In this document: positions 1-64,000 of the stretch, piece after piece
Layout of the letters: each line of letters begins with the position of its first letter
How positions within the stretch are numbered: position 1 is the first letter of the stretch
Virus record (IMG/VR): IMGVR_UViG_3300030119_000590
Location: 1 to 64,000 of that record
DNA: 64,000 nucleotides
Strand: one strand, 5' to 3'
Origin: a virus
The notes under the pieces: model-generated
The model's input: the letters and a program-made list of their open reading frames with translations, nothing else
Told to the model about the DNA's origin: nothing
Database searches by the model: none
Translations under genes and position numbers: made by a program

Positions 1-17
1 CATTATTAAGTACCAGA

Positions 18-27
18 GTATTTATAG
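18..27 (+). promoter_or_regulatory. Candidate late promoter motif
   Basis: GTATTTATAG matches the core TATTTAT of the motif that recurs in intergenic gaps of this phage. It lies 22 bases upstream of the ATG at 50, leaving room for a short leader. Promoter function is inferred from recurrence only. Confidence 0.45.
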
Positions 28-49
28 ATGGATAGAAAGGTTACAAACA

Positions 50-484
50 ATGAAAAAAAATGAGTTAATAGAAATAATTAGGGTTGCCATTAGAGCAGAA
101 CTAAAGGATTATTTACCTAAATTGGTTACAGAAAGTGTAAATAAGTGTCTTAAGTCTGCGAAGACTCGGGTAGCTGACCCTGTGGAACTAACTAAAAAAG
201 TTTTAGAGGATACACCCAAGAAAATGGTAAGAACACCAAAGAAAACACCAACGGTTCATTTTACACGAAATGCAGCTTTGAACGAAGCACTAAACGCAAC
301 AGTAGGTGGAGTACCACAGGAAGGTTCTATGGTAAGTGGTGTGGAGCAAGTAACAGAACAGATCACAGACTTCCAAGGTCAGGCCGTAGATGTAGATGAT
401 TTACCAGATCATGTTTCCAATGCATTAACAAGAGATTATTCTGAGTTGCTTAATTTGGTGGACAAGAAAAAAGGAGGTAATTAA
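50..484 (+). CDS. Small virion-region protein upstream of gp25, unknown function
   Basis: A 144-residue protein I do not recognise. Its N-terminus (MKKNELIEIIRVAIRAEL) is a predicted amphipathic helix of the kind found at the start of several other small proteins in this window (46079, 48577, 49025, 49765, 61276). The middle is rich in Lys, Thr and Pro (about residues 50-70), the rest acidic and probably loosely folded. It ends two bases before gp25, so the two are likely co-translated. By position it may be a baseplate or head-associated minor protein; there is no motif that decides this. Confidence 0.8.
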   Translation: MKKNELIEIIRVAIRAELKDYLPKLVTESVNKCLKSAKTRVADPVELTKKVLEDTPKKMVRTPKKTPTVHFTRNAALNEALNATVGGVPQEGSMVSGVEQVTEQITDFQGQAVDVDDLPDHVSNALTRDYSELLNLVDKKKGGN

Positions 485-486
485 TT

Positions 487-882
487 TTGGCAAATGAAGT
501 TCCAGTAGGTATTACAATACCATATTCAAGAGGAGAAGGAGATGGGTTTTTTGCCCAAACTTACTCCATGCTGGAACGTGCAAGAACAAATCTTGCTTTT
601 TTACTTATGACTGCAAAGGGTGAAAGACCAATGATGCCAACATATGGAAGTGACTTACGTGCTTTGTTGTTTAATCCCAACACTCCTGATTATGTAGACG
701 AATTATTTGAAGATGCGGTAAAAGATGCAGCCGAAACATGGATGCCAGAAGTAGTTATAGTTTCGGTTGTAACGACACGTGATTTGGAAAACGATCCGTA
801 TGTGGCAACATTAAATATTATATTTAGTGTAAGTAATATACCAGATTCGGAACAAGAACTTGAAATAAAGATAGAGGTATAA
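487..882 (+). CDS. 25: Baseplate wedge subunit gp25-like
   Basis: A 131-residue protein of the GPW/gp25 family, part of the baseplate wedge and thought to help nucleate the contractile sheath. The family pattern is visible: an N-terminal strand, then LAFLLMTAKGERPMMPTYGS (about residues 37-56), which corresponds to the conserved GER-x4-YG region, followed by a helix and a C-terminal strand pair. Length is typical. It begins with TTG at 487, three bases after the previous stop, with GGAGG at about 474-478 as ribosome site. The gp6-type gene follows after two bases, as expected for a wedge operon. Confidence 0.93.
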   Translation: MANEVPVGITIPYSRGEGDGFFAQTYSMLERARTNLAFLLMTAKGERPMMPTYGSDLRALLFNPNTPDYVDELFEDAVKDAAETWMPEVVIVSVVTTRDLENDPYVATLNIIFSVSNIPDSEQELEIKIEV

Positions 883-884
883 TA

Positions 885-2843
885 ATGGACAACTACTCAG
901 AAATAACTTCAGGAAAAGATATAAACTATTTGAGCAAAGACTTTAATAGTTTTAAGCAAAACTTAGTCGAGTATGTTAAGTCTTATTATCCTGGTACATA
1001 CAAAGATTTTAGTGAAAATTCAACAGGTATGATGTTCATTGAACTTGCAAGTTATGTCGGTGATGTATTGTCTTATTATATTGATTATCAATTCAAGGAG
1101 GGTTTCATGCAGTATGCTTCCGAGAGAAACAATGTCGTTACGCTTGCGAACTATCTAGGTTACAAACCAAAACCATCAACTGCAGCTGCGACTGATCTAG
1201 ACATCATGCAACTTGTACCTTCAAAAATTGAAGACGATGGAAGAAATGTTCCTGACATGAAGTTTGCTTTAAATATTAGACCTGGTATGGAAGTTTTACC
1301 AGACGGAGCAGGAGGCACATTTAGAACACTTGATAGTGTGAATTTTGCAGAAGAAGATCCAACAAGACCAACTGAAATACAAGTATTTCAACGTGATGGA
1401 AATGGCCAACCAACTTTCTATTTATTAAAAAAGGTAATAAGAGCTTCAGCAGGTTCGGTAAAAGAAATGACCATATCCGTGGGTGAAGCAGAGGAGTTTT
1501 TTGAAGTAGAAATACCAGATACCAATGTTTTAGAAATTGAATCCGTGACTGACGCAAGTGGAAACAAGTGGTATGAAGTTCCTTATTTATCACAAGACAC
1601 AATTTTAGTTGATGAACCAAATTCCGATAAATATAGTCCACACACAAGTCAATATGCTAATTTAGTTCCGTATGTTCTTCGTTACTTGAAAACATCAAAA
1701 CGATTCACTACTATTGTAAATTCAGATAACACCACTACACTTGAATTTGGCCAAGGAAGAGACAGGTTGGACGAGGAATTAATAACACCATCAATTGATA
1801 ATGTTGGAAGAGCAGTTGGTTCTAATAAGAATTTTGATATTCCATATGACCCATCTAATTTTCTGAAAACAGATTCTTACGGCGAATCACCATCAAACAC
1901 TACTCTAACAATTAAATATTACGCAGGAGGTGGACTGGACTCTAATGTGAAATCGAATACTTTAAATAGGATTAGTATAATAGAATTTAATGATACAGAT
2001 CAGTATTTATCACCGACTGAACAAAATATTTTGACCACGATAAAAAGCAGTGTTACGGTAAACAATCCAAATCCTGCACTCGGTGGAAGAGATGCAGAAA
2101 GTATTGATGAAATACGAATAAAAGGTCTTGCCAGTTTTTCATCGCAAAATAGAGCAGTAACAAGAGATGATTATGTTATACGTGCATATTCTATGCCAAC
2201 TAAATATGGAAGCATTGCAAAGGCATTTGTAACGAAAGATGGAATTCTTGACACAAAATCTCAACTTGATATTTTAAAATCCACGGGTGAACTTGATTCA
2301 GACATAATTCCAAGTGGCATGAATACAGTATATGGTGAAATAAACAATCCGTTTGCGGTAAATTTATATGTGCTTAGTTTTGATGATCAGAAAAAATTGA
2401 TAAACCCCAACAACTTAGTATTGGAGAATCTTAGTACATATCTATCTCAATACAGACTTGTAACAGATGGTCTAAATATTACAAGTGCGTTCGTAATTAA
2501 CATCGGAGTAGAATTTGAAATATCAGTTTTCCACAACTATAATAAAAAGGAAGTTTTGTATTCTGCAATAGATGTAGTAAGAGAGTTTTTTGATATAGAT
2601 AAGTGGCAAATTTCACAACCAATTGAAATGGGAAGTCTTGAACTTGCAGTATCAAGGGTATCTGGAGTTAAGTCAATATCCAAACTTGAAATTAAGAATA
2701 TGACCGTTAAGGATGGTAACTATTCTGAAAATGAGTATGACATCAAAGGTGCTACTGTAAATAAAATTTTATATCCTTCTATGGACCCATCAATATTTGA
2801 ATTGAAGTTTCCTGGAAGAGACATTGTTGGGAGGGTCGTATAG
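885..2843 (+). CDS. 6: Baseplate wedge protein gp6-like
   Basis: A 652-residue protein resembling T4 gp6 (baseplate J-like family), which forms the inner ring of the baseplate wedge. Features seen are the N-terminal segment with DINYLSKDFNSFKQNLVEY, the conserved GDVLSYYIDYQFKEGF region (about residues 59-76), and a central domain with AVTRDDYVIRAYSMP (about residues 424-438), typical of baseplate J/gp6 proteins. Length matches T4 gp6 (660 residues). The ATG at 885 follows gp25 directly and the stop overlaps the next start by one base, so translation is coupled. Confidence 0.92.
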   Translation: MDNYSEITSGKDINYLSKDFNSFKQNLVEYVKSYYPGTYKDFSENSTGMMFIELASYVGDVLSYYIDYQFKEGFMQYASERNNVVTLANYLGYKPKPSTAAATDLDIMQLVPSKIEDDGRNVPDMKFALNIRPGMEVLPDGAGGTFRTLDSVNFAEEDPTRPTEIQVFQRDGNGQPTFYLLKKVIRASAGSVKEMTISVGEAEEFFEVEIPDTNVLEIESVTDASGNKWYEVPYLSQDTILVDEPNSDKYSPHTSQYANLVPYVLRYLKTSKRFTTIVNSDNTTTLEFGQGRDRLDEELITPSIDNVGRAVGSNKNFDIPYDPSNFLKTDSYGESPSNTTLTIKYYAGGGLDSNVKSNTLNRISIIEFNDTDQYLSPTEQNILTTIKSSVTVNNPNPALGGRDAESIDEIRIKGLASFSSQNRAVTRDDYVIRAYSMPTKYGSIAKAFVTKDGILDTKSQLDILKSTGELDSDIIPSGMNTVYGEINNPFAVNLYVLSFDDQKKLINPNNLVLENLSTYLSQYRLVTDGLNITSAFVINIGVEFEISVFHNYNKKEVLYSAIDVVREFFDIDKWQISQPIEMGSLELAVSRVSGVKSISKLEIKNMTVKDGNYSENEYDIKGATVNKILYPSMDPSIFELKFPGRDIVGRVV

Positions 2844-4336
2844 TGAACTTTTTTATTTATCCATCTAAAGACACAACATTGTATAAGCAGAAAAAACTTC
2901 GCAAGTTAAATGCAGGTTCTGATGAGGTTATTGAACTAAAGAGTATACATGATGAAGCACTCGGGCATGATGTAGCAAGAATATTAATTGAGTTTGATTT
3001 AACAGGAATCAACGATGTAAAATCAGAATTGGTTGATGTAAAATACATTCTTAATTTAAAACTTATGCAATCAGATGAATTGCTTCCGTTGGATGTAATT
3101 GAAGTCTTCCCACTTAGAAAACCTTGGAAAGAAGGTAATGGTAGGTTTATACCATCATCTGACGCAAAGAAATTTAGTCCAGGAGCAAATTGGAAATATG
3201 CAGACGGTGAAAGTGATAAGTGGGTAGAGGGAAGTAATACCGACTCAACTGGTGGTGGCTTGTGGTATGACAAACAAATGTGCCTTGATTTATCTACGAC
3301 TCCATCTGAAATAGATTGTAAATTTAAGTTTACCAAAAACTTTTCAGACGTAAAAATTGATATTACCAGAATCGTAAAGTACTGGTTAGATGGAAGCATT
3401 GACAACAATGGGTTAATAATAAAATACAAAGACGAAGAACAAGATAACGCAGGAAATATAAAGTTTTATTCAAGTGATACGAATACAATTTATTATCCGT
3501 TTATACAAGTTTCATACAATGATTACTTTTTCAATCCATGTCAAAAAAGAAAAGTAAACAAATTAGTATGTCCAACTGCCGTTCAAGAAACAATAGCAGA
3601 GGTTTTTCCTACACCAACACCTACTCATCATATGTGTCCACCGTCAGGTTCAATAGAATCAGGAAGTTTGCATTCAGGAACTCTTGAATCTGGTAGTTTA
3701 TTCTCTGGTAGTCTACTTTCTGGTGTTATGGAATCAGGAAGTGCGTTTTCAGATGTAATTGTATATGGCTCTTTGGAGTCTGCCAATGTTACAACAAGTA
3801 ATATTTCTTCTGGTTCAATAGGGTCAGGAAGTTTAGAGTCAGGAACGATTGATTCCGTTGATTTGGCTGGTGTGGTTGTAACAAGTTGCATAAAAACAGA
3901 ACCATCCTCCGATACATCTAAATATTCATTTGACTTGATTGATGTAGACCCAACACTTCAACAAGTAATGGACGCAGATATAATACCACATATAAAAAGA
4001 ATTAAAAAAGAATACAGAACCTTATCAAGAGAAAGAATTTCGGTAGGCATTCGTTCAAAATACCCAACCAAAACATTTTCTTCAAAATCTAAATACGATT
4101 TAGACAATTATACACTTGAACCTATGAAGTATTCGGTGAGAGATGCAGAAACTGATGAAATCATAATTGACTTTAGTCATTACTCTAAAATAAGTTGCGA
4201 TGCGAGGGGTCATTATTTCAATTTTGATTTCACGTGTCTTGCAGTTGGTCGTATTTATAAGTTCTTAATATTGGTTGAATCTGAAGTTGGCCATGAGGTT
4301 CATGAGGATAAAAGAAGGTTTATTGTGAGGTCATAA
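2843..4336 (+). CDS. Virion protein with pentapeptide-like repeat helix (DNRLRE-like N-terminus)
   Basis: A 497-residue protein starting with GTG at 2843, overlapping the gp6 stop. Residues 1-230 look like the DNRLRE/disaggregatase-related type of beta domain seen in structural proteins: an opening like FIYPSKDTTLYK, then ARILIEFDLTGI, then VKIDITRIVKYWLDG and NGLIIKYKDEE. Residues about 255-262 are a Thr-Pro linker. Residues about 268-341 are some fifteen five-residue repeats, mostly SGSLE/SGTLE-like, which should form a narrow beta helix. The C-terminal 140 residues are a separate domain. Position between gp6 and the giant baseplate protein argues for a baseplate or fibre-attachment part. 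Function otherwise unknown. Confidence 0.85.
   Translation: MNFFIYPSKDTTLYKQKKLRKLNAGSDEVIELKSIHDEALGHDVARILIEFDLTGINDVKSELVDVKYILNLKLMQSDELLPLDVIEVFPLRKPWKEGNGRFIPSSDAKKFSPGANWKYADGESDKWVEGSNTDSTGGGLWYDKQMCLDLSTTPSEIDCKFKFTKNFSDVKIDITRIVKYWLDGSIDNNGLIIKYKDEEQDNAGNIKFYSSDTNTIYYPFIQVSYNDYFFNPCQKRKVNKLVCPTAVQETIAEVFPTPTPTHHMCPPSGSIESGSLHSGTLESGSLFSGSLLSGVMESGSAFSDVIVYGSLESANVTTSNISSGSIGSGSLESGTIDSVDLAGVVVTSCIKTEPSSDTSKYSFDLIDVDPTLQQVMDADIIPHIKRIKKEYRTLSRERISVGIRSKYPTKTFSSKSKYDLDNYTLEPMKYSVRDAETDEIIIDFSHYSKISCDARGHYFNFDFTCLAVGRIYKFLILVESEVGHEVHEDKRRFIVRS
3644..3865 (+). repeat. Pentapeptide-type coding repeat
   Basis: About fifteen consecutive 15-base units encode five-residue repeats of the form SG(S/T)(L/I)x. 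The period holds through the degenerate middle part (SDVIV, YGSLE, SANVT, TSNIS). This fits the pentapeptide-repeat pattern with Leu/Ile at the central position. Confidence 0.75.
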
Positions 4337-4339
4337 ATC

Positions 4340-4924
4340 ATGTACGAATTTCCAGATTACATTTCAAAAGAAAGTTTCAATCAAGCTGAGTTGGATGTAG
4401 CTATCAAAACTGGTGCATTTGAAAATACAAGAGATTCTTACAACAATCTTGTTGTTAAGATTGATGAAGTAACCCAAGACTCCAAGGTAGGAGACTATTT
4501 AATTGCAATTCCAACCGAAAAAAGAAAACAAATTCCAGAGCAAGTAGAGACATTTTATGACACCACTGTCGGTGAGTTTTCTGATGTGGAACAGAATGAG
4601 GTTGACGAAGTGGTTGCCACGGAATTAAACTCGGTAGTAGATGATGTGGAGGATGATATAACTGAACAAAAACTCTTACAAAGTCAAATAGATGAACTTA
4701 GTGAAAAACTAGATGAAGAAATTGACAAAGCAGTAAGATTCAAAGAAGAAGCATCGCAAACATTTTCTGCATCTAGAGACTTGATAGTCTCTCAAAGAAT
4801 TTCTGCGGGAGAAGGATCTTCGCCTAATGATTTTTCAGACACATTCCCATTTTTACCACTGACGGAATCAGAAAAACTAAATGACAATCTACCAAGAGAG
4901 CAATTTCCATTCATGGGTACATAG
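4340..4924 (+). CDS. Acidic coiled-coil protein of the baseplate region, unknown
   Basis: A 194-residue acidic protein. The start at 4340 lies three bases after the previous stop. Residues about 110-150 have a heptad-like helix (LLQSQIDELSEKLDEEIDKA), probably a coiled coil; the end is short and Pro/Phe-rich. No family recognised. It sits directly before the giant baseplate protein and may bridge wedge proteins or assist their assembly. Confidence 0.8.
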   Translation: MYEFPDYISKESFNQAELDVAIKTGAFENTRDSYNNLVVKIDEVTQDSKVGDYLIAIPTEKRKQIPEQVETFYDTTVGEFSDVEQNEVDEVVATELNSVVDDVEDDITEQKLLQSQIDELSEKLDEEIDKAVRFKEEASQTFSASRDLIVSQRISAGEGSSPNDFSDTFPFLPLTESEKLNDNLPREQFPFMGT

Positions 4925-4942
4925 AAACAATTAGATTAGGTT

Positions 4943-7900
4943 ATGGCAAATTATTTAAAGTATATTGACACCGAATCAAATACAGGAGACTTTACCAGAG
5001 CATATCCGGTTGAGTCAAGTGCCTTAGACTTGGCGTTCGAAAAAACATCTACCAAAACTACATTTGGTAAGTCATTCAAGGATGTAATAGAGTTTACAGT
5101 ATACGATTCCACAGGAAGAAATTTACTTGCCTGGACAATCATCGAGGGTCTTGAAAACTATACGACTAAAAATTTATATTATACAAATTACAATGATGAT
5201 ACAGTTACCGCATCGGTGCGAGTCCTTGATTCAGTATATCCCTCGGCAAATGGAAATATAATACTATCACCAACAGACCAATTAAAAAAGTTAAATTTCA
5301 CCACAGGTGCATATAGAATAGGATTTTCTTTTAGGAACGATATAATAGGATCTACTGAGTCGGAAAGCAAACTTATAGTCTCTGAAATATCTCCATCAAG
5401 AACCGAGATAAAAATTACACCAGAGTGCCTTAGAAACTCAACAAGACCACAAGATGCAGCTATAAATTTCGAGTATGACAATTTTATTAATAAAAGAATT
5501 GTTGTTTCGCACATATACCACGATGTCAGTTCTTTTTACAGAGACGATGTATCTTTTATACTTGATAATACTGGATTAGATTTTTCGGAGGATTTTAAAT
5601 CAACATTTGATGACTTTGAACAAAGTTACGAAAAAACAATAACTACGTATCTAGGAGTAGATATTAAGTCAATAAACCCAACTCATATTAATCAGTTTAT
5701 AAGTAATATATATTCTAATTACGAGAAGGTAACTAAGTTGTATAATAATGTAATACTAACAAATTATACAAGTTCATTTACTTCATCAGATTTTTACGAT
5801 GAATATCTTAAGTGTGCTGACTATATAATTTCAAAGCATACTAAATTGGCAACACTTTCAACTGACTCCGTTGAAGTAGAATTTTATAAGTCTGCATTTA
5901 TTCATTTTTATGATTTAGATGCGTTGTCGGGTATTTACGCAGATAGATTTGATAACTACTTTTCCAATGTTATAAATTTATCAAACAATCAAAGTTATCC
6001 AATACTAAAGCAAACTTTATCTAGTCAAAACGCAAACGATGCGGTAAAACAACAACCACTTGTGTTGAAATTATCAGAACCACTTCCATTTAGTGTAACG
6101 GTAGGCACTAGATTTCATTTGTCAAATGTGTCTAGTTCTGATGATATTATACAAAATATAATCGTAACCGAAGAGGTGGTTTCAACCACATATAAATTGA
6201 GAGGACCAAATAAAGTATCACTTTTAACTTCATCGTCTGGTACGAAACAATATACAAGTGAAGATCTTACACTTGGAAATGAAATTGAATCTGGAATATC
6301 TAACCATTTCAACAAATTGACATCGGGAACAGAATTATCTGTAGATTATTCTGAATTTTCAAATTATGTAAGATTCTCATCTGCTAAGAAGAAACTAGAT
6401 GCGTTTGTGTATAAGTTAACTCAAGTTTCAAAACTTAATAGAAAAAAAATAGAATTGGAAAATGAGATATACAATTTAAAAAAAAGAATTGCTAATGATA
6501 CCATTGGCAATGAAACTGGTGCAGATTCTTACACAATATTGCGTGAGTTTGACATTAAAAAGACAAATGAAAGTCTTTCGGAGATTATAGACTCATTCAC
6601 AGAATATGAAAAGTTTCTATTTTATACTGAAGATAATTTTGCTTGGCCAAGGTCAGAAAACTTGGTAGTTACGACCAACTCAACTCAAAAGTTTCAAACG
6701 GTTTTATATGAAGGTGTTTATTATGAGGACGGTGTATATAATGAACGACCACTTTATACGCATCAATCTAACGACTGGACTTTATATTGGGACGGAGCGG
6801 AGTATGGTTGGGTATTATCCGATGCAGGAACATCTAAAACGAATCATTGGATTTCAACAAGACCTGTAACAACAACAGACTCTTTTATTACAAGCAATGT
6901 TTTTGGAAATCAAACAATAACAAGAACAACAGATGCATCTATTGAAAAGTTGGCAAGTAGTTCTGAGTTTTCATCAGACGCAACACCAGATTATATGCCA
7001 AACTCGGATAATGTACCAACCGAAAGACCTTGGTTATCGTTTAGTATTTCATACGAACAAGTAATTCGAGGTATAAAAGGAACAGCCCGTTCACCAAGAT
7101 ACATTCCTGCTGATTTAAAAGTGTTTCAAAAAGACAAAGGCTATTTTTGGTATTTGGAACGAGCAAACGAAGCTGAGCAATATGATAAAACAAACGATGA
7201 TAGTCTTGGAAATAATATTCCTGAATTTTTAGTAAGAGACGATAGTAATCAAGATTTTGTTGATTTTCTAAATCTAGTTGGCAATCACTTTGATTTAATT
7301 TATACATACATCGCAAACATGGGTGCTTCACTTAAACCAAGAAACAATCCAAACAAAGGTGTTCCAAACGAATTAGTATGGTTTATTATGAACTCTCTCG
7401 GAGTAAGATTCAGTGGCCAGGATGATGCTGGAGATGATATGACTTCCGATTACCCTACTGGCGGTTTATCAATTAAGGATAGAAGAAATATAATATGGAG
7501 AAGGATTCTTAATAACTTACCCCACATTGTCAATACAATCGGAACTGAGCGTTCAATAAATGCACTACTTCGTTGTTATGGTGTACCAGACTATTTGTTT
7601 AAAGTAAAAGAATACGGAGGAGTTAAATACTCAACATCTGGTGCTTCGGATGAATCTATTTTTAGTTTCGATTCATTTGATTATAAACTGAATTTCACAC
7701 AAGATGACCAGTATATCTCTATTCCTTGGCATGGAGATTCCTATGAGGTCAGAACACTTGAATTTGAAACATCTTTAGACGATTCTCTTCGTGAAGAGAA
7801 TCTAAGTACCGAGTATGGTCTGTTAGAGTATAATATATCACCATCGGCCATTATTAAAGACCAGGAAAATGGAATAACTTCATCTGGATGGATTTATCAA

Positions 7901-10900
7901 GGAATATTATCCATACCACCTGCTACATCAGAAGTGGGTGCTCCCGGATTTGAACAAGACTCATCAGCTCCATATCCAGTTGATGTTATTGGTCCGGACG
8001 GTGATATGTACGGACACCTAACATATACTGGTATACCAACAAATAAAGGCAAACTTTACTATAAACCAGATTCTGGTCCTTATGAAGGAGAGTCTTTATA
8101 CGGTGAAATGCGTTCAAATATCTGTCAATTAAATATAGAAACAACGGATATACCCATTGTAAACTCTGATAGAAGTGTGAATTTAGATGACTCGTCATCA
8201 GATTGGGAACTCGGAATTGAAATAGAACCAGGTAGACAAAGTGACGGATACGGAAGATTTTATTTTGAATTTAATGATGGAATCCGACAATATTGTCCTG
8301 AAAAAAAACACCCACCAATATGTGTACTTGGAGCAGGAGACTATAACGTAATGCTTGTTAAGTCATATAAAGAAGAAGGAAAGTTTTCACAATATTTAAA
8401 AATGTATGTTAAAAGAGCATCGGGTGCAGACATTGTGGTAAGTTATTCAATCTTGATACCTGCAACAAAAGAATCTTTTGAAAAATTTAATTCATATAAC
8501 AAAGTCTTTTTTGGAAATTATATGTCATCGGTGTTCAAAGGAACATTGAATAAGTTAAGAATGTACAATATTGAGATTCCTGAAAACAGATTTGAAAATC
8601 ACATTCTTTTTAACCAAGCATATGATTTAGACGATCCAAGTCAAATGAGAGATTCGTTAATATTCAAAGCAAACTTTGATTATCCATATGATTTATCGTC
8701 TGTAGCAAATCCGTCTGCGTCTACCGATGAATATCCAACAGGAACCATACCAAACAATTCGTTCAGAAAAGATGCACCTAAGAATATAGAGTGTTGGAAT
8801 TTCCGTTCACGTGAGTTTCCATACGACTTCGTTGGAGAAGGAAAACGTCAATTCGCAAAACTACCAGGATTCGGAGCACAAGCATTTAGCAATAATAAAA
8901 TAAGAATTGAAACTCAGAAGGTCATTGCTCCACTAAATCCACGTGCAAGGTCAACTGAGAAGAGTGGAGATAGACTTGCGGTTGACACCAACACACTTGG
9001 AGTATTTTTTAGTCCAACTGATTTAATAAACACAGAGATTATAAGATTCTTTGGAAGTTTTGAACTCGGAGATTATATTGGTGATCCTGCGGATTTATAC
9101 AAAAGTGAATACAGAAGATACGATGAATTCAAAAAGGTATTCTACAGAGAAGGTTTTGGAAAAATTGATTGGTCTATGTATTTGAATATAATGAAAACTT
9201 ATGTGGATGCTTCGTTGTTTGAAAATATTGAAAAAGTAGTACCTGCAAGAACAAGACTAATATCAGGATTGATGGTCGAACCTAGTATATTAGAACGAAA
9301 TAAATTAAAGAGTATAGTGGTAAATCCACAAGTTCAGTCAGATTTTAAAAAACTTTCACCAGAAGAATTGGAAAGTATTAACAATCCACATGACCACGAT
9401 GGTATAACGAACAAAGCATCTAATAATCACAAAATAAATCGTTTGCAAAATATAGAGTTGTCAGGTGTTAGGTCATCTGAAAATATTGCCTCGTTTGCAA
9501 ACCAACAAATAGGACCAAACACCAAAAAAGGAGGCGTCACACTTCACACAGGTGAAACTACATATAAACGAAATTCAAGTGCAAATCAACTAGACTCTAA
9601 CCGAACTTTTAATTTTAATTATACAGGTAACTTTATAGATACATCACTTGACCAATATATGTATGGTATCTCTTCTACATACGGAGTTTATTCAGAAGGT
9701 GGAAGAATGTTTAAAGTAGAAAATACTCCAAGAGAGTTACAATTAAGACTTCCTATTAAATATGCTCTTGGTGGTGATATAGATTATGGAAACTTAACGG
9801 ATGTCATTATAAAAGTACAAGGATTCGATTCTAAGTTAGTGTTTGAGTTTTCATCTGCCAACGGAATTTTTAAATCGGGTGGATTTCTAAACAATAAGTT
9901 ATTTTTCTCAAATAGCTCAAAGACATGGTTTATTTATTGGAGTGTTATTAGATCAAAGTGGGTTCTTGTAAATGAAAACCCTACATACATGAAAGAAGAA
10001 GAAGGATTACTTACACCAAGAAAAGGGTTATTGTGGGTGAGTGATATAGCAGATGCTTGCATAGGAAAAGTTTACACATGGCCATGTCGGTTCAGTGGAA
10101 GTAAAACTGGTGGAACAGCATATTATGAAAATGATTACATAACAATTGTTGATAGTGGAATCTTACCACAGGTAGAGGTATTGAATGACAGAATAATGTC
10201 CGTGAATACATTACTTGCTCCATTTAACAGCGGTAGAATCTTTGGTTATTTAGATTGTGAAATATATGGAAGTTTTACTGGTAGATATAAAATGATGGCA
10301 ACAATAAACGGAGTTGATGTGTGGCAACCGAAAACTGGTTATTTTGAAGTTGAAAATCATTATTTTGAAAAAGACGGAGAGAAAAAGAAAATACTTATTG
10401 ATGGTCAGTTTAGTGGAAAACTTTTACGAGGTAGTCTTGGAAGTATATCACAAGATGTTAAAATCCTTGGTCGTGTGAACGGCCGTGACTATTTTGATTG
10501 CGACTCTCCGTGGGTAAGACCCGCATCAGACGATGGTAGTGTAATAAGTGACATAAATGAAATTGTTAACATTGAATCTGTTGAAGTAACAAACAACTTG
10601 ACAGAGTTCCAAGAATCTAAAGCAATAAATTATATTTCAAAGAAATTTGATTCAGTAAATTTAGTTCCTGTTCCAAATAAGTATAAAAACAAATACTCAA
10701 GTATAATTCGTTATGGTGATACTGAATCACCTTATACAGATTATTTGGTTAGAAACGAGGATATATTTCGTCACGGAGGTTCGTCCAAAATATCAGGAAA
10801 TTATACTTTATCTGTTAACCACGAAACCAAAGATACATTTACTTTTCCTGTTTTATTTGATTACCAAGTTGAGTTATCAGCAACTTTAAAAGGAAATGGA

Positions 10901-13900
10901 TTGCGTAATATTAAAGTTCTTGCGTGGACAGACTTACCTGAACAACAATCTAAATACTATAAGATAAATTTGGATCGTGGTTTAACAATAAACGTAGATG
11001 CGAATTCTCAAACTGATATAGTATTAAACATAGAAAGTGCGGGAGTAGGATACGAGTCTGATTTGTTCTACAGATTTAATAATACAGATGGATTATATAA
11101 ACGTGAGTATTCTCCTTACAACTCTGGTGAAGATTCAATTGATAATTCAAATGTTAAGTCTATTCTTGATAAACTTTATGCAGAAGATTTGGGTGAGGAA
11201 TTTATATACAATAGCATTAATATAAAAGAACATATAAAAAGAATTTTAAATCAATCATCTGAGTCCGTGTGTTATTTTATGGTAAATTTGGGTATCAATA
11301 ATCAGAGTATTTTGTTTGTTGGATATTTGAGTGAAACACATATTCCAAAAAAGTTAGTTGGTAGAAGTGAAGATCATTTACAAGGAGTAGTAACTTCAAA
11401 GGTTGCACCACAACCAAACGATATTGTATCAGGAACAAGAGTATCAACTGACGATGAAGAAATTGCATGGTCAATTTTGCCAAAATATGGATTTGGAAAA
11501 TTATCACCGGGTGGTGTTGTGCAACTTTCATCGTTAACGGCAACAAATCGGGTAGCATATGATTATGGAATTGTTGGTTTAGAACGTTTTGATTTTACTG
11601 ACAGAATTATTTACTCTGAGGAAACCTTATCGAGTCCCATTGATGTCAATATGGAAAATTTTTCATATTCATACGAACTTGAAATACTTCCGATTGATAA
11701 TACAACAACAAGAGTTCAACCAGATTCAATAGGAAACTATTTTGCAGTATTTAACTTAGAAAAATATAACTCAATTGAGATAGAAAACTTTACGGGACAA
11801 ATGGATATGTTGAATGGTTCTTATCTTGAGATTGGGACATACAATGGAAAACCTTTGTATAAAAATGAAAAAGATTTGAATGATGAGTTTCGTGTTAATA
11901 TAATTGACCAAAATTTGTCTAGAATACAACATTTAATTCCAGACGGTTATGTGGGAAGAAAAGTTAATTATATATTTTGGAGTAATATTAACAGACGTTG
12001 GATTTTGTTACATAGTAATAATTTCTTGATTGATTTTGTTAAAGAGCAAGATTTATACATTCCTATAGAATCACCGGTAAGGCATGATATATTATGGATA
12101 TATGGAAACACAGAATCCAATGCACAAAGTTTCAATACAGAAAATGGTGGTGATTTAGGTTATCATCGTTCTTTGGTATACAGAGAAACAGTTTCTGTAA
12201 GTTCAGTTATAGAAGCAGATGAAGCAAACTTTGATGAACTTATTTCTATGGAGGCACTTGGACTAGACTCTGATGAAGCAGGACTTGTATATACCTTCAG
12301 AGACACGGATACTATAAAAGTTTTTGGATTTACAGGTGCTTCGGCAGCGGCAAATGGTTTATATCGAGAACTTGAAGGAACGATGGGAACAAAACCATCG
12401 TACTTTAACGGTCGTGGTTGGCTGTTATACTGGAACGAAGATTCGTTTACATGGATCATTGCGGAATATGTTGGTATCAAAGACGAAATTCAGAAATCAC
12501 TAAGTACAGTTTATCAAAGGTTGAATCTTACTTCATTTTTCAATAAAACCTCTCCAACAAAATGGATAGCAAATTTATCAGCTGAGTTTGATTCTAGAAG
12601 AAATGACGATAATGTATTTTCGTCAGAAATAACATCGGATGTGTTTATTTCAATGGGAGGGCAAACATTACAGAGATTTTTTGACGGAATTGGTCGTTCA
12701 CGACAAACAGGTTTTGCATACTTTCCTTCGTTGAAAAAGAAAACAAAGGTAAAGTATAGTTCGGATGTAGAGTATTTCAGAGACACCATTGAGTCTAATT
12801 TAGATAAACTTGATGTTGTATCATATAACTCAACTGTGGTTGAAGGTAATTCATTTAGAATTGTACCCAATATACGTCATTTTCAAAGATATGAAGACGA
12901 TGCTCATACACAAGTCAAAAGACTTGCTTGGTGTATGACCATACGAAGAAAGAATCCAAAAATGCCTATTCCTGGTGTTTATACACGTAAGGCAGGAGGA
13001 TCATCGGTAATGCTCAGGTGGATGGCAAACGATTATGATACAATTACAGTTGATTATGATCCAGATAGAGAACTTATAGAAAAAGATGCTCTACGAGAAA
13101 CAGTTCCTGTGGGAATTTACAAAAGAGTGAATTCAAGTATCACGGGAGAATCAACAACAACTATAAGATTTAAACACTTATCAAATCAGTTTGAGTTGAA
13201 ACTTGAACCTGCCACCCAACCAAATGAGTCTGATAAATGGACAATTAGTTCACTTTCAAATGCAACTTATTCTGTATATACCCGTGATATGGTCGGACAA
13301 AATATAGAAACCGTCGCAACCAAAATTGGTTATATAAGAACCCGTGGTGAGCTTATAGAACAAAGATCGTTTGGTAAGTATATAACACGTGACGAGTTGA
13401 CATTCCCAACGGGTGATAATGCAAACAATATTTTTTACATAGGAAAGCCACCGGAATCAACAGATCCATTTGATGACAGAATACCAACCACAACAGAAGT
13501 ACCTTTTCAGTCTGGTATCGGTGAAGAAATTGCAACAGAAAATTTATATATTAAATGGGGTCATGTAATACAAGACAACATTGAATCTAACGATTGCAAA
13601 GATTTAAATTCATATCCAGCTGCTTCATATAGTTTAAAAGAAAACACCACTATAAAAGGAGGAAATACATCAAGACACGATTTGCTTGATTTAAGTAGAT
13701 CATATCCAAACGGTATAGGTGCTGAGTTGGTAATCGAAGTTTCTGGAGGCACTGGAGAAGACGAAGCATTTAATGGAATATATTGTAAACGAGAATCTAT
13801 ATCATCTAAAATTTTTGTTAATAGAGATGACACAACCAAGTATATAAAGCAAGGAGAACGTGAAGGTGATCCGGTTTATATATGTTCAATTGATTCTGCG

Positions 13901-16105
13901 TTCGGAGAGTTCGATGTATCTGTTTCTGATTTAAAAGGTGATGGTGCAACTAGAATGCGTTCATTTTATGTATTGGAAAAGTCAATAACAAAACCCACTC
14001 TTGAAAACTCTGATGAAAAAATGAGATGGGATTCAACACAACTTCCAACCATAGGTGAATATAGAAACCGAAACGATTGGAGTTCGGTTGCTCAAACAAG
14101 ACTAATTGATTCGTCTACCATTGAAGTCACTGGATGCGATATTGAAGGTGCGAATGGAGTATACAAAACAACAGGTACATTCGATTTTAGCAACAACGCA
14201 TACACATATTCCAATAAAAATAATTGGATATTTGTTTGCTATACACCACGTGATGCCAATACTGCACCAAAGTGGGTATTTACGGATACATACGAAACTC
14301 CTCTGTCAGGTGTAGTGTTTGAATCCGTAACAAGGTATGTAGGAACATCAAGAACTGATTATGATTCGGTGGATTTCTTGCAAGGTGTGTATTACAAATA
14401 TTCTTTATCTAAACACGACTCGTATTTAAATCAGACACAATTCTCGGAAGACGATTTTATATCTAATACACCTGGTGCAAGAACTTCTGTTAAAAAGTTT
14501 ATTAATATAGATACAACAAAATCGTTGACTGCGAACTATAAACTTATTCTTGGTAAGTTTGAAAACCAAACTAAAACCGAGTTGACTGTAATCGAAAATT
14601 TAAATGAATTGAAAGAAAATCTTGTAGATGATAGTGTGAGAATCGAGGATATGAATTATGATACATTTGAGTATGAAATAAATTATCCTCATTCATATAC
14701 AAACATTGATACAATACCCGTTGTAACAGAACTTGATTTTGTATCTAAAAATAATATTTATAGTCAACACGAAACTGCGATTGAATTTGAGGTGACACCC
14801 ATTTCATCTAAAATCTCAAATACCTATAATGTTGCACTTCCACTTGATATATCATATGCAGAAGAAATATTTTCAAAGGATACCTTGGAAAAAACTGAGG
14901 TCAATTTTTCATTTGATGGTGACTCGTTGGTTAATTGGAACACGAACTTCTTTGGAAAAACTGAGTCTGGAGAGCTACGTATATATGAAACTGAAGTTGC
15001 ATATAGTAAACAAATAACAATATCTAACCAAACCAAAGTGAATTCTTATTCACTTTCTGTTGATGAAGTATCGTTGGAAATGAAACTTACACTTACACCT
15101 AGAAAACGAGAAGACTATGTAGTCACTAAATTACATTCTAGAACATACCTCGATGACTTTGAGTTTGGTTTTAATGCCTTTGTAAACGAAGAAGGAACTA
15201 AGATAGAAGATTCAAAACTTATAGAAGTTTCTAAAATTATTCCATTTGACTACGAAGTAAGTCGACCAACACAACTGAGTGACTTAATAAACCTTGGAAA
15301 TGTAGGTTCTTTATACAATAAAAGAATTTTTCCAATACACCGAAGTAATTTTAGAAGAAATATAATTGGTAGGGGAGTCAACGATGTAACAACAACCATG
15401 GACCTGTCTGGAAATTTAAATTCAACGTCACCCATAATTAGAACTAGGGAGTCGGCTCAACGGATAGGTGATCCGTCAGAGATACAAGATAGTTTCTGGT
15501 TCGTTGACGATGTACCTGCCGTTTCGGTGGTAAGGGTTGAACAGGAAGATACAACACCACCGACTATGTCAGATGAAAAGAAAGAAACACTTGAGTTTTC
15601 ATATTCATTTGAGAATTCAGAAGAATTAACACCCACACCAACTCCAACTCCAACACCAACTCCCACTCTAACTACACCACCCACCCCAACCCCAACCGTT
15701 GGCAATTCCGGCCAGTATATAACCCCAACTCCCACACCAACTCCCACACCAACCCCAACTCCCACACCAACCCCAACTCCCACACCAACCCCAACTCCTA
15801 TACCAGTAGGCAGTTCAGCGGCAGAAACAAACTCCCCACTTTGTATTACAGGAACAACGGCCTTTGATAACGGCACATGGGTGTTGGGTGGAGTATATTA
15901 TAGTCATCCATACTGGACTAGTCCTGACACCAATTATTATCTTTACGCAAAGACGAGAGATGCGAACCCGCAGTGGAGAATTACCAATCGTCCTCCTGGA
16001 ACCTACACATCTTATGTGGTTGACTCTATGGCCGCAGTAATATCACCAGAACTTTCTGGATGGTCAAGTGGAATAATCATAGTGGCAGGTTCGTGTGATG
16101 AGTAA
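4943..16105 (+). CDS. Giant baseplate/tail structural protein (gp7-like position)
   Basis: A single uninterrupted 3720-residue reading frame, about 3.6 times the length of T4 gp7 (1032 residues), which is the wedge protein expected here. Visible parts: an N-terminal wedge-like region (1-560); at about 770-880 a segment resembling phage tail protein I/P2 gpI types (FLNLVGNHFDLIYTYI, then NNLPHIVNTIGTERSINALL and a cysteine-tyrosine-glycine motif); one GILS-type module at about 961-1057 shared with the 2154-residue protein; six or more copies of an NG-Y/W-W module between 585 and 3120; a Thr-Pro tract (about 3563-3622); and a C-terminal W/Y-rich domain with LCITGTTAFDNGTW. This suggests a baseplate scaffold carrying a string of small adhesion-like modules. 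The gp7 assignment rests on position and general character, not on a clear match. Confidence 0.85.
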   Translation: MANYLKYIDTESNTGDFTRAYPVESSALDLAFEKTSTKTTFGKSFKDVIEFTVYDSTGRNLLAWTIIEGLENYTTKNLYYTNYNDDTVTASVRVLDSVYPSANGNIILSPTDQLKKLNFTTGAYRIGFSFRNDIIGSTESESKLIVSEISPSRTEIKITPECLRNSTRPQDAAINFEYDNFINKRIVVSHIYHDVSSFYRDDVSFILDNTGLDFSEDFKSTFDDFEQSYEKTITTYLGVDIKSINPTHINQFISNIYSNYEKVTKLYNNVILTNYTSSFTSSDFYDEYLKCADYIISKHTKLATLSTDSVEVEFYKSAFIHFYDLDALSGIYADRFDNYFSNVINLSNNQSYPILKQTLSSQNANDAVKQQPLVLKLSEPLPFSVTVGTRFHLSNVSSSDDIIQNIIVTEEVVSTTYKLRGPNKVSLLTSSSGTKQYTSEDLTLGNEIESGISNHFNKLTSGTELSVDYSEFSNYVRFSSAKKKLDAFVYKLTQVSKLNRKKIELENEIYNLKKRIANDTIGNETGADSYTILREFDIKKTNESLSEIIDSFTEYEKFLFYTEDNFAWPRSENLVVTTNSTQKFQTVLYEGVYYEDGVYNERPLYTHQSNDWTLYWDGAEYGWVLSDAGTSKTNHWISTRPVTTTDSFITSNVFGNQTITRTTDASIEKLASSSEFSSDATPDYMPNSDNVPTERPWLSFSISYEQVIRGIKGTARSPRYIPADLKVFQKDKGYFWYLERANEAEQYDKTNDDSLGNNIPEFLVRDDSNQDFVDFLNLVGNHFDLIYTYIANMGASLKPRNNPNKGVPNELVWFIMNSLGVRFSGQDDAGDDMTSDYPTGGLSIKDRRNIIWRRILNNLPHIVNTIGTERSINALLRCYGVPDYLFKVKEYGGVKYSTSGASDESIFSFDSFDYKLNFTQDDQYISIPWHGDSYEVRTLEFETSLDDSLREENLSTEYGLLEYNISPSAIIKDQENGITSSGWIYQGILSIPPATSEVGAPGFEQDSSAPYPVDVIGPDGDMYGHLTYTGIPTNKGKLYYKPDSGPYEGESLYGEMRSNICQLNIETTDIPIVNSDRSVNLDDSSSDWELGIEIEPGRQSDGYGRFYFEFNDGIRQYCPEKKHPPICVLGAGDYNVMLVKSYKEEGKFSQYLKMYVKRASGADIVVSYSILIPATKESFEKFNSYNKVFFGNYMSSVFKGTLNKLRMYNIEIPENRFENHILFNQAYDLDDPSQMRDSLIFKANFDYPYDLSSVANPSASTDEYPTGTIPNNSFRKDAPKNIECWNFRSREFPYDFVGEGKRQFAKLPGFGAQAFSNNKIRIETQKVIAPLNPRARSTEKSGDRLAVDTNTLGVFFSPTDLINTEIIRFFGSFELGDYIGDPADLYKSEYRRYDEFKKVFYREGFGKIDWSMYLNIMKTYVDASLFENIEKVVPARTRLISGLMVEPSILERNKLKSIVVNPQVQSDFKKLSPEELESINNPHDHDGITNKASNNHKINRLQNIELSGVRSSENIASFANQQIGPNTKKGGVTLHTGETTYKRNSSANQLDSNRTFNFNYTGNFIDTSLDQYMYGISSTYGVYSEGGRMFKVENTPRELQLRLPIKYALGGDIDYGNLTDVIIKVQGFDSKLVFEFSSANGIFKSGGFLNNKLFFSNSSKTWFIYWSVIRSKWVLVNENPTYMKEEEGLLTPRKGLLWVSDIADACIGKVYTWPCRFSGSKTGGTAYYENDYITIVDSGILPQVEVLNDRIMSVNTLLAPFNSGRIFGYLDCEIYGSFTGRYKMMATINGVDVWQPKTGYFEVENHYFEKDGEKKKILIDGQFSGKLLRGSLGSISQDVKILGRVNGRDYFDCDSPWVRPASDDGSVISDINEIVNIESVEVTNNLTEFQESKAINYISKKFDSVNLVPVPNKYKNKYSSIIRYGDTESPYTDYLVRNEDIFRHGGSSKISGNYTLSVNHETKDTFTFPVLFDYQVELSATLKGNGLRNIKVLAWTDLPEQQSKYYKINLDRGLTINVDANSQTDIVLNIESAGVGYESDLFYRFNNTDGLYKREYSPYNSGEDSIDNSNVKSILDKLYAEDLGEEFIYNSINIKEHIKRILNQSSESVCYFMVNLGINNQSILFVGYLSETHIPKKLVGRSEDHLQGVVTSKVAPQPNDIVSGTRVSTDDEEIAWSILPKYGFGKLSPGGVVQLSSLTATNRVAYDYGIVGLERFDFTDRIIYSEETLSSPIDVNMENFSYSYELEILPIDNTTTRVQPDSIGNYFAVFNLEKYNSIEIENFTGQMDMLNGSYLEIGTYNGKPLYKNEKDLNDEFRVNIIDQNLSRIQHLIPDGYVGRKVNYIFWSNINRRWILLHSNNFLIDFVKEQDLYIPIESPVRHDILWIYGNTESNAQSFNTENGGDLGYHRSLVYRETVSVSSVIEADEANFDELISMEALGLDSDEAGLVYTFRDTDTIKVFGFTGASAAANGLYRELEGTMGTKPSYFNGRGWLLYWNEDSFTWIIAEYVGIKDEIQKSLSTVYQRLNLTSFFNKTSPTKWIANLSAEFDSRRNDDNVFSSEITSDVFISMGGQTLQRFFDGIGRSRQTGFAYFPSLKKKTKVKYSSDVEYFRDTIESNLDKLDVVSYNSTVVEGNSFRIVPNIRHFQRYEDDAHTQVKRLAWCMTIRRKNPKMPIPGVYTRKAGGSSVMLRWMANDYDTITVDYDPDRELIEKDALRETVPVGIYKRVNSSITGESTTTIRFKHLSNQFELKLEPATQPNESDKWTISSLSNATYSVYTRDMVGQNIETVATKIGYIRTRGELIEQRSFGKYITRDELTFPTGDNANNIFYIGKPPESTDPFDDRIPTTTEVPFQSGIGEEIATENLYIKWGHVIQDNIESNDCKDLNSYPAASYSLKENTTIKGGNTSRHDLLDLSRSYPNGIGAELVIEVSGGTGEDEAFNGIYCKRESISSKIFVNRDDTTKYIKQGEREGDPVYICSIDSAFGEFDVSVSDLKGDGATRMRSFYVLEKSITKPTLENSDEKMRWDSTQLPTIGEYRNRNDWSSVAQTRLIDSSTIEVTGCDIEGANGVYKTTGTFDFSNNAYTYSNKNNWIFVCYTPRDANTAPKWVFTDTYETPLSGVVFESVTRYVGTSRTDYDSVDFLQGVYYKYSLSKHDSYLNQTQFSEDDFISNTPGARTSVKKFINIDTTKSLTANYKLILGKFENQTKTELTVIENLNELKENLVDDSVRIEDMNYDTFEYEINYPHSYTNIDTIPVVTELDFVSKNNIYSQHETAIEFEVTPISSKISNTYNVALPLDISYAEEIFSKDTLEKTEVNFSFDGDSLVNWNTNFFGKTESGELRIYETEVAYSKQITISNQTKVNSYSLSVDEVSLEMKLTLTPRKREDYVVTKLHSRTYLDDFEFGFNAFVNEEGTKIEDSKLIEVSKIIPFDYEVSRPTQLSDLINLGNVGSLYNKRIFPIHRSNFRRNIIGRGVNDVTTTMDLSGNLNSTSPIIRTRESAQRIGDPSEIQDSFWFVDDVPAVSVVRVEQEDTTPPTMSDEKKETLEFSYSFENSEELTPTPTPTPTPTPTLTTPPTPTPTVGNSGQYITPTPTPTPTPTPTPTPTPTPTPTPTPIPVGSSAAETNSPLCITGTTAFDNGTWVLGGVYYSHPYWTSPDTNYYLYAKTRDANPQWRITNRPPGTYTSYVVDSMAAVISPELSGWSSGIIIVAGSCDE
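6695..6830 (+). repeat. NG-Y/W-W module, copy 1 of the giant baseplate protein
   Basis: Residues about 585-628 carry the pattern: glycine-tyrosine start, NERPLY, then W-T-L-Y-W and G-W-V-L. Other copies lie at about 9820-9990, 11770-12020, 12313-12475, 13730-13920 and 14120-14300. Each pairs an N-G-(I/L/V/S)-Y turn with two aromatic strands ending in a W-(I/V)-(L/I/F) segment. Copies differ strongly in DNA, so this is an old protein repeat. Confidence 0.6.
7825..8112 (+). repeat. GILS-type module shared with the 2154-residue protein
   Basis: Residues about 961-1057 contain the order N-G-I-T-S-S-x-W, GILS, PYPVDV, GHLTYTG and K-L-Y-Y. The same order occurs six times in the protein encoded at 19430-25894. 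The shared module is evidence of domain exchange between the two tail proteins. Confidence 0.75.
15629..15806 (+). repeat. Thr-Pro hexanucleotide repeat tract
   Basis: Two blocks (15629-15700 and 15721-15806) of six-base units such as CCAACT, CCCACA and CCAACC encode (Thr-Pro)n separated by a short VGNSGQYI spacer. The tract links the body of the giant protein to its last domain. Because the unit is six bases, gain or loss of units keeps the frame, so the linker length can vary. Confidence 0.9.
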
Positions 16106-16125
16106 TTTAAATTAGGAGATTAAAA

Positions 16126-17082
16126 ATGACAACACGACATTCAATAAAAGATAACTCTAATAATTTACGTGATGGAATTTTATACGGAGGTAGTATAGAA
16201 ACCGGAGGGAGTGATAGAAACTATAAGGACGTAGTAAGGTTTCCAAACGATGTGGGTGAAGAATCTGAAAATACCAATTCTTACATAAAAGTTGGTGGTT
16301 CTGCAATAGAAACAAACAAAGCAACAATTTCTTGTTGGATAAATCCAGTAGGAGAGTCACAGGAATCTGCGGGAATATTAACATCAACTACGCAAGATGG
16401 AAAAATTTATGGAATGGTGTTGAAAGCAAACGGCCAACAACAAAATATTGGTTACGTATGGGGAACTACTTCAGCGGAACAGGATATAGACTTTGGTGTT
16501 TCTATTCCAATTGGTGAGTGGAGTCATGTGCTACTAGTGATATACGAATCAGGAGTATCGAGGTTGTTTGTAAATAATGTATATGTCGCGACACACGACA
16601 CAGGTTTTATCAGAAAACACGCAATACTAGACAATATAGAAATCGGTAGATTTTCTGGATTAATTGACAATGTATCTTTTTATTCGGACACACTTGATTA
16701 TGGAAATGTCCAATTAAATAGTTTAGCAACACACGAAGTATCGTATGTGTACGCACAAAACAGAGAGGAGTTTGAACCAAACGATGAAGAATCTGCGATT
16801 AAAACTCAATTGGTGGATAACTTTATAGAGCAAACAAATGGAATTAGATTTTACTATCAACAATCATCAGAATATGCGGAAGCACATACAAACTATATAA
16901 ATAACACTTTAAGTGTTATGAATACAACAGGTGGTTATCTTGAAGATGTGTTAGCAAACCAATCTTCTGAGAAACAAGACGAACAAAAATTTACAGTAAT
17001 CGGTGGACCAAATGCCAACTTAAGAAGATTTGCCGATGGAAAGTTTAGAACAATACCTGGAGAGATTGTCGAACTTCAATGA
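16126..17082 (+). CDS. LamG/concanavalin A-like tail protein
   Basis: A 318-residue protein. Residues about 45-190 look like a LamG/concanavalin A-like lectin fold: ATISCWINP, GEWSHVLLVIYESGVSRLFV, then NIEIGRFSGLIDNVSFY, the usual strand order ending in a G-x-IDNV-x-(F/Y/I)Y segment. The C-terminal 120 residues are mostly helical and acidic. Such domains bind carbohydrate or build fibres in many phages. The ATG has a good ribosome site (TTAGGAG at about 16110-16116). Likely a tail-fibre or baseplate decoration protein. Confidence 0.8.
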   Translation: MTTRHSIKDNSNNLRDGILYGGSIETGGSDRNYKDVVRFPNDVGEESENTNSYIKVGGSAIETNKATISCWINPVGESQESAGILTSTTQDGKIYGMVLKANGQQQNIGYVWGTTSAEQDIDFGVSIPIGEWSHVLLVIYESGVSRLFVNNVYVATHDTGFIRKHAILDNIEIGRFSGLIDNVSFYSDTLDYGNVQLNSLATHEVSYVYAQNREEFEPNDEESAIKTQLVDNFIEQTNGIRFYYQQSSEYAEAHTNYINNTLSVMNTTGGYLEDVLANQSSEKQDEQKFTVIGGPNANLRRFADGKFRTIPGEIVELQ

Positions 17083-17100
17083 TTTTGTTAAAAAAAAAGA

Positions 17101-17116
17101 TATATAAATATTTATG
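17101..17116 (+). promoter_or_regulatory. Candidate late promoter, palindromic AT element
   Basis: TATATAAATATTTATG contains both TATAAATA (the T4 late consensus) and TATTTAT (the motif used elsewhere in this window) in overlapping inverted form. It lies 42 bases before the ATG at 17158. Confidence 0.45.
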
Positions 17117-17157
17117 TATATGAAACAAGGGTTATTTAATATATATATTGAAGTGCT

Positions 17158-17886
17158 ATGGGATATCTAAATAATGAAACTATAACGGTCGAGGCAGTTT
17201 TAACTCGCAGAGGAAGAGAATTGCTTGCGTCCGAGAACGGACTGAATATTACTAGTTTTGCTCTGGCAGACGATGAAATTGATTATACTTTGTATGATCC
17301 AAACCATCCAGATGGGTCGCAATACTACGATGCAGCTCTTCGCAGTATGCCCATATTTGAACCTCTTACAGACGAAACACAATCTTTAAAATATAAATTG
17401 GTTACACTTCCATCTGGTACACAAAAAATTCCTGTTATTGAACTTGGACAACAAGATATTCTGTTGAGTAAAAACTATCAAGGTGTGGTTACAATATCTC
17501 CTACAACTGATCCTGTTTACAATACCACTCTTGGATACACTGCGGTTTTATCAAATAATGCAGTAGGAACACTCGAAGGCCAAGGTGTCAACGCAAGTGC
17601 ATCTGCATCTGCATCGTTATTTCTTGGTGATACATCAAGTGAAAAAGCAATAACAGCTGTTGGTTTGACATTTACATTTCGTCCAAACGCATCAATAACA
17701 AAAGATGAAACTGCACAACTTACTATTATCGGAAATGAAAGTGGTGGTTCACGTACAATTCCTGTGAGAGTATATTTAGGTGAACAACCAGAAGTAGCAG
17801 TAACAAATGCAATTACCAATGTTACCAGTGTTAGCAGCGTTAGCAGTGGTAGTGGAAGTGTTAGTAGTAGTGGAACGGCATATTAA
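17158..17886 (+). CDS. Virion structural protein, conserved type with low-complexity tail
   Basis: A 242-residue protein. The opening (MGYLNNETITVEAVLTRRGRE, about 1-21) followed by LALADDEIDY-like residues is of a type I recall in T4-like marine phages as a structural protein; no biochemical role is known to me. Residues about 140-205 form a beta-rich domain. The last 25 residues are Ser/Gly/Val-rich (VSSVSSGSGSVSSSG), a flexible end. It is followed after six bases by the next virion-type gene and forms a unit with it. Confidence 0.8.
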   Translation: MGYLNNETITVEAVLTRRGRELLASENGLNITSFALADDEIDYTLYDPNHPDGSQYYDAALRSMPIFEPLTDETQSLKYKLVTLPSGTQKIPVIELGQQDILLSKNYQGVVTISPTTDPVYNTTLGYTAVLSNNAVGTLEGQGVNASASASASLFLGDTSSEKAITAVGLTFTFRPNASITKDETAQLTIIGNESGGSRTIPVRVYLGEQPEVAVTNAITNVTSVSSVSSGSGSVSSSGTAY

Positions 17887-17892
17887 TATAAA

Positions 17893-19398
17893 ATGATATA
17901 TAAAGAAATAGAAGATGCCGATAAGGTGTTTGGTAGAACAATAAAAGTTTCAACAGGAAGTTTTTCTGATGGATTCCATTTGGATCAGTTTCATGTGGAT
18001 GAATCTAGTGGAGGTGAACTTGACACACCTCTATCAAGATATGTAGTTAACTCATCGGCAACAGAGTTAGAAGTTCTTGAAAGTATGTCGGCTGCACAAC
18101 TTGAAGACGGAGAACACGTAATACAAAAAAGTTTAGACCTTGCTTCGTACGATAATTACTATGATGAATCGGCGCAAAATTCAGATAGTACTCTTAATAT
18201 AGTCGCAACCAACAACTACCACGAAGAAAAATGGACAGATGTCTCATACGGAGATTATTATGCGAATGTTTATGATAATCCAGTTTCAGTTGGTGGTGTT
18301 TCAAATGAAAACGCAAGGACTCAAATGACAATTACATATGGCCATGCATTGGGGTATGGTTCTCGTATTGCTGGTAGTGGAGTAAAAGCAGTTAATGTTA
18401 CTAAAGCAATTTACAATCAATATAGAAACATTTTGTTAGGACCTGGTGATTCACGTTTTACTTTTCAAAAAAGTGGAAACTTATCTGGTGTAGATAAAGA
18501 CCACATTTATGTAATTAACTTTTCATCAACTGCAATGCGTGAGAAACTTGACGAAGGTAATTTGGAGTTTACATTAAGTTTGTCGCAAGGAATTAAATCT
18601 AAAAATGGTGGACTTGATGCGAATATTTCAGCAACACTAACTCTTAGAGATGATAGTAGGTTTGAGGCACAAATACTTCAACAAAGTGGTATGACCAAAG
18701 TAGGTAGAGTTTTTAATATAGTAAAGGGAACAATTGCTGATACAGAACTTTCAGATTCACAAAGATATGCCAATAAACAAAACACAGATAATGTTGGTGT
18801 TGGTGAGGGGTTTGGTTTAGTTTATCCTGACCTTGGTATAATCGTATTAAATCCTGATGCTATTTCTAACGAACTTGGGGGCAACCTACAAGAACAAATT
18901 GATGCTTTGTCAGAAGATGAGTATGTAAAAAATGTTAATAATGTGGGAAAAATGTTGTCATGGAGTGGTGTAATAAATCCAAACTCTTTACAAAGTGGAG
19001 ATTTAGTAAACGGAACAGAAAGAAATCACCAAAACTTTTTGAAATTATTTACGGCATTAAAACAAGGTGGAAACTTTAAGTGTAGAAGTTCTGAGTTTAT
19101 TCCATCCAAGCATTATTTTATTAGAGTTAGAAATACCGACTTCAATTATAGTAATAACCCAACATTCGTATATCAAAACCAAGAGGCAATGATTAAAGCA
19201 GCTCAGACTAATACTGATAAAAATTATTGGTTAGGCCGTGTTCGTTTTGATGAATTTGTAAACGACTCAAAGACTTACATCACTACAGTAGGTTTATATA
19301 ATGAGAATAATGAACTAGTAGCAGTGGCAAAACTTAGTGTGCCTGTTTTAAAGAGTTTTGATACAGAGACACTGATTAAGGTAAAACTTGATTTTTAA
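17893..19398 (+). CDS. Virion structural protein, unknown
   Basis: A 501-residue protein beginning MIYKEIEDADKVFG, close behind the previous gene. It has no catalytic motif I can see. The body alternates beta-rich segments with a conserved-looking YGHALGYGSR stretch (about residues 150-160); the C-terminal 80 residues resemble a small beta domain ending in LIKVKLDF. The C-terminus of the next large protein ends similarly (NFLVKYDT after a G-L-E-L-V-M-V-A-K-L-S segment), so both may end in a related domain. Probably a tail-fibre or baseplate-attached protein. Confidence 0.8.
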   Translation: MIYKEIEDADKVFGRTIKVSTGSFSDGFHLDQFHVDESSGGELDTPLSRYVVNSSATELEVLESMSAAQLEDGEHVIQKSLDLASYDNYYDESAQNSDSTLNIVATNNYHEEKWTDVSYGDYYANVYDNPVSVGGVSNENARTQMTITYGHALGYGSRIAGSGVKAVNVTKAIYNQYRNILLGPGDSRFTFQKSGNLSGVDKDHIYVINFSSTAMREKLDEGNLEFTLSLSQGIKSKNGGLDANISATLTLRDDSRFEAQILQQSGMTKVGRVFNIVKGTIADTELSDSQRYANKQNTDNVGVGEGFGLVYPDLGIIVLNPDAISNELGGNLQEQIDALSEDEYVKNVNNVGKMLSWSGVINPNSLQSGDLVNGTERNHQNFLKLFTALKQGGNFKCRSSEFIPSKHYFIRVRNTDFNYSNNPTFVYQNQEAMIKAAQTNTDKNYWLGRVRFDEFVNDSKTYITTVGLYNENNELVAVAKLSVPVLKSFDTETLIKVKLDF

Positions 19399-19416
19399 TA
19401 AATATTTTGGATAAAA

Positions 19417-19426
19417 TATATTTATA
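19417..19426 (+). promoter_or_regulatory. Candidate late promoter 3 bases before the start codon
   Basis: TATATTTATA ends three bases upstream of the ATG at 19430 and there is no ribosome-binding sequence between. If this is a -10 type element, transcription would start at or next to the ATG and give a leaderless mRNA. Confidence 0.6.
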
Positions 19427-19429
19427 TCC

Positions 19430-22400
19430 ATGATAAAGCCGTTGAAAGTTTCTGACAAATCGGTTAGGAGGTTTAAAACACACAAGTTGTGGTCGTATGA
19501 TAATATTACATCAGTTGATGATATATTACTTGAACAAGAAAACTTGGACGGACCTTTGTCATTATTCTTAGATGAAAGTACGGTGTTATCACCTGAACAA
19601 ACAAGTTCATCCACCAAATTAAAAGTAACACGTGGAAAACGATATGAACCAACAGATACTTTTTATCCCGTTGGGCATAGCTTACACGATCAAACAAAAG
19701 AACTTATAAATGGTGATGGATCGTATCAACGTGTGGTGTACAATTCAATTAAGCATTTGTTTTACAATGAGTATGGTGTTAGTACATCATTAAGTTCCAC
19801 AGGAACTAATGTAAAAAACCCATTGATGGTATTTGGTTCAGAGACAGGTAACTATATGATGAATACCCGTGCGGAAAATACCATATTTAGCACAAATAAT
19901 AACGTAGACTACGAACGACGTTCGTTGCAAGATGATATCATCGTAGTTCAGTTTGATTCATCTCAAATGGGTGAAAAAATAAAACCTGGAGACTTTAGAA
20001 TACGAGATTATAGTTCACCTTATGGAGTTCTTGAAGTTGTCGATGACGGTGCAACAAATTTAGTGATTAGCACATCGTCTTTTAATGAAATTAAGGAAGT
20101 GAGTGGTTCTTCGTTGACCGATGTAAAATCAATTAACTCTGATAGTCCAATATTTAATTTTAATGATCTTACGTTTGGATATAAAATATCTTCCGCAGGA
20201 AAATACTTTATATCGGGTCAACCGGTTATGTCAGATGCTCCAACGGAAGTAAATTCTGGTCGTGCGGTTTTGTATAAATTAAATGAAGAAACTCAGGAAT
20301 TTCAAATACTTCGTGAATTTTTTAATCCGTTTACTCAAAATGGACTTTCAACAGAAATACAAAATGATAATACCGGATTTTTGATGACAGAACTTGAAGG
20401 TATGTTGATAAACGAAGATTATTCTATAAACGATAATTTTGGTGATGCGGTTGAATTAAAGCACAATTGTTGTGTAGTTGGTTCGTCTCAATCTCATATA
20501 AGAGGTGTATGTAGTGAACTTGGAAAAACTGGTCATATATTTGTTTACGATAGAGATAAAGGTGGTGCAGACCATTGGGGTCTTGTTAATATAATTGAAG
20601 GAGAACCTGGAACTGAATTTGGTGCATCGGTATCTATAAAAGGAAAACATATGGTTGTAGGTGCACCTGGATATAACAACTCGGAGGGTGCTATATATCT
20701 TTTTGAGAAATCAGTTAGAACTGAATCACATCCGTGGAAAAGAATTTCAAACTCTTTTGATGATTATGATTGGGATGAAGAGCAAGGTGTATATGTAGGA
20801 AAACCAACTGGTGAAAAACTTGAAAGAAATAATAAATCAGTTTCTAGGTATAACATTAAGAGTTTAGTTCCCAATGCTGATAAGTTAACTCACTTTTATA
20901 TAGATTCAAGTAAGTTTCTCACGAATTTATGCACAGAGGCAAACTTAAACCAATACACAATTTCTGTGGGAAGTTCCACAAACGACCAAACAAATGGAAT
21001 TAGTGCTTCGGGTTGGAAGATGTCAGGTATTTTATCAGCATCTGGTTCAGACTCATCTGAGTCATCACTTCCGTATCCTGTTGATGTTTATGATTCTTCA
21101 GATAATTTAATTGGCAACATTATATATACTGGAAAACCAAAGGTTATGAGTTTGTACTTTTCATTTGGTGAAGATAACTTAAATTGTATAAGTGGAACGA
21201 TTCAAGGAAACTCATGTAGAATGACAGGTGGGTTGTTACAAGAACAATGTTCAGAACCAGGATTTACAGAATATAGAGTATCTTTGTCGGAGAGTGTCAG
21301 TGATCAACTAAATGGAGTAACTTCTTCTACATGGATGAAACCTGGAATATTGTCGGTGTCAGGTTCTGACACATCAACTTCGTCTGAACCATATGCAGTG
21401 GATGTATACGACTCTTCTAATTCCTTGATAGGACATATTACATATACTGGTAAACCAAAATCAATGAACTTGTATTTTAGAACATCTGATATGGATGCTT
21501 CTTGCGTTTATGGTAAGATTGAAGGAAATATCTGTATACTACCAACAGAGTTAGTTATATCCGGAACAACATCTGGTATCTGTACAGAGGACGGATATAC
21601 GGAATATGAGGTTTCACCCCAAGAGGGAATTACAGACCAAGAAGCAGGTATAATTTCATCTACATGGACTCGTCTTGGTATTTTATCATTACCAAGCACA
21701 AAGGACACTTCTCAACCCACACCAAATCCAGTGGATGTGCTTTATCAAGATGAATTATTAGGACACATTACGTTCACAGGTACTCCTGCAAGTGACAGAA
21801 TATATTTCACAGAGGGTGCAATATGTCTGTCTGGTAAAATAATAAAAGGCGAGTGCATATTGTCAGAACACCAACCATTAATAGGAAAGAAAATATCAGG
21901 TGATTTGATTGATTATTCTGTTTCAACCGAACTTGGTGTGAATGACAACATCAATGGAATTATATCTTCTGAGTGGCTATATTCTGGAATATTATCACTA
22001 CCTTACGCAGATTCTACAAATTCAAGCACACCTTATTTCATAGATGTATATGATATAGATGGTTTGTTTGTAGGACATATAACATATACAGGATTACCAG
22101 TTAGTTCTAATATATACTTTACTGACCAAGAAGGTTTTGTATTTGTGGGTACAATCGTAGGTGGTAAATGTGAATTCAAATATTTAAATGAACCACCTGA
22201 ACAACCTACTCTTGAACAACTTGAGTGTACAGAGGATGGCTTTAACACTTACAATGTTTCATCGGAGCAGATAGTAGACGATAGTGAGTGGGGAGTAAAA
22301 ACATCAACATGGGCATATACAGGTACTTTATCAATATCACACGCAGATACAAAATATGGTACTCAGTCTTATACAGTAGATGTTATTGATCAACGAAATA

Positions 22401-25400
22401 TTATGCTTGGTACACTTACCTATTATGGAAACCCAAGCAGTATGAACATTTACTTTAAACGAGATAACTCATTAGGTTGTGAGTCAGGAGTTATCGTTGA
22501 TAATGTATGTAAACTTACACCATACGATATTATTGATAAGACTGAGTTTAAAGAAACTCCATGTGATTCAATCGATGCTATTGAGATAGAAACATTTGAC
22601 GGAGAATATATAGCAACTGAAGGAACTGTTACTGGATTTCCACCACACCAATACGAGGAAGATGACAATGGAAATACATCACCTGAACATTCTATTGGTA
22701 ATATTACATGGGATTTAGTAGAAGTAATAACCGTTCCTGGATCACGAAGGTTGGGAGAGCAACTAAAGTTAACGGGTGACTTAATTTATTCAACATCACC
22801 AAGTTCACGCATTAAATATTGCAATGTGTTAAAGAAGCTACCGAAAACAACAGAGTGTGGTGTGGGTTGGAAACACACACATAATATTACAAAAAACGGA
22901 ATTTACAACTTTGACACAGATCCAATTGGTTTGGGTGACGGGTTTGAAAGAGTAAGTGCCGATGTAAATGACAATGAAGTAGTAATCAAAACTATATTCT
23001 TAAACTCTGACCCAAAATATACTTCTGGATTTGTTTATAGAGTTGATGCACCGTTGAACGAATCCTTTTCATCTTTTAATAATGAACTTATAGTTTCGGG
23101 TGGAACTTATGTTGAGGGTAGTATGATAACTCTCACACTATCAAATGGAATGCACGATGTTTACCTCGGACGAATTGATAAATCAGGCCAACTTGTAGGA
23201 AGACAATCTAGAATTAATTTGGCAATAAATCCAATACCATACAATTTAACATCTAGAAAAGATTTAGTAAAATTTCCATATGATTATGATTTTAATGTAG
23301 ACGGAAGTTTTGGAATATCACTTGATGCTAATGAAAAGTTTTTACTCATAGGTGATGCTTACGACAGAAAGTTTAATGATCCGAATAACCCAAACGCAGA
23401 GTTTGTTGCTGGTGCAGTTTATGCATTTTCTGTTGACGGTGGTAAGATTTCTTTTCTAGAAAAATTATATGCCGATGAATTAGAGGAATTCACTTATTCA
23501 AGTGAATACGGAAGAAGTGTCTCGATACAAGGAACTGATTTTCTGGTAGGAGCACCAAGTAAAGATGCAAGTGAAATATCGGTTTTAGATGGTGGTGAGA
23601 ATATTGGGGTAAAAGACTTTAGAAGAGGAACACGAAGAATTTCAGACCGAACATATGTTTCTGAGCAATTGATTTATACAAATGCAGAATGCTCTTATGT
23701 CGGTGGAGATATGCCAGATGTGGTGGTAAAAATACCAATAGATACATTGGAAGTAAATGAAAGTCTAATTTCTGAATTTATGATTACGGCCGACTTTATA
23801 AAAACTGATAAAAATAGTTTGTACACTCTACGGATACCAACAGACTATACAAAACATATTGTGTCACCTGATAAATCTGTTACTGACAATGTGTCTAAAA
23901 TAACTTCATCAACTTGGATGACAACTGGTGTTCTGTGGTTACCACCGGCAGTTACAAATGAAACTGCAACACCTACTCCGATTGATGTATACGATTCACA
24001 AAAGAACTTTCTTGGTCACATTACTTATACAGGTCAACTATCGGTAAATAAAATTTATTTTGTTGAAAATGGAACACCATATGTTGGTGAGATAGAAAAT
24101 TCTCGATGTATGTTGACAGATTATACAGAAAATCTTGGGTCGGTAACCCGTGGTGTTTATCGAGATTTGACAAAAATTGAAGATGGCAAAGTTTGGTTTT
24201 ATGTTGATGTTGATCCAGATACATTTACGCAAACAGACCGAACGTGGTCACAAGACGGAGTTGAGTTTGTTTATTATGTTGATAGAAATGCAGAAGAAGG
24301 TTCGGTTTTTTATTATAGAATTGGGGAGTCTAGTATTGATAGAAAGGCATTTGTTAAGACAAATAAATACCCATATAAAGTCAGACATCAGTTTGGAACT
24401 GCTGTATCGTTAAGTTCTGATTATATTTATGTTGGTTCTCCTGTTATGGGAGATTTTCCTGCAAATGAACTAGAAGCATTTGAAGGGTCTGACCTTGGTT
24501 TATTTGAACAATGCTCTAAGATCTATTCTTCGTATGGAGATATTGCATGGGGACGTCTATCAAACATGGATAAAGATGTTTCTGGTAAAATTTTGGCATA
24601 CGATGTTGCTTCTTTGCGTGATGACGAAAGAGTTTATGTTGGGAATGTGTTTTACAAAAATGGAATTGCAGTTATTACTAATTCCTCAGACTATTTCAAA
24701 AATATGTTTTCTGGCTCAAATGATACAGGATTTGAAGTTTCGTATCGTGGAACTCATGCAATATATGAAAATGAAATATTATGTTCAGTTGCACCTTCTG
24801 AGTTCAATGTAAGTACAAATCCAACTTCTGTTTCGTATGATGATATTGATTACGATGTAAATGGTGATACTCAATTTGACATAAAAGACTTGGCATATAT
24901 TTACCGATATATGATTGGTTCTTTGGTTGATATACAAATTGATATCGAGGAAAGCTATACTGTCCAAAAAGAAACACTTGAAACCATTTGTAGAGAGTTT
25001 TCAATTCCGTATCCATCATCAATTGACATAGAAAAAAGATTTAAAATACCAGTAGAAGTTTCGTTTGGAATGCTTGATATACGCAGAGTTAATAATGGTG
25101 TAGTGGGAAATAAACTTAGGTATGACGATGCTATTACTGTGGGAGAGTCATTAGTACTTCCATCAGGATATACACACACGGTACGACCAGTTCAGTCAAT
25201 TGAATCTATTGCAAAATTTACAGGTGTAACAGTAGATGCGATATACCAAGCCAACCCAACCGCATCTGCTTCTCCTTTATATCTAGGACAAACATTGATT
25301 ATACCAGCAGGAGGAGATTTTACACCTGGTATAAAATTCGAGGAAGGTAATAACTCTAATTGGCCAAACGATGACTTGGCATTAACTGAAACAGAAGATT

Positions 25401-25894
25401 TGATTCTTATGGATGTTCTTCTTCGTTCCACCGAAAATTCTGTAGGTGAAAACGAGTACAATAAAATACTTACGAAACTCGAGTCGTTAGAGGAACGTGG
25501 ACTACTTGATATTGATGGTGATGGTATGGTTACTGATGTAGATGCCAAATTATTAGTAAGATATTTCGTAGGAAGAACTGGAACAGATTTGACTGATGGA
25601 TTAATAAACACTTTCACAAATGGTGAAATTGCTCAAAGCAGAAATGTTGCATATCAAATATTGGAGTTTTTAGACGAACGGACTGGTAAAAATCGTGGTG
25701 TTGAAATACTTCAAGATTTCGTGGATTATCGTGAAAATGATGCAAAGGATCAACTTGGAAGTTATTTAGCACCATTTGCAACCACAATCGGTATTTATAG
25801 TGGGTTGGAACTTGTTATGGTTGCTAAATTAAGTAGACCCGTGAAGATAGTTCCTAACTATCCAATTAATTTTTTGGTGAAATATGACACTTAA
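19430..25894 (+). CDS. Giant adhesin-like tail protein: FG-GAP propeller, GILS modules, dockerin-like repeats, LysM
   Basis: A 2154-residue protein, probably a receptor-binding or fibre component. Visible parts in order: N-terminal attachment domain (1-340); FG-GAP-like blades (FGDAV at about 338, FGASVSI and MVVGAPG at about 396-412, later FGISLDA at about 1294, YGRSVSIQG and LVGAPS at about 1360, FGTAVSL at about 1655); six GILS modules (five at about 507-1029, one at about 1473-1563) inserted in the propeller; a dockerin-type calcium loop DVNGDTQFDIKDL (about 1807-1819); a LysM-like domain (YTHTVRPVQSIESIAKF to LGQTLIIPAGG, about 1914-1962); a second dockerin-type loop DIDGDGMVTDVDA (about 2027-2039). 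FG-GAP domains bind ligands and calcium, LysM binds peptidoglycan or chitin-like glycans; the role in this phage is inferred. Confidence 0.85.
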   Translation: MIKPLKVSDKSVRRFKTHKLWSYDNITSVDDILLEQENLDGPLSLFLDESTVLSPEQTSSSTKLKVTRGKRYEPTDTFYPVGHSLHDQTKELINGDGSYQRVVYNSIKHLFYNEYGVSTSLSSTGTNVKNPLMVFGSETGNYMMNTRAENTIFSTNNNVDYERRSLQDDIIVVQFDSSQMGEKIKPGDFRIRDYSSPYGVLEVVDDGATNLVISTSSFNEIKEVSGSSLTDVKSINSDSPIFNFNDLTFGYKISSAGKYFISGQPVMSDAPTEVNSGRAVLYKLNEETQEFQILREFFNPFTQNGLSTEIQNDNTGFLMTELEGMLINEDYSINDNFGDAVELKHNCCVVGSSQSHIRGVCSELGKTGHIFVYDRDKGGADHWGLVNIIEGEPGTEFGASVSIKGKHMVVGAPGYNNSEGAIYLFEKSVRTESHPWKRISNSFDDYDWDEEQGVYVGKPTGEKLERNNKSVSRYNIKSLVPNADKLTHFYIDSSKFLTNLCTEANLNQYTISVGSSTNDQTNGISASGWKMSGILSASGSDSSESSLPYPVDVYDSSDNLIGNIIYTGKPKVMSLYFSFGEDNLNCISGTIQGNSCRMTGGLLQEQCSEPGFTEYRVSLSESVSDQLNGVTSSTWMKPGILSVSGSDTSTSSEPYAVDVYDSSNSLIGHITYTGKPKSMNLYFRTSDMDASCVYGKIEGNICILPTELVISGTTSGICTEDGYTEYEVSPQEGITDQEAGIISSTWTRLGILSLPSTKDTSQPTPNPVDVLYQDELLGHITFTGTPASDRIYFTEGAICLSGKIIKGECILSEHQPLIGKKISGDLIDYSVSTELGVNDNINGIISSEWLYSGILSLPYADSTNSSTPYFIDVYDIDGLFVGHITYTGLPVSSNIYFTDQEGFVFVGTIVGGKCEFKYLNEPPEQPTLEQLECTEDGFNTYNVSSEQIVDDSEWGVKTSTWAYTGTLSISHADTKYGTQSYTVDVIDQRNIMLGTLTYYGNPSSMNIYFKRDNSLGCESGVIVDNVCKLTPYDIIDKTEFKETPCDSIDAIEIETFDGEYIATEGTVTGFPPHQYEEDDNGNTSPEHSIGNITWDLVEVITVPGSRRLGEQLKLTGDLIYSTSPSSRIKYCNVLKKLPKTTECGVGWKHTHNITKNGIYNFDTDPIGLGDGFERVSADVNDNEVVIKTIFLNSDPKYTSGFVYRVDAPLNESFSSFNNELIVSGGTYVEGSMITLTLSNGMHDVYLGRIDKSGQLVGRQSRINLAINPIPYNLTSRKDLVKFPYDYDFNVDGSFGISLDANEKFLLIGDAYDRKFNDPNNPNAEFVAGAVYAFSVDGGKISFLEKLYADELEEFTYSSEYGRSVSIQGTDFLVGAPSKDASEISVLDGGENIGVKDFRRGTRRISDRTYVSEQLIYTNAECSYVGGDMPDVVVKIPIDTLEVNESLISEFMITADFIKTDKNSLYTLRIPTDYTKHIVSPDKSVTDNVSKITSSTWMTTGVLWLPPAVTNETATPTPIDVYDSQKNFLGHITYTGQLSVNKIYFVENGTPYVGEIENSRCMLTDYTENLGSVTRGVYRDLTKIEDGKVWFYVDVDPDTFTQTDRTWSQDGVEFVYYVDRNAEEGSVFYYRIGESSIDRKAFVKTNKYPYKVRHQFGTAVSLSSDYIYVGSPVMGDFPANELEAFEGSDLGLFEQCSKIYSSYGDIAWGRLSNMDKDVSGKILAYDVASLRDDERVYVGNVFYKNGIAVITNSSDYFKNMFSGSNDTGFEVSYRGTHAIYENEILCSVAPSEFNVSTNPTSVSYDDIDYDVNGDTQFDIKDLAYIYRYMIGSLVDIQIDIEESYTVQKETLETICREFSIPYPSSIDIEKRFKIPVEVSFGMLDIRRVNNGVVGNKLRYDDAITVGESLVLPSGYTHTVRPVQSIESIAKFTGVTVDAIYQANPTASASPLYLGQTLIIPAGGDFTPGIKFEEGNNSNWPNDDLALTETEDLILMDVLLRSTENSVGENEYNKILTKLESLEERGLLDIDGDGMVTDVDAKLLVRYFVGRTGTDLTDGLINTFTNGEIAQSRNVAYQILEFLDERTGKNRGVEILQDFVDYRENDAKDQLGSYLAPFATTIGIYSGLELVMVAKLSRPVKIVPNYPINFLVKYDT
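20950..22515 (+). repeat. Five GILS-type modules in tandem
   Basis: Five units of roughly 90 residues (starting near 20950, 21266, 21600, 21910 and 22243) share the order V-S-x5-D-x3-G-(I/V), SS-x-W, G-I-L-S, P-Y-x-V-D-V, G-H-I-T-Y-T-G and a final cysteine. A sixth copy is at about 23848-24118. DNA identity between copies is only partial. Confidence 0.85.
23848..24118 (+). repeat. Sixth GILS-type module, separated from the others
   Basis: Same order as the tandem copies: SS-T-W, GVLWLP, P-I-D-V-Y-D, GHITYTG, K-I-Y-F and a final cysteine. It lies between two FG-GAP-like segments, some 440 residues after the fifth copy. Confidence 0.8.
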
Positions 25895-25906
25895 ACAAAA
25901 TTACCT

Positions 25907-25916
25907 TATATTTATT
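25907..25916 (+). promoter_or_regulatory. Candidate late promoter motif
   Basis: TATATTTATT, 28 bases before the ATG at 25945, with a clear ribosome site (AAGGAG at about 25931) in between. Here the spacing allows a normal leader. Confidence 0.6.
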
Positions 25917-25944
25917 AATAACAAACCTTTAAGGAGAGAAGATT

Positions 25945-26412
25945 ATGGCACAACCACAACCTAAGACAGTATTTGAAAACGAAACAAGTAGAGCATCACT
26001 CAAAACAAATCTATTAGATAGATTAGAAAAGTACAACTCCGTATATCGTGAGTCTGCACCTTCACCAACTGGAAAAGGTGCACCAGGTATTCCAAACTCA
26101 GGTCTTAAAAACGAGAGAGTTGCAGGTGACTATTTTGGATATGGTGGTCAAGTTCGTAAGTTTAACGAGGGTTCAACCGGTATTATACAAAATAGAGGAT
26201 TTGTGTGCGGAAAGCAGTCAATGGGAAAATCAGACTATGAAGGGACTGAGAATGGTAAGTCAACCGCTGCTGACAAAAGCATTTATCGTAACTATATGAA
26301 AGCAGATAAGTATGGTGATTCATCTGCAATTAGTGGACTTGCCCAAGGGTTGAGAACCAACACATCAGCAGGTGCCGGTATGAGAAGAGGTGGTGGGGGT
26401 GCTTATTCCTAA
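25945..26412 (+). CDS. Small Gly/Ser-rich virion-region protein, unknown
   Basis: A 155-residue protein with its own promoter-like motif and a strong ribosome site. The sequence is polar, rich in Gly, Ser and Asn, and ends GAGMRRGGGGAYS. No domain is recognised. Following the two tail-fibre genes and preceding the replication block, it may be a minor structural or fibre-associated protein. Confidence 0.75.
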   Translation: MAQPQPKTVFENETSRASLKTNLLDRLEKYNSVYRESAPSPTGKGAPGIPNSGLKNERVAGDYFGYGGQVRKFNEGSTGIIQNRGFVCGKQSMGKSDYEGTENGKSTAADKSIYRNYMKADKYGDSSAISGLAQGLRTNTSAGAGMRRGGGGAYS

Positions 26413-26426
26413 ACCTTTTTTCTTTC

Positions 26427-26455
26427 TTGCATTTTTTCCGACATTAGCATAACAT
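26427..26455 (+). promoter_or_regulatory. Possible sigma70-type promoter before the replication genes
   Basis: TTGCAT (26427-26432), 17-base spacer, TAACAT (26450-26455), nine bases before the ATG at 26464. The TATTTAT motif is absent from this gap, which fits an earlier transcription class for the replication and repair genes. The match is weak. Confidence 0.3.
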
Positions 26456-26463
26456 AATAAGTT

Positions 26464-26985
26464 ATGCAAAATAAATCCTATTGTTTAGGATTGGATATAA
26501 GTTCAACCGTTGTTGGTTATTGTGTATCTAGTTCAAAAAACGAAATTGTTGATGCGGGTTATATTGATATTCATAAATTAACAAGCATTAAAGAAAAAGC
26601 ACATAAAATTGCTCAGTATCTCGACTCAAGATCTATTGATCCTTCAATTATAATAGTTGAGGATTCATTGAGTGGATTTGGTGGAGGGAGAACCAGTCAA
26701 CAAACCATAGTAAAACTTGCAAAGTGTAATGCAGTTATAAGTTATGTTATTGAAGCATTGTATGAGGTTGATATAAATCACATTAACGTATCTACTTTAA
26801 GAAAAGCAGTTTTCGGTAAAAGTCGTGAAAAAGGTGTAGATAGCAAGACGTTTGTACGTGAACAACTTAAAAATAAGATTGATTTATCCAAGTTTATTGT
26901 CTATAATAGTAGAAATAATTATGATAAAAGGAACTACGATATGTTAGACGCAACGGTAGCATCGCTTTATCACTGGTATAAGTAA
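26464..26985 (+). CDS. RuvC-like Holliday-junction resolvase
   Basis: A 173-residue protein with the RNase H/RuvC layout: a first strand with LGLDIS (Asp11), a central strand IIIVED (Glu66, Asp67) and a C-terminal helix with DMLDATVASLY (Asp159, Asp162). These acidic residues would bind the two metals needed to cut branched DNA. Such an enzyme would resolve recombination intermediates or trim branched DNA before packaging, the job of endonuclease VII in T4. Length fits RuvC (about 170 residues). It is followed after two bases by the primase gene. Confidence 0.85.
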   Translation: MQNKSYCLGLDISSTVVGYCVSSSKNEIVDAGYIDIHKLTSIKEKAHKIAQYLDSRSIDPSIIIVEDSLSGFGGGRTSQQTIVKLAKCNAVISYVIEALYEVDINHINVSTLRKAVFGKSREKGVDSKTFVREQLKNKIDLSKFIVYNSRNNYDKRNYDMLDATVASLYHWYK

Positions 26986-26987
26986 TT

Positions 26988-27914
26988 GTGGGCATTTCTG
27001 AGCAAAAGTTACTGACCTTACTTCAGAAGGTCTTGGGTGAAGGTAAAATCGTCTCTAAAGACGAAGCAATGTTTATATGCCCATTTTCACACCACCGAAA
27101 ACCAAAATTGGCTGTGAATCTATCTACGCAGAGGTGGCAGAGTTGGATTGATACAAATGCAAAAGGTCGTAGTATCTTTGCGTTATTCAAGAGGTTACAA
27201 GTTCCAAGCAATTACTTTGCCGAGTTATCAAAGATTGTAAAACTTCCGAAAAGCACTAAGTTGGTAGATGCAGAAGAGAAGTATGTGTCATTACCTTATG
27301 AGTTTAAAAGATTGACCGAAACTCACAAAGACTTTTCTTACACACAGGCAATAAACTATTTGAAGAATCGTGGAATTAAATCGTATGATATTGAACGATA
27401 CGACATAGGATATTGCTCTGATGGAGATTATTCAGGTAGAATTATAGTTCCATCATATGATCAAGATAATAAATTAAATTATTTTATTGCAAGAGATTTC
27501 ACAGGAAATGCTTATTTAAAATACAAAAATCCACCGGTCAGTAAAGATGTGGTGGTGTTTGAGAATCAAATAGATTACTCAGAACCTATTGTATTATGCG
27601 AAGGAGTATTCGACGCAATTGCTATACGGCGGAATGCAATTGCTCTTTTAGGTAAAAACATACCAAGTAAATTAAAAATTAAAATGATTGAAAACAAAGT
27701 TTCTGAAGTTTATGTGGTTCTTGACGAAGATGCCATTAAAAATGCAGTAGCAATTACAGAAACATTGTTGAATGAGGACATCAAAGTGCGATTCGTTAAA
27801 ATGGGAAACGAAGATGCCGCCGACGTTGGATTTCGAGGAATGGTGGAAAAACTTCGGAATACACCCATAATGGGTTTTGACGCATTGATGAAACAAAAGT
27901 TATGCATGAGTTAG
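26988..27914 (+). CDS. 61: DNA primase, TOPRIM type (gp61-like)
   Basis: A 308-residue primase. The N-terminal part carries FICPFSHHRKPK (about residues 28-39), a probable degenerate zinc-binding region. The TOPRIM core shows the acidic motif CEGVFDAIAI (about residue 203 onward) and VVLDEDA (about 243), which bind magnesium. It would make RNA primers for lagging-strand synthesis; T4 gp61 is of similar size (342 residues). Starts with GTG at 26988, two bases behind the RuvC-like gene, and overlaps the start of the nuclease gene by 13 bases. Confidence 0.85.
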   Translation: MGISEQKLLTLLQKVLGEGKIVSKDEAMFICPFSHHRKPKLAVNLSTQRWQSWIDTNAKGRSIFALFKRLQVPSNYFAELSKIVKLPKSTKLVDAEEKYVSLPYEFKRLTETHKDFSYTQAINYLKNRGIKSYDIERYDIGYCSDGDYSGRIIVPSYDQDNKLNYFIARDFTGNAYLKYKNPPVSKDVVVFENQIDYSEPIVLCEGVFDAIAIRRNAIALLGKNIPSKLKIKMIENKVSEVYVVLDEDAIKNAVAITETLLNEDIKVRFVKMGNEDAADVGFRGMVEKLRNTPIMGFDALMKQKLCMS

Positions 27915-28606
27915 ACACGAAGATAAAAAAGGTTGAAAAAATTTATCATGTATCAGATATTCACCTAAGAAACGTAAAACGTCACAAGGAATACCGAAGT
28001 GTATTTGAAAACTTTTACAAACAGCTAAAAGAAGATGCACTTGAAAACGCAATAATTTTTATTGGTGGGGATGTTGCTCATGCCAAAACAGAAATGAGTC
28101 CTGAACTGGTCGCGGAGATTGCAGATTTCTTTAATAAATGTGCAGAGATACACCCAACACTATTGATAGCAGGAAATCATGATTGTAATTTAAATAATCC
28201 AGATAGATTAGATGTATTGACTCCAATAGTTGATATGCTTGATAATGATAATCTGTTTTATTTAAGGGAAACAGGTGTGTATAAAATTGGTGATGTTGCA
28301 ATTAGTGTGTTTGGTATATTTGAAGACCCAAGTGAATATATTCGTGGAAAAGATATAACCGATAAGTCAATATCAACAAAGATTGCAGTATATCATGGCG
28401 CAATCAAACGAAGCAGAACAGACGTGGGTTACGTTATCGTTGGTGGTGATGTGCCTATGTATATGTTTGACGGATACGATATGGTAATGCTTGGGGATAT
28501 TCACAAGCATCAAATTTTACAAGAATATCATACTGAGGCATTGTTTGTACCTGAATCAAAAACAGATGAATATGTTCTTGATGGGTGGGAGGTCTGCGAT
28601 GACTAA
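27902..28606 (+). CDS. 47: N-terminal half of SbcD/Mre11-type nuclease (gp47-like), truncated
   Basis: A 234-residue metallophosphoesterase. Motifs: HVSDIH (Asp19, His21), IGGDVAHAK (about 52-60), IAGNHDCN (about 88-95), YHGAIKR and GDIHKH (about 198-203). These are the five phosphoesterase motifs of gp47/SbcD. The protein stops shortly after GDIHKH, where relatives continue with a Y-x-GS-x-Q-x-x-x-GE segment and a capping domain. Those parts are missing here but are found at the start of the gene at 29524. A glycosyltransferase gene lies between. The last eight bases overlap that gene. The fragment keeps the whole metal site and may still assemble with the fused protein. Confidence 0.88.
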   Translation: MHELDTKIKKVEKIYHVSDIHLRNVKRHKEYRSVFENFYKQLKEDALENAIIFIGGDVAHAKTEMSPELVAEIADFFNKCAEIHPTLLIAGNHDCNLNNPDRLDVLTPIVDMLDNDNLFYLRETGVYKIGDVAISVFGIFEDPSEYIRGKDITDKSISTKIAVYHGAIKRSRTDVGYVIVGGDVPMYMFDGYDMVMLGDIHKHQILQEYHTEALFVPESKTDEYVLDGWEVCDD

Positions 28607-29534
28607 TATCTTAATAAAGTGCAGAAATATTCACATAGGTGATGTGATTTTTTCAAGTAGTGTCGCAAAGAAACTGAAAGAAAAGAATCCAAATTGCATT
28701 GTTCACTATGACATCAATTATTTGCAACCTATGGAACTTCTTAATAATAACCCATATATTGATGGAGTTTATTACAAAGAATCGGCAAATATAGATTATG
28801 ATGTGGTGTATCAATTGATGAACGATGATGTATCTACATTAAGTCCATATGAATCTGCGGTTGCTCAATTTCAACGAATGTGTGGAATTGAAGATTACGA
28901 TGATACCTTCGAAGTTTTTACAAATCCTCAACTTGATTATTCTATAAAAAGAAGTATGGATGAACTGGTTAGCATAGGTGATTGGGATGATGACTTGGTA
29001 AAAATAGGATACCAAGTTGATTGGGATAGAAAAAGTTTTTTGTTCACGGAAGAAGAATATGAAAGAGCAGAGGATGGTGAAGACGGAACAGGATACGGAA
29101 GTGGAAAACGAAATGTATTTGATATAATCAATTGTATGGAAGTTTCTTCAAAGGTTATGTTGTTCGCACTTGGTCTTGAAGATAAGATTTCAAAGAACTA
29201 TCCGTGTTTAAATTCAACCAGCAAATTTTCGTTTACCGCAAGTTTAATGAAGAATTGTGATTATGTTATTGGGGGTGAAGGGTGTCTTACCAATGTATCA
29301 TCTGCACTGGGAACTAAAACGATAATTACGACTGATTATGTTTATCAAATGTTTGGTCCAAAAGGAATTCGTTGGCAACAAGAGGGTGGTGATTTAAACA
29401 ACTTGGAAACTCGCAGACCATTCCTAGGTCCCAATGCGTACTTTCCAAAAGGAGGCCACATAGAACTAAACCCGTTTTTAACAGACCTCCAAGTTGGAGA
29501 AGAAATTTTAAGAATAGCACTTGATGGAAATTAA
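28599..29534 (+). CDS. Glycosyltransferase family 9-like protein inserted between gp47 and gp46
   Basis: A 311-residue protein. The N-terminus (IHIGDVIFSSSVAKKLKEKN, about 11-30) resembles the GD-x4-P-x-(L/I) start of ADP-heptose:LPS heptosyltransferases, and NCDYVIGGEGCLTNVSSALG (about 217-236) resembles their donor-site motif (vIg.dsg..HlAaalgt), though the usual His is replaced. I chose ATG 28599 over upstream starts because GGGAGG lies at 28587-28592 and homology begins right after. It would add a sugar to a nucleotide-sugar acceptor, perhaps host LPS or a phage glycan. Its place inside a split recombination gene is odd and suggests insertion. Confidence 0.7.
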   Translation: MTNILIKCRNIHIGDVIFSSSVAKKLKEKNPNCIVHYDINYLQPMELLNNNPYIDGVYYKESANIDYDVVYQLMNDDVSTLSPYESAVAQFQRMCGIEDYDDTFEVFTNPQLDYSIKRSMDELVSIGDWDDDLVKIGYQVDWDRKSFLFTEEEYERAEDGEDGTGYGSGKRNVFDIINCMEVSSKVMLFALGLEDKISKNYPCLNSTSKFSFTASLMKNCDYVIGGEGCLTNVSSALGTKTIITTDYVYQMFGPKGIRWQQEGGDLNNLETRRPFLGPNAYFPKGGHIELNPFLTDLQVGEEILRIALDGN

Positions 29535-32130
29535 AGAAAAATATGTAAAAATAAGAAGACTCAATCCTAGTAAACCTGTGGTAGTTTATTCGGGTAGTAT
29601 GATTCAACAAAATCACGGAGAACTTCCACGTGGTCATGGATATGTATTGTGGGATGTAAAAGAACGTAAACCAAACCATGTTGAAGTTAATAATGATTAT
29701 GGTTATTACACAATAACAGTTCGTGACGGAACGTGTGTAAGTGATTTAACTTTGTTGCCAAAGAAGGCAAGGTTACGAGTAAAGGTTTTTAATACAACTG
29801 CCGCCGAGACCAAAGAGATACTTGCAGATATACGAAAGCATACAAGTATCACAGACTTGAATGTTACACGATGTGATGCAATATCAGAGGCAAAGAAGTT
29901 TGATAGAGACAGTAAGTTTAATTTTGGTGATGTAACTCAAACATCCGTACAGAATGATTTAATAGAAGATTATCTTACTCGTAATTTTGTTGTAGATGAA
30001 GAGCAAATAAAAACTGCTCTTGATATCAATAAAGAGGTCAACGGAAAACTTGCAATCAAAGAAACTCTTCGTAATTGTATTTGGAAACCCAAGACATTTG
30101 AGTTCGGTAATATGTTCAGTTATGGAGACGGAAACATCATTGACTTCTCTAAAATGAAAAGTGTCATGGGATTGTTTGCCTCAAATGCATCCGGTAAAAG
30201 TTCTATTATGAGTGCTTTGAGTTTTTGTTTGTTTGATAAATGTGACAGAGCATTTAAGGCATCTCATGTACTTAATACAACTTGCTCTGATTTCAAATGC
30301 AAACTGAACTTTGAAATTGAGGGAGTTGATTATTTTATTGAACGGGTTGCAACGACTAAAAAGAACGGAGATGTTACGGTATCAGTTGAGTTTTGGAAAG
30401 TAGACGAAAATGGAAATACTCTTTCTTTGAATGGAGAAATGCGTTCAGGAACCAATGCAATTATCCGTGATCATGTAGGTTCGTATGATGACTTTGTTCT
30501 TACTACACTTAGTTTACAGAACAACAATTCCATTTTTATAGATAAAAGTCAAAGTGAACGAAAAGACCTTCTTGCACAATTCATGGGAATTGATATTTTT
30601 GATAGATTGCACTCAACTGCATCTGAAGACATCAAAGAAGTTAACGCATTGCTCAAACGATTCAACCGAGAGGATTTTAGTGAGATTCTCGCAGACAACC
30701 AAAAGAATTTGGACAATAAAGAATCAGAGTATAATGCTCAACAGAAATTAACTGAAGGTTTTGTTACAAAACAACGAACTCTGAATGAGAAACTTGTTAA
30801 GATAAATTCCGAGTATAAAACGTGTTCAACCGAAGAACAAGATTTGGATTTGGATGAACTTGAGTTTGAGCAGAAAAATCTACAGGAACGGTTGAATACT
30901 GCAAAATCTACAAGAGACAACACTTCCAAGGAAAAGCAACAATTAACATCTAAACGAAAAGACCGTAAGAACTTGGTTACCACACATGAAAAGAATGAAG
31001 TAGAGTCTGAACGAGAACGAGTAGAGGAATTGCAGAAGAAACTCGTAGTGGTAGACAAAGACCTTGCTGTTTTAAGAACATCTGTAAACGCAAAACTAGA
31101 TAAGTTAAAGCATTTCAAAGACCATGAATATGATCCTGAGTGTGAGTATTGTGTGAAGAATGCAAAAAATATTATAGAATCAAAAGACGAAACACGTAAA
31201 GCACTAGACAAAGATAAAGGAGAAGCAAACAAGTTGGTGGAACTTAGAAACGAATATACCGAGAAACTAGGTGATGCGGATAAAATAGAAACTCAATATA
31301 GAGAACTTAGGGATGCAAGGAATGACGTTAGACAATTGTCTTCTGAGATAAATGAAAAGGATAGTAAGATACTTGCATTGTCTTCTATGATAGAGTCGTT
31401 GGAAAAGGATATAAAAATAAATGCCGATAAGATTGTTATGTACCACGAATGTCGTGATACCATATTGTTCAATAAAGAACTTAAAAAGTCTGCGTCTTTG
31501 ATCAAAGACGAATTAAAAGTAGTTGATTCTGATGTTGAACGAGAAACTGCTAAGTCTCAAGTTCTGTTTGGTGAAGTAAAGGTGTTTGAAAAAGAACACG
31601 ATGATATTCTGAAATCCATTGAAGAGGCAAAGGGATTTGAACGAAAGAAACGTGGTTATGAATTATACTTGGATGCGGTTAAACGAGATGGTATTCCGTA
31701 TGAACTGATTTCCCAAACAATTCCGAGTATTGAAAGTGAAGTGAATAATATTCTATCACAAATCGTTGATTTTACTATGCAACTTGAAATGGATGGAAAG
31801 CACATTTACTCTAAGATTGTATACGAAGATAGACATTGGCCACTTGAAATGTGTAGTGGAATGGAGCGATTCATTAGCAGTATTGCTATGCGAGTTGCAC
31901 TCATAAACGTATCAAGTCTACCAAGGTCTAATTTCTTGGCGATTGATGAAGGTTGGGGTTCGTTGGATGGAGACAATATTAATAGTGTATTTAATCTATT
32001 TACGTATCTAAAAGGTCAGTTTGAGTTTATTCTTGTAATTAGTCACCTTGACATTATGCGTGATATGGTTGACGAGATTATAGAAATTCAATCTAAAGAT
32101 GGTTGTAGTCGGATAAAATATGGGGTATAA
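29524..32130 (+). CDS. 46: Fusion of gp47 C-terminal half with gp46/SbcC-type ATPase
   Basis: An 868-residue protein, far longer than T4 gp46 (560 residues). Residues about 12-45 (KPVVVYSGSMIQQNHGE, then GHGYVLWD) are the conserved segment that in gp47/SbcD follows GDIHKH, and about 46-185 look like its capping domain. From about 190 the protein is gp46/SbcC: Walker A ASNASGKSS (about 219-228), Q-loop region LQNNNSIF, a long coiled coil with a zinc hook CEYC (about 540-543), ABC signature CSGMER (about 776) and Walker B NFLAIDEGWG (about 800-809). With the gp47 fragment it should make the gp46/47 recombination nuclease. The ATG at 29524 overlaps the glycosyltransferase end by 11 bases. Confidence 0.9.
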   Translation: MEIKEKYVKIRRLNPSKPVVVYSGSMIQQNHGELPRGHGYVLWDVKERKPNHVEVNNDYGYYTITVRDGTCVSDLTLLPKKARLRVKVFNTTAAETKEILADIRKHTSITDLNVTRCDAISEAKKFDRDSKFNFGDVTQTSVQNDLIEDYLTRNFVVDEEQIKTALDINKEVNGKLAIKETLRNCIWKPKTFEFGNMFSYGDGNIIDFSKMKSVMGLFASNASGKSSIMSALSFCLFDKCDRAFKASHVLNTTCSDFKCKLNFEIEGVDYFIERVATTKKNGDVTVSVEFWKVDENGNTLSLNGEMRSGTNAIIRDHVGSYDDFVLTTLSLQNNNSIFIDKSQSERKDLLAQFMGIDIFDRLHSTASEDIKEVNALLKRFNREDFSEILADNQKNLDNKESEYNAQQKLTEGFVTKQRTLNEKLVKINSEYKTCSTEEQDLDLDELEFEQKNLQERLNTAKSTRDNTSKEKQQLTSKRKDRKNLVTTHEKNEVESERERVEELQKKLVVVDKDLAVLRTSVNAKLDKLKHFKDHEYDPECEYCVKNAKNIIESKDETRKALDKDKGEANKLVELRNEYTEKLGDADKIETQYRELRDARNDVRQLSSEINEKDSKILALSSMIESLEKDIKINADKIVMYHECRDTILFNKELKKSASLIKDELKVVDSDVERETAKSQVLFGEVKVFEKEHDDILKSIEEAKGFERKKRGYELYLDAVKRDGIPYELISQTIPSIESEVNNILSQIVDFTMQLEMDGKHIYSKIVYEDRHWPLEMCSGMERFISSIAMRVALINVSSLPRSNFLAIDEGWGSLDGDNINSVFNLFTYLKGQFEFILVISHLDIMRDMVDEIIEIQSKDGCSRIKYGV

Positions 32131-32141
32131 ACATATTTAGA

Positions 32142-32153
32142 TATATATTTATT
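32142..32153 (+). promoter_or_regulatory. Candidate late promoter motif
   Basis: TATATATTTATT, ending 10 bases before ATG 32164 and 22 before ATG 32176. Confidence 0.55.
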
Positions 32154-32163
32154 GTATCTAAGG

Positions 32164-33219
32164 ATGTTTGTATCTATGGAAAATTCCGACAAAAAACAAG
32201 AACTTGAAGAAACACTAATTCAGGCCGGTCTTCGTAAGGGGTATTTTACTCTTGTTGAAGGTGTATATGATCCTGGTATTTTAAAGGCAGTATTTCTTGC
32301 TGGAGGTCCTGGTTCTGGTAAATCGGCAGTAATAGATACCGTGTTTAATGTTGCTCCTGAATCAAAGTCTTTGTCATCCTCTGGATTAAAAATCGTGAAT
32401 AGTGATAGTTCATTTGAACATTTACTCAAGAAAGCAGGTCATAGTTTGGACTTGGGTTCGTTGGATGACGAGGTGTTTAATCAAATTACAAGCAGTGACC
32501 CAAACTCAATTCGTTCCAAAGCAAAGCAAATAATGTTACAACAATTTTCTCATTACAAAAACGGAAGACTTGGTGTTATTATTGACGGAACGGGTGATGA
32601 TTATGCCAAAATATCCAAGCAAAAGAAAGAGTTAGAAAAACTTGGTTATGATTGCTATATGGTGTTTGTTAATACTTCACTTGAAGTTGCTCAAGAAAGA
32701 AACGCATTTCGTGCAAGAAAACTTCCAAAAAAACTAGTGAAAGCAGTTTGGACTGATGTGCAAAAAAACATGGGTAGATTTCAAAGTTCATTCAAACAAA
32801 ACTTTACCATCATAGATAACTCAGAAGATTTAAGAAGTAAAACGAAACCAGGAAAACTTGATCTTGCTCCTTTTATATTAAAAGCAACCGCAAAGTTTAT
32901 TGCAAAACCAATTCGTAATCCAATTGGAAAAGAGTGGATTAAGTTGATGATGAAGCACGACAATATGTCAAAGAGTGGAGATCTCAAGAGTCGCATGAAC
33001 GAAGACCTTGATATGGAGTTAATGGAAGATGTAGTGCTTCCAATGGACTTGGAACGACATTTAAGTCGTTCTATTTATGTAATCAATAAGTTTAATTTAA
33101 ATGAACGAAGAAATCTTGCAGTCCTTGCTCGTATAGTTGATAGTTTACAATTAAATAAAAACCAACTCAACAAATACTTCCACCAAATTAGAACTTTAAA
33201 ATTCAAAGGAGAGCAATAG
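32164..33219 (+). CDS. P-loop kinase (AAA_33/zeta-toxin/polynucleotide-kinase type)
   Basis: A 351-residue protein. Walker A is AGGPGSGKSA (about residues 46-55), followed by LKIVNSD (substrate/strand 2), VIIDGTGDDYAKI (about 141-153) and a lid-like RARKLPK stretch with N-A-F-R-A-R (about 182-190). This is the layout of small phosphotransferases such as T4 polynucleotide kinase, chloramphenicol phosphotransferase and zeta toxin; the substrate cannot be told from sequence. The C-terminal 120 residues are helical and of unknown role. Start is ATG 32164 or 32176 (the latter has AAGGA 12 bases upstream). It lies two genes before a ligase-like protein, so nucleic-acid end repair is a reasonable guess. 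Confidence 0.8.
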   Translation: MFVSMENSDKKQELEETLIQAGLRKGYFTLVEGVYDPGILKAVFLAGGPGSGKSAVIDTVFNVAPESKSLSSSGLKIVNSDSSFEHLLKKAGHSLDLGSLDDEVFNQITSSDPNSIRSKAKQIMLQQFSHYKNGRLGVIIDGTGDDYAKISKQKKELEKLGYDCYMVFVNTSLEVAQERNAFRARKLPKKLVKAVWTDVQKNMGRFQSSFKQNFTIIDNSEDLRSKTKPGKLDLAPFILKATAKFIAKPIRNPIGKEWIKLMMKHDNMSKSGDLKSRMNEDLDMELMEDVVLPMDLERHLSRSIYVINKFNLNERRNLAVLARIVDSLQLNKNQLNKYFHQIRTLKFKGEQ

Positions 33220-33569
33220 TGTTCGACAAAATTATAGATGAGTTGATTGCGGAAGACAAGTTAGGAGAAACTTGGAAACTTGAAATGGCTCCAAATCATG
33301 CACGATATAGTTTTTCGTCATCGAAATCAGGAAATGAAAATTGGGCAAAAAAGTTGGCAAATAAACTTGTTCAAAAAGAAAAAGAAGATTTTAAATTTAT
33401 AGGAATTTATAGTGAAGGAGAATCAGCAGAGGGACCAATTGTTGATGGATTTATTTTTCATTGCACACAGGAATATCTTGATAAAGCACCACACATGCAC
33501 CGTGATAAAAGAAAGGCCTGTAAACGACATCTTAAAACTGGTAAAGTAGAAGAATATTTGGAGGATTGA
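33219..33569 (+). CDS. Small protein, unknown
   Basis: A 116-residue protein starting with GTG at 33219, overlapping the kinase stop by one base; ribosome site GGAGAG is just upstream. The sequence is mixed alpha/beta with a basic His/Lys-rich end (HMHRDKRKACKRHLK). I know no family for it. Its coupling to the kinase gene suggests a shared pathway. Confidence 0.75.
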   Translation: MFDKIIDELIAEDKLGETWKLEMAPNHARYSFSSSKSGNENWAKKLANKLVQKEKEDFKFIGIYSEGESAEGPIVDGFIFHCTQEYLDKAPHMHRDKRKACKRHLKTGKVEEYLED

Positions 33570-33574
33570 TTAAA

Positions 33575-34099
33575 ATGAAAGTAACAGAATATAGTAGATA
33601 TAAAGATGACCCTTTTTGGATGAAGTCAAAATATGACGGAGTTTCTGGTGAACAACGATTACCAGTTCAGCGCAGATTGAGAAAGGGTGGTGTTAAGTTT
33701 AAAAAAGGTGATGAAATACTATATTACCCAAAAGGCAAAGTAATATTAGTTGGAAAAGAAGCAGAGAAAGCATGGAGAGATTTCCAAGCAGCTGCACAAG
33801 ACGAAGATTTTTATATGTCTCAATATGAGGAGTCAAAAATGGAAAAAACAAATGAAATAAAAATAACAAGTCAAGAATACAAAAAAGCAATCAATTTTAT
33901 GTCTGATATGCACTCTAGTATCTTGAAAGCAAAAGACAAGGTAATTAGATTCTTACAACGCAAAGGGTTTGATGAAATGGCAGATGAACTACTTGGTATG
34001 TCCAAAGGGGAGTATAATAATTTCATAGCAAGAAGGGTTTACGAACAAAAACTTAGAAATCAAATTCGTTCGATTCTATCTGAATTACTTAAAAAGTAA
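33575..34099 (+). CDS. Small basic protein, unknown
   Basis: A 174-residue protein. I chose ATG 33575 over the upstream TTG because GAGGA (33561-33565) is well spaced from it. Residues about 30-60 (KFKKGDEILYYPKGKVILVG) look like a small SH3-like beta barrel; the rest is helical. It ends with KLRNQIRSILSELLKK, the same amphipathic helix type that other proteins here carry at the N-terminus. Unknown role; co-transcribed with kinase and ligase-like genes. Confidence 0.75.
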   Translation: MKVTEYSRYKDDPFWMKSKYDGVSGEQRLPVQRRLRKGGVKFKKGDEILYYPKGKVILVGKEAEKAWRDFQAAAQDEDFYMSQYEESKMEKTNEIKITSQEYKKAINFMSDMHSSILKAKDKVIRFLQRKGFDEMADELLGMSKGEYNNFIARRVYEQKLRNQIRSILSELLKK

Positions 34100-36589
34100 A
34101 TGACACAACTCAACACAGAATCTTACACAGCAGATCTTACACAATATATGCTAGGAGATTTGCTGACAGAAGCACCTAGAATTACAAAGGTGATTGGGAT
34201 ATATCCAGGCAGATTTCAACCTGCTGGTTTGCACCACTATAAAACATATAAGTGGCTGGACAAACAATTTGATGAAGCATGGGTAGCTACAAGCAACAAA
34301 ACAGATGCAACCAAAAGTCCGTTGAACTTTAAAGAAAAGAAAATGATATGGACAAAACACAAAGTAAAAAATGTTGTTCAAGTCAAAAACCCATATGTAT
34401 GCGAGGAGTTGCTTGAAAATTATGATCCAGAGACAACTGCGGTAGTATATATATTCGGTGCGAAAGATGCCGGTCGTCTTAAAACCAAAAAGAAAGATGG
34501 AACACCTGGTTATTATCAATCATACGAAAAGAACAAAAACAATTTAGAACCATATGCCAAACACGGATATTTTATCGTTGCTCCTCACGTGAGCATTAAA
34601 GTTCTTGGAAAGGAAGTAAATGGAACATATATCCGTGAACTTCTTGGTAGTCCAAAATATACAGATGCACAAAGAGTAGAAGCATTTGAGCAATTGTTCG
34701 GTTGGTATGACGAAAAGATTTATGTGTATTTGAAAAAGAAGTTCAGTACTTTGTTTGAGAATGAGGAAATTATTGAGGGGTTTTTACAAGAGTATCCTAA
34801 GTTTGAAGAACTTGTTAATTCGTTTCCACAACTTCTTAACGAAATCAGTACCGTTATGGGAATGGGCAAAGCAATGGTGGATGACGGTCCTGCTGGATAT
34901 TATCCAGGTACTTCATATGAATCTCATACCGCAAGCAGAGCAAAACAACTTGGTTATGATGTTCTTGATTTTATCGTTGGAAAAAACGGAATAGGTAGAA
35001 ACGCAGACTACCGAGAGTGGGGTGAGTACGCAGGTCCTGTACCAGCAGTTTCATTCTTTCAGTCAGGAGACCGTGGTAAGAAAAGTCCCACAAACCAAGT
35101 TGATATAGACAATACTAAACAGGCACATGATGCGTGGGTAAAATTTATAGAAGGTGTTGCGGAAACTGCGGGATACAAAATAATAGATTTCCTTGGAACA
35201 AATAAAGCAATTGATAGAAGAATAGAGAGATATGAAGATAGAATTGAGAAAAATTCACATACTATCAAAGAACCAACTAATAAGACTTTAAACGAAAATA
35301 CTTTGTTAACCGAGGGTGGTGCAGCGGGTCACATGAGTCATCCGTTTGATGATCGTGATTTAACATTTGCTGATTTAAAAGAAATGATTCGTAGATCACT
35401 TGCGGGAGAATTAAACGTTGAGAAAGAAGTTACCGAAAAACTTGATGGTCAAAATTTAATGTTTTCTTGGAAGGGTGGTCAACTAGTGGCAGCTAGAAAC
35501 CAAGGACATTTGAAAAACGCAGGTGCAGCTGCTCCGACTGTATCTGAATTTGAAGACATATTTGCTGATCGTCCTGAGAATATTCGTGACGCATTTGTAA
35601 GTGCGGTTCAAGATTTGGAATCGGCAATTTCAAAGTTAAGTGATGCTCAGAAGAATAAGGTATTTAAGGAAGGAGAACGTTTTATGAACATTGAGGTGAT
35701 GACACCTGCAACTCAGAATGTCATTCCACAGAATGTTGATATGCTCGTATTTCACGGAACTCAAGCATACGACTCTGCCGGCAAACCTGTTTTTGAAGAC
35801 TCCGATGGAAATGATATTAGTGGTGAACTCAATGACTCTGCTCGTATGTTAAGTGGGATGCTTCGTCAAATAAACGCAGATGTACAAAGCCGTTATTCAT
35901 TGAACGCACCGATTGTTGTTAATCTTCCAAAAAGTAAAACTTTTGGTGATTCTTATGAAAAATATTCAAAGATGCTGAATAAACTTAAAAATGAATTCAA
36001 GTTAAAAGACAATGACAAGGTTATGAAGTATCACGATGCATGGTGGAGAAATCTTTTGGACAAACAACAAAGTAAATTAAAAGAGATATTTCCATCAAAT
36101 GTGTATGAAGCACTAATAGGTAGGTGGGCATACAACGATAAATCAAACAAGATTACAACGATACGCATGGACTTGTCTAACCAACCCAAACTACTTGCGT
36201 GGGTAAACAAATTTGAAAAAGAAGATATAGTAAAGCAGTTTGAAGCAAATATGTGGCCATTTCAATTTATCTTTTTGAAACTAGGTGCAGAAGTACTTCA
36301 AAATGTCCGTGGGTTTGTAGCAGCTGGTGGAAGTGACGATATTGCAACTGCGTTAGATGCTCATGTAAAAACTTTAGAAAGCAAAAAGTTAAGTTCAGTA
36401 GAGTCACCTGATAAGTTCAAAAAAGACATGGAAAAACTTAACAAGAATCTGAAAAAATTAAACGACATAGGTGGAACTAAAGCAATTGCTCCGAGTGAAG
36501 GTGTTGTATTTCAATATAAAGGTGGTACATATAAGTTGACGGGAACATTTGCTCCGATTAATCAAATTATGGGAATAATGAGATTCTGA
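34100..36589 (+). CDS. Fused NadR/cytidylyltransferase-like and ATP-dependent ligase-like protein
   Basis: An 829-residue protein with two nucleotidyl-transfer domains. Residues about 30-230: GIYPGRFQPAGLHHYKTY is the signature of the NadR/cytidylyltransferase family, but the HxGH site reads GLHH, so the first His is replaced; VNGTYIRELL matches the later (I/V)-S/N-G/S-T-x-I-R motif. Residues about 440-829 show the order of covalent ligases: EKLDGQN (Lys447, motif I), AARNQG, MNIEVM (about 529, motif III), EGVVFQYKG (about 800, motif IV) and YKLTG (about 811, motif V). Between them is LLTEGGAAGH (about 401-410), a possible gp21-type cleavage site. The substrate (RNA, DNA or a cofactor) is unknown. 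It overlaps no gene but directly follows the 33575 gene. Confidence 0.8.
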   Translation: MTQLNTESYTADLTQYMLGDLLTEAPRITKVIGIYPGRFQPAGLHHYKTYKWLDKQFDEAWVATSNKTDATKSPLNFKEKKMIWTKHKVKNVVQVKNPYVCEELLENYDPETTAVVYIFGAKDAGRLKTKKKDGTPGYYQSYEKNKNNLEPYAKHGYFIVAPHVSIKVLGKEVNGTYIRELLGSPKYTDAQRVEAFEQLFGWYDEKIYVYLKKKFSTLFENEEIIEGFLQEYPKFEELVNSFPQLLNEISTVMGMGKAMVDDGPAGYYPGTSYESHTASRAKQLGYDVLDFIVGKNGIGRNADYREWGEYAGPVPAVSFFQSGDRGKKSPTNQVDIDNTKQAHDAWVKFIEGVAETAGYKIIDFLGTNKAIDRRIERYEDRIEKNSHTIKEPTNKTLNENTLLTEGGAAGHMSHPFDDRDLTFADLKEMIRRSLAGELNVEKEVTEKLDGQNLMFSWKGGQLVAARNQGHLKNAGAAAPTVSEFEDIFADRPENIRDAFVSAVQDLESAISKLSDAQKNKVFKEGERFMNIEVMTPATQNVIPQNVDMLVFHGTQAYDSAGKPVFEDSDGNDISGELNDSARMLSGMLRQINADVQSRYSLNAPIVVNLPKSKTFGDSYEKYSKMLNKLKNEFKLKDNDKVMKYHDAWWRNLLDKQQSKLKEIFPSNVYEALIGRWAYNDKSNKITTIRMDLSNQPKLLAWVNKFEKEDIVKQFEANMWPFQFIFLKLGAEVLQNVRGFVAAGGSDDIATALDAHVKTLESKKLSSVESPDKFKKDMEKLNKNLKKLNDIGGTKAIAPSEGVVFQYKGGTYKLTGTFAPINQIMGIMRF

Positions 36590-38115
36590 TGAAAACTGTT
36601 TCGGAAAAGCAAATTTCTAGAGCAACTAGAAAGAAAATGGCAAGAGTGGCTAAACGCACTCAAAAGAAACGTATGATGGCCAAGAAACGAATGGCCAAGA
36701 GGGTGAAAAATCCAAAACAACTCAGACAACTTGCACAAAAGCAAGCAAAGGCAATTGTTGTTAAAAAAATGACCGGTGGTAAAAGTTATTCTCAATTACC
36801 GATTACTGCAAAAGAAAAGATTGAAAAAAAACTTTCCAAGAAACCTGGTTTGATAAATCGTATTGCGAAAAAGTTGATGCCGAAAGTAAAAGCAAAAGAA
36901 AAGAAAAGACTTGCGAAAGTTCGTGCTCAAAATAAACCAAATCCACTCACAGAGGTTGAGACTTCTTATTCATCAAAAGACGGCAAACATGGGGTGTTGA
37001 CACTTAATGTAAATGGTTCTCAACCAGAAGTATCGGCACGATATGTGAATGGAAATTTAGAACCTTATGTTTTTAAAACAAGAAAAGATGCCAAGAAACA
37101 TACCGACAAGGTTGGTGGAAAACCATTTGAGTCAATGGATACTGGGTTGTTTTATGTGGAGTTTACTAGATTAGATGGTCCGGTGAGTGAGCAAAGTGCA
37201 GATGGCATGAAAGTGAAGAATCCTGAAACTGGTCGGAATATAAAAGTAAGTTCTGCGTTGGCATATGGAACAGACGAACCTGTTTACAAAAAGGCCGTGT
37301 CACTTGTATCTAAGGCAAAGGATGTAGTAAAAAAGAAAATTCCAAAAAAACAAGCAATTAAGAATGGTATTAAAGATTTTTTTAAAAAAGCATCAACTGA
37401 GAAAGATGAAACTGTTCAGTCGATGAAAATTCTTTCAAAGTATGCAACGGGTAAAAAAGTGTCCGATGACGAAAAAAAATATGTAGCAGACCAATTCAAG
37501 GACATAATGAAAATGGCAGGTATGGGAGCAGTTGCAGCTGCTCCTGGAGGGTCAATTGCAGTTCCATTGTTGGTAAAGGCTGCAAAGAAAATGAATGTTG
37601 ATTTGATGCCTTCTGCATTTCAAAAAGAGAATTTTACCACCGAGGGTATTGACTATAAGACTGCAAACGAAATAAAGAAAGATTGGAAGAAGCAATATCC
37701 CAACGATAAATTTACTTTCAAAAAAGTTCGTGCCAAGGGAAATGAATTTCTTATGGTGTTATCTCCAAAAGGTGTTGAACTTGAAAGATATCAATTTGTA
37801 CCAAAAACAGGATGGACTGAAATGAACGAAAATAAAGATAACGAGAAAGATGTAAAAGAATTAAAAGCAATGCTTGATATTGCAAAAATGCTTAGTGATA
37901 AAAGTCCATACTTTAAGGGTCGTGGTAGCAAAAAGGAATACATCAAGATGCTTGTCCACAAAATACAAAAATTGTCGGAAGCAAAAAAGCAAAAGTTGAT
38001 GACAAAAATGGATGCTTACAAAAAAGTGAGGAAACCTATTATGCCTAAAAGCAGACCCATGAAAAATAAAAAGGCATACGATAGAAAAGATTTAAAGAAA
38101 GGCAAATATGATTAA
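36589..38115 (+). CDS. Basic-tailed phage protein, possible DNA-binding head protein
   Basis: A 508-residue protein overlapping the ligase-like gene by one base. Residues 1-115 are extremely rich in Lys and Arg and should be helical (RATRKKMARVAKRTQKKRMM and similar), typical of nucleic-acid or core binding. NPLTEVE (about 117-123) is a possible protease site separating this tail from the rest. Residues about 300-345 contain a hydrophobic stretch (MAGMGAVAAAPGGSIAVPLLV). I recall similar basic proteins in other large marine phages, without known function. The overlap with the ligase-like gene suggests a common unit. Confidence 0.8.
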   Translation: MKTVSEKQISRATRKKMARVAKRTQKKRMMAKKRMAKRVKNPKQLRQLAQKQAKAIVVKKMTGGKSYSQLPITAKEKIEKKLSKKPGLINRIAKKLMPKVKAKEKKRLAKVRAQNKPNPLTEVETSYSSKDGKHGVLTLNVNGSQPEVSARYVNGNLEPYVFKTRKDAKKHTDKVGGKPFESMDTGLFYVEFTRLDGPVSEQSADGMKVKNPETGRNIKVSSALAYGTDEPVYKKAVSLVSKAKDVVKKKIPKKQAIKNGIKDFFKKASTEKDETVQSMKILSKYATGKKVSDDEKKYVADQFKDIMKMAGMGAVAAAPGGSIAVPLLVKAAKKMNVDLMPSAFQKENFTTEGIDYKTANEIKKDWKKQYPNDKFTFKKVRAKGNEFLMVLSPKGVELERYQFVPKTGWTEMNENKDNEKDVKELKAMLDIAKMLSDKSPYFKGRGSKKEYIKMLVHKIQKLSEAKKQKLMTKMDAYKKVRKPIMPKSRPMKNKKAYDRKDLKKGKYD

Positions 38116-38464
38116 ACTCATGGATGCAGTTATTGGGACGGTAAGTGACAAAGTAACAATTTCCGTGCAAATAAACAAAACCAAACACGCAGGTGAACGT
38201 CAGTCAAGACACGATCATATGCAAATATCCGAAAAAGATATTATGAATGTTGCGGATAAAGCAATTCCTGATATATCAAAGGCATTGTTGTTTGACAGAA
38301 TAGATGTTGGTGATTATATTCATGTAAAAGATAAAAAAAGTGCGTTGAATTTAATTGGAATATTACAAGAAAAATCACCGTTTAATCTGATGTTTGTAAT
38401 AATGACTGTTATGATAAAACCTAACTTTATAGCAAAGAAGGGAACTTACACTATAATTGTGTAA
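38108..38464 (+). CDS. Small protein, unknown
   Basis: A 118-residue protein overlapping the previous gene by eight bases. It contains KHAGERQSRHDHMQISEKDI (about 26-45), reminiscent of the HA-x-ER-x-x-R pattern of small RelE/BrnT/DUF4258-like proteins, then IDVGDYIHVKDKKSALNLIG and a final beta hairpin. The resemblance is too weak to assign toxin or nuclease activity. Confidence 0.7.
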   Translation: MIKLMDAVIGTVSDKVTISVQINKTKHAGERQSRHDHMQISEKDIMNVADKAIPDISKALLFDRIDVGDYIHVKDKKSALNLIGILQEKSPFNLMFVIMTVMIKPNFIAKKGTYTIIV

Positions 38465-38468
38465 TGTA

Positions 38469-38477
38469 ATATTTATA
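38469..38477 (+). promoter_or_regulatory. Candidate late promoter 3 bases before the start codon
   Basis: ATATTTATA ends three bases before the ATG at 38481 and directly follows the stop of the preceding gene at 38464. No ribosome site is present, so expression would be leaderless. Confidence 0.55.
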
Positions 38478-38480
38478 ATA

Positions 38481-39833
38481 ATGAATTTTTCTAGAAGAAA
38501 GTTTTTGCGAACCGCAGGAGCAACACTTAGTTTACCATTTTTTCCTTCCTTACTCAGTGGTAAGTCTGATTCTATACTTCCACATAAAAAATTGGTTATG
38601 ATGTATATACCTAACGGAATACTTCGTAGTAACTTTTTTCCTAACGAACTTGAAAAAGAACTTCCAAAGTTTATTGGTGGGTTCAATGCCGATAAAACTA
38701 AAGATAAAGTAAGAATAGCAAATGAACCTGGAGTTTACCCATTGGAATTAACTCCAACAATGAAACCTTTACAGAAGCATATAAAAGATATATCGTTGGT
38801 TACTGGATTAGATAGAACATATAAAAATGGTCAAGATGTTCATGCTCAAGGTGCGTCATGTTATTTAACAAGTGTATCTCCTGAACAGGCTGCCGACAAA
38901 GGAATGAAATATCCAAACGGAAGAAGTCTAGACCAAGTGATAGGAGACAAAGTGGGACACACTACGGCATACAATACTCTTGAAATAAGTTGTAATGGAT
39001 TCACTTCTGGTAAAGAAGATATATTTTTTGATAATATTTCATGGTATGGTCCGGGTAAAATAGCTCCATCAATCAGAAGTCCTCGTAAGTTGTATGATAG
39101 ATTGTTTATGTCAGACTCTTACAGAACCCATATAAATGATGTAACGGATTTAATTTTGGCAGATGCAAATTCAATCAAAGGAAAATTAGGTTCTGCTGAT
39201 AAAAATTCAATGGAAGAGTTTCTTGATATGATAAGAAATATTGAGGTTCGTATAAGCAAACTGGATGAAATAATAAAAAATGCTGACATTAAACAGCCTA
39301 CAAATGAAATTTTACCAAGAGGTCAGTACATAAAACTTCAAGCAGATATGATGTTGTTGGCAATGCAAATGGGAATAACGAATGTCAGCACATTTATGAT
39401 TGGTCCCGAAAGATGGGATGCCACTCTTTTTTATGAAGGTGTGTTTGATAATCCTGTTCAACACCACAACATGACTCATAATCAACAAAGAGAAGAAGAA
39501 GGATTAAAGAAAATTGATTTATTTCACATTGAACAATTTTCATATGTAATTTCAAAAATGAAAGAAATCAAAGAAGCAAACGGAACAAGTTTATTTGATA
39601 ATTCTTTGATTACTTATGGTGCAGGTCTTGGTGATGGAGCAACACATCAATATTTTGATTTGCCGATGATTGTTGCGGGTCTGGGTCAGAATCAAATTAA
39701 ACAAGGAAGGTATATTCAGTGCAAGAGTGGGACATTGAATTCAAATTTATGGTTAACTTTAGCAAATTTAATGGGACTCGAAATCAGCTCTTTTTCAGAT
39801 AGTAACGGAGTCATTTCTGACTTATGGACATAA
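38481..39833 (+). CDS. DUF1552 family protein with Tat signal peptide
   Basis: A 450-residue protein. Chosen start is ATG 38481, which puts a twin-arginine signal at the very N-terminus: MNFSRRKFLRTAG followed by a hydrophobic stretch to LLSGK (about residue 28). The body matches the DUF1552 type: KLVMMYIPNGI, a LxLVTGLD segment, H-A-Q-G-A-S-C-Y-L-T, and a late GAGLGDGATHQYFDLPMIVAG. Length fits the family (about 430-460). Members are exported proteins of unknown function common in Planctomycetes and Verrucomicrobia; some resemblance to the sulfatase/phosphatase-like DUF1501 group is my impression. It would be folded in the host cytoplasm and exported to the periplasm. Confidence 0.85.
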   Translation: MNFSRRKFLRTAGATLSLPFFPSLLSGKSDSILPHKKLVMMYIPNGILRSNFFPNELEKELPKFIGGFNADKTKDKVRIANEPGVYPLELTPTMKPLQKHIKDISLVTGLDRTYKNGQDVHAQGASCYLTSVSPEQAADKGMKYPNGRSLDQVIGDKVGHTTAYNTLEISCNGFTSGKEDIFFDNISWYGPGKIAPSIRSPRKLYDRLFMSDSYRTHINDVTDLILADANSIKGKLGSADKNSMEEFLDMIRNIEVRISKLDEIIKNADIKQPTNEILPRGQYIKLQADMMLLAMQMGITNVSTFMIGPERWDATLFYEGVFDNPVQHHNMTHNQQREEEGLKKIDLFHIEQFSYVISKMKEIKEANGTSLFDNSLITYGAGLGDGATHQYFDLPMIVAGLGQNQIKQGRYIQCKSGTLNSNLWLTLANLMGLEISSFSDSNGVISDLWT

Positions 39834-39845
39834 ACGGTGGCGGTA

Positions 39846-40247
39846 ATGAAAAAACTTAATGGTAACATTTATTTAAAGGTTGAAGAAATCGAAAAGTATA
39901 TAGACGAGGTGACAATAAGATTCAAAACATCACATCGTACACCTTTTCCTAGCAGTATTAGATATTTAGATGTTGAGTTCGTAGACCGAATCAAAGAAGA
40001 AGCAAAAAACTTATCTCTATCAATGAACTATCTATATGGATATGGTGAACAATATGCTTCGATTAAATCAATTAAACAAAAAATATTAGAAAGATTTAGA
40101 GAAGAAGATTCATGCGAAGATACTTTACACTTTATGCAATATGACCTTTCACAAACACAGAGAATAAAATATAGAACACTTTATGAAAACTTTTTGATAA
40201 ACGTATTTCTTGAAGAGTGCTTGGTAAAACTTAGAAATGTATCATAG
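39846..40247 (+). CDS. Small helical protein, unknown
   Basis: A 133-residue protein, mainly helical and charged. ATG 39846 is preferred over GTG 39837 because GGTGG precedes it at a suitable distance. It begins 13 bases after the DUF1552 stop and is probably co-transcribed. No motif recognised; by position upstream of the terminase region it could take part in packaging or head assembly, but nothing in the sequence shows it. Confidence 0.75.
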   Translation: MKKLNGNIYLKVEEIEKYIDEVTIRFKTSHRTPFPSSIRYLDVEFVDRIKEEAKNLSLSMNYLYGYGEQYASIKSIKQKILERFREEDSCEDTLHFMQYDLSQTQRIKYRTLYENFLINVFLEECLVKLRNVS

Positions 40248-40250
40248 TAT

Positions 40251-40281
40251 TTGACAAAACATAAAAAGAATGGAATAATAT
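40251..40281 (+). promoter_or_regulatory. Possible sigma70-type promoter
   Basis: A perfect TTGACA (40251-40256) is followed by AATAAT (40274-40279, 17-base spacer) or TAATAT (40276-40281, 19-base spacer). The ATG at 40286 lies only a few bases further on, so this transcript would also be nearly leaderless. Confidence 0.4.
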
Positions 40282-40285
40282 TGTT

Positions 40286-40900
40286 ATGGCTAAAATGGAC
40301 AAAGATGATTTAAAAAGTGTGATTAAAAAATCACGCAAATTATTTAAAGGAGAAGAACTTCCCAAAGTACATGGTTACGAAGGAGAAGTTGAAGAACTCG
40401 TTATTCGTCAACCTGGAGAAATATGGACAGACAAAGACGGAAAAGAATGGAAGCAAATCGGTTCTAGTACAAAAGTTAGAACTGAGACTATGATGGACAA
40501 AGTCAGAAAATCACTTCGTCAATGTCCTGCTTGCAATAAGGATATAGATCAAACCTATTTGAATAAACGAATGATGGCAATACGAGGTATGTGCTTTGAT
40601 TGTGTACAGGAGTTTGAAGCAAAACTTAAAAAAGAAGGCAAGTATGAAGATTATGAAAAGAAAACTTTGCTTGAAAATGAAAGAAGTTTTTTGGTAGAAA
40701 CCAGAGTAAAGTTAGTGGAATCAAAAGAACACATTGCATCAAATCCTGAGTTTATGAATGAAGACGGAAGTTTTGAACAGTGGAATTTACCAAATAAAGA
40801 TAAAATTTTAGAAGACCTAAACTCTGACTTAGAGGAGTTAGAAAAACGATTGAGTGAAGTTGAATCAGAGTTAATTCCGTTTGAGGGAATGAAATTTTAG
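40286..40900 (+). CDS. Zinc-ribbon and coiled-coil protein upstream of the terminase
   Basis: A 204-residue protein. CPAC (about 80-83) and CFDC (about 104-107) form a probable zinc site between a Lys-rich N-terminus and a C-terminal coiled coil (DLNSDLEELEKRLSEVESEL). It occupies the place directly before the large terminase, where gp16, the small terminase, lies in T4, but it does not look like gp16 and the assignment is open. A DNA-binding packaging factor is one possibility. Confidence 0.8.
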   Translation: MAKMDKDDLKSVIKKSRKLFKGEELPKVHGYEGEVEELVIRQPGEIWTDKDGKEWKQIGSSTKVRTETMMDKVRKSLRQCPACNKDIDQTYLNKRMMAIRGMCFDCVQEFEAKLKKEGKYEDYEKKTLLENERSFLVETRVKLVESKEHIASNPEFMNEDGSFEQWNLPNKDKILEDLNSDLEELEKRLSEVESELIPFEGMKF

Positions 40901-40937
40901 ACGATACCACCGACTTTTTGTAAAAAAAAGTGTATAT

Positions 40938-40948
40938 ACGTATTTATA
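40938..40948 (+). promoter_or_regulatory. Candidate late promoter 4 bases before the start codon
   Basis: ACGTATTTATA ends four bases before the terminase ATG at 40953; only GAGG lies in between. Confidence 0.55.
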
Positions 40949-40952
40949 GAGG

Positions 40953-42551
40953 ATGGCAAATAACAATCCTCCACTCCGTGAAATAATCAAGAAAGAGTAT
41001 GCTGAGTGTTTAAAATCACCTGCATACTTTATGAAAAAGTATTGTAAGATTCAGCATCCTACACTTGGTACAATTCCGTTTAATTTATACGACTTTCAAA
41101 CAAAGACTCTTGATAGTTTTCGTGACGAACAATTTAACATTGTTCTGAAAGCACGGCAAATGGGTATTTCTACACTTGTGTCTGGATATGCATTGTGGTT
41201 AATGACATTTTTTACCGATAAGTCAATTTTATGCATTGCAATCAACCAGGAGACCGCAAAAAACATTGTTACAAAGGTAACTCATATGTCTGAGCATTTA
41301 CCAAGTTGGTTACGAAGTGAATGCACTGAAAAAAATAAATTAAGTATGAGGTTTAGAAACGGAAGTAGTATTCGTGCAGCTTCAAGTAGTGTTGATGCTT
41401 CTCGTTCTACATCTTTGAGTTTACTCATCGTAGACGAGTGTGCGTTCATTTCAAATATGGAAGATATTTGGACTGCATCGCAATCTACAATTACAACCGG
41501 TGGTCGTTCTATATTACTTTCAACTCCAAATGGAATAGGTAACTTCTTCCATAAAACATGGGTTGGGTCAATGGACGGTTCTAACGATTTTAATCCAATT
41601 AAACTTCATTGGAATTTACATCCTGACCGAACACAAGAGTGGAGAGACTTACAAACAAAGTTATTGGGTGACAAAGATGCAGCCCAGGAATGTGATTGTG
41701 ACTTCATAAGCAGTGGTCGTTCGGTTATTGATGCAGATATAGTAGAATGGTATAAATCGAATAGTATGAAAGAACCACTTGAGAAACGTGGTATAAACAA
41801 AGAATATTGGTTATGGGAATATCCTGATCATTCGAAAGACTATGTTGTTGCAGCTGATGTTGCCCGAGGAGATGGAAAAGATAAAAGTGCTTTTCATGTG
41901 TTTGATGTTGAGAATTTGGTTCAAGTTGCAGAGTTCCGTGGTGATATGGAAACAAAAGATTACGGAAATCTACTTGTTGCGGTGGCAAACGAATACAATG
42001 GTGCATTGCTCGTTGTGGAAAATGCGAATATTGGTTGGGCAGTTTTGCAACAAATATTAGACAGAGGTTATAGCAATTTATATTATACTCAACGAGATTA
42101 TCAATATGTAGATGAACTTGCTCAACATACCAACAAACTTAATCGCATGGAAAAGAAGCAAGTTCCTGGATTCACAACATCCGTCAAAACTCGACCTCTG
42201 ATCATCAGTAAAATGGAAAGTTATGTCCGTGAAAAAGAAATCGTAATAAATTCAGAAAGAACGATTGAAGAAATGTTTACTTTTATATGGAACGGAATGA
42301 AAGCAGAAGCAATGCCTGGTTACACCGATGACTTGGTTATGAGTTTGTGTATTTCTTTATGGGTAAGAGATACTGCACTTAGATTTAGGTCGGAAAATAT
42401 GAATACTCAAAAATCAATGTTTGATTATATGGGTTCAACCACAAACTTGGATATGGGTGATGCTTATCTTAGGTCTGGACTAAAAAGCAATCCATACGAA
42501 ATGAAAAATCCACACGGAGAAAGTGAAAACTTGGATTGGCTATTAAAATGA
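40953..42551 (+). CDS. 17: Terminase large subunit gp17-like
   Basis: A 532-residue terminase. The ATPase domain shows an atypical Walker A LKARQMGIST (about 63-72), Walker B LLIVDEC (about 157-163) and the coupling motif STPNG (about 190). The nuclease domain starts with VVAADVARGDGKDKSA (about 296-311) with the first catalytic Asp; a later Asp is in YTDDLVMS (about 456). It powers DNA packaging into the prohead through the portal and cuts the concatemer. Length fits the family (T4 610, many marine relatives about 540). Confidence 0.95.
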   Translation: MANNNPPLREIIKKEYAECLKSPAYFMKKYCKIQHPTLGTIPFNLYDFQTKTLDSFRDEQFNIVLKARQMGISTLVSGYALWLMTFFTDKSILCIAINQETAKNIVTKVTHMSEHLPSWLRSECTEKNKLSMRFRNGSSIRAASSSVDASRSTSLSLLIVDECAFISNMEDIWTASQSTITTGGRSILLSTPNGIGNFFHKTWVGSMDGSNDFNPIKLHWNLHPDRTQEWRDLQTKLLGDKDAAQECDCDFISSGRSVIDADIVEWYKSNSMKEPLEKRGINKEYWLWEYPDHSKDYVVAADVARGDGKDKSAFHVFDVENLVQVAEFRGDMETKDYGNLLVAVANEYNGALLVVENANIGWAVLQQILDRGYSNLYYTQRDYQYVDELAQHTNKLNRMEKKQVPGFTTSVKTRPLIISKMESYVREKEIVINSERTIEEMFTFIWNGMKAEAMPGYTDDLVMSLCISLWVRDTALRFRSENMNTQKSMFDYMGSTTNLDMGDAYLRSGLKSNPYEMKNPHGESENLDWLLK

Positions 42552-42558
42552 TATTTAT
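42551..42558 (+). promoter_or_regulatory. Candidate late promoter motif
   Basis: ATATTTAT at the terminase stop codon, 27 bases before the ATG at 42586; AGGAGA lies in between as ribosome site. Confidence 0.45.
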
Positions 42559-42585
42559 GTAAAAACAACTAACAGGAGACAAAAC

Positions 42586-43194
42586 ATGATAAAAACGCCG
42601 AATATACTCATAGCAATGGGATTACTATTTTTTACAGGAGGATGTGCAACACAATCCTTACTTCCGACTCAAGGGGTATATACGGAGTCAACATTTGAAA
42701 CTTATACACAAGTTGAAGGTGTAGTTGATAAAATTGTGGTCGGAAAAACCAAATACTCGGATTTGGTAAATCTAGGTCTTGACTTGGAAAATATTCCAAA
42801 TGTTAAAAGACTTACTTACCTTGATGTGATGAGTAAGTTTAAATTAGATAGTCCGTCACGATTTACGTTGTTTAATAAAATTGAATTGCCAGCTGGTGTT
42901 TTGAAGATGTTGGCCGCAAAAGAGGAAGGTAGAGCATATGAAATAAATTTAGAACGACTTAAAAATCAAAGAGAAGGAAGTGTTTTTCTAGATGTGCTTA
43001 ATTTTAGAAAAACAATACACACAACAGGTTGGCAAATAAGTGTATTGATTCTTATTGTAGATGATACGGTTGAATATGTGCTATATTCTGGTGAAAAAAA
43101 TATAGACAGAACAGAAAAAGAAAGAAACCCACTCGGACCGTTTCAAGGTTTTGACGGAGGGGATATCGTAGGAGCCGCAACTGAATTAAAGTAA
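42586..43194 (+). CDS. Predicted lipoprotein between terminase and portal genes
   Basis: A 202-residue protein with a lipoprotein signal: short charged start, hydrophobic ILIAMGLLFF, then a lipobox ending in Cys21 (TGGC). After processing it would be anchored in a host membrane. The mature part has a repeat-like KIVVGKTKYSDLVNLGLD segment (about 47-64), reminiscent of small outer-membrane lipoproteins such as BamE/SmpA, but the match is weak. It has its own promoter-like motif and a strong ribosome site. Possible roles are superinfection exclusion, lysis at the outer membrane or envelope modification; none is shown by the sequence. Confidence 0.8.
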   Translation: MIKTPNILIAMGLLFFTGGCATQSLLPTQGVYTESTFETYTQVEGVVDKIVVGKTKYSDLVNLGLDLENIPNVKRLTYLDVMSKFKLDSPSRFTLFNKIELPAGVLKMLAAKEEGRAYEINLERLKNQREGSVFLDVLNFRKTIHTTGWQISVLILIVDDTVEYVLYSGEKNIDRTEKERNPLGPFQGFDGGDIVGAATELK

Positions 43195-43201
43195 ATACAT
43201 A

Positions 43202-43238
43202 TATATTTATTGACAATCAGATATTTATTACATACAAT
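43202..43238 (+). promoter_or_regulatory. Overlapping late-type and sigma70-type promoters before the portal gene
   Basis: TATATTTAT (43202-43210) and a second TATTTAT (43222-43228) overlap a strong sigma70-like promoter: TTGACA (43210-43215), 17-base spacer, TACAAT (43233-43238). The ATG is at 43263 with AAGG upstream, so a short normal leader is expected from the sigma70-type start. Confidence 0.6.
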
Positions 43239-43262
43239 AAAAGACTTATAAGGTTATAATTT

Positions 43263-45155
43263 ATGGCAGACGAAACAGGAGTAAAGAGATTATTTAGTGG
43301 ATTAAAGCGTATGTTTTCGTCTGAAGTTATTGTGCGTAATGTCGGAGGAAAGAAACTTAAAATTGCTGACACCGACAAATTGCAGTATAGTTCCAAGTTA
43401 AAAGACAAGTACAATAGAATGCATACATTGTATTCTGATTTTGCAAGTCAATACAATAACATTGGATTTCAAACACATCGTATAGAATTGTTTAGTGACT
43501 ACGATATGATGGAAAGTGATCCGATTATTGCAAGTGCATTGGATATATATTCTGATGAATGTACAACACGAAGTGAGTTTGGTGATGTTCTCAAAATTTC
43601 AAGTTCTGATTCAAACATCAAAGGTATCCTTGAAAATTTATTTTATGACATATTAAATATTGAGTTTAATCTATGGAGTTGGACTCGTAATATGTGTAAA
43701 TATGGAGATTTTTATTTGCACTTGGAAATTGAACCTGAATATGGAATTCACAATGTAAAACCGATTTCCACTTATGAAATGACTCGTATTGAGGATATGG
43801 ACCCAACAAATCCTTCGTATGTTATGTTTAAACAAGAAGGACAGGCTCGTTCTGACTACGAGAATTATGAAATAGCACACTTTAGAATGTTGGGTGATAG
43901 TAACTTTCTTCCGTATGGAAAAAGTGTTATTGAACCTGCTCGTAGAGTTTGGAAGCAACTCCAACTTATGGAAGATGCTATGTTGATTCACCGAGTGATG
44001 CGGGCACCTGAGAAAAGAATGTTCTATATTGACATTGGTAATATCCCACCAAACGAAGTTGATAATTTTATGCAAAAGGTTATCAATAAAATGAAGAAAG
44101 TTCCATTCGTGGACGAAAGAACCGGTGATTACAACCTTAAGTTTAATTTACAGAACATGACCGAAGACTTCTTTATGCCTGTCCGTGGAGGAGATAGTGG
44201 TACTAGAATTGAAAATCTAGGTGCTATGACTTACGATGGAACAGAAGATATTGAGTATGTTAAAAACAAAATGATGGCTGCTCTTAAAATTCCAAAAGCA
44301 TTTCTTGGATATGAAGAGGGAATAACAGGCAAAGCAACATTGGCTGCTGAAGATATTCGTTTTGCACGAACCATTGAACGTGTTCAACGAATTATGGTCA
44401 GTGAACTTACTAAAATTGCCATTGTTCATTTGTATGCCCAAGGATACAAAGACTCAAAACTTGTTGATTTTAATTTAGGTCTTACGAACCCATCTACTAT
44501 TTTTGAAGAAGAACGAGTTCGTATTCTAGGTGAGAAATTGAATACTGCAAGGGACATGATGGATGCCAAAATGTTTTCTAAGACTTGGATATACAATACC
44601 ATATTTGGGTTATCAGAAGATGAAGTTGCAGGTATTCGTGAAAACTTTGTCGATGATGCGAAGGAATATTATCGTTTGGAAACAATTCAAAACGAAGGAA
44701 CTGATCCTGCTGACCCTAACGCACAAGTTGATGATGAAGAAGGGGATGAAAGTTGGGGGTTTGGTGACTTTGAAGGTATGACTGAAGAAGAAAAAGAAAA
44801 AGCAATTGCCCAACGAAAAAAAGAAGAAAAGAAAAGGCAAAACGCACGAAAAGTATATAATCATCCTGACAACAAACCGATGGGAAGAGACCCACTCGGT
44901 TCAGGTGAAAGACGAGTATCGGGTAGAGATTGGGGTGATAGTCCTTTAAAATTAGAAGCAGATTTTAATAAACTTGACGAATTTTTATCGTCAAAAAAGT
45001 CTAAAGTTTCACTTCCAACCGAATCTTCTCTTATAGTTGAGAATACGGAAGAAGTGGTTAAAAACAAGAAAAACGATGATTTTGAGAAAAAAAGTTCGGA
45101 AAAAATTAACAAAGAAGAAGGGTATTTAAGTGAAGATAATTTAATTGATAAATGA
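43263..45155 (+). CDS. 20: Portal protein gp20-like
   Basis: A 630-residue T4-type portal protein, forming the dodecameric ring through which DNA passes. Diagnostic stretches include a DYDMMESDPIIASALDIYSDE block (about 79-99), MRAPEKRMFYIDIGN (about 243-257), AALKIPKAFLGYEEGITGKA (about 339-358) and the helix with RFARTIERVQ. The last 140 residues are acidic, then Lys-rich and probably disordered. T4 gp20 has 524 residues, so the tail here is an extension. The gene directly follows two types of promoter. Confidence 0.95.
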   Translation: MADETGVKRLFSGLKRMFSSEVIVRNVGGKKLKIADTDKLQYSSKLKDKYNRMHTLYSDFASQYNNIGFQTHRIELFSDYDMMESDPIIASALDIYSDECTTRSEFGDVLKISSSDSNIKGILENLFYDILNIEFNLWSWTRNMCKYGDFYLHLEIEPEYGIHNVKPISTYEMTRIEDMDPTNPSYVMFKQEGQARSDYENYEIAHFRMLGDSNFLPYGKSVIEPARRVWKQLQLMEDAMLIHRVMRAPEKRMFYIDIGNIPPNEVDNFMQKVINKMKKVPFVDERTGDYNLKFNLQNMTEDFFMPVRGGDSGTRIENLGAMTYDGTEDIEYVKNKMMAALKIPKAFLGYEEGITGKATLAAEDIRFARTIERVQRIMVSELTKIAIVHLYAQGYKDSKLVDFNLGLTNPSTIFEEERVRILGEKLNTARDMMDAKMFSKTWIYNTIFGLSEDEVAGIRENFVDDAKEYYRLETIQNEGTDPADPNAQVDDEEGDESWGFGDFEGMTEEEKEKAIAQRKKEEKKRQNARKVYNHPDNKPMGRDPLGSGERRVSGRDWGDSPLKLEADFNKLDEFLSSKKSKVSLPTESSLIVENTEEVVKNKKNDDFEKKSSEKINKEEGYLSEDNLIDK

Positions 45156-45180
45156 TTTTTTAAAAATATTCCACAATAAT

Positions 45181-45202
45181 TATATTTATACTCATATTTA
45201 TA
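45181..45202 (+). promoter_or_regulatory. Tandem candidate late promoter motifs
   Basis: TATATTTATA (45181-45190) and ATATTTATA (45194-45202) twelve bases apart, before the GTG start at 45229. Confidence 0.55.
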
Positions 45203-45228
45203 CTTGTATATATAAGTTTGATTTTCAC

Positions 45229-46092
45229 GTGAAAAAATTAAAACATAGTAAATTTAAGAATACTGGCATTTTGTTTGAACTATTAGTTCGGCAAATTACC
45301 GCTGATATTCTTGATGACAAACAAGACTCTCATGCCAATCGTTTAATGCGTAAGTATTTTTCTGAGGAAGCATCTCTTGGCAAAGAACAAAGATTGTATC
45401 AATTGCTCATGGAAGAGTCGGCACACGACACTATAAATGCTGAACGATTGATTGATGCGGTTGCAAAGTCTCACAAGAAACTTAATACCAAAAAGTTAGC
45501 ACAACAACGATACGAATTAGTTAAAGAAATGAAGGATGCTTATCCTATTGATGATTTTCTTCGTTCAAAAATTCGTAATTATAAAACATATGCCAGTATC
45601 TTTAAGTTGTTTGAAAGTGAAAATGAAGATATTTATTGCGATGCCAAAGAGTTGTACGAGTCAAAGAATACCATAATACAAGGATTGTGTAGTAAGAAAG
45701 CACAAACTAATGAGTCTACGGAAGATTACGAGCAACACAACGAAGACCTTCGTTTGATAACATATAAACTTCTGGTTGACAAATTTAATGAAAAGTATAG
45801 CAGTACCCTTAGTGAAGACCAACAAAAACTTCTTAAAAACTATATAAATAATATTTCAAACACGAATAGTTTGAGAGAGTATGTAGATACACAAATCCCA
45901 TTGGTAAAATCACGAATCAGTGAATTGTCTGATAAAGTCGTGGATGACGAAGTGGTTAAGATAAAACTCGGAGAGGTTATTTCTCAGTTAGATTCTATTA
46001 GTGATGGTAGAGTCGTTAAGGATTCACAAGTTTCCACTTTGCTCATGTCATATGAACTTATAAAGGAACTTGAGAAACATGAAAACAACTGA
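45229..46092 (+). CDS. Helical head-region protein, unknown
   Basis: A 287-residue, mostly helical protein. I start it at GTG 45229 (KKLKHSKFKNTGILFELLVRQ follows) because the stretch between the portal stop and this point contains two promoter-like motifs and codes for an unlikely Tyr/Ile-rich peptide. Long charged helices fill most of the length. Its place between portal and prohead protease is where T4 keeps small core proteins gp67/gp68, though it does not resemble them. I recall similar proteins at this place in other marine T4-like phages. Function unknown. Confidence 0.8.
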   Translation: MKKLKHSKFKNTGILFELLVRQITADILDDKQDSHANRLMRKYFSEEASLGKEQRLYQLLMEESAHDTINAERLIDAVAKSHKKLNTKKLAQQRYELVKEMKDAYPIDDFLRSKIRNYKTYASIFKLFESENEDIYCDAKELYESKNTIIQGLCSKKAQTNESTEDYEQHNEDLRLITYKLLVDKFNEKYSSTLSEDQQKLLKNYINNISNTNSLREYVDTQIPLVKSRISELSDKVVDDEVVKIKLGEVISQLDSISDGRVVKDSQVSTLLMSYELIKELEKHENN

Positions 46093-46600
46093 AAAAAATC
46101 TTAGAAAGTTAATCCGTAATTTATTAAACGAACTATTAACCGAAGAGTGTAGTGATTGTAATCATGACGATTGTGAAAAGTGCCCTCCACAGAATGTAAG
46201 TGAATTAACGTCTACTGCAAACATAGATGGTTATCAAACTCCATTCGCATTTGATCCAAAAGATGAAGAAGAACATGAAGAGTCTATAAAAGATACTGCT
46301 GAAGTATTTGATTTTAAAACAACTAAGAACGAAAAGAATAATACGATTTCCGAAGGTAGGAGTTTATATCATCTTTATAGAGACCATCCAGATATGACAC
46401 CAAGACAAAAAATAGGTGTTACTATTCGTGAAATAAATAAAATGCTTGGTGATGTCGAAAAGTTGGTATCAGTAGGCTCTAAGTTTAAGTCTGAAGTTTC
46501 TGTAAGCAACGATTCGTATTGGAAAACAACCACACGATATTTAGATAAATTAGAATCTAGATTGCAAAGAATTTCTGAAAAAGTTCGTGAACTAAGATAA
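46079..46600 (+). CDS. Small head-region protein with N-terminal targeting-like helix and Cys cluster
   Basis: A 173-residue protein, overlapping the previous gene by 14 bases; AAGGA at 46063-46067 supports ATG 46079. It opens with KNLRKLIRNLLNELLTEE, the amphipathic helix plus L-x-E pattern shared by several genes here. Directly behind it is a cysteine cluster (CSDCNHDDCEKC, about 24-35) that could bind zinc. TISEG (about 93-97) is a second possible protease site. The C-terminus is a coiled coil. Probably a prohead core or internal protein. Confidence 0.75.
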   Translation: MKTTEKNLRKLIRNLLNELLTEECSDCNHDDCEKCPPQNVSELTSTANIDGYQTPFAFDPKDEEEHEESIKDTAEVFDFKTTKNEKNNTISEGRSLYHLYRDHPDMTPRQKIGVTIREINKMLGDVEKLVSVGSKFKSEVSVSNDSYWKTTTRYLDKLESRLQRISEKVRELR

Positions 46601-46604
46601 CATC

Positions 46605-47012
46605 ATGAAAGATTCACAACGAAAAGATGTAGAAAGTGGTTTCATCATTCGTAACAAACTTAATATTTTAGAAGAACGGGTAAAACCAAAACACATAAAC
46701 AAGTGGACAAATTCAAGTGTGCTGTGTGATGAACTTAGAGGAGACTGGACTGAAAGTTCAACAGGTGCAGAGTTAACATTAAAAAACGATTCTACCTCGG
46801 TAACTGCGTGGATTTCTAAAAATAGAGCAACACATTTATATGAATGTGGATTGCGGATAGATTCGTCACTGGTCGGAAAAGAAACTTCAGCACAAGATTT
46901 ATCCAAGTCACTTGAACTACTTTCTAAAGAATTAATTGCAGCCTCAGATTTATGCTCGCAGATGAATTCTAAAATAAGTCAGTCAGAAATAAATAACGAG
47001 GAGCAGATATGA
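46605..47012 (+). CDS. Small head-region protein, unknown
   Basis: A 135-residue protein four bases after the previous gene, overlapping the next by four bases (ATGA-type coupling). A central beta-rich part (AELTLKNDSTSVTAWISKNR) is followed by a long C-terminal helix. No family recognised; it belongs to the portal-to-protease block and is likely involved in head assembly. Confidence 0.7.
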   Translation: MKDSQRKDVESGFIIRNKLNILEERVKPKHINKWTNSSVLCDELRGDWTESSTGAELTLKNDSTSVTAWISKNRATHLYECGLRIDSSLVGKETSAQDLSKSLELLSKELIAASDLCSQMNSKISQSEINNEEQI

Positions 47013-47872
47013 GTTGTTCATGTAAAACTAATAATATAACCGAAGACGATTCTTCGTTTGAAGAAAAGAAAATGACAGATCCATCTATTCTGGCATACAA
47101 AAAAGCACTCAAAGATTTAACTCCTATAATCCAAACTGCAAAAAATTCATCTGATGGAAAGCAACTATCGGATTCATATTGGGAAAAAGTTTCTAAGTTG
47201 TTGAAAAAGGCAAAACTTGGAATTGCTATGTTTGAGTTAGGTTTAGATGATAAAGATGGTGAAATAGAAGATTCCGACACGGAGATTACTCCAATGGGAG
47301 ATGTCAGAGACGGAGAAGAGCAATTTGACAAAGAAGAAGAGGAAACTGCAAAAGAAAAAGAAGAAACAAAGAAAGAAAAAAATGAAAATATATCTGAAGA
47401 TGCAAAGTCAGCATCTCAGCAAAGATTATTTGGTATGGTGTACGCACTTAAAAAAGGTGATTTACAGAAAGATTCAGTTAGTAAAACCTTGTGGGAAAAA
47501 ATTAAAAGCATAGCAGATGGTATTTCTTTAAAAGACGCAAAAAAATTTGCAGAAACTAAACACAATGATTTACCTGAAAGACTTCCTGCAACTGAATCCA
47601 AAAATAGTTTACTAGATTCTGCACGACATCTTGGTGTTATATTAGAATCAGAGGGTTCAAAAATAAAGTCAATGGTATATTTTAACGGTGGTCTTATAGT
47701 AGAAATAGTAAAAGGTGGCCGAGTGTATTGTGTTTGCATCGGCAAGGAAGTTTCATTGGAAGGGGTTGACTACTCTATCGACCTTGGTGATAAAACAGAC
47801 TTTGGGTTGGTATCTGAAAAATTTAATAAATTTTCCGAAATACCAGAAGAAGAGTTAAAATATGTTTGGTAA
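47009..47872 (+). CDS. Head-region protein with DUF3008-like domain
   Basis: A 287-residue protein. Residues about 105-130 are an acidic Glu/Lys helix. Residues about 133-197 (SASQQRLFGMVYALKKGDL, then SLKDAKKFAETKHNDLPERL) resemble the DUF3008 family, small proteins with the pattern Q-x-x-(L/F)-(M/F)-G-x-V-x-A-x-KKG-(E/D)-L ... K-D-x-x-x-F-A-x-TKH-x-x-L-P. NISED at about 131 could be a protease site. The C-terminal 80 residues form a separate beta-rich domain. Function of DUF3008 is unknown to me. Confidence 0.75.
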   Translation: MSCSCKTNNITEDDSSFEEKKMTDPSILAYKKALKDLTPIIQTAKNSSDGKQLSDSYWEKVSKLLKKAKLGIAMFELGLDDKDGEIEDSDTEITPMGDVRDGEEQFDKEEEETAKEKEETKKEKNENISEDAKSASQQRLFGMVYALKKGDLQKDSVSKTLWEKIKSIADGISLKDAKKFAETKHNDLPERLPATESKNSLLDSARHLGVILESEGSKIKSMVYFNGGLIVEIVKGGRVYCVCIGKEVSLEGVDYSIDLGDKTDFGLVSEKFNKFSEIPEEELKYVW

Positions 47873-47931
47873 ACATTAGATTTAGTTGTTTTATAAAAAA
47901 AGATTAAATCGTAAATAAATACTTATACGTA

Positions 47932-47940
47932 TATACTTAT
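47932..47940 (+). promoter_or_regulatory. Variant late promoter motif
   Basis: TATACTTAT, one base different from TATATTTAT, ending eight bases before the protease ATG at 47949. No ribosome site is visible. Confidence 0.4.
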
Positions 47941-47948
47941 TATTTGAT

Positions 47949-48575
47949 ATGGCAAAGCAACTTATAGTGTCTACACTCCCTTTTGAGTTCACAAGAGAAC
48001 AAATTGCGGAAAGCATCGAGTCTAATGGAGGAGATTTGGTGGTTCGTGGCATTCTTCAAAAAGCAAAAGAACAAAATCAAAATGGTCGTGTGTATACACG
48101 TGAATTGCTTGAGAGGGAGGCTGGAAAATACCAAGAACTGATTGATGACAAACGAGCACTCGGTGAACTAGACCATCCTGATAGTGCGGTGGTGAATTTA
48201 CAGAACGTTAGTCACAACGTTTCTAAGATGTGGTGGGACGGTGATTCACTTGTGGGTGAGGTTCATGTTCTAAGTACACCAGCCGGAAACATATTGAAAG
48301 AACTATTTAAATCAGGCATTACACTTGGAATTAGTTCACGTGGAATGGGAACTACTAGAGAATCTGAAGGAAAGACACTTGTAAATGATGATTTTGAATT
48401 AGTTGCATTTGACTTCGTGAGTAACCCTTCTACAAGAGGTGCTTTTCTTGAACCAATTAATTTGAACGAATCAGTTGATCCAACTCAAGTTGTAACGGAC
48501 GGCCGAGTTTGTTCAAAGTTTTGTAAAGTTGAAGGAATTATTCACGAAATTTTAGGTGAAGTTGGAGAATCTTAA
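47949..48575 (+). CDS. 21: Prohead core protease gp21-like
   Basis: A 208-residue serine protease of the T4 prohead type (related to herpesvirus assemblins). The catalytic His is in GELDHPDS (about residue 76) and the Ser in GISSRGMG (about 128-129). It matures the prohead by cutting scaffold and capsid proteins at (L/I)-x-E sites; several such sites occur in nearby proteins. Length equals T4 gp21 (212). A promoter-like motif lies just before the ATG; the next gene follows one base after the stop. Confidence 0.93.
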   Translation: MAKQLIVSTLPFEFTREQIAESIESNGGDLVVRGILQKAKEQNQNGRVYTRELLEREAGKYQELIDDKRALGELDHPDSAVVNLQNVSHNVSKMWWDGDSLVGEVHVLSTPAGNILKELFKSGITLGISSRGMGTTRESEGKTLVNDDFELVAFDFVSNPSTRGAFLEPINLNESVDPTQVVTDGRVCSKFCKVEGIIHEILGEVGES

Positions 48576-48576
48576 T

Positions 48577-49038
48577 ATGGAAAAGAACGAGGTTATACGA
48601 CTAATTAAAGAAAGCATTTTGGAAGTTGCCAAGGAGCAACGTGACCAAATCAATGAATTTAATCCCATGACGGGACGATTTGATGACGAAGGAATGTCTT
48701 CTCACCAAAAGAAAATTGCGTCCGAGAAGATTTCAAAGTTTGGTAAGTATCAACGATTTATTGCACTCGAGGCAAAAGATATGGATGTTGCTGAAGATAT
48801 ATGCAATATAGTTGAAAACGCATCAAAGTATATTCTCAACGAAACCGATGATTGGTTTGATGCAATGAGTGTAAAAAGAAATTTAAAAGAAATTAAAACT
48901 CTTGCAAAAGAATTTTACAAGACTGCAAGTGAACGTCAGGTTTACACACAACGTATGCAGAGTTTATATGAAGATATGGGCAACATATTAAATCGTTATT
49001 TTGAAATACAAGAGGAAACCACAAATGAAGAGAAGTGA
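48577..49038 (+). CDS. Small helical head-region protein
   Basis: A 153-residue helical protein starting at ATG 48577, with TGGAGA upstream. The start (MEKNEVIRLIKESILEVAKE) is another copy of the amphipathic N-terminal helix type. The region to about residue 50 has NPMTGRFDDEG and is likely exposed. Placed between protease and scaffold, so a core or internal protein is likely. Overlaps the next gene by 14 bases. Confidence 0.75.
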   Translation: MEKNEVIRLIKESILEVAKEQRDQINEFNPMTGRFDDEGMSSHQKKIASEKISKFGKYQRFIALEAKDMDVAEDICNIVENASKYILNETDDWFDAMSVKRNLKEIKTLAKEFYKTASERQVYTQRMQSLYEDMGNILNRYFEIQEETTNEEK

Positions 49039-49750
49039 ATTAAAAGAATATGTTACACAAGTTTTACTTGAGGTTGCTGAATATCCATGCGAAGTAAACG
49101 GAAAATTAGTTAAAAAATCAATGGGATTTTCTGGTTATGTAAGAGAAGTGGTTTCCGAAGGAACAATTTCCGATGCAAACAAATGGGCAACCAACGAAAA
49201 GTTAAACTTTGTAAAGTCTAATGATTCAAGATTCGGAGGATACTATACTGATGAATTGTCAGTATATGAGTTTTGTGCAAATCCGGAATATTATGGTGAT
49301 TTAATGGAATCTGATATGACTGCACAAGATACCCTTGCTCGTTTGGTTGGTGAAAACGATCAAGTTCTTGAGGAATTGGATACAGAGCAAGTATCTTTGT
49401 TTGTTAACGAGTTGATGCAAAATGAGTTGTTTCTAAAAACAAGAGTCACACCAATATTTTCAAATTTGTCCACCAAGATTTTAGAAGGAATGACAGATCC
49501 AAAGCAAATCAATAGATTTCTAGAAACATTAATTTCAGAAGGAATAAAATGTGTATTTGATGAAGACGTGGAATTAACTGAATCAGAAATTAAAATTGCT
49601 ACACAACAACTTCGTTCAGAATTAAACTCACATATAGAATCGATTACCGAAGTATGTGATTCGTGTGTTGATTCTGATAACAAAGGAATTTTATTTAAAA
49701 ACTATCAAAAGATGATAAGTGACCACAGACATTTTTTACCAATTAAGTAA
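49025..49750 (+). CDS. Head-region protein with N-terminal targeting-like helix
   Basis: A 241-residue protein; ATG 49025 is preferred because AGAGG precedes it and the typical helix MKRSELKEYVTQVLLEVAE follows. Residues about 20-80 look globular (VNGKLVKKSMGFSGYVREV); the rest is acidic and helical. No known family. It belongs to the block of small proteins between protease and scaffold. Confidence 0.75.
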   Translation: MKRSELKEYVTQVLLEVAEYPCEVNGKLVKKSMGFSGYVREVVSEGTISDANKWATNEKLNFVKSNDSRFGGYYTDELSVYEFCANPEYYGDLMESDMTAQDTLARLVGENDQVLEELDTEQVSLFVNELMQNELFLKTRVTPIFSNLSTKILEGMTDPKQINRFLETLISEGIKCVFDEDVELTESEIKIATQQLRSELNSHIESITEVCDSCVDSDNKGILFKNYQKMISDHRHFLPIK

Positions 49751-49764
49751 AGGTATGTATTATT

Positions 49765-50427
49765 ATGAAAATTACAAGAAAAGAATTAAAAGAGATTATT
49801 GAAGAAGTTGCAACTGAACTTGGATTATTTGAAGGGTTAACCGCTGCACAAGAAAAGTTACCAGAACCACTCAAGGCTGCTATACTTAAAAAACAAGAAA
49901 GTGAAGGTGATGCAGATGAAGAAGAAGCAATTGAAGAAGGAAACGCATTCGGTGACGCAGTTCGTAAAGCACGTGAAAACGGTGATGAAGAATTTGAAGT
50001 GGGTGGTAAGACTTATCCATTAAAAGAAAAAGTTATCGAGGAAAGTGAAGACACAGAAGAATTTACTGGTGAAGAAGTAAAAAAAGAATCTCATTGCCAC
50101 TCTGAAGAAGATGATGCGGATGTTGAAGAAGGAAACGCATTCGGTGACGCAGTTCGTAAAGCAAAGGAAGCAGGTGAAGACGAATTTGAAGTTGACGGAA
50201 AAACTTATCCTGTGAAAGAAGAAGAAGATGTTATCGAAGACGAAGAAGAAGTTGAAGAAGGAAACGCATTCGGTGACGCAGTTCGTAAAGCAAAGGAAGC
50301 AGGTGAAGACGAATTTGAAGTTGGTGGAAAAACTTATCAAGTTAAAGAAATCGAAGCAAGAAAATTCAAGAATGCAACGTTATCAGAAACTCTTGCAAGA
50401 ATCCAAGGCAACAAAAAAATATTGTAA
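49765..50427 (+). CDS. Acidic protein with three copies of an NAFGDAVRKA motif
   Basis: A 220-residue acidic protein. It begins MKITRKELKEIIEEVATELG, the shared N-terminal helix, then has three copies of a roughly 32-residue unit: EEGNAFGDAVRKA followed by E-F-E-V-x-G-K-T-Y-(P/Q)-(L/V)-K-E (about residues 57-88, 121-152 and 164-195). Copies 2 and 3 are almost identical in DNA, so the duplication is recent. LSE near the end (ATLSETLAR) is a possible protease site. Likely an internal head or scaffold-related protein. A terminator follows. Confidence 0.8.
   Translation: MKITRKELKEIIEEVATELGLFEGLTAAQEKLPEPLKAAILKKQESEGDADEEEAIEEGNAFGDAVRKARENGDEEFEVGGKTYPLKEKVIEESEDTEEFTGEEVKKESHCHSEEDDADVEEGNAFGDAVRKAKEAGEDEFEVDGKTYPVKEEEDVIEDEEEVEEGNAFGDAVRKAKEAGEDEFEVGGKTYQVKEIEARKFKNATLSETLARIQGNKKIL
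49933..50349 (+). repeat. Three-copy coding repeat
   Basis: Units start near 49933, 50125 and 50254, each about 93-96 bases. Copies 2 and 3 share a long identical core; copy 1 differs at several positions. Confidence 0.9.
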
Positions 50428-50458
50428 TATAATTCAATAAAATACATTTATTATTAAA

Positions 50459-50488
50459 AGAGTGGGAATAGTCCCACTCTTTTTTTTA
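50459..50488 (+). terminator. Rho-independent terminator
   Basis: AGAGTGGGA (50459-50467), loop ATAG, TCCCACTCT (50472-50480), then a run of eight T from 50480. It closes the portal-protease block before the scaffold gene. Confidence 0.9.
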
Positions 50489-50526
50489 GTTTTTTTAACT
50501 TTTTTTAATATTTTCGTATTTAGATA

Positions 50527-50535
50527 TATATTTAT
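50527..50535 (+). promoter_or_regulatory. Candidate late promoter of scaffold and capsid genes
   Basis: TATATTTAT between the terminator and the scaffold gene, about 95 bases before its ATG. No other promoter-like site is seen before gp23, so scaffold and capsid probably share it. The leader (about 50540-50630) is the longest in the window. Confidence 0.6.
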
Positions 50536-50630
50536 TTTCAAAATGTTCCACTTTATTGGAAACAAGACCAAAGGTTTTAACCTGATTGAAGTCCTTAATG
50601 ACTTTACAAATTAATCAAGGAAATTATACC

Positions 50631-51959
50631 ATGAGTAAATTATTAAAAGAGGCCATCGCTGATGCTAAAGCTGTTCGTGAGACTGCACTTGCAAATGCAA
50701 GACTTGCTCTTGAGGAAGCATTTGCTCCTCGTTTGCAAAGTATGCTTACGAAGAAGTTGAAGGAAGAAGAGATGGATCTGGAGGATGACGTAGTTGCCCC
50801 TGAGGATGACGAAGTCGAAGTTGCTGAAGAAGAATCAGAAGAAGTTCACGGAGAAGAAGACGAAACTGTTGAATATGACGAAGAATCAATGGAAGAAGGT
50901 TCATACTCCGAGGAAGATTCTGAGGAAGAAGAAGCAGAAGAAGTTGCTGACGAAGAAGCAGAAGAAGTTGCTGACGAAGAAGAAGCAGAAGAAGTTGCTG
51001 ACGAAGAAGAAGCAGAAGAAGTTGCTGACGAAGAAGCAGACGAAGAAGAAGTTGAGGAAGACGATCTTTATGAAGAAGATGAAGAAGAAGATTCTCTTGA
51101 CTTGGAAAGTATCATTAAAGAGCTGGAAGCAGATCTTGAAATTAATGAAGATGAAGAAGAAGCAGTTGAAGAACAATCCGATTCTTCCGAAATTGGAAAG
51201 GCAGATAACCATGTTGATGTAGCAGATCATAGTGATGGTGAAGATCCACAAGGTACAAGTCTTACCGAAGAAGAAGAAGACCAAACGGAAGAAGACGAAT
51301 CAACTGAAGATTTGGAAGAAGAAATCGATATCGAAATCGTTGACGAAGAAAAGTATGACGAGGAGGACGAAACTGATGAATCCGATGAAGAATCAATGGA
51401 AGAAGGTTCATACTCTGAAGAAGATGAAGAAGAAATCGACCTTGAAGAAATTCTCAAGGAACTTGAAGAAGAGTCAACTGACGTAGTGGAAGAAGACGAA
51501 ACTTCAGCTGAAATTGAAGAATTGAGATCAACCAATGAAAAGCTTCAAAAAGAAAACGATGAATACCGCAAGGTTTACAAACTGTTGCGCGGTAAGTTGA
51601 ACGAAGTGAACTTGCTTAACGCAAAACTTCTTTACACGAACAAATTGTTCAAGGAGTTTGCACTTGAGGAAGATCAAAAATTGAAAGTCGTAGAAAGTTT
51701 TGACCTCACGAAGAATGTTCGTGAAGCAAAATTGGTCTATGCAACTCTTGGTGAGTCATTCCGCACTACTGTGGAGTCACGCATTGTTGAAACAGAAAAG
51801 AAAGTTGAAAAATCTGCTCCTGCTCCAACTGCAAAGAAGTCACTTACGGAAGGTTTGGCATCCAAGGCAATCAAGTCAACAAAACCATCAAAGCAAATTC
51901 TTTCGGAAGGCAATGACCTTGCTGACCGTTTCAAGAAACTTGCCGGAATCGTTGAATAA
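50631..51959 (+). CDS. 22: Prohead scaffold (core) protein gp22-like
   Basis: A 442-residue scaffold protein; start ATG 50631 has AAGGAAA upstream, and the in-frame ATG at 50586 lacks one. The N-terminal helix (SKLLKEAIADAKAVRETALA) and the C-terminal half, a coiled coil (about 290-380) followed by a domain ending in ADRFKKLAGIVE, fit gp22. Between them, about residues 45-285 are almost only Glu, Asp, Ala, Ser and Val. KSLTEG and QILSEG (about 405 and 427) are gp21-type sites. T4 gp22 has 269 residues, so this protein owes its size to the acidic insert. It directs capsid assembly and is degraded on maturation. Confidence 0.9.
   Translation: MSKLLKEAIADAKAVRETALANARLALEEAFAPRLQSMLTKKLKEEEMDLEDDVVAPEDDEVEVAEEESEEVHGEEDETVEYDEESMEEGSYSEEDSEEEEAEEVADEEAEEVADEEEAEEVADEEEAEEVADEEADEEEVEEDDLYEEDEEEDSLDLESIIKELEADLEINEDEEEAVEEQSDSSEIGKADNHVDVADHSDGEDPQGTSLTEEEEDQTEEDESTEDLEEEIDIEIVDEEKYDEEDETDESDEESMEEGSYSEEDEEEIDLEEILKELEEESTDVVEEDETSAEIEELRSTNEKLQKENDEYRKVYKLLRGKLNEVNLLNAKLLYTNKLFKEFALEEDQKLKVVESFDLTKNVREAKLVYATLGESFRTTVESRIVETEKKVEKSAPAPTAKKSLTEGLASKAIKSTKPSKQILSEGNDLADRFKKLAGIVE
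50929..51060 (+). repeat. Acidic tandem repeat in the scaffold gene
   Basis: Tandem units of about 24-27 bases (GAAGAAGCAGAAGAAGTTGC type) encode EEAEEVADE repeats. Unit length is a multiple of three, so copy-number change would keep the frame. Confidence 0.85.
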
Positions 51960-51997
51960 ATTAAAACAAAACATTAAATTCAAAAGGAATTAAAAAA

Positions 51998-53425
51998 ATG
52001 AGCGAAATCAGTAAATTATTGAAAGATAGTCAAAATCCTCAACAAAGACTTATGGCAGAAACCCGTGGTCTTGTATCAAAGTGGGAAAAGACAGGTCTTT
52101 TAGAAGGTATCGGTACAGATACAGAAAAGAGCGGCATGGCTGTTCTTCTTGAAAACCAAGCAAAGCAGTTGATTGACGAGGCATCTCGTACAGGAACATC
52201 AGCAAACTCGGAAGAGTGGAGTGGTGTTGCTTTACCTCTCGTACGTCGTGTGTTTGCAGAAATCGCAGCGAAGGAATTCGTTTCGGTTCAACCAATGAAT
52301 CTCCCGTCTGGGTTGATTTTCTACTTAGACTTCAAGTACGGAACAGACCAATCCGCACAACAATCTGGTGGAAGTCTTTTCGGTGGAACAGGTGCAACCA
52401 AGTCAACAGACGCCGCAAGTGGGGGTCTTTATGGTTCAGGTGCACATGGTTATTCATTGAATGACAAAACTGTTGCAGTTAACGAAAATGATGTTATCGG
52501 TACAGCAGTCGCAACAGACGCAGACCTTGATGGTCTTGCAGCGTTTACGGTTGTTGAAGCAGACGGAACTGTTAATGCAGTCACAACTACAGCAGCTCCT
52601 GCTACAGGAACACTTCACTATCACGCAGCTCCAACCGACATCACCCGTGGTGATTTCGAGGCTGCTGAAGATGCTACTGAAGGTGCAGTAACAGGTTCCC
52701 AAGACGTCGGAATTCCGGAAGTTAACTTGGAACTTAAGAGTGAACCAATCGTTGCAAAGACACGTAAGTTGAAAGCAGTTTGGACACCTGAGTTGGCACA
52801 AGACCTCAATGCTTATCATAGTGTTGACGCAGAAGCAGAACTTACATCACTTCTTTCCGAGTATGTTTCAATGGAAATCGACTTGGAAATTCTTGATATG
52901 CTTCTTGCAAACGCAGGTAGTGTTGACACAAATGCGTTTAACGCAACAGCGGGACTCGCAGGTGGTGAGACTCAAGGAACATTGTTCCAGAAGCTCGGCA
53001 CAAAGATTCAAGCAATGAGCAACAAGATTCATCAGTTGACTCTTCGTGGTGGTGCAAACTTCTTGGTTTGTTCTCCACAAGTTGCTACCATTCTTGAAAG
53101 TATCCCAGGATACGCAGCTGACACAGACGGAAATCAGTCGCAGTTTGCAATGGGTGTTACCAAGGTTGGTGCGTTGAACAATCGTTTCCAAGTTTACAAG
53201 AACCCATACATGACAAGTGGTGATGTTCTCGTAGGTTTCAGAGGTGCAAACTTCCTTGAAACAGGTGCGGTTTATGCTCCATATGTACCGTTAATCCAAA
53301 CACCATTGGTATACGATCCGGTCAACTTTACTCCACGTCGTGGTGTAATGACCCGTTATGCCAAGAAGATGGTTCGTCCAGAATTCTACGGAAAACTTTC
53401 CGTTACAAATGCAGACGCATTATAA
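51998..53425 (+). CDS. 23: Major capsid protein gp23-like
   Basis: A 475-residue T4-type capsid protein (HK97 fold). N-terminal region to about residue 36 ends with TGLLEGIG, a likely gp21 cleavage site (after Glu36). Conserved stretches follow: NSEEWSGVALPLVRRVFAEI, EFVSVQPMNLPSGLIFYLDF, KTRKLKAVWTPELAQDLNAY and the C-terminal PRRGVMTRYAKKMVRPEFYG. Residues about 125-235 are a variable Gly/Ala/Thr-rich insert. Strong ribosome site AAAAGGA; 38 bases after the scaffold gene; terminator behind it. Confidence 0.96.
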   Translation: MSEISKLLKDSQNPQQRLMAETRGLVSKWEKTGLLEGIGTDTEKSGMAVLLENQAKQLIDEASRTGTSANSEEWSGVALPLVRRVFAEIAAKEFVSVQPMNLPSGLIFYLDFKYGTDQSAQQSGGSLFGGTGATKSTDAASGGLYGSGAHGYSLNDKTVAVNENDVIGTAVATDADLDGLAAFTVVEADGTVNAVTTTAAPATGTLHYHAAPTDITRGDFEAAEDATEGAVTGSQDVGIPEVNLELKSEPIVAKTRKLKAVWTPELAQDLNAYHSVDAEAELTSLLSEYVSMEIDLEILDMLLANAGSVDTNAFNATAGLAGGETQGTLFQKLGTKIQAMSNKIHQLTLRGGANFLVCSPQVATILESIPGYAADTDGNQSQFAMGVTKVGALNNRFQVYKNPYMTSGDVLVGFRGANFLETGAVYAPYVPLIQTPLVYDPVNFTPRRGVMTRYAKKMVRPEFYGKLSVTNADAL

Positions 53426-53450
53426 TTCTGTTTGGAATAACACAAAATTT

Positions 53451-53483
53451 AAGAGGGGTTCTTTTGAACCCCTCTTTTATTTT
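53451..53483 (+). terminator. Rho-independent terminator after the capsid gene
   Basis: AGAGGGGTTC (53452-53461), loop TTTT, GAACCCCTCT (53466-53475), then TTTTATTTT. Confidence 0.92.
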
Positions 53484-53505
53484 ATAACGATTACTATGAT
53501 TGGTG

Positions 53506-53515
53506 TATATTTATA
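53506..53515 (+). promoter_or_regulatory. Candidate late promoter 6 bases before the start codon
   Basis: TATATTTATA ends six bases before the ATG at 53522, just behind the capsid terminator. A terminator followed by this motif is strong support for promoter function; the spacing predicts a leaderless or near-leaderless mRNA. Confidence 0.65.
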
Positions 53516-53521
53516 GACAAT

Positions 53522-54916
53522 ATGAGTGAAGAAGAGAACAACACCAACGAGTCAACTGAATCAAAACATGAACTTGAGCGTGTAAGGTGGGAAGGAAAAA
53601 CTACATCTCCTATAGGTCAAACACCATTTGGTTTTTTTGATGGAGATGTACAATTTACTTCGTTTGCACCAAAAGCAGCTGATTGGGCTGCGAAACGTTT
53701 GGGTTATCCGATTGTTGATATAGAAATGATAGATGTTCAGTTTTATGCTTGCTTTGAAGAAGCAGTAACCGAGTATAGTGCTCAAGTTAATCAGTTTTCT
53801 ATCAAGCAGAATTTATATAGTCTTCGTGGAACTACCACAAGTGTTAATTTAACGACATCCGTTTTACAAACTCAACCACTTCCTTTTTATTTAAAGTTGT
53901 CAGAAGCATATGGTGCGGAAGTAGGTGCGGGTGGAAACGTAGATTGGAGAAAGGCATCGTTGGAAGTCAAGAAGGGTGTTCAGACATATGACTTACAAGG
54001 TTTGTTTGACCATTGCTACAAAGACCCAAAGTCGGGTGAAATTAGACAAGAAAAAATAGAAGTAAAACGGATATTTCACCAAGCACCTCCAAGTTTAAAT
54101 AGAATTTACGATCCCCATGCATCTGGTATGACTCATCAAAACATTATGAGTGAGTTTGGTTGGGGAAATATGTCAGTTGCGGGTTCTCAATTTTTACTAA
54201 GACCCCTCAATGAAGACCTAATGCGTCTTCAGGCAATTGAGTTTAATGAAAGTGTCCGAAAAAGTGCTTATAGTTTTGAACTCATAAACAATAAACTTAC
54301 TTTGTTCCCGGTTCCTGAGAAGGATTATACTTTATGGTTTGATTATATATTCAAACGAGAACGAGATATAGCAGCTGTGCAAGGTTATGTGGATGCTGAA
54401 GATTTTAATACTATACCGAAATGTCAAACTGAAGTTGTTGAAGAAACAACTGAGCAGGTGGTAATTGACGATAATACCTGTGCAGACGGTACGACTCCTA
54501 CTCCAAGTCCAAGTTTGTCTGATGATTCGTGTCCAACTCCACCTGATGATTGTGGGTATGGAATAGATAAAGCAGTAACGGATTTTAGTAATGTTCCTTA
54601 TCAATTTCATAACTTTGCAACAATCAATGATGTTGGAAAGAGGTGGATTATGAAATACTATCTTGCATTGTGTAAAGAACTATTGGGTTCTATTCGTGCA
54701 AAATATCAAAGTATTCCTATTCCAGGTGGAGAAACCTCACTTGACGGAGATACGTTAAGAAGTGAAGCAACGGCTGAAAAAGAACAACTTATTACGGAGT
54801 TACGAGAAGACTTAGAGGTGACGAGTCGCAGTACCACAAGTGAATCGTTGAATCAGATTTCAGATAATTTACAAGAGAATTTAAAGAAAGTACCAAATTT
54901 TTTATACATAGGTTAA
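53522..54916 (+). CDS. 13: Neck protein gp13-like
   Basis: A 464-residue protein with the features of T4-type neck proteins: TPFGFFDGDVQFTSFAP, then DWAAKRLGYPIVDIEM and YACFEEAVTEY (about 33-93), and a structural core to about 300. An insert at about 320-340 is rich in Thr, Pro and Ser with two cysteines (TPTPSPSLSDDSCPTPPDDC). The last 80 residues are helical. T4 gp13 has 309 residues, so the protein is enlarged. It should form the head-to-tail connector together with gp14, the next gene. Confidence 0.8.
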   Translation: MSEEENNTNESTESKHELERVRWEGKTTSPIGQTPFGFFDGDVQFTSFAPKAADWAAKRLGYPIVDIEMIDVQFYACFEEAVTEYSAQVNQFSIKQNLYSLRGTTTSVNLTTSVLQTQPLPFYLKLSEAYGAEVGAGGNVDWRKASLEVKKGVQTYDLQGLFDHCYKDPKSGEIRQEKIEVKRIFHQAPPSLNRIYDPHASGMTHQNIMSEFGWGNMSVAGSQFLLRPLNEDLMRLQAIEFNESVRKSAYSFELINNKLTLFPVPEKDYTLWFDYIFKRERDIAAVQGYVDAEDFNTIPKCQTEVVEETTEQVVIDDNTCADGTTPTPSPSLSDDSCPTPPDDCGYGIDKAVTDFSNVPYQFHNFATINDVGKRWIMKYYLALCKELLGSIRAKYQSIPIPGGETSLDGDTLRSEATAEKEQLITELREDLEVTSRSTTSESLNQISDNLQENLKKVPNFLYIG

Positions 54917-54917
54917 T

Positions 54918-55385
54918 ATGGAGAGATCAAGAGGCAGATACTTCTCACGCAGAGATGTCAGACTCATGAATAGCATAAATGGTGAATTGATGCTTAATAT
55001 AATTGAGCAGATTGTTGTGCTATTCAAAGTCAACCCTCACAGTACCCAATCAAATGTTTATGGAGAAAGTATAGACAAATATTATTATCCTGGTGTAGAA
55101 ATTTCATGTTTGGTTGAAACTGACCCAAGAAGTACTTTATATGAAGGTTTTGGACCGGATGTGAAAAAAGGAACATTGTTTAGACTTCATCAAAAGTTGT
55201 GTGAAATAAAAGAAATGTATGCAGAAGTTGGTGACATCGTAATGTGGGAAAATGCGTACTTTGAAATTGATAATGTAGTAGAGAATCAATTTTTGGGTGG
55301 ACAACCTGAAAAAAATTATAGTCTGTTATGTAATGCTCATATGTCTAGAATAAGTAGACTGAATATAATGGAGAGAAATGCTTGA
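54918..55385 (+). CDS. 14: Neck protein gp14-like
   Basis: A 155-residue protein two bases after gp13. The YYPGVEISCLVETDPRST stretch (about 52-69) and the GDIVMWENAYFEIDNV stretch resemble neck proteins of the gp14 type; T4 gp14 is longer (256). The assignment rests on these resemblances and on the gp13-gp14-gp15 order. It would join gp13 in the neck that closes the filled head. The stop overlaps the next start. Confidence 0.7.
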   Translation: MERSRGRYFSRRDVRLMNSINGELMLNIIEQIVVLFKVNPHSTQSNVYGESIDKYYYPGVEISCLVETDPRSTLYEGFGPDVKKGTLFRLHQKLCEIKEMYAEVGDIVMWENAYFEIDNVVENQFLGGQPEKNYSLLCNAHMSRISRLNIMERNA

Positions 55386-56635
55386 TGGACTATGATAAGG
55401 TAACAAATCCATTTATTACTCTTAAAAAGATGTCTGGTGACAAAGAGCAGGACTTTACCGCTCAACTTAATACTGCTCCACCAAATGTGGATAATGATCA
55501 GTATAGGTCTAATTTAAAAGAAAGTAATCACTCGTTGTATTCTGACCGACGTGAAGAAAAGTTGCGTATGGGTGAAAATACCAATACGTTTGAAAATTAT
55601 GCAATTACTTTACTTGATATAGACAACATCATTTATGAATACTTTGTAAATGTTATTCGTCCACAGGTATTGGATACAGCTGGAAGTGTAATTAATGTTC
55701 CAGTTCGTCACGCATCACCTGAAAAGTGGCACGCTATTCAAAATGATGGTGCGTATCGTGATGCAAAAGGGCAAATACAACGTCCGATGATTATTTTTAC
55801 TCGTACTTCGGTTTCACGTGACGATGAGTTTGTTCACTTTAACAAATATTTGTCAGTTCCGTTCGTCAAGAAGTTTGATTCAAAGAATATGTACGATAAG
55901 TTTAGTATTTTAAACGATATGCAACCTGTTTATGAAGTTCATAATGTAACGTTTCCTGACCATGTTATTCTAAATTACGATTTCACAATGAACACAGATT
56001 ATGTTGAACAAATGAATATGTTGGTGGAAAAAATTAATTTTGCAAGTGATGATTATTGGGGAGATCCAAAGAGATTAAAGTTTAGAACAAAGATTGATAG
56101 TTTTTCAAATTCGGTTGAATCGTCTGATTCTGATGATAGAAACGTATCAACTACTTTCAGTTTAACAGTAAATGCTTATTTGTTACCAGAGGTTTTTGAT
56201 GATAGAATGACTGTTAAACGACAGGTTTCAAAACGAAAAGTATTATGGGGAACTGAGGCAGTTGCAAGTGATGACCCAAGACTTTTAGGAAATCAAGATA
56301 CTTTATCATTAACAAACGAAAAGAAAACTTCGTTTGGCACGAAAATAATCATTTTAGACAGAACCTTTAGTGAGTTACACTTAGATGCAAGAAATTCGGT
56401 TTATGATGTTCGTATGAGATTGGACGAAGAGTTTTATACAATAGAAACCGAAGATGATTCTTTTATGATTAGAGTAGATAATACCGATAAACATCCGGTT
56501 TTTATTTGGGACTATGAACGAAACGAAGTTGAAATGCGTCCTGGTGATAAAATCAATATAAATGTTGGAACACAAATGTTCGAACTTGAGATTGATAAGA
56601 AATCAGTAGAGATGTTTACAATAAAAAGAATTTAA
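55385..56635 (+). CDS. 15: Tail sheath stabiliser/terminator gp15-like
   Basis: A 416-residue protein. ATG 55385 overlaps the previous stop by one base. The core contains VHNVTFPDHVILNYDFTMNT and VEQMNMLVEKINFASDDYWG (about 180-222), typical of T4 gp15/gp3-type tail-completion proteins, which cap the tube and sheath. T4 gp15 has 272 residues; here a C-terminal domain of about 130 residues is added, with acidic beta strands. Placed before the sheath gene, as expected. Confidence 0.75.
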   Translation: MDYDKVTNPFITLKKMSGDKEQDFTAQLNTAPPNVDNDQYRSNLKESNHSLYSDRREEKLRMGENTNTFENYAITLLDIDNIIYEYFVNVIRPQVLDTAGSVINVPVRHASPEKWHAIQNDGAYRDAKGQIQRPMIIFTRTSVSRDDEFVHFNKYLSVPFVKKFDSKNMYDKFSILNDMQPVYEVHNVTFPDHVILNYDFTMNTDYVEQMNMLVEKINFASDDYWGDPKRLKFRTKIDSFSNSVESSDSDDRNVSTTFSLTVNAYLLPEVFDDRMTVKRQVSKRKVLWGTEAVASDDPRLLGNQDTLSLTNEKKTSFGTKIIILDRTFSELHLDARNSVYDVRMRLDEEFYTIETEDDSFMIRVDNTDKHPVFIWDYERNEVEMRPGDKININVGTQMFELEIDKKSVEMFTIKRI

Positions 56636-56680
56636 TTTTATTTACTTGATTTATTGACAATAAGTTAATATCATATAAGC

Positions 56681-56971
56681 ATGGATAATAACGAAATTAA
56701 ATTAACCACAGATGAACAGGCTGAAATGCTTGAATTAAATCAAGAGTACCAAACTGTATTAATTGATATGGGTCAGTTGCAAATGCAAAGATTGCAATTA
56801 AAAGAGCAACTTGAAGAATTAGATTCTACGGAAACTCATTGCAAATCCGCATATGCCGAAATTGAGAAAAAAGAACTTAATTTTAGAAATAGATTAATCA
56901 AAAAGTATGGAGATGGTGAACTAGACGCACATACAGGTGTGTTTATTGTAGCAGAAAAAAATCGCAATTAA
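56681..56971 (+). CDS. Small coiled-coil protein, unknown
   Basis: A 96-residue protein, mostly one long helix (LNQEYQTVLIDMGQLQMQRL onward) that should form a coiled coil or prefoldin-like hairpin, with a short C-terminal beta end. A perfect TTGACA lies at 56654-56659, but no good -10 follows at the right distance. No ribosome site before the ATG. May be a chaperone for the sheath protein encoded next; this is only a guess by position. Confidence 0.75.
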   Translation: MDNNEIKLTTDEQAEMLELNQEYQTVLIDMGQLQMQRLQLKEQLEELDSTETHCKSAYAEIEKKELNFRNRLIKKYGDGELDAHTGVFIVAEKNRN

Positions 56972-56996
56972 ATATTGTGTTTGGATTTTTTTGGGC

Positions 56997-57005
56997 ATAT
57001 TTATA
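56997..57005 (+). promoter_or_regulatory. Candidate late promoter of the sheath gene
   Basis: ATATTTATA, 65 bases before the sheath ATG, with a ribosome site TTAGGAG at about 57054. Confidence 0.55.
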
Positions 57006-57070
57006 TGAAAAAGTCATTATAACTTTCCCAAAAAACCAACATTAACCAATATATTAGGAGATTATCGAAG

Positions 57071-59788
57071 ATGGCAGAACGAATTGTAAGTCCAGCAGTA
57101 TTTACCAACGAAATTGATCAAACGTTTCTTACACAAGGTATCCAACAAATAGGTGGAGCAGTTGTAGGTCCTTTCAAACGAGGCCCTGCGTATGCACCAA
57201 CTGTTGTCAGAAACCAAGGAGACTTAGAAGATTTATTTGGTATCCCCGAGGGGGAATATTATCAACCATTCACAGCACGTGAGTATTTGCATCATCAAGG
57301 TGTCGTAACTATCGTTAGAACAGGTTCTCTCGGTGGTTATATTCAAAACAATCCACTCATTATTACTGCAAAAGTGGAAGAAGCAAATTGTGAGTTGATA
57401 CAAGAGAACAGAGTTAAAGCAGGCCTTGAAAGTGGTACTTGTGATATTCAAGTAGGTGATGAAACCGTTATCGGAGTTCTTGCTAATACACTTTATCAAA
57501 CATCATCAAGTGAAGCACCTGTAATAAATAACACAGGATTCCTTGGTTCAGTTATCGATCCAGCAACCAATCTTATGTACTTTACAGAAAGTGAACTTGA
57601 CGATGGAACAACCGTTGTAGATTCAAACTTATCTTCCAAACTACATCTAAGAACAACTCTTGATGAAGACGGAAATCCAGGTACAATTGACGATCAAAGC
57701 ATTGTATCTGTAAAGTATGACATTCATACAGGTGAAAGAATCGTAAGTGATTATGTATTTTCAATTGACCCACGTGATCCAAATAGTTTGCAAAACATTT
57801 TTGGAAGATCACCAAAGAAAAATATCGAACCTGCATATTTTCATGCTTACTTTGAAAATGCTCAAGCAGAAATTTATAGTAACATCGTATTCGGTGCTAA
57901 GTACAGAATTGAGTGTACAACTGAAGTAGGTGGTAAAGTTATTGATCCTGATGAAGACGTAGCAAGTGCATTGCAGTTCCAATCAGCAGAGCGTGATGAA
58001 GACAGAGACGAGTTTCCATTTGGAAATGGACGTGGTATGTTCTCATGTCGTCCTGCCGAAACACCATATGTTCAATCACAAGAAATTAGTGGTCGTAGGT
58101 ATGATTTGTTTAAGGTGTTTACGAGAAATATGGGAACATCTGCAAATCGTGAAATCAAGATTGCTATATCAGATGTAAGAACACCTGGTTCAATCCAAGG
58201 TTCAGATTATGGTACATTTGACTTGACTGTAAGAGGTTTCGGAGATAACGACAAAAACCAAAATATTATTGAGTCATATGACAATGTATCACTTGACCCA
58301 AGTTCACCTCGTTATCTTCCACGTGTAGTTGGTGATCGTTTTACCACAATTGACGCAAGTGGAAAAGTAACAGATCACGGAGATTATGCAAATTCTAGTA
58401 ACTGGATTCGTATTGAAATGAATCCTGATAGTGAAGCACCTTCACAAGCAATGCCTTATGGTCACGGTGCTTACTTCTCAACGGTTGCTGGTGTAAATGT
58501 TCCAAGTGCAGTTTACTGCACAGGTTGTTCTCAGTACGAAAGAAATCCAGGTCGTTACTTTAATGGTGCGGTTTTCAATCAAGATTCACCTGATGGTATC
58601 ATTGAGTACCCACTTGGTGCAAAAGACAATGCTGAGTTATTTGCTCCACTTCCAAAAGGTGCAGATGATACAGGAGAAGGTTACTACATGGACCAACCCG
58701 GTGAGTATGTTGAAGAAATTGACGGAGAACGTCAAACATTCCAAGTTGATCCAATTCCAACAAATCCATCACTTGCACAAGAAACTTTGGTCGCAAAGCA
58801 ACGTAGATTCGTTGTAGGTTTCCAAGGTGGATTTGACGGTCATGCTCCAACTCACCCAATCAACTTAGGTGACCAAATTACTGCAAGCAACGTACAAGGT
58901 ATGGATTGTTCATTAAGAAAGTCAACAGGTACAAAAGCATATCTTCATGCGTTTGGTGCATTGAGCAACCAAGACGAGTTTGATATTAACTTGCTTGTTA
59001 CTCCTGGTTTGAGTCTTGACCTTCATCGTTCGGTTGTAAATCGTGGTGTTGATTTATGTGAAACACGTGAGGATGCTTTTTACATTCTTGATTGTGTTTC
59101 TGCAAAGGACCAACCAGGACGAGTGGACGATGCAGTTTCTGAAGCATCTACCATAGATAGTAACTATGCGGCTACTTACTACCCTTGGATTAAGATTATT
59201 GATCCAGCAACCAACAAGTTGCAACCATTCCCACCGAGTTCACTTATGGCATCGGTTTATGCGGCCAACGATAAGGTTTCCGCAGAATGGTTCGCACCTG
59301 CTGGTTTGAATCGTGGTGGTCTTGAGCAAGCAGTATCTGTTATGGACAGACTTAACTTTGCTGAAAGAGACGAATTGTACGAAGGAAAGGTTAATCCGAT
59401 TGCGGCTTTTCCGGGTCAAGGCATCGTTGCTTTTGGTCAGAAGACTCTTCAAAGACGAGCAAGTGCATTGGACAGAATCAATGTGCGTAGATTGCTCATC
59501 ACCGTTAAGAAGTTCATCGCAAGTTCCGCAAGGTATCTTATCTTTGAACAAAACGTAACTGCAACCCGTCAACGTTTCTTGAGTATCGTTAATCCGTATC
59601 TCGAAAACGTACAACAAAGACATGGTTTACATGCGTTCCGTGTAATCATGGACGAATCCAACAACACACCTGACTTGATTGACAGAAACATTCTGTATGG
59701 TCAAATCTTCTTGCAACCAGCAAGAGCAGTTGAGTTCATCGTTCTTGACTTTACACTTCAGTCAACGGGTGCAAGTTTTGAGGGATAA
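57071..59788 (+). CDS. 18: Tail sheath protein gp18-like
   Basis: A 905-residue contractile sheath subunit. The N-terminus has the usual opening, VSPAVFTNEIDQTFLTQ, then GGAVVGPFKRGPAYAPTVV (about 28-46). The C-terminal 250 residues are well conserved in type: WFAPAGLNRGGLEQAV, NPIAAFPGQGIVAFGQKTL, RINVRRLLITVKKFI and a final EFIVLDFTL. T4 gp18 has 659 residues; the extra length is in the middle (about 150-560), where outward-facing domains sit. The gene has its own promoter-like motif and terminator. Confidence 0.95.
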   Translation: MAERIVSPAVFTNEIDQTFLTQGIQQIGGAVVGPFKRGPAYAPTVVRNQGDLEDLFGIPEGEYYQPFTAREYLHHQGVVTIVRTGSLGGYIQNNPLIITAKVEEANCELIQENRVKAGLESGTCDIQVGDETVIGVLANTLYQTSSSEAPVINNTGFLGSVIDPATNLMYFTESELDDGTTVVDSNLSSKLHLRTTLDEDGNPGTIDDQSIVSVKYDIHTGERIVSDYVFSIDPRDPNSLQNIFGRSPKKNIEPAYFHAYFENAQAEIYSNIVFGAKYRIECTTEVGGKVIDPDEDVASALQFQSAERDEDRDEFPFGNGRGMFSCRPAETPYVQSQEISGRRYDLFKVFTRNMGTSANREIKIAISDVRTPGSIQGSDYGTFDLTVRGFGDNDKNQNIIESYDNVSLDPSSPRYLPRVVGDRFTTIDASGKVTDHGDYANSSNWIRIEMNPDSEAPSQAMPYGHGAYFSTVAGVNVPSAVYCTGCSQYERNPGRYFNGAVFNQDSPDGIIEYPLGAKDNAELFAPLPKGADDTGEGYYMDQPGEYVEEIDGERQTFQVDPIPTNPSLAQETLVAKQRRFVVGFQGGFDGHAPTHPINLGDQITASNVQGMDCSLRKSTGTKAYLHAFGALSNQDEFDINLLVTPGLSLDLHRSVVNRGVDLCETREDAFYILDCVSAKDQPGRVDDAVSEASTIDSNYAATYYPWIKIIDPATNKLQPFPPSSLMASVYAANDKVSAEWFAPAGLNRGGLEQAVSVMDRLNFAERDELYEGKVNPIAAFPGQGIVAFGQKTLQRRASALDRINVRRLLITVKKFIASSARYLIFEQNVTATRQRFLSIVNPYLENVQQRHGLHAFRVIMDESNNTPDLIDRNILYGQIFLQPARAVEFIVLDFTLQSTGASFEG

Positions 59789-59823
59789 TTTGTAAAAGTA
59801 ATATAAACTCTTAATAGAAAGTT

Positions 59824-59857
59824 AAAACCCCTTCACGAAAGTGGAGGGGTTTTTTTA
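59824..59857 (+). terminator. Rho-independent terminator after the sheath gene
   Basis: AAACCCCTTCAC (59825-59836), GAAA loop, GTGGAGGGGTTT (59841-59852), followed by further T residues; one G-T pair in the stem. Confidence 0.92.
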
Positions 59858-59863
59858 TGTCGG

Positions 59864-59874
59864 TATATATTTAT
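59864..59874 (+). promoter_or_regulatory. Candidate late promoter 9 bases before the start codon
   Basis: TATATATTTAT between the sheath terminator and the ATG at 59884; no ribosome site is seen. Confidence 0.6.
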
Positions 59875-59883
59875 TGATATATT

Positions 59884-60588
59884 ATGTCACAACTAAAATT
59901 GACAGATTTACTAGTAGAAATTCAATATGATGAATTCGTTTTGTTTGTACAAAAACATAAGTTAGACGAAGATTGTTCTATATTGAATGAATTGGGTATA
60001 CCCAAACGACTTAAAAAGATTTGGGGGTTTATAAAAGAATTGGCAGACAAGGTGTCGCTGAAGTTGGTGGACTTGGTTAAATTGTTTCTTGATAAAACTG
60101 TATTCAAATTCTTTGCTAAGATTAAGTTTAGCATGGAATGGTTGTACAAACTTGTTAAAAAAGGATTTAAGGCATACAAGGATGTAATAAACGCAATTGG
60201 TGATTATCTTGCAAGTACTAAGGTAGGTAAGTGGACAGAAGAAAAACTCAAGGATTTGGATGCGTTTTTGGCAAAACACCCAAAAACCAAGAGAATTGCT
60301 GGAATGGCAGTTGCGGGTATTCTAATTTATATTTGGTTGAACATGACTTTCACAGGTAATGCTGACTACGACTTTGATATGGGTGATATGATACGAGCAC
60401 TTGGTGGAGGATTCTCGTTATCAACTTTATTTGCAGGACCTGACGGAATGGCGTTATTAACTTTATTCGCAACGGGTATGCTAGGATTATCATTTCCGTG
60501 GCCGGGACCACAACATTTTCAATTCATTGGAGCAGTATTATATGGTTCTGCAAAACTAGTGGGAAAAAAATTAAGGAAAGATAAATAA
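59884..60588 (+). CDS. Membrane protein between sheath and tube genes
   Basis: A 234-residue protein. Residues 1-130 are amphipathic basic helices (KLVDLVKLFLDKTVFKFFAK and similar). Then come hydrophobic segments: IAGMAVAGILIYIWLNM (about 137-153), MALLTLFATGMLGLSF (about 193-208) and a final GAVLYGSAKLVG. The protein could be a virion protein delivered to the host membrane, or a membrane-active factor made late. It sits alone in its own transcription unit, between terminator and tube promoters. No family recognised. Confidence 0.8.
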   Translation: MSQLKLTDLLVEIQYDEFVLFVQKHKLDEDCSILNELGIPKRLKKIWGFIKELADKVSLKLVDLVKLFLDKTVFKFFAKIKFSMEWLYKLVKKGFKAYKDVINAIGDYLASTKVGKWTEEKLKDLDAFLAKHPKTKRIAGMAVAGILIYIWLNMTFTGNADYDFDMGDMIRALGGGFSLSTLFAGPDGMALLTLFATGMLGLSFPWPGPQHFQFIGAVLYGSAKLVGKKLRKDK

Positions 60589-60609
60589 ATATATTTTTTT
60601 GTTTATGAC

Positions 60610-60667
60610 ATATTTATCTTTAATATCATTCATAAATGAGGTTTTACAATTTTTGGATAATATTTAT
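60610..60667 (+). promoter_or_regulatory. Two candidate late promoter motifs before the tube gene
   Basis: ATATTTAT at 60610-60617 and TATTTAT at 60661-60667. The tube ATG is at 60704, with CTGGAG as ribosome site. Two motifs fit the high expression needed for a tube protein. Confidence 0.5.
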
Positions 60668-60703
60668 TAAAAGTAATCGTTAACAAACTGGAGAATTTAA
60701 AAA

Positions 60704-61195
60704 ATGGCACAAGTAGTTGAAACTCAAGAAATGTTTTTTACGGCCTTTGAACCAAAAACGGCCAATCGTTTTATCATGTATATGGACGGAGTACCTGCAT
60801 ACCTTATTAAAGGTGTAGGAAGACCTAACATCACAATCGATGTTAATACTCTCGACCACATCAACATTAAACGAAAGGTTCGTGCTGGTAAGGCAGAATG
60901 GAATAATATCACACTTTCTATGTACGACCCAATCGTACCAAGTGCGGCGCAGGCTGCAATGGAATGGGTACGTCTCTCTCACGAATCTGTAACAGGAAGA
61001 AATGGTTATGCTGACTTCTACAAGAAGGATCTTACAATCGTTGTTCTTGGTCCAGTAGGTGATTATGTTGAAGAATGGACAATAAAAGGTGCATTCTGTG
61101 CAGGAACTACGTTCTCTGACCTTTCATGGGAAACAGGTGACGTTGCTACTGTTGAGTTGGACATTGCATACGATTATGCAATCCTCCAATACTAA
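60704..61195 (+). CDS. 19: Tail tube protein gp19-like
   Basis: A 163-residue tail tube protein, same length as T4 gp19 (163). Typical parts: an N-terminal segment FEPKTANRFIMYMDGVPAYL, then IKRKVRAGKAEWNNITLSMYDP and VLGPVGDYVEEWTIKGAFC, the strands that stack into the hexameric tube. Clear ribosome site and two promoter-like motifs upstream, terminator behind. Confidence 0.95.
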   Translation: MAQVVETQEMFFTAFEPKTANRFIMYMDGVPAYLIKGVGRPNITIDVNTLDHINIKRKVRAGKAEWNNITLSMYDPIVPSAAQAAMEWVRLSHESVTGRNGYADFYKKDLTIVVLGPVGDYVEEWTIKGAFCAGTTFSDLSWETGDVATVELDIAYDYAILQY

Positions 61196-61224
61196 TCTAA
61201 ACGAATTACAATCCAGTTTATTAA

Positions 61225-61252
61225 AAAACTCTCCTGACGGAGAGTTTTTTTT
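61225..61252 (+). terminator. Rho-independent terminator after the tube gene
   Basis: AAAACTCTCC (61225-61234), TGAC loop, GGAGAGTTTT (61239-61248), then further T residues. Confidence 0.93.
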
Positions 61253-61259
61253 GTCTGCG

Positions 61260-61270
61260 TATATATTTAT
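61260..61270 (+). promoter_or_regulatory. Candidate late promoter 5 bases before the start codon
   Basis: TATATATTTAT ends five bases before the ATG at 61276, just behind the tube terminator; no ribosome site. Confidence 0.6.
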
Positions 61271-61275
61271 TAAAC

Positions 61276-61614
61276 ATGAACAAGACACAATTAAAAGAAA
61301 CCATCCTTGAACTTTTTGAAGAAGTTAAATCGGACGCATCAAAAGAAAATGTAAACGAAGGTTTAAGCACTGCAATGAATGGTCTTGTTAAATATTTATT
61401 GGGATTGGTCAAGAAAGGAAAATTTCGTAGACCATACGATATAGATGATCGTTCAGGACGTCTTGTGTTTGTAACTGCGGGTGGAAAAAAACTTGTTTTC
61501 CATGATCAAAATATAGGTGTTACCGTTCATAAGTCTTGGAAAGGAAAAAAAGATAGCAACTTCTTTGGATATAATGAAACTGACCGTATCTTGAAGTTTG
61601 CAATGGAAGGATAA
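61276..61614 (+). CDS. Small protein with N-terminal targeting-like helix, unknown
   Basis: A 112-residue protein. It begins MNKTQLKETILELFEEVKSD, the shared amphipathic helix, and NVNEGLS (about 27-33) is a possible gp21 site. The C-terminal 60 residues look like a small beta domain (GRLVFVTAGGKKLVFHDQ). No known family. Expression would be leaderless from the motif at 61260. Confidence 0.75.
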   Translation: MNKTQLKETILELFEEVKSDASKENVNEGLSTAMNGLVKYLLGLVKKGKFRRPYDIDDRSGRLVFVTAGGKKLVFHDQNIGVTVHKSWKGKKDSNFFGYNETDRILKFAMEG

Positions 61615-61660
61615 ATTTCCACATTTTTAATATACTTTTTGCAAAAAAGTCTTGCAATAT

Positions 61661-61672
61661 GTATATATATTT
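61661..61672 (+). promoter_or_regulatory. Variant late promoter motif
   Basis: GTATATATATTT followed by GTAA resembles the late motif but lacks the final TTTAT. It is the best candidate before the gene at 61715, which has AAAGG upstream of its ATG. Confidence 0.3.
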
Positions 61673-61714
61673 GTAAGAGTATATTTTACAAATTACAAAT
61701 AAAGGTTACAAATT

Positions 61715-62644
61715 ATGGCAAACGAAGACGGAAATATAGATATCCCGCAACAGGTTAAAGAGCAGTTGGAGCGTGATGCACAGGAAGCACAGGCTGCCAA
61801 TCAATCAAAAACAGAACCAACCCCAAAGGTTACTGCACCAAATACACAAGCATCTCAACAAACTGACAAAGTTCAAAAGTTTGAGTATCCAAGTGAGGTA
61901 GTTGATCTTCCGAGTCAAGGTTGGTTTTATGAACCAAGTTCACCACTTGCGAGTGGAAAAATTGATATTAAGTACATGACTGCAAAAGAGGAAGATATTC
62001 TTACAAGTCAAAATCTTATCAAAAAGGGTGTAGTGCTTGATAAGTTGCTAGAACAACTTATTGTTACACCAAATGTCAAGTTAGACGAAATTTTAGTAGG
62101 AGACAAAAATGCAATCTTTATCGCTGCTCGTATTCTTGCTTATGGTAAAGACTATAAAATCAAGTTTAAAGACCCATCAAACAATGAAGATGTGGAAGAT
62201 ACTATTGACTTGGCAAAACTAGACGCAAAAGAATTTGACTTTGAAAAGCATGAAAAGGGTCGCAACTTATTTGAATTTGAATTTCCATTTAGTAAACGCA
62301 AGATTCATTGGAGTTTATTAACTCATGCTGATGAGCAAGCAATTGAAACTGAAATGAAGAGTTTAAAAAAGTTCACCAAAAACAAAAACGAAACTACTGA
62401 AATCACCACACGATTAAAGTATGTTATCAAAGCACTTGATGGAGACGAAGACAAAGCACGAATAAAAAGTTTTGTTGACAAAGAACTTCTTGCAAGAGAT
62501 TCACTTGCATTCAGAGAACACGCAAGAAAAAATACACCAGATTTAGATATGACATTTAATTTTGAATCTGAAGATACCGGCTATACGGAAAGGATGACGA
62601 TCCCACTCGGGATCGACTTTTTTTACCCTTCCGCCGGAGTATAA
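61715..62644 (+). CDS. 26: Baseplate hub/tail assembly protein gp26-like
   Basis: A 309-residue protein. The core (YPSEVVDLPSQGWFY, about 57-71; IDIKYMTAKEEDILTSQNLI, about 83-102; VVLDKLLEQLIV) resembles T4-type baseplate/hub assembly proteins annotated as gp26. The N-terminal 50 residues are polar and Gln-rich. The frame ends with GIDFFYPSAGV, right where a second frame encoding a conserved-looking extension opens; ribosomes shifting +1 near the T7 run at 62618-62624 would add about 80 residues. Position directly before the tape-measure gene is where tail chaperones with frameshift extensions are found in other tailed phages. Confidence 0.8.
   Translation: MANEDGNIDIPQQVKEQLERDAQEAQAANQSKTEPTPKVTAPNTQASQQTDKVQKFEYPSEVVDLPSQGWFYEPSSPLASGKIDIKYMTAKEEDILTSQNLIKKGVVLDKLLEQLIVTPNVKLDEILVGDKNAIFIAARILAYGKDYKIKFKDPSNNEDVEDTIDLAKLDAKEFDFEKHEKGRNLFEFEFPFSKRKIHWSLLTHADEQAIETEMKSLKKFTKNKNETTEITTRLKYVIKALDGDEDKARIKSFVDKELLARDSLAFREHARKNTPDLDMTFNFESEDTGYTERMTIPLGIDFFYPSAGV
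62598..62624 (+). other. Hairpin plus T7 run: candidate frameshift or termination signal
   Basis: CGATCCC (62598-62604), loop ACTC, GGGATCG (62609-62615) forms a perfect seven-pair stem, followed after two bases by seven T (62618-62624). It lies inside the 3' end of the gp26-like gene, at the point where the coding frame appears to move by +1. The same structure also looks like an intrinsic terminator. Confidence 0.6.
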
Positions 62645-62873
62645 GGTTCAACTTCACGAAGAGATTTTTAATCTCTGTTATTATAGTCAAGGTGCGTTTA
62701 CTCAAGACATTGCGTACAATTTGCCGATATATCTCAGAAGGTTTTATGCTCGTAAACTTGTTGAAGTAAAAGACAAAGAAAACGAGCAAGTTAAAAAAGC
62801 ACAAGCAAAAGCAAAATCGAGTTCTAGTTCTCGTCCATCAAAACCACCAACTTCTGCAAGATCATATAGGTAA
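62619..62873 (+). CDS. gp26 extension in the +1 frame (tail chaperone/gp51-like), no own start codon
   Basis: The +1 frame is open from 62598 (after TGA at 62595) to TAA at 62871. It reads TLPPEYKVQLHEEIFNLCYY, then TQDIAYNLPIYLRRFYARKL and an Ala/Lys/Ser-rich tail, which looks like a real helical protein. There is no ATG, GTG or TTG before the TTG at about 62723, so independent initiation is unlikely and a shift from the upstream gene is the simplest reading. The pattern IFNL-x-YY ... NLPIYLRRFY suits small tail-assembly chaperones of the gp51 type; that label is tentative. Confidence 0.65.
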   Translation, partial: FFTLPPEYKVQLHEEIFNLCYYSQGAFTQDIAYNLPIYLRRFYARKLVEVKDKENEQVKKAQAKAKSSSSSRPSKPPTSARSYR

Positions 62874-62901
62874 TTTTATCCATCATAAACTGGTGGTAAC
62901 G

Positions 62902-62911
62902 TATATTTATA
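62902..62911 (+). promoter_or_regulatory. Candidate late promoter motif
   Basis: TATATTTATA, 42 bases before the ATG at 62954. Confidence 0.5.
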
Positions 62912-62953
62912 CGTATATACTATCAATTCCTTTTGTGGATACGATTATTTTAT

Positions 62954-63223
62954 ATGAAAAAGAAACAACAATTAGACGAGCAAGAGCAACTGAACGAGTT
63001 TTTGGGTGCTTTGGTAAAAGCTGTATTTAAATCCAAGGCAACAAAGTTGGGTACGGCTGCATTTGCAGATCCACGACTTAAAAACGCATTTGAAGATTAT
63101 ATCAAGGATACTAAGGAATTTAAGAAAAAACTTAAACGAATAGGTGTCACCAGTACTGATGATTTAAAAAAGGCAATTAAAAAATCCTCCAATATTGATT
63201 CAAATTTACTTGACTGGGAATAG
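62954..63223 (+). CDS. Small basic protein before the tape measure, unknown
   Basis: An 89-residue protein. ATG 62954 chosen over the in-frame TTG at 62933. It has a short Glu/Gln-rich start (QQLDEQEQLNEFLGALV), then a Lys-rich helical part ending in DSNLLDWE. No family recognised. It starts the unit that continues into the tape-measure gene 12 bases on. Confidence 0.7.
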   Translation: MKKKQQLDEQEQLNEFLGALVKAVFKSKATKLGTAAFADPRLKNAFEDYIKDTKEFKKKLKRIGVTSTDDLKKAIKKSSNIDSNLLDWE

Positions 63224-63235
63224 GGAATCTGACGG

Positions 63236-64000
63236 ATGGCAGACAATCCCACAGATGAAATAGACGTAACGTCAATTACAAGTCAGATTCAAGGATCACT
63301 TGCAGCCTCGTTGTTACCTGACTTGGAATCGGTTGCAAACTTGACTAAACAAGTCAGTCAGAATTTAGTTGATGCAAATTCTGCGGCTAATCTAGACATT
63401 ACCGGTATCGATAATATTAAGGAGATGCAAAATAGTTTAGTAGGTTCACAAGCTGCACTTGAGCAATCAATGACGTTCGCAAAGAAATTCCGAGTCGAAA
63501 TCAGCCAGGCTACAGATAAAGAGCAAGCTGGCCAGATTATTAAAAATGCGTCCACACGCATGGCGGAAAAGATTGCAGAAAAAGAAGCCTTGAGAAACGA
63601 TCATGTGTCTAACAGAATTCCTTTTCTCGAAGACCAGGTCAAATTTGCTCAATCAACTTTAGATTTGATGACCGCAGGCACACCTGAGTATGAACAACAA
63701 GCACAGGCTCTTGCGGCTGCCCAAGAGGAACTTGAAACCGGACAGGTGGCGTTGTCCGCTGTGAACGGTCAGTTGCTTGCCGCCACCAAATATCAAGATG
63801 AATTCTTGGCAGGTCAAGAGATTATGTTGAAAAACGCAGAGTCTATGTCCCAATATCAATTTGGTGTAAAGCAAGCAGTGGGTGCAACTATACAAGAATC
63901 AAGAAGTTTGTTACAAGTAAATCAACAACTGAAAGATGAACTTGATGATTATGGGAATCAGATGCAAAACTTCATGAAGAATTATGGTCCAGTTGCTGAT
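63236..64000 (+). CDS. Tape-measure-like protein, N-terminal part (cut by window end)
   Basis: An open frame from ATG 63236 to the end of the window, 255 codons with no stop. The sequence is almost wholly helical and rich in Ala, Gln, Glu and Leu, with long heptad-like stretches (QALAAAQEELETGQVALSAV and similar). This and its position after the gp26-like gene fit a tape-measure protein (gp29 role), which sets tail length. The rest lies outside the window, so length and any lytic domain cannot be judged. Confidence 0.75.
   Translation, partial: MADNPTDEIDVTSITSQIQGSLAASLLPDLESVANLTKQVSQNLVDANSAANLDITGIDNIKEMQNSLVGSQAALEQSMTFAKKFRVEISQATDKEQAGQIIKNASTRMAEKIAEKEALRNDHVSNRIPFLEDQVKFAQSTLDLMTAGTPEYEQQAQALAAAQEELETGQVALSAVNGQLLAATKYQDEFLAGQEIMLKNAESMSQYQFGVKQAVGATIQESRSLLQVNQQLKDELDDYGNQMQNFMKNYGPVAD

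Follow-up and report, generated by a model that had tools for sequence, protein, structure and literature searches.

The closest parallel to the protein described here, as far as its way of working is concerned, is offered by the evolved Dit proteins (evoDits), exemplified by Gp28 of Deep-Purple and by lactobacillus phage J-1 (PMC9128512): these are structural tail proteins in which both ends are conserved and a carbohydrate-binding module, placed mid-chain, aids adsorption, an arrangement and role proposed for the present protein as well. A part of the protein resembles another well-known module, the cellulosomal type I dockerin (PF00404; structures 4fl4, 5nrm, 2ccl, and 2vn6), which consists of two calcium-loop-plus-helix repeats with the same signature. 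In the literature, phage dockerins appear in one template-based mention (PMC5967307), a count that covers open-access papers and is not proof of novelty. The virus itself shares a T4-like capsid and terminase with RM378 and the Far-T4 phages (PMC4360716); the main text of the Far-T4 paper mentions neither FG-GAP and dockerin domains nor tail fibres.

The gene studied here lies in a window of 64,000 nt, the whole stretch of DNA analyzed, which belongs to a 77,352-base viral record. It occupies positions 19430–25894 of the + strand, as do all of its parts given below, and its stop-free translation is 2154 aa long. Elsewhere, the record encodes a T4-like terminase, portal, capsid, sheath, and tube and a T4 baseplate protein; by terminase and capsid, the closest named phages are Mel-JY01, immuto, LR756508, and RM378, and the source virus is, judged by its sequence, an uncultured T4-like phage related to RM378, of the “Far-T4” kind (PMC4360716). 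The gene block of the adhesin contains gp25-like (487–882) and gp6-like (885–2843) genes and also encodes a separate LamG protein (Laminin_G_3 in Pfam; 16126–17082, + strand). The order of a gene at 17158, a short paralogue, the adhesin, RuvC, primase, SbcD, and SbcC is conserved in most of 50 related loci among the matches listed, as far as the contigs reach. The baseplate block also holds a 3720-aa protein (4943–16105) that lacks a Pfam match; its best tblastn match per related locus is mostly 25–47% identical, and some loci, whose retrieved flanks may end short of it, gave no match. At 2843–4336, there is a sub-threshold match to a disaggregatase-related repeat domain (3.5e-7, below the curated Pfam cut-off). 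Among 84,980 species genomes of bacteria and archaea, the sole match was a Flavobacteriales MAG contig (L164), possibly a phage contig; a host assignment was set aside, as this contig and the Flavobacterium, Rhodothermus, and Microcystis phages point in conflicting directions.

The initial annotation had reported FG-GAP blades, dockerin-like calcium loops, and a LysM domain in a single protein, and both Pfam and the uninterrupted reading frame bear this out. FG-GAP_2 matches the protein in four stretches (E 4.4e-18, 65.7 bits); LysM matches at aa 1916–1959 (E 3.8e-7 and 30.4 bits with the whole protein, 36 bits with the C-terminal piece), above the curated PF01476 cut-off of 20.9 bits; and Dockerin_1 matches at aa 2027–2046 (E 2.1e-4 with the whole protein, and 25.0 bits against a cut-off of 22.9 with the C-terminal piece as the sole query). 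The two calcium loops, DVNGDTQFDIKD (aa 1809–1820) and DIDGDGMVTDVD (aa 2027–2038), start 218 aa apart and have 206 residues between them; their separation, noticed earlier, therefore stands, with a measured figure of 206 in place of about 195. Could such loops be accidental? The pattern D-hyd-[DN]-x-[DN]-x3-[DNST]-x2-D occurs exactly twice in the protein as compared to 0.022 times expected per shuffle of the same protein, and both loops recur at corresponding positions in relatives; thus, the two loops are not a product of chance. Loop 1 fits the PF00404 ligand rule (D or N at positions 1, 3, 5, 9, and 12, then a helix) throughout, and loop 2, with T at position 9, was counted as a member; unlike in the family definition, the two repeats are not adjacent.

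What carries these modules? The protein is best described as a small tail-protein core with two large inserts, a reading that follows from the motifs and the hairpin common to its relatives and from the paralogue encoded upstream. The N-terminal core part (aa ~1–215, end approximate; 19430–20074) was delimited by BLASTP to the N-termini of L016, L017, and L059 and, by eye, resembles a 304-aa minimal relative (P0006); comparison with relatives defines the segment that precedes site 2 (aa 1738–1798, VGNVFYKNG ... EFNVSTNP; 24641–24823) and the C-terminal segment (aa 2106–2154, TTIGIY ... KLSRP; 25745–25891). Used as a query, the C-terminal part matches proteins of Microcystis phage Mel-JY01 (591 aa) and of a huge phage (304 aa), and tblastn with these two adds Rhodothermus phage RM378 and Flavobacterium phage immuto. 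The core relatives all have an EFNxSxNP-like motif and end in a TT(I/V)G(L/I)Y...L.A hairpin; most of them have the VGNxFYxNG segment as well. Other T4-like phages encode the core alone (304 aa) or the core with LamG: the Mel-JY01 protein has the same core with site 1 filled by a lectin-type module, but LamG replaces the propeller and both dockerin and LysM are missing, whereas the RM378 protein has the C-terminal part of the core without the FG-GAP and dockerin inserts. The paralogue directly upstream (17893–19398, + strand) is a short version of the core that lacks inserts and has the same ending as the focal protein, although the direct BLASTP match between the two is short; the pair is present in 93 of 108 dockerin-bearing loci among the matches listed, duplicates included. 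A match of the core to the Bas63 connector (9mt4_L) was structurally weak (Z 2.1) and was set aside. Neither Pfam nor PHROGs reveals Dit homology in the focal protein or in its relatives that share the core; unlike an evoDit, the protein, which belongs to a myovirus, has no Dit match and carries an FG-GAP propeller, unnamed repeats, a dockerin, and LysM at two sites, and the likeness is one of working only.

The insert at site 1 probably forms a seven-bladed FG-GAP propeller. Blades 2 (aa 330–379; 20417–20566), 3 (aa 390–431; 20597–20722), 6 (aa 1352–1401; 23483–23632), and 7 (aa ~1649–1725; 24374–24604) are detected by both Pfam and a home-made profile. The remaining three are weak in sequence: blade 1 (aa ~246–292; 20165–20305) is placed by a blade at the same position in L007, L008, and L016; the likely blade 4 (aa ~1105–1145; 22742–22864) is degenerate and was recognized by eye and from L010 and L016; and blade 5 (aa ~1291–1340; 23300–23449) is found with the home-made profile. 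The same profile detects about seven blades, one very weak, in the 1049-aa relative L016. Five Cys-containing repeats of ~100 residues (aa 501–1035; 20930–22534) are located between blades 3 and 4, and a sixth copy (aa 1468–1568; 23831–24133) separates blade 6 from blade 7. Of the dockerin-class proteins that were searched, only the focal protein, L002, and L007 have these repeats, and searches of Pfam and PDB sequences returned no relatives. In proteins that have a site-1 insert without the dockerin insert, site 1 holds LamG in six of seven cases, one of them below the cut-off. Three relatives (L019, L023, and L025) of at least 2959 aa have a far larger site-1 insert, composed mostly of unnamed sequence.

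Site 2 holds the dockerin, split in two. Half 1, with loop DVNGDTQFDIKD and its helix (aa 1809–1831; 24854–24922), recurs in relatives; it is followed by a divergent first LysM with an internal insertion, recognized in the predicted structure (aa ~1842–1912; 24953–25165), by the canonical LysM, supported by Pfam and the predicted structure (aa 1916–1959; 25175–25306), and by half 2, with loop DIDGDGMVTDVD and its helix, supported by Pfam and relatives (aa ~2025–2050; 25502–25579). A lone PHROGs match to an endolysin covers the LysM region and was discarded as explained by the shared LysM. Each half is a loop followed by a helix with an L-x-R/K-Y signature; all 25 of the 25 members scanned have a Pfam Dockerin_1 match (best 5.4e-11), and a family profile run against PDB sequences finds cellulosomal dockerins first, above calmodulin. 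The distance from EFNxSxNP to TTIGLY grows from 19–55 aa in members without the insert to 169–215 aa in those that have the dockerin pair but no LysM and 295–326 aa in LysM members.

Which came first, the split or the LysM? In the initial annotation, the residues that separate the loops include LysM. LysM is not the cause of the split: among the matches listed, it is absent from 46 of the 51 distinct dockerin-class relatives, in which the loops are nevertheless about 70–105 aa apart; most LysM-free relatives have a start-to-start spacing of 84–100 aa. LysM is found in five of the 51 distinct sequences (the focal protein, L002, L007, L008, and L009), a count among the matches listed and not an unbiased frequency. 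In a tree of these 51 sequences, made from the matches listed with most LysM columns left out, the dockerin pair is present on both sides, and the LysM members are confined to a section of one side. Because the split is seen in LysM-free relatives and LysM is limited to one part of the tree, the split is older, with the LysM pair added later in one lineage. One or two changes suffice: the best tree has two (one insertion and one loss, or two insertions), and 42% of bootstrap trees have one. The separation of the loops even in LysM-free relatives had been overlooked earlier, as had the core at both protein ends, the six ~100-residue repeats, and the second, divergent LysM. The calcium ligands are not equally constant: again among the matches listed, 50 of 51 relatives retain D1 of loop 2 and 50 of 51 its D12, and for loop 1 the figure is 44 of 51 for each of these residues. 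The LysM lineage has no Gly at position 6 of loop 1, and in six relatives (L108, L129, L131, L133, L141, and L162) loop 1 has lost calcium ligands and loop 2 is kept; binding of two calcium ions is therefore not essential in the family.

Structure prediction was applied to the focal C-terminal part (pLDDT 65, pTM 0.40) and to L014, a LysM-free relative (pLDDT 67, pTM 0.51; alignment of 51 sequences); both models are of moderate confidence. In the focal model, segment 182–225 has the E-H-H-E order of the beta-alpha-alpha-beta LysM fold, and VIA-align ranks 1–17 are all LysM-containing proteins (Z 5.1 for the best match, with 49 residues aligned at 1.4 A), so the LysM assignment withstood a check of its fold. 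Since LysM filled the focal match list, pairing of the dockerin halves was examined on L014. Most blocks that hold the halves have a pLDDT of 82–90 in this model, and cellulosomal dockerins take the first four places among its structural matches: 4fl4_J (Z 3.9, 65/66 residues, 2.8 A, model range 73–227), 5nrm_B (Z 3.9, 66/66 residues), 2ccl_B (Z 3.6, 61/62 residues), and 2vn6_B (Z 3.3, 63/64 residues). A Z of 3.9 is modest; the alignments span model residues 71–73 to 199–228 and thus use both halves. At E <= 0.001, Foldseek matched neither model in PDB, nor the L014 model in BFVD. The L014 model thus supports packing of both halves into one dockerin-like unit; that the loops fold together, a point raised earlier for checking, is predicted for L014 and carried over from it to the focal protein. 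The family would resemble a cellulosomal dockerin in this predicted packing and differ from it in that the halves start 84–228 residues apart, with insertions between them.

Substitution rates set the modules apart. Relative to L002, dN is 0.06–0.08 in the core segments around site 2 and 0.09–0.12 in the dockerin halves, but LysM reaches 0.32 and the repeats 0.29–0.43; dS is high or saturated. By this measure, the dockerin unit evolves like the structural core and unlike a receptor-binding tip. The flanks tell a different story from the adhesin: from RuvC on, the DNA of L010 is 86.7% identical to the focal record over 6.5 kb and that of L002 82.0%, yet the adhesins are 44% and 68% identical to the focal protein, respectively. 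It is this reversal, with L010 closer in its flank but more distant in its adhesin, that underlies the cassette reading: such discordance is what would be expected of an exchanged host-recognition cassette. The LamG gene has also diverged between phages with near-identical flanks. Against L010, identity breaks sharply at about 26447, with 86.7% from RuvC onward and a diverged adhesin side, as after recombination.

What, then, does the dockerin do? The obvious guess, that it anchors the adhesin or the phage by docking to a cohesin-like partner, either a virion component or one on the host, is quite improbable. The loops with their L-x-R/K-Y helix, the near-complete dockerin match of the L014 model, and the high conservation of the halves, as a binding surface would show, speak in its favor, but the halves lie far apart and a long insert might block the binding face, and the cohesin partner, a search for which had been suggested earlier, did not emerge: PF00963 has no match in 16 viral records (its own and 15 related), which are possibly fragments and in which a divergent cohesin could be missed. 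A more elaborate version, in which a dockerin-cohesin-type contact, split to carry the LysM loop, plugs exchangeable adhesins into a virion or host partner, is very improbable; if true, it would amount to a cellulosome-like plug in a virus.

At the other extreme, the loops could be independent, of the EF-hand or thrombospondin type 3 kind, and form no joint unit. The large and variable spacing (84–228 residues start to start) and the loss of loop 1 in a subgroup that retains loop 2 would fit, but the loop-plus-helix with its dockerin signature, the rank of dockerins above calmodulin for the family profile, alignments in which both halves together cover four dockerins almost completely, and the presence of the pair on either side of the tree of 51 sequences make this unlikely; the profile ranking and the L014 matches also argue against ordinary thrombospondin/EF-type loops, the outcome that had been named as contrary to a dockerin. 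It is also doubtful that the protein is a structural tail protein whose inserts serve mostly assembly or stability while another protein, e.g., the LamG protein (16126–17082), recognizes the host: the core and the dockerin halves do evolve slowly and the LamG gene is nearby, but propeller, LamG, and LysM are typical binding modules, and phages whose flanking genes are near-identical differ strongly in the adhesin, as they also do in the LamG gene.

The reading that we favor, and consider fairly probable, is a virion tail adhesin made of a core with two sockets, a calcium clasp, and exchangeable sugar-binding inserts; the domains, the position in the baseplate/tail block, and the cassette-like divergence strongly support the original proposal of a tail adhesin with both calcium loops and glycan-binding modules. 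The anatomy, homology, insertion order, conserved gene order, and cassette-like divergence are products of the computation; the protein families and the gene position suggest the virion location, calcium binding, glycan binding, and role in adsorption. In the favored model, a small baseplate-associated tail core would offer two loop sites as sockets. The propeller and the six Cys-containing repeats at site 1 probably make up the outer, host-facing body. At site 2, the dockerin halves would fold into one calcium-stabilized clasp despite their distance in the chain, serving as a structural element and not for cohesin docking; the chain between them would act as a presentation loop, into which the LysM pair was inserted in the focal lineage and probably adds affinity for GlcNAc-containing surface glycans. 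By analogy, the adhesin may work like an evolved Dit, probably aiding attachment of the virus to its host cell.

A putative modular adhesin of this type is widespread in uncultured T4-like phages, and its fixed core, combined with inserts open to exchange, could account for changes in the sugars that these phages target. Its dockerin, with halves split open as a socket and apparently without a cohesin, evolves slowly, and these halves may provide a test of what a dockerin does outside cellulosomes.

Follow-up and report, generated by a model that had tools for sequence, protein, structure and literature searches.

The locus described here raises the question of how a gp47/SbcD-type nuclease gene came to be broken by another gene, with its C-terminal part joined to gp46, and of whether the pieces still make a working enzyme. 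The locus lies in a stretch of 64,000 nucleotides of viral DNA (positions 1 to 64,000 of IMG/VR record IMGVR_UViG_3300030119_000590), referred to here as the window. Three overlapping genes, designated N, G and C, form a cassette 3' of RuvC-like and primase genes, all on the + strand. The N-half (27902-28606, 234 aa) matches Metallophos PF00149 (E 1e-8) and the SbcD-like phrog_100; the middle gene G (28599-29534, 311 aa) lies in a third frame; and the C-half (29524-32130, about 868 aa), starting at the ATG at 29524 (a TTG at 29521 is also possible), matches the SbcC-like phrog_77 (E 1e-46). The open reading frames are as the original prediction described them, with gp47 interrupted immediately behind GDIHKH, the last of its metal-ligand motifs, the remainder of gp47 joined to gp46 in the C-half, and overlaps of 8 bases (28599-28606) and 11 bases (29524-29534) between the middle gene and the two halves. 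The same three genes occur in the same order and frames in 37 other contigs with 29 distinct N proteins, and both junctions overlap or abut, so that the layout is due neither to chance nor to the assembly error that the original prediction had named among the grounds for its rejection. The N-G-C arrangement accompanies each of the 35 nearest N-halves (66-97% identity) and is present in two more contigs; all but two of the relatives used in this study are IMG/VR viral contigs. In one contig with this arrangement (L077) there is a frame break within gp46 at 9844-9846, probably a sequencing error. A foreign base composition of the inserted gene was considered and rejected, GC content being flat along the locus.

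The division of the protein between the two halves follows its known parts. The core of the N-half (27902..28528, +) holds a complete metallophosphoesterase active-site set (D19, H21, D57, N92, H93, H165 and D199-I-H201), up to ...GDIHKHQILQEY; the GDIHKH motif ends at residue 203 of 234, leaving 31 residues after it. These positions are invariant in split and fused relatives except for H21, which is nearly so. The predicted model of the N-half matched SbcD/Mre11 structures in Foldseek (best 7dog, E 1.3e-6), with the small stand-alone phosphoesterase nuclease MPE of P. putida (6nvo) as a weaker match. Ligand set and fold thus both identify the N-half as SbcD/Mre11-type, and this polypeptide carries all of the catalytic metal ligands. 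The C-half opens with a short leader (29524..29565, +; MEIKEKYVKIRRLN) followed by KPVVVYSGSMIQQNHGE...GHGYVLWD, the segment that normally follows GDIHKH in gp47. The gp47 C-part (29572..30090, +), co-linear with fused relatives, holds the rest of the phosphoesterase sheet, the capping region and the gp46-binding part. The gp46/SbcC-Rad50 ATPase (30091..32130, +) has a P-loop (ASNASGKS, read from the sequence), a Zn-hook (CEYC), a signature motif (CSGME) and Walker B (LAIDEG). Taken together, the two reading frames correspond to one intact reading frame of the relatives, as expected for a gene in pieces.

The original prediction compared the locus with the two separate gp46 and gp47 proteins of T4 and concluded that the C-terminal fragment of gp47 joined gp46 after the split. 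That comparison was the wrong one and led to the reverse order of events. The search for intact gp47 in related phages, which had been suggested as a check, found 102 fetched relatives with an unbroken gp47, in every case in one reading frame with gp46, among them the full fusion of Microcystis phage Mel-JY01 (WWT39521.1, 1066 aa). These relatives indicate that the fusion came first and that the break fell inside a fused gene; we infer that the fused gene is ancestral and the split derived. Mre11/Rad50 fusions are already known from aquatic viruses, where they are abundant, and Mimivirus R555 has the gp47-gp46 order seen here (PMC3175470). Such fusions are unbroken, whereas the gp47 of the window has been cut again.

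The point of the break is shared with other phages. At least nine other contigs, from no fewer than six lineages, share this split point in gp47 and have endonuclease-type genes in the gap: L044, L101, L144, L146 (a 484-kb phage genome), L154/L155, L215/L219/L228 and L229. A further contig (L108) contains a tailed N-half running to the contig end. In PHROGs, the intervening genes matched homing/HNH endonuclease families in L154 (phrog_9084, E 1.6e-24), L101 (phrog_1271, E 1.2e-7) and L144 (phrog_3339, E 1e-5); that of L146 matched phrog_1271 (E 3.5e-15) and, over the cut-off, the TnsA-like PF08722, and that of L044 has a NUMOD3 match below the cut-off. The intervening genes of L215, L219, L228 and L229 appear by sequence resemblance to be of the endonuclease type, that of L219 having no match in Pfam. 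In L215, L219 and L228 a tailed N-half is accompanied by a separate C-half reading frame of roughly 90 aa, with gp46 separate and further downstream. The split of gp47 is thus also seen in a lineage that does not have the gp47-gp46 fusion. The split L044 is 91%/83% identical to the fused L021; directly upstream of its split gp47, L044 has a second NUMOD3-containing reading frame (3610-4449, E 6.7e-6). An endonuclease-type gene between the halves was found in the other same-point lineages only, and not in the clade of the window. On this evidence the split in gp47 looks like the scar of a homing endonuclease.

A second shared feature is the C-terminal tail of the N-half (28529..28603, +; 25 aa, HTEALFVPESKTDEYVLDGWEVCDD), a feature that all N-halves of split gp47 genes have. 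The tails are of one type, [VI][DE]ESELxxYLxxGWE, found in no fused gene, and the window tail is predicted to form a short helix (residues 218-226) after a flexible joint. The motif is also found inside GIY-YIG-type endonuclease proteins (L208, where it is repeated, L210 and L227). In shuffle tests, the resemblance of the window tail to the L208 repeat and to the majority of the other split tails reached p<=0.0015; it was weaker for the tails of L228 (p 0.0075) and L144 (p 0.05). At its start the tail of L044 reads LQEF, against LNSEG in its fused sister L021, a difference that would fit the import of donor sequence during homing. A scan of 26 loci for the motif returned gp47 halves, endonuclease-type proteins, and matches that were due to chance or are unexamined, with no clearly split host gene other than gp47; the matches in L213, L218 and L224 were attributed to chance, lying in an out-of-frame stretch. 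We also considered a leader common to the C-halves of split lineages. Lysine/isoleucine-rich leaders open other C-halves too, but their similarity between lineages was not significant in the shuffle test and the candidate was rejected. The N-half tail is a terminal addition of mobile-element type. Neither the tail nor the recurrent endonuclease site had figured in the original prediction. Since the N-half of the window has an endonuclease-type tail, the GT9-type gene of this clade probably replaced an endonuclease gene, judging from the tail alone.

The label GT9-like, given to the middle gene in the original prediction, is valid at the level of the fold. An AlphaFold2 model (pLDDT 80) had solved GT9 structures as its best matches (3tov, E 1.8e-8; also WaaF 1psw and WaaC 2gt1), and the gene is assigned to the GT9 fold on the basis of this predicted model. 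There was no match to a Pfam glycosyltransferase or GT9 profile in the middle gene, and its match to the NCBIfam heptosyltransferase III model was far below the curated cut-off. The gene sits in the slot that is filled by endonuclease-type genes in other split gp47 loci. Contigs with the GT9 gene in the split form a single clade (support 100/99), in which all 35 of the 35 nearest N-halves (>=66% identity) are accompanied by the GT9 gene; an endonuclease-bearing close relative of the clade was not found.

We consider it likely that a fused gp47-gp46 gene was split by insertion of a homing endonuclease gene, that the GT9 gene came into the slot later, and that the halves assemble in trans. According to this model, a free-standing homing endonuclease gene would have entered an ancestral fused Mre11-Rad50-type (gp47-gp46, SbcD-SbcC) gene in the hairpin loop right after the last metal-ligand motif of gp47 (GDIH), giving the N-half a tail and the C-half a new start. 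In the clade of the window, the endonuclease gene would then have disappeared or given way to the GT9-type glycosyltransferase gene, leaving a fixed cassette of three overlapping genes. The N polypeptide, with the metal ligands, and the C polypeptide, supplying the gp46 ATPase along with the last phosphoesterase strands, the capping region and the part that binds the ATPase, would assemble non-covalently into a working nuclease. Alternatively, the GT9 gene could have been inserted directly into an intact fused gene by illegitimate recombination, with no endonuclease ever present at this site in the lineage. The window clade has no endonuclease remnant except the tail, the window contig has no GIY-YIG or HNH match, and other phages have free-standing relatives of the GT9 gene within clusters of sugar genes (L191 and L207, the latter with pfkB-type kinase and nucleotidyltransferase genes beside it). 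However, both the insertion point and the tail coincide with those of the endonuclease-split loci, and such a double coincidence makes direct insertion an improbable origin.

Pooled pN/pS values for the window clade were 0.064 for the N core, 0.065 for the tail, 0.169 for G, 0.078 for the gp47 C-part and 0.122 for gp46. The N core, the tail and the C-half are thus under strong purifying selection (0.06-0.12), no part of the cassette is decaying by this measure, and the halves have been retained by selection, as expected for a gene in pieces. These values bear on whether the halves might instead stay apart, with C acting as an ATPase of the gp46 type and N as a phosphoesterase in its own right. 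The presence of all metal ligands in N, and the existence of small stand-alone phosphoesterase nucleases such as that of P. putida, would fit such an arrangement. Against it, the gp47 C-part is kept at its low pN/pS although it has no active site by itself, and in Mre11-family folds the phosphoesterase core is completed by the strands that follow GDIH; we regard separate functions as somewhat less probable still than direct insertion. Assembly of the halves in trans, a possibility already raised in the original prediction, is the reading that we retain, and by analogy with Aeh1 NrdA-a/mobE/NrdA-b the two polypeptides probably reassemble. The endonuclease-type tail would be a candidate assembly element, comparable to the mobE-derived tails of Aeh1 NrdA. 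The C-terminal tail of Aeh1 NrdA-a (L234, 43207-44628; FKVKKSEVDKFKL) weakly resembles the tails of the GT clade (FIPESKVDEYKL), with shuffle-test p values of about 0.1 for the window and 0.005-0.016 for two other clade members.

The distribution of the splits was also examined on the tree, where they are scattered among fused genes (five changes) and where the AU test rejects their grouping in one clade (p=0.0004); the tree counts changes, and gain and loss of the split are not separable by such parsimony counts alone. The counts would by themselves be compatible with a split that is ancestral to the whole family, the fused genes being repeated re-fusions. This history is very unlikely in our estimation, as fused genes dominate, the loop in each is specific to its lineage, normal in length (18-25 residues from GDIH to GS) and free of tail remnants, and the split L044 falls among fused genes, with 91% identity.

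No group I/II intron or intein core was found at the junctions: Rfam gave no match, either in the window or in seven split-phage loci, which led us to reject an intron, and no intein model matched N or C. An intein or split intein was also rejected on inspection of the leaders, in which HN is frequent in the GT clade but is not followed by C, S or T at the junction. Endonuclease-split phage genes are sometimes spliced, as in the ICP1 case (PMC10448857), and a fused relative (L007) bears an intein elsewhere in gp47, but RNA or protein splicing that rejoins the halves is the least credible of the alternatives, given these blank searches, the protein-level purifying selection on the very tail and GT9 gene that would have to be spliced out, and an overlapping arrangement in which any intron core would have to lie within the reading frames. 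The L007 intein lies right after the GNHD active-site motif of the fused gene (4372-8535; PF14890, E 1.5e-7, slightly below the cut-off) and represents a second kind of selfish element in a gp47-gp46 gene.

Phage genes known to have been broken by homing endonucleases and yet to work are, to our knowledge, very few. The tails of Aeh1 NrdA were reportedly treated by Crona in 2011, and the Aeh1 work reportedly raised the possibility that element-derived tails are a general way to neutralise breaks. In passages of PMC2988022, PMC3653736 and PMC3267527, which describe or cite Friedrich 2007 and Crona 2011, the split ribonucleotide reductase of Aeromonas phage Aeh1 (nrdA-a/mobE/nrdA-b) is reported to be functional as two polypeptides. 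Like gp47, it is a phage DNA-metabolism gene that is split, is not spliced and has extra terminal sequence on its halves. In Aeh1 a free-standing endonuclease gene lies between the halves, whereas a GT9-type enzyme is encoded there in the window, and the gp47 split differs further in recurring at one site in several lineages with one type of tail. T4 topoisomerase 39/60 with mobA, and gene 43 of Aeromonas phage 25 with seg43, likewise have an endonuclease gene separating the two parts of a divided replication gene (PMC2988022); these are other host genes and other endonucleases, and the passages on them in that paper describe no case in which an unrelated gene has taken the place of the endonuclease. 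Fractured genes with split inteins (cited in passages of PMC3653736 and PMC10448857) differ from gp47, which has no intein sequence at either junction. These genes, broken around an endonuclease gene, were reportedly described by Dassa in 2009.

The several lineages with a gp47 split at the same residue and the same type of tail amount to natural replicates, in which the idea of neutralisation by tails is directly testable. The clade of the window adds a later stage, in which the selfish gene is gone, another gene occupies the slot and the split is fixed. Recombination nucleases of the gp47-gp46 type act on double-strand breaks, and the host gene may thus be part of the repair pathway on which homing relies. 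More tentatively, the tail could be a portable clamp for assembly, one that takes the harm out of a split in gp47, and the site a reusable cargo slot in separate phage lineages, domesticated in the window clade when a glycosyltransferase gene was exchanged for the selfish gene.

Two other genes of the window were noted. A protein of 2154 aa (19430-25894) has matches to FG-GAP, LysM and dockerin (below cut-off). A protein with a Tat-signal-like sequence (RRKFLR; 38457-39833) belongs to the DUF1552/HXXSHH family (Pfam, E 5e-63) and is unusual in a phage late region; the family is known mainly from Planctomycetes and Verrucomicrobia, and the protein is a possible hint as to the host.
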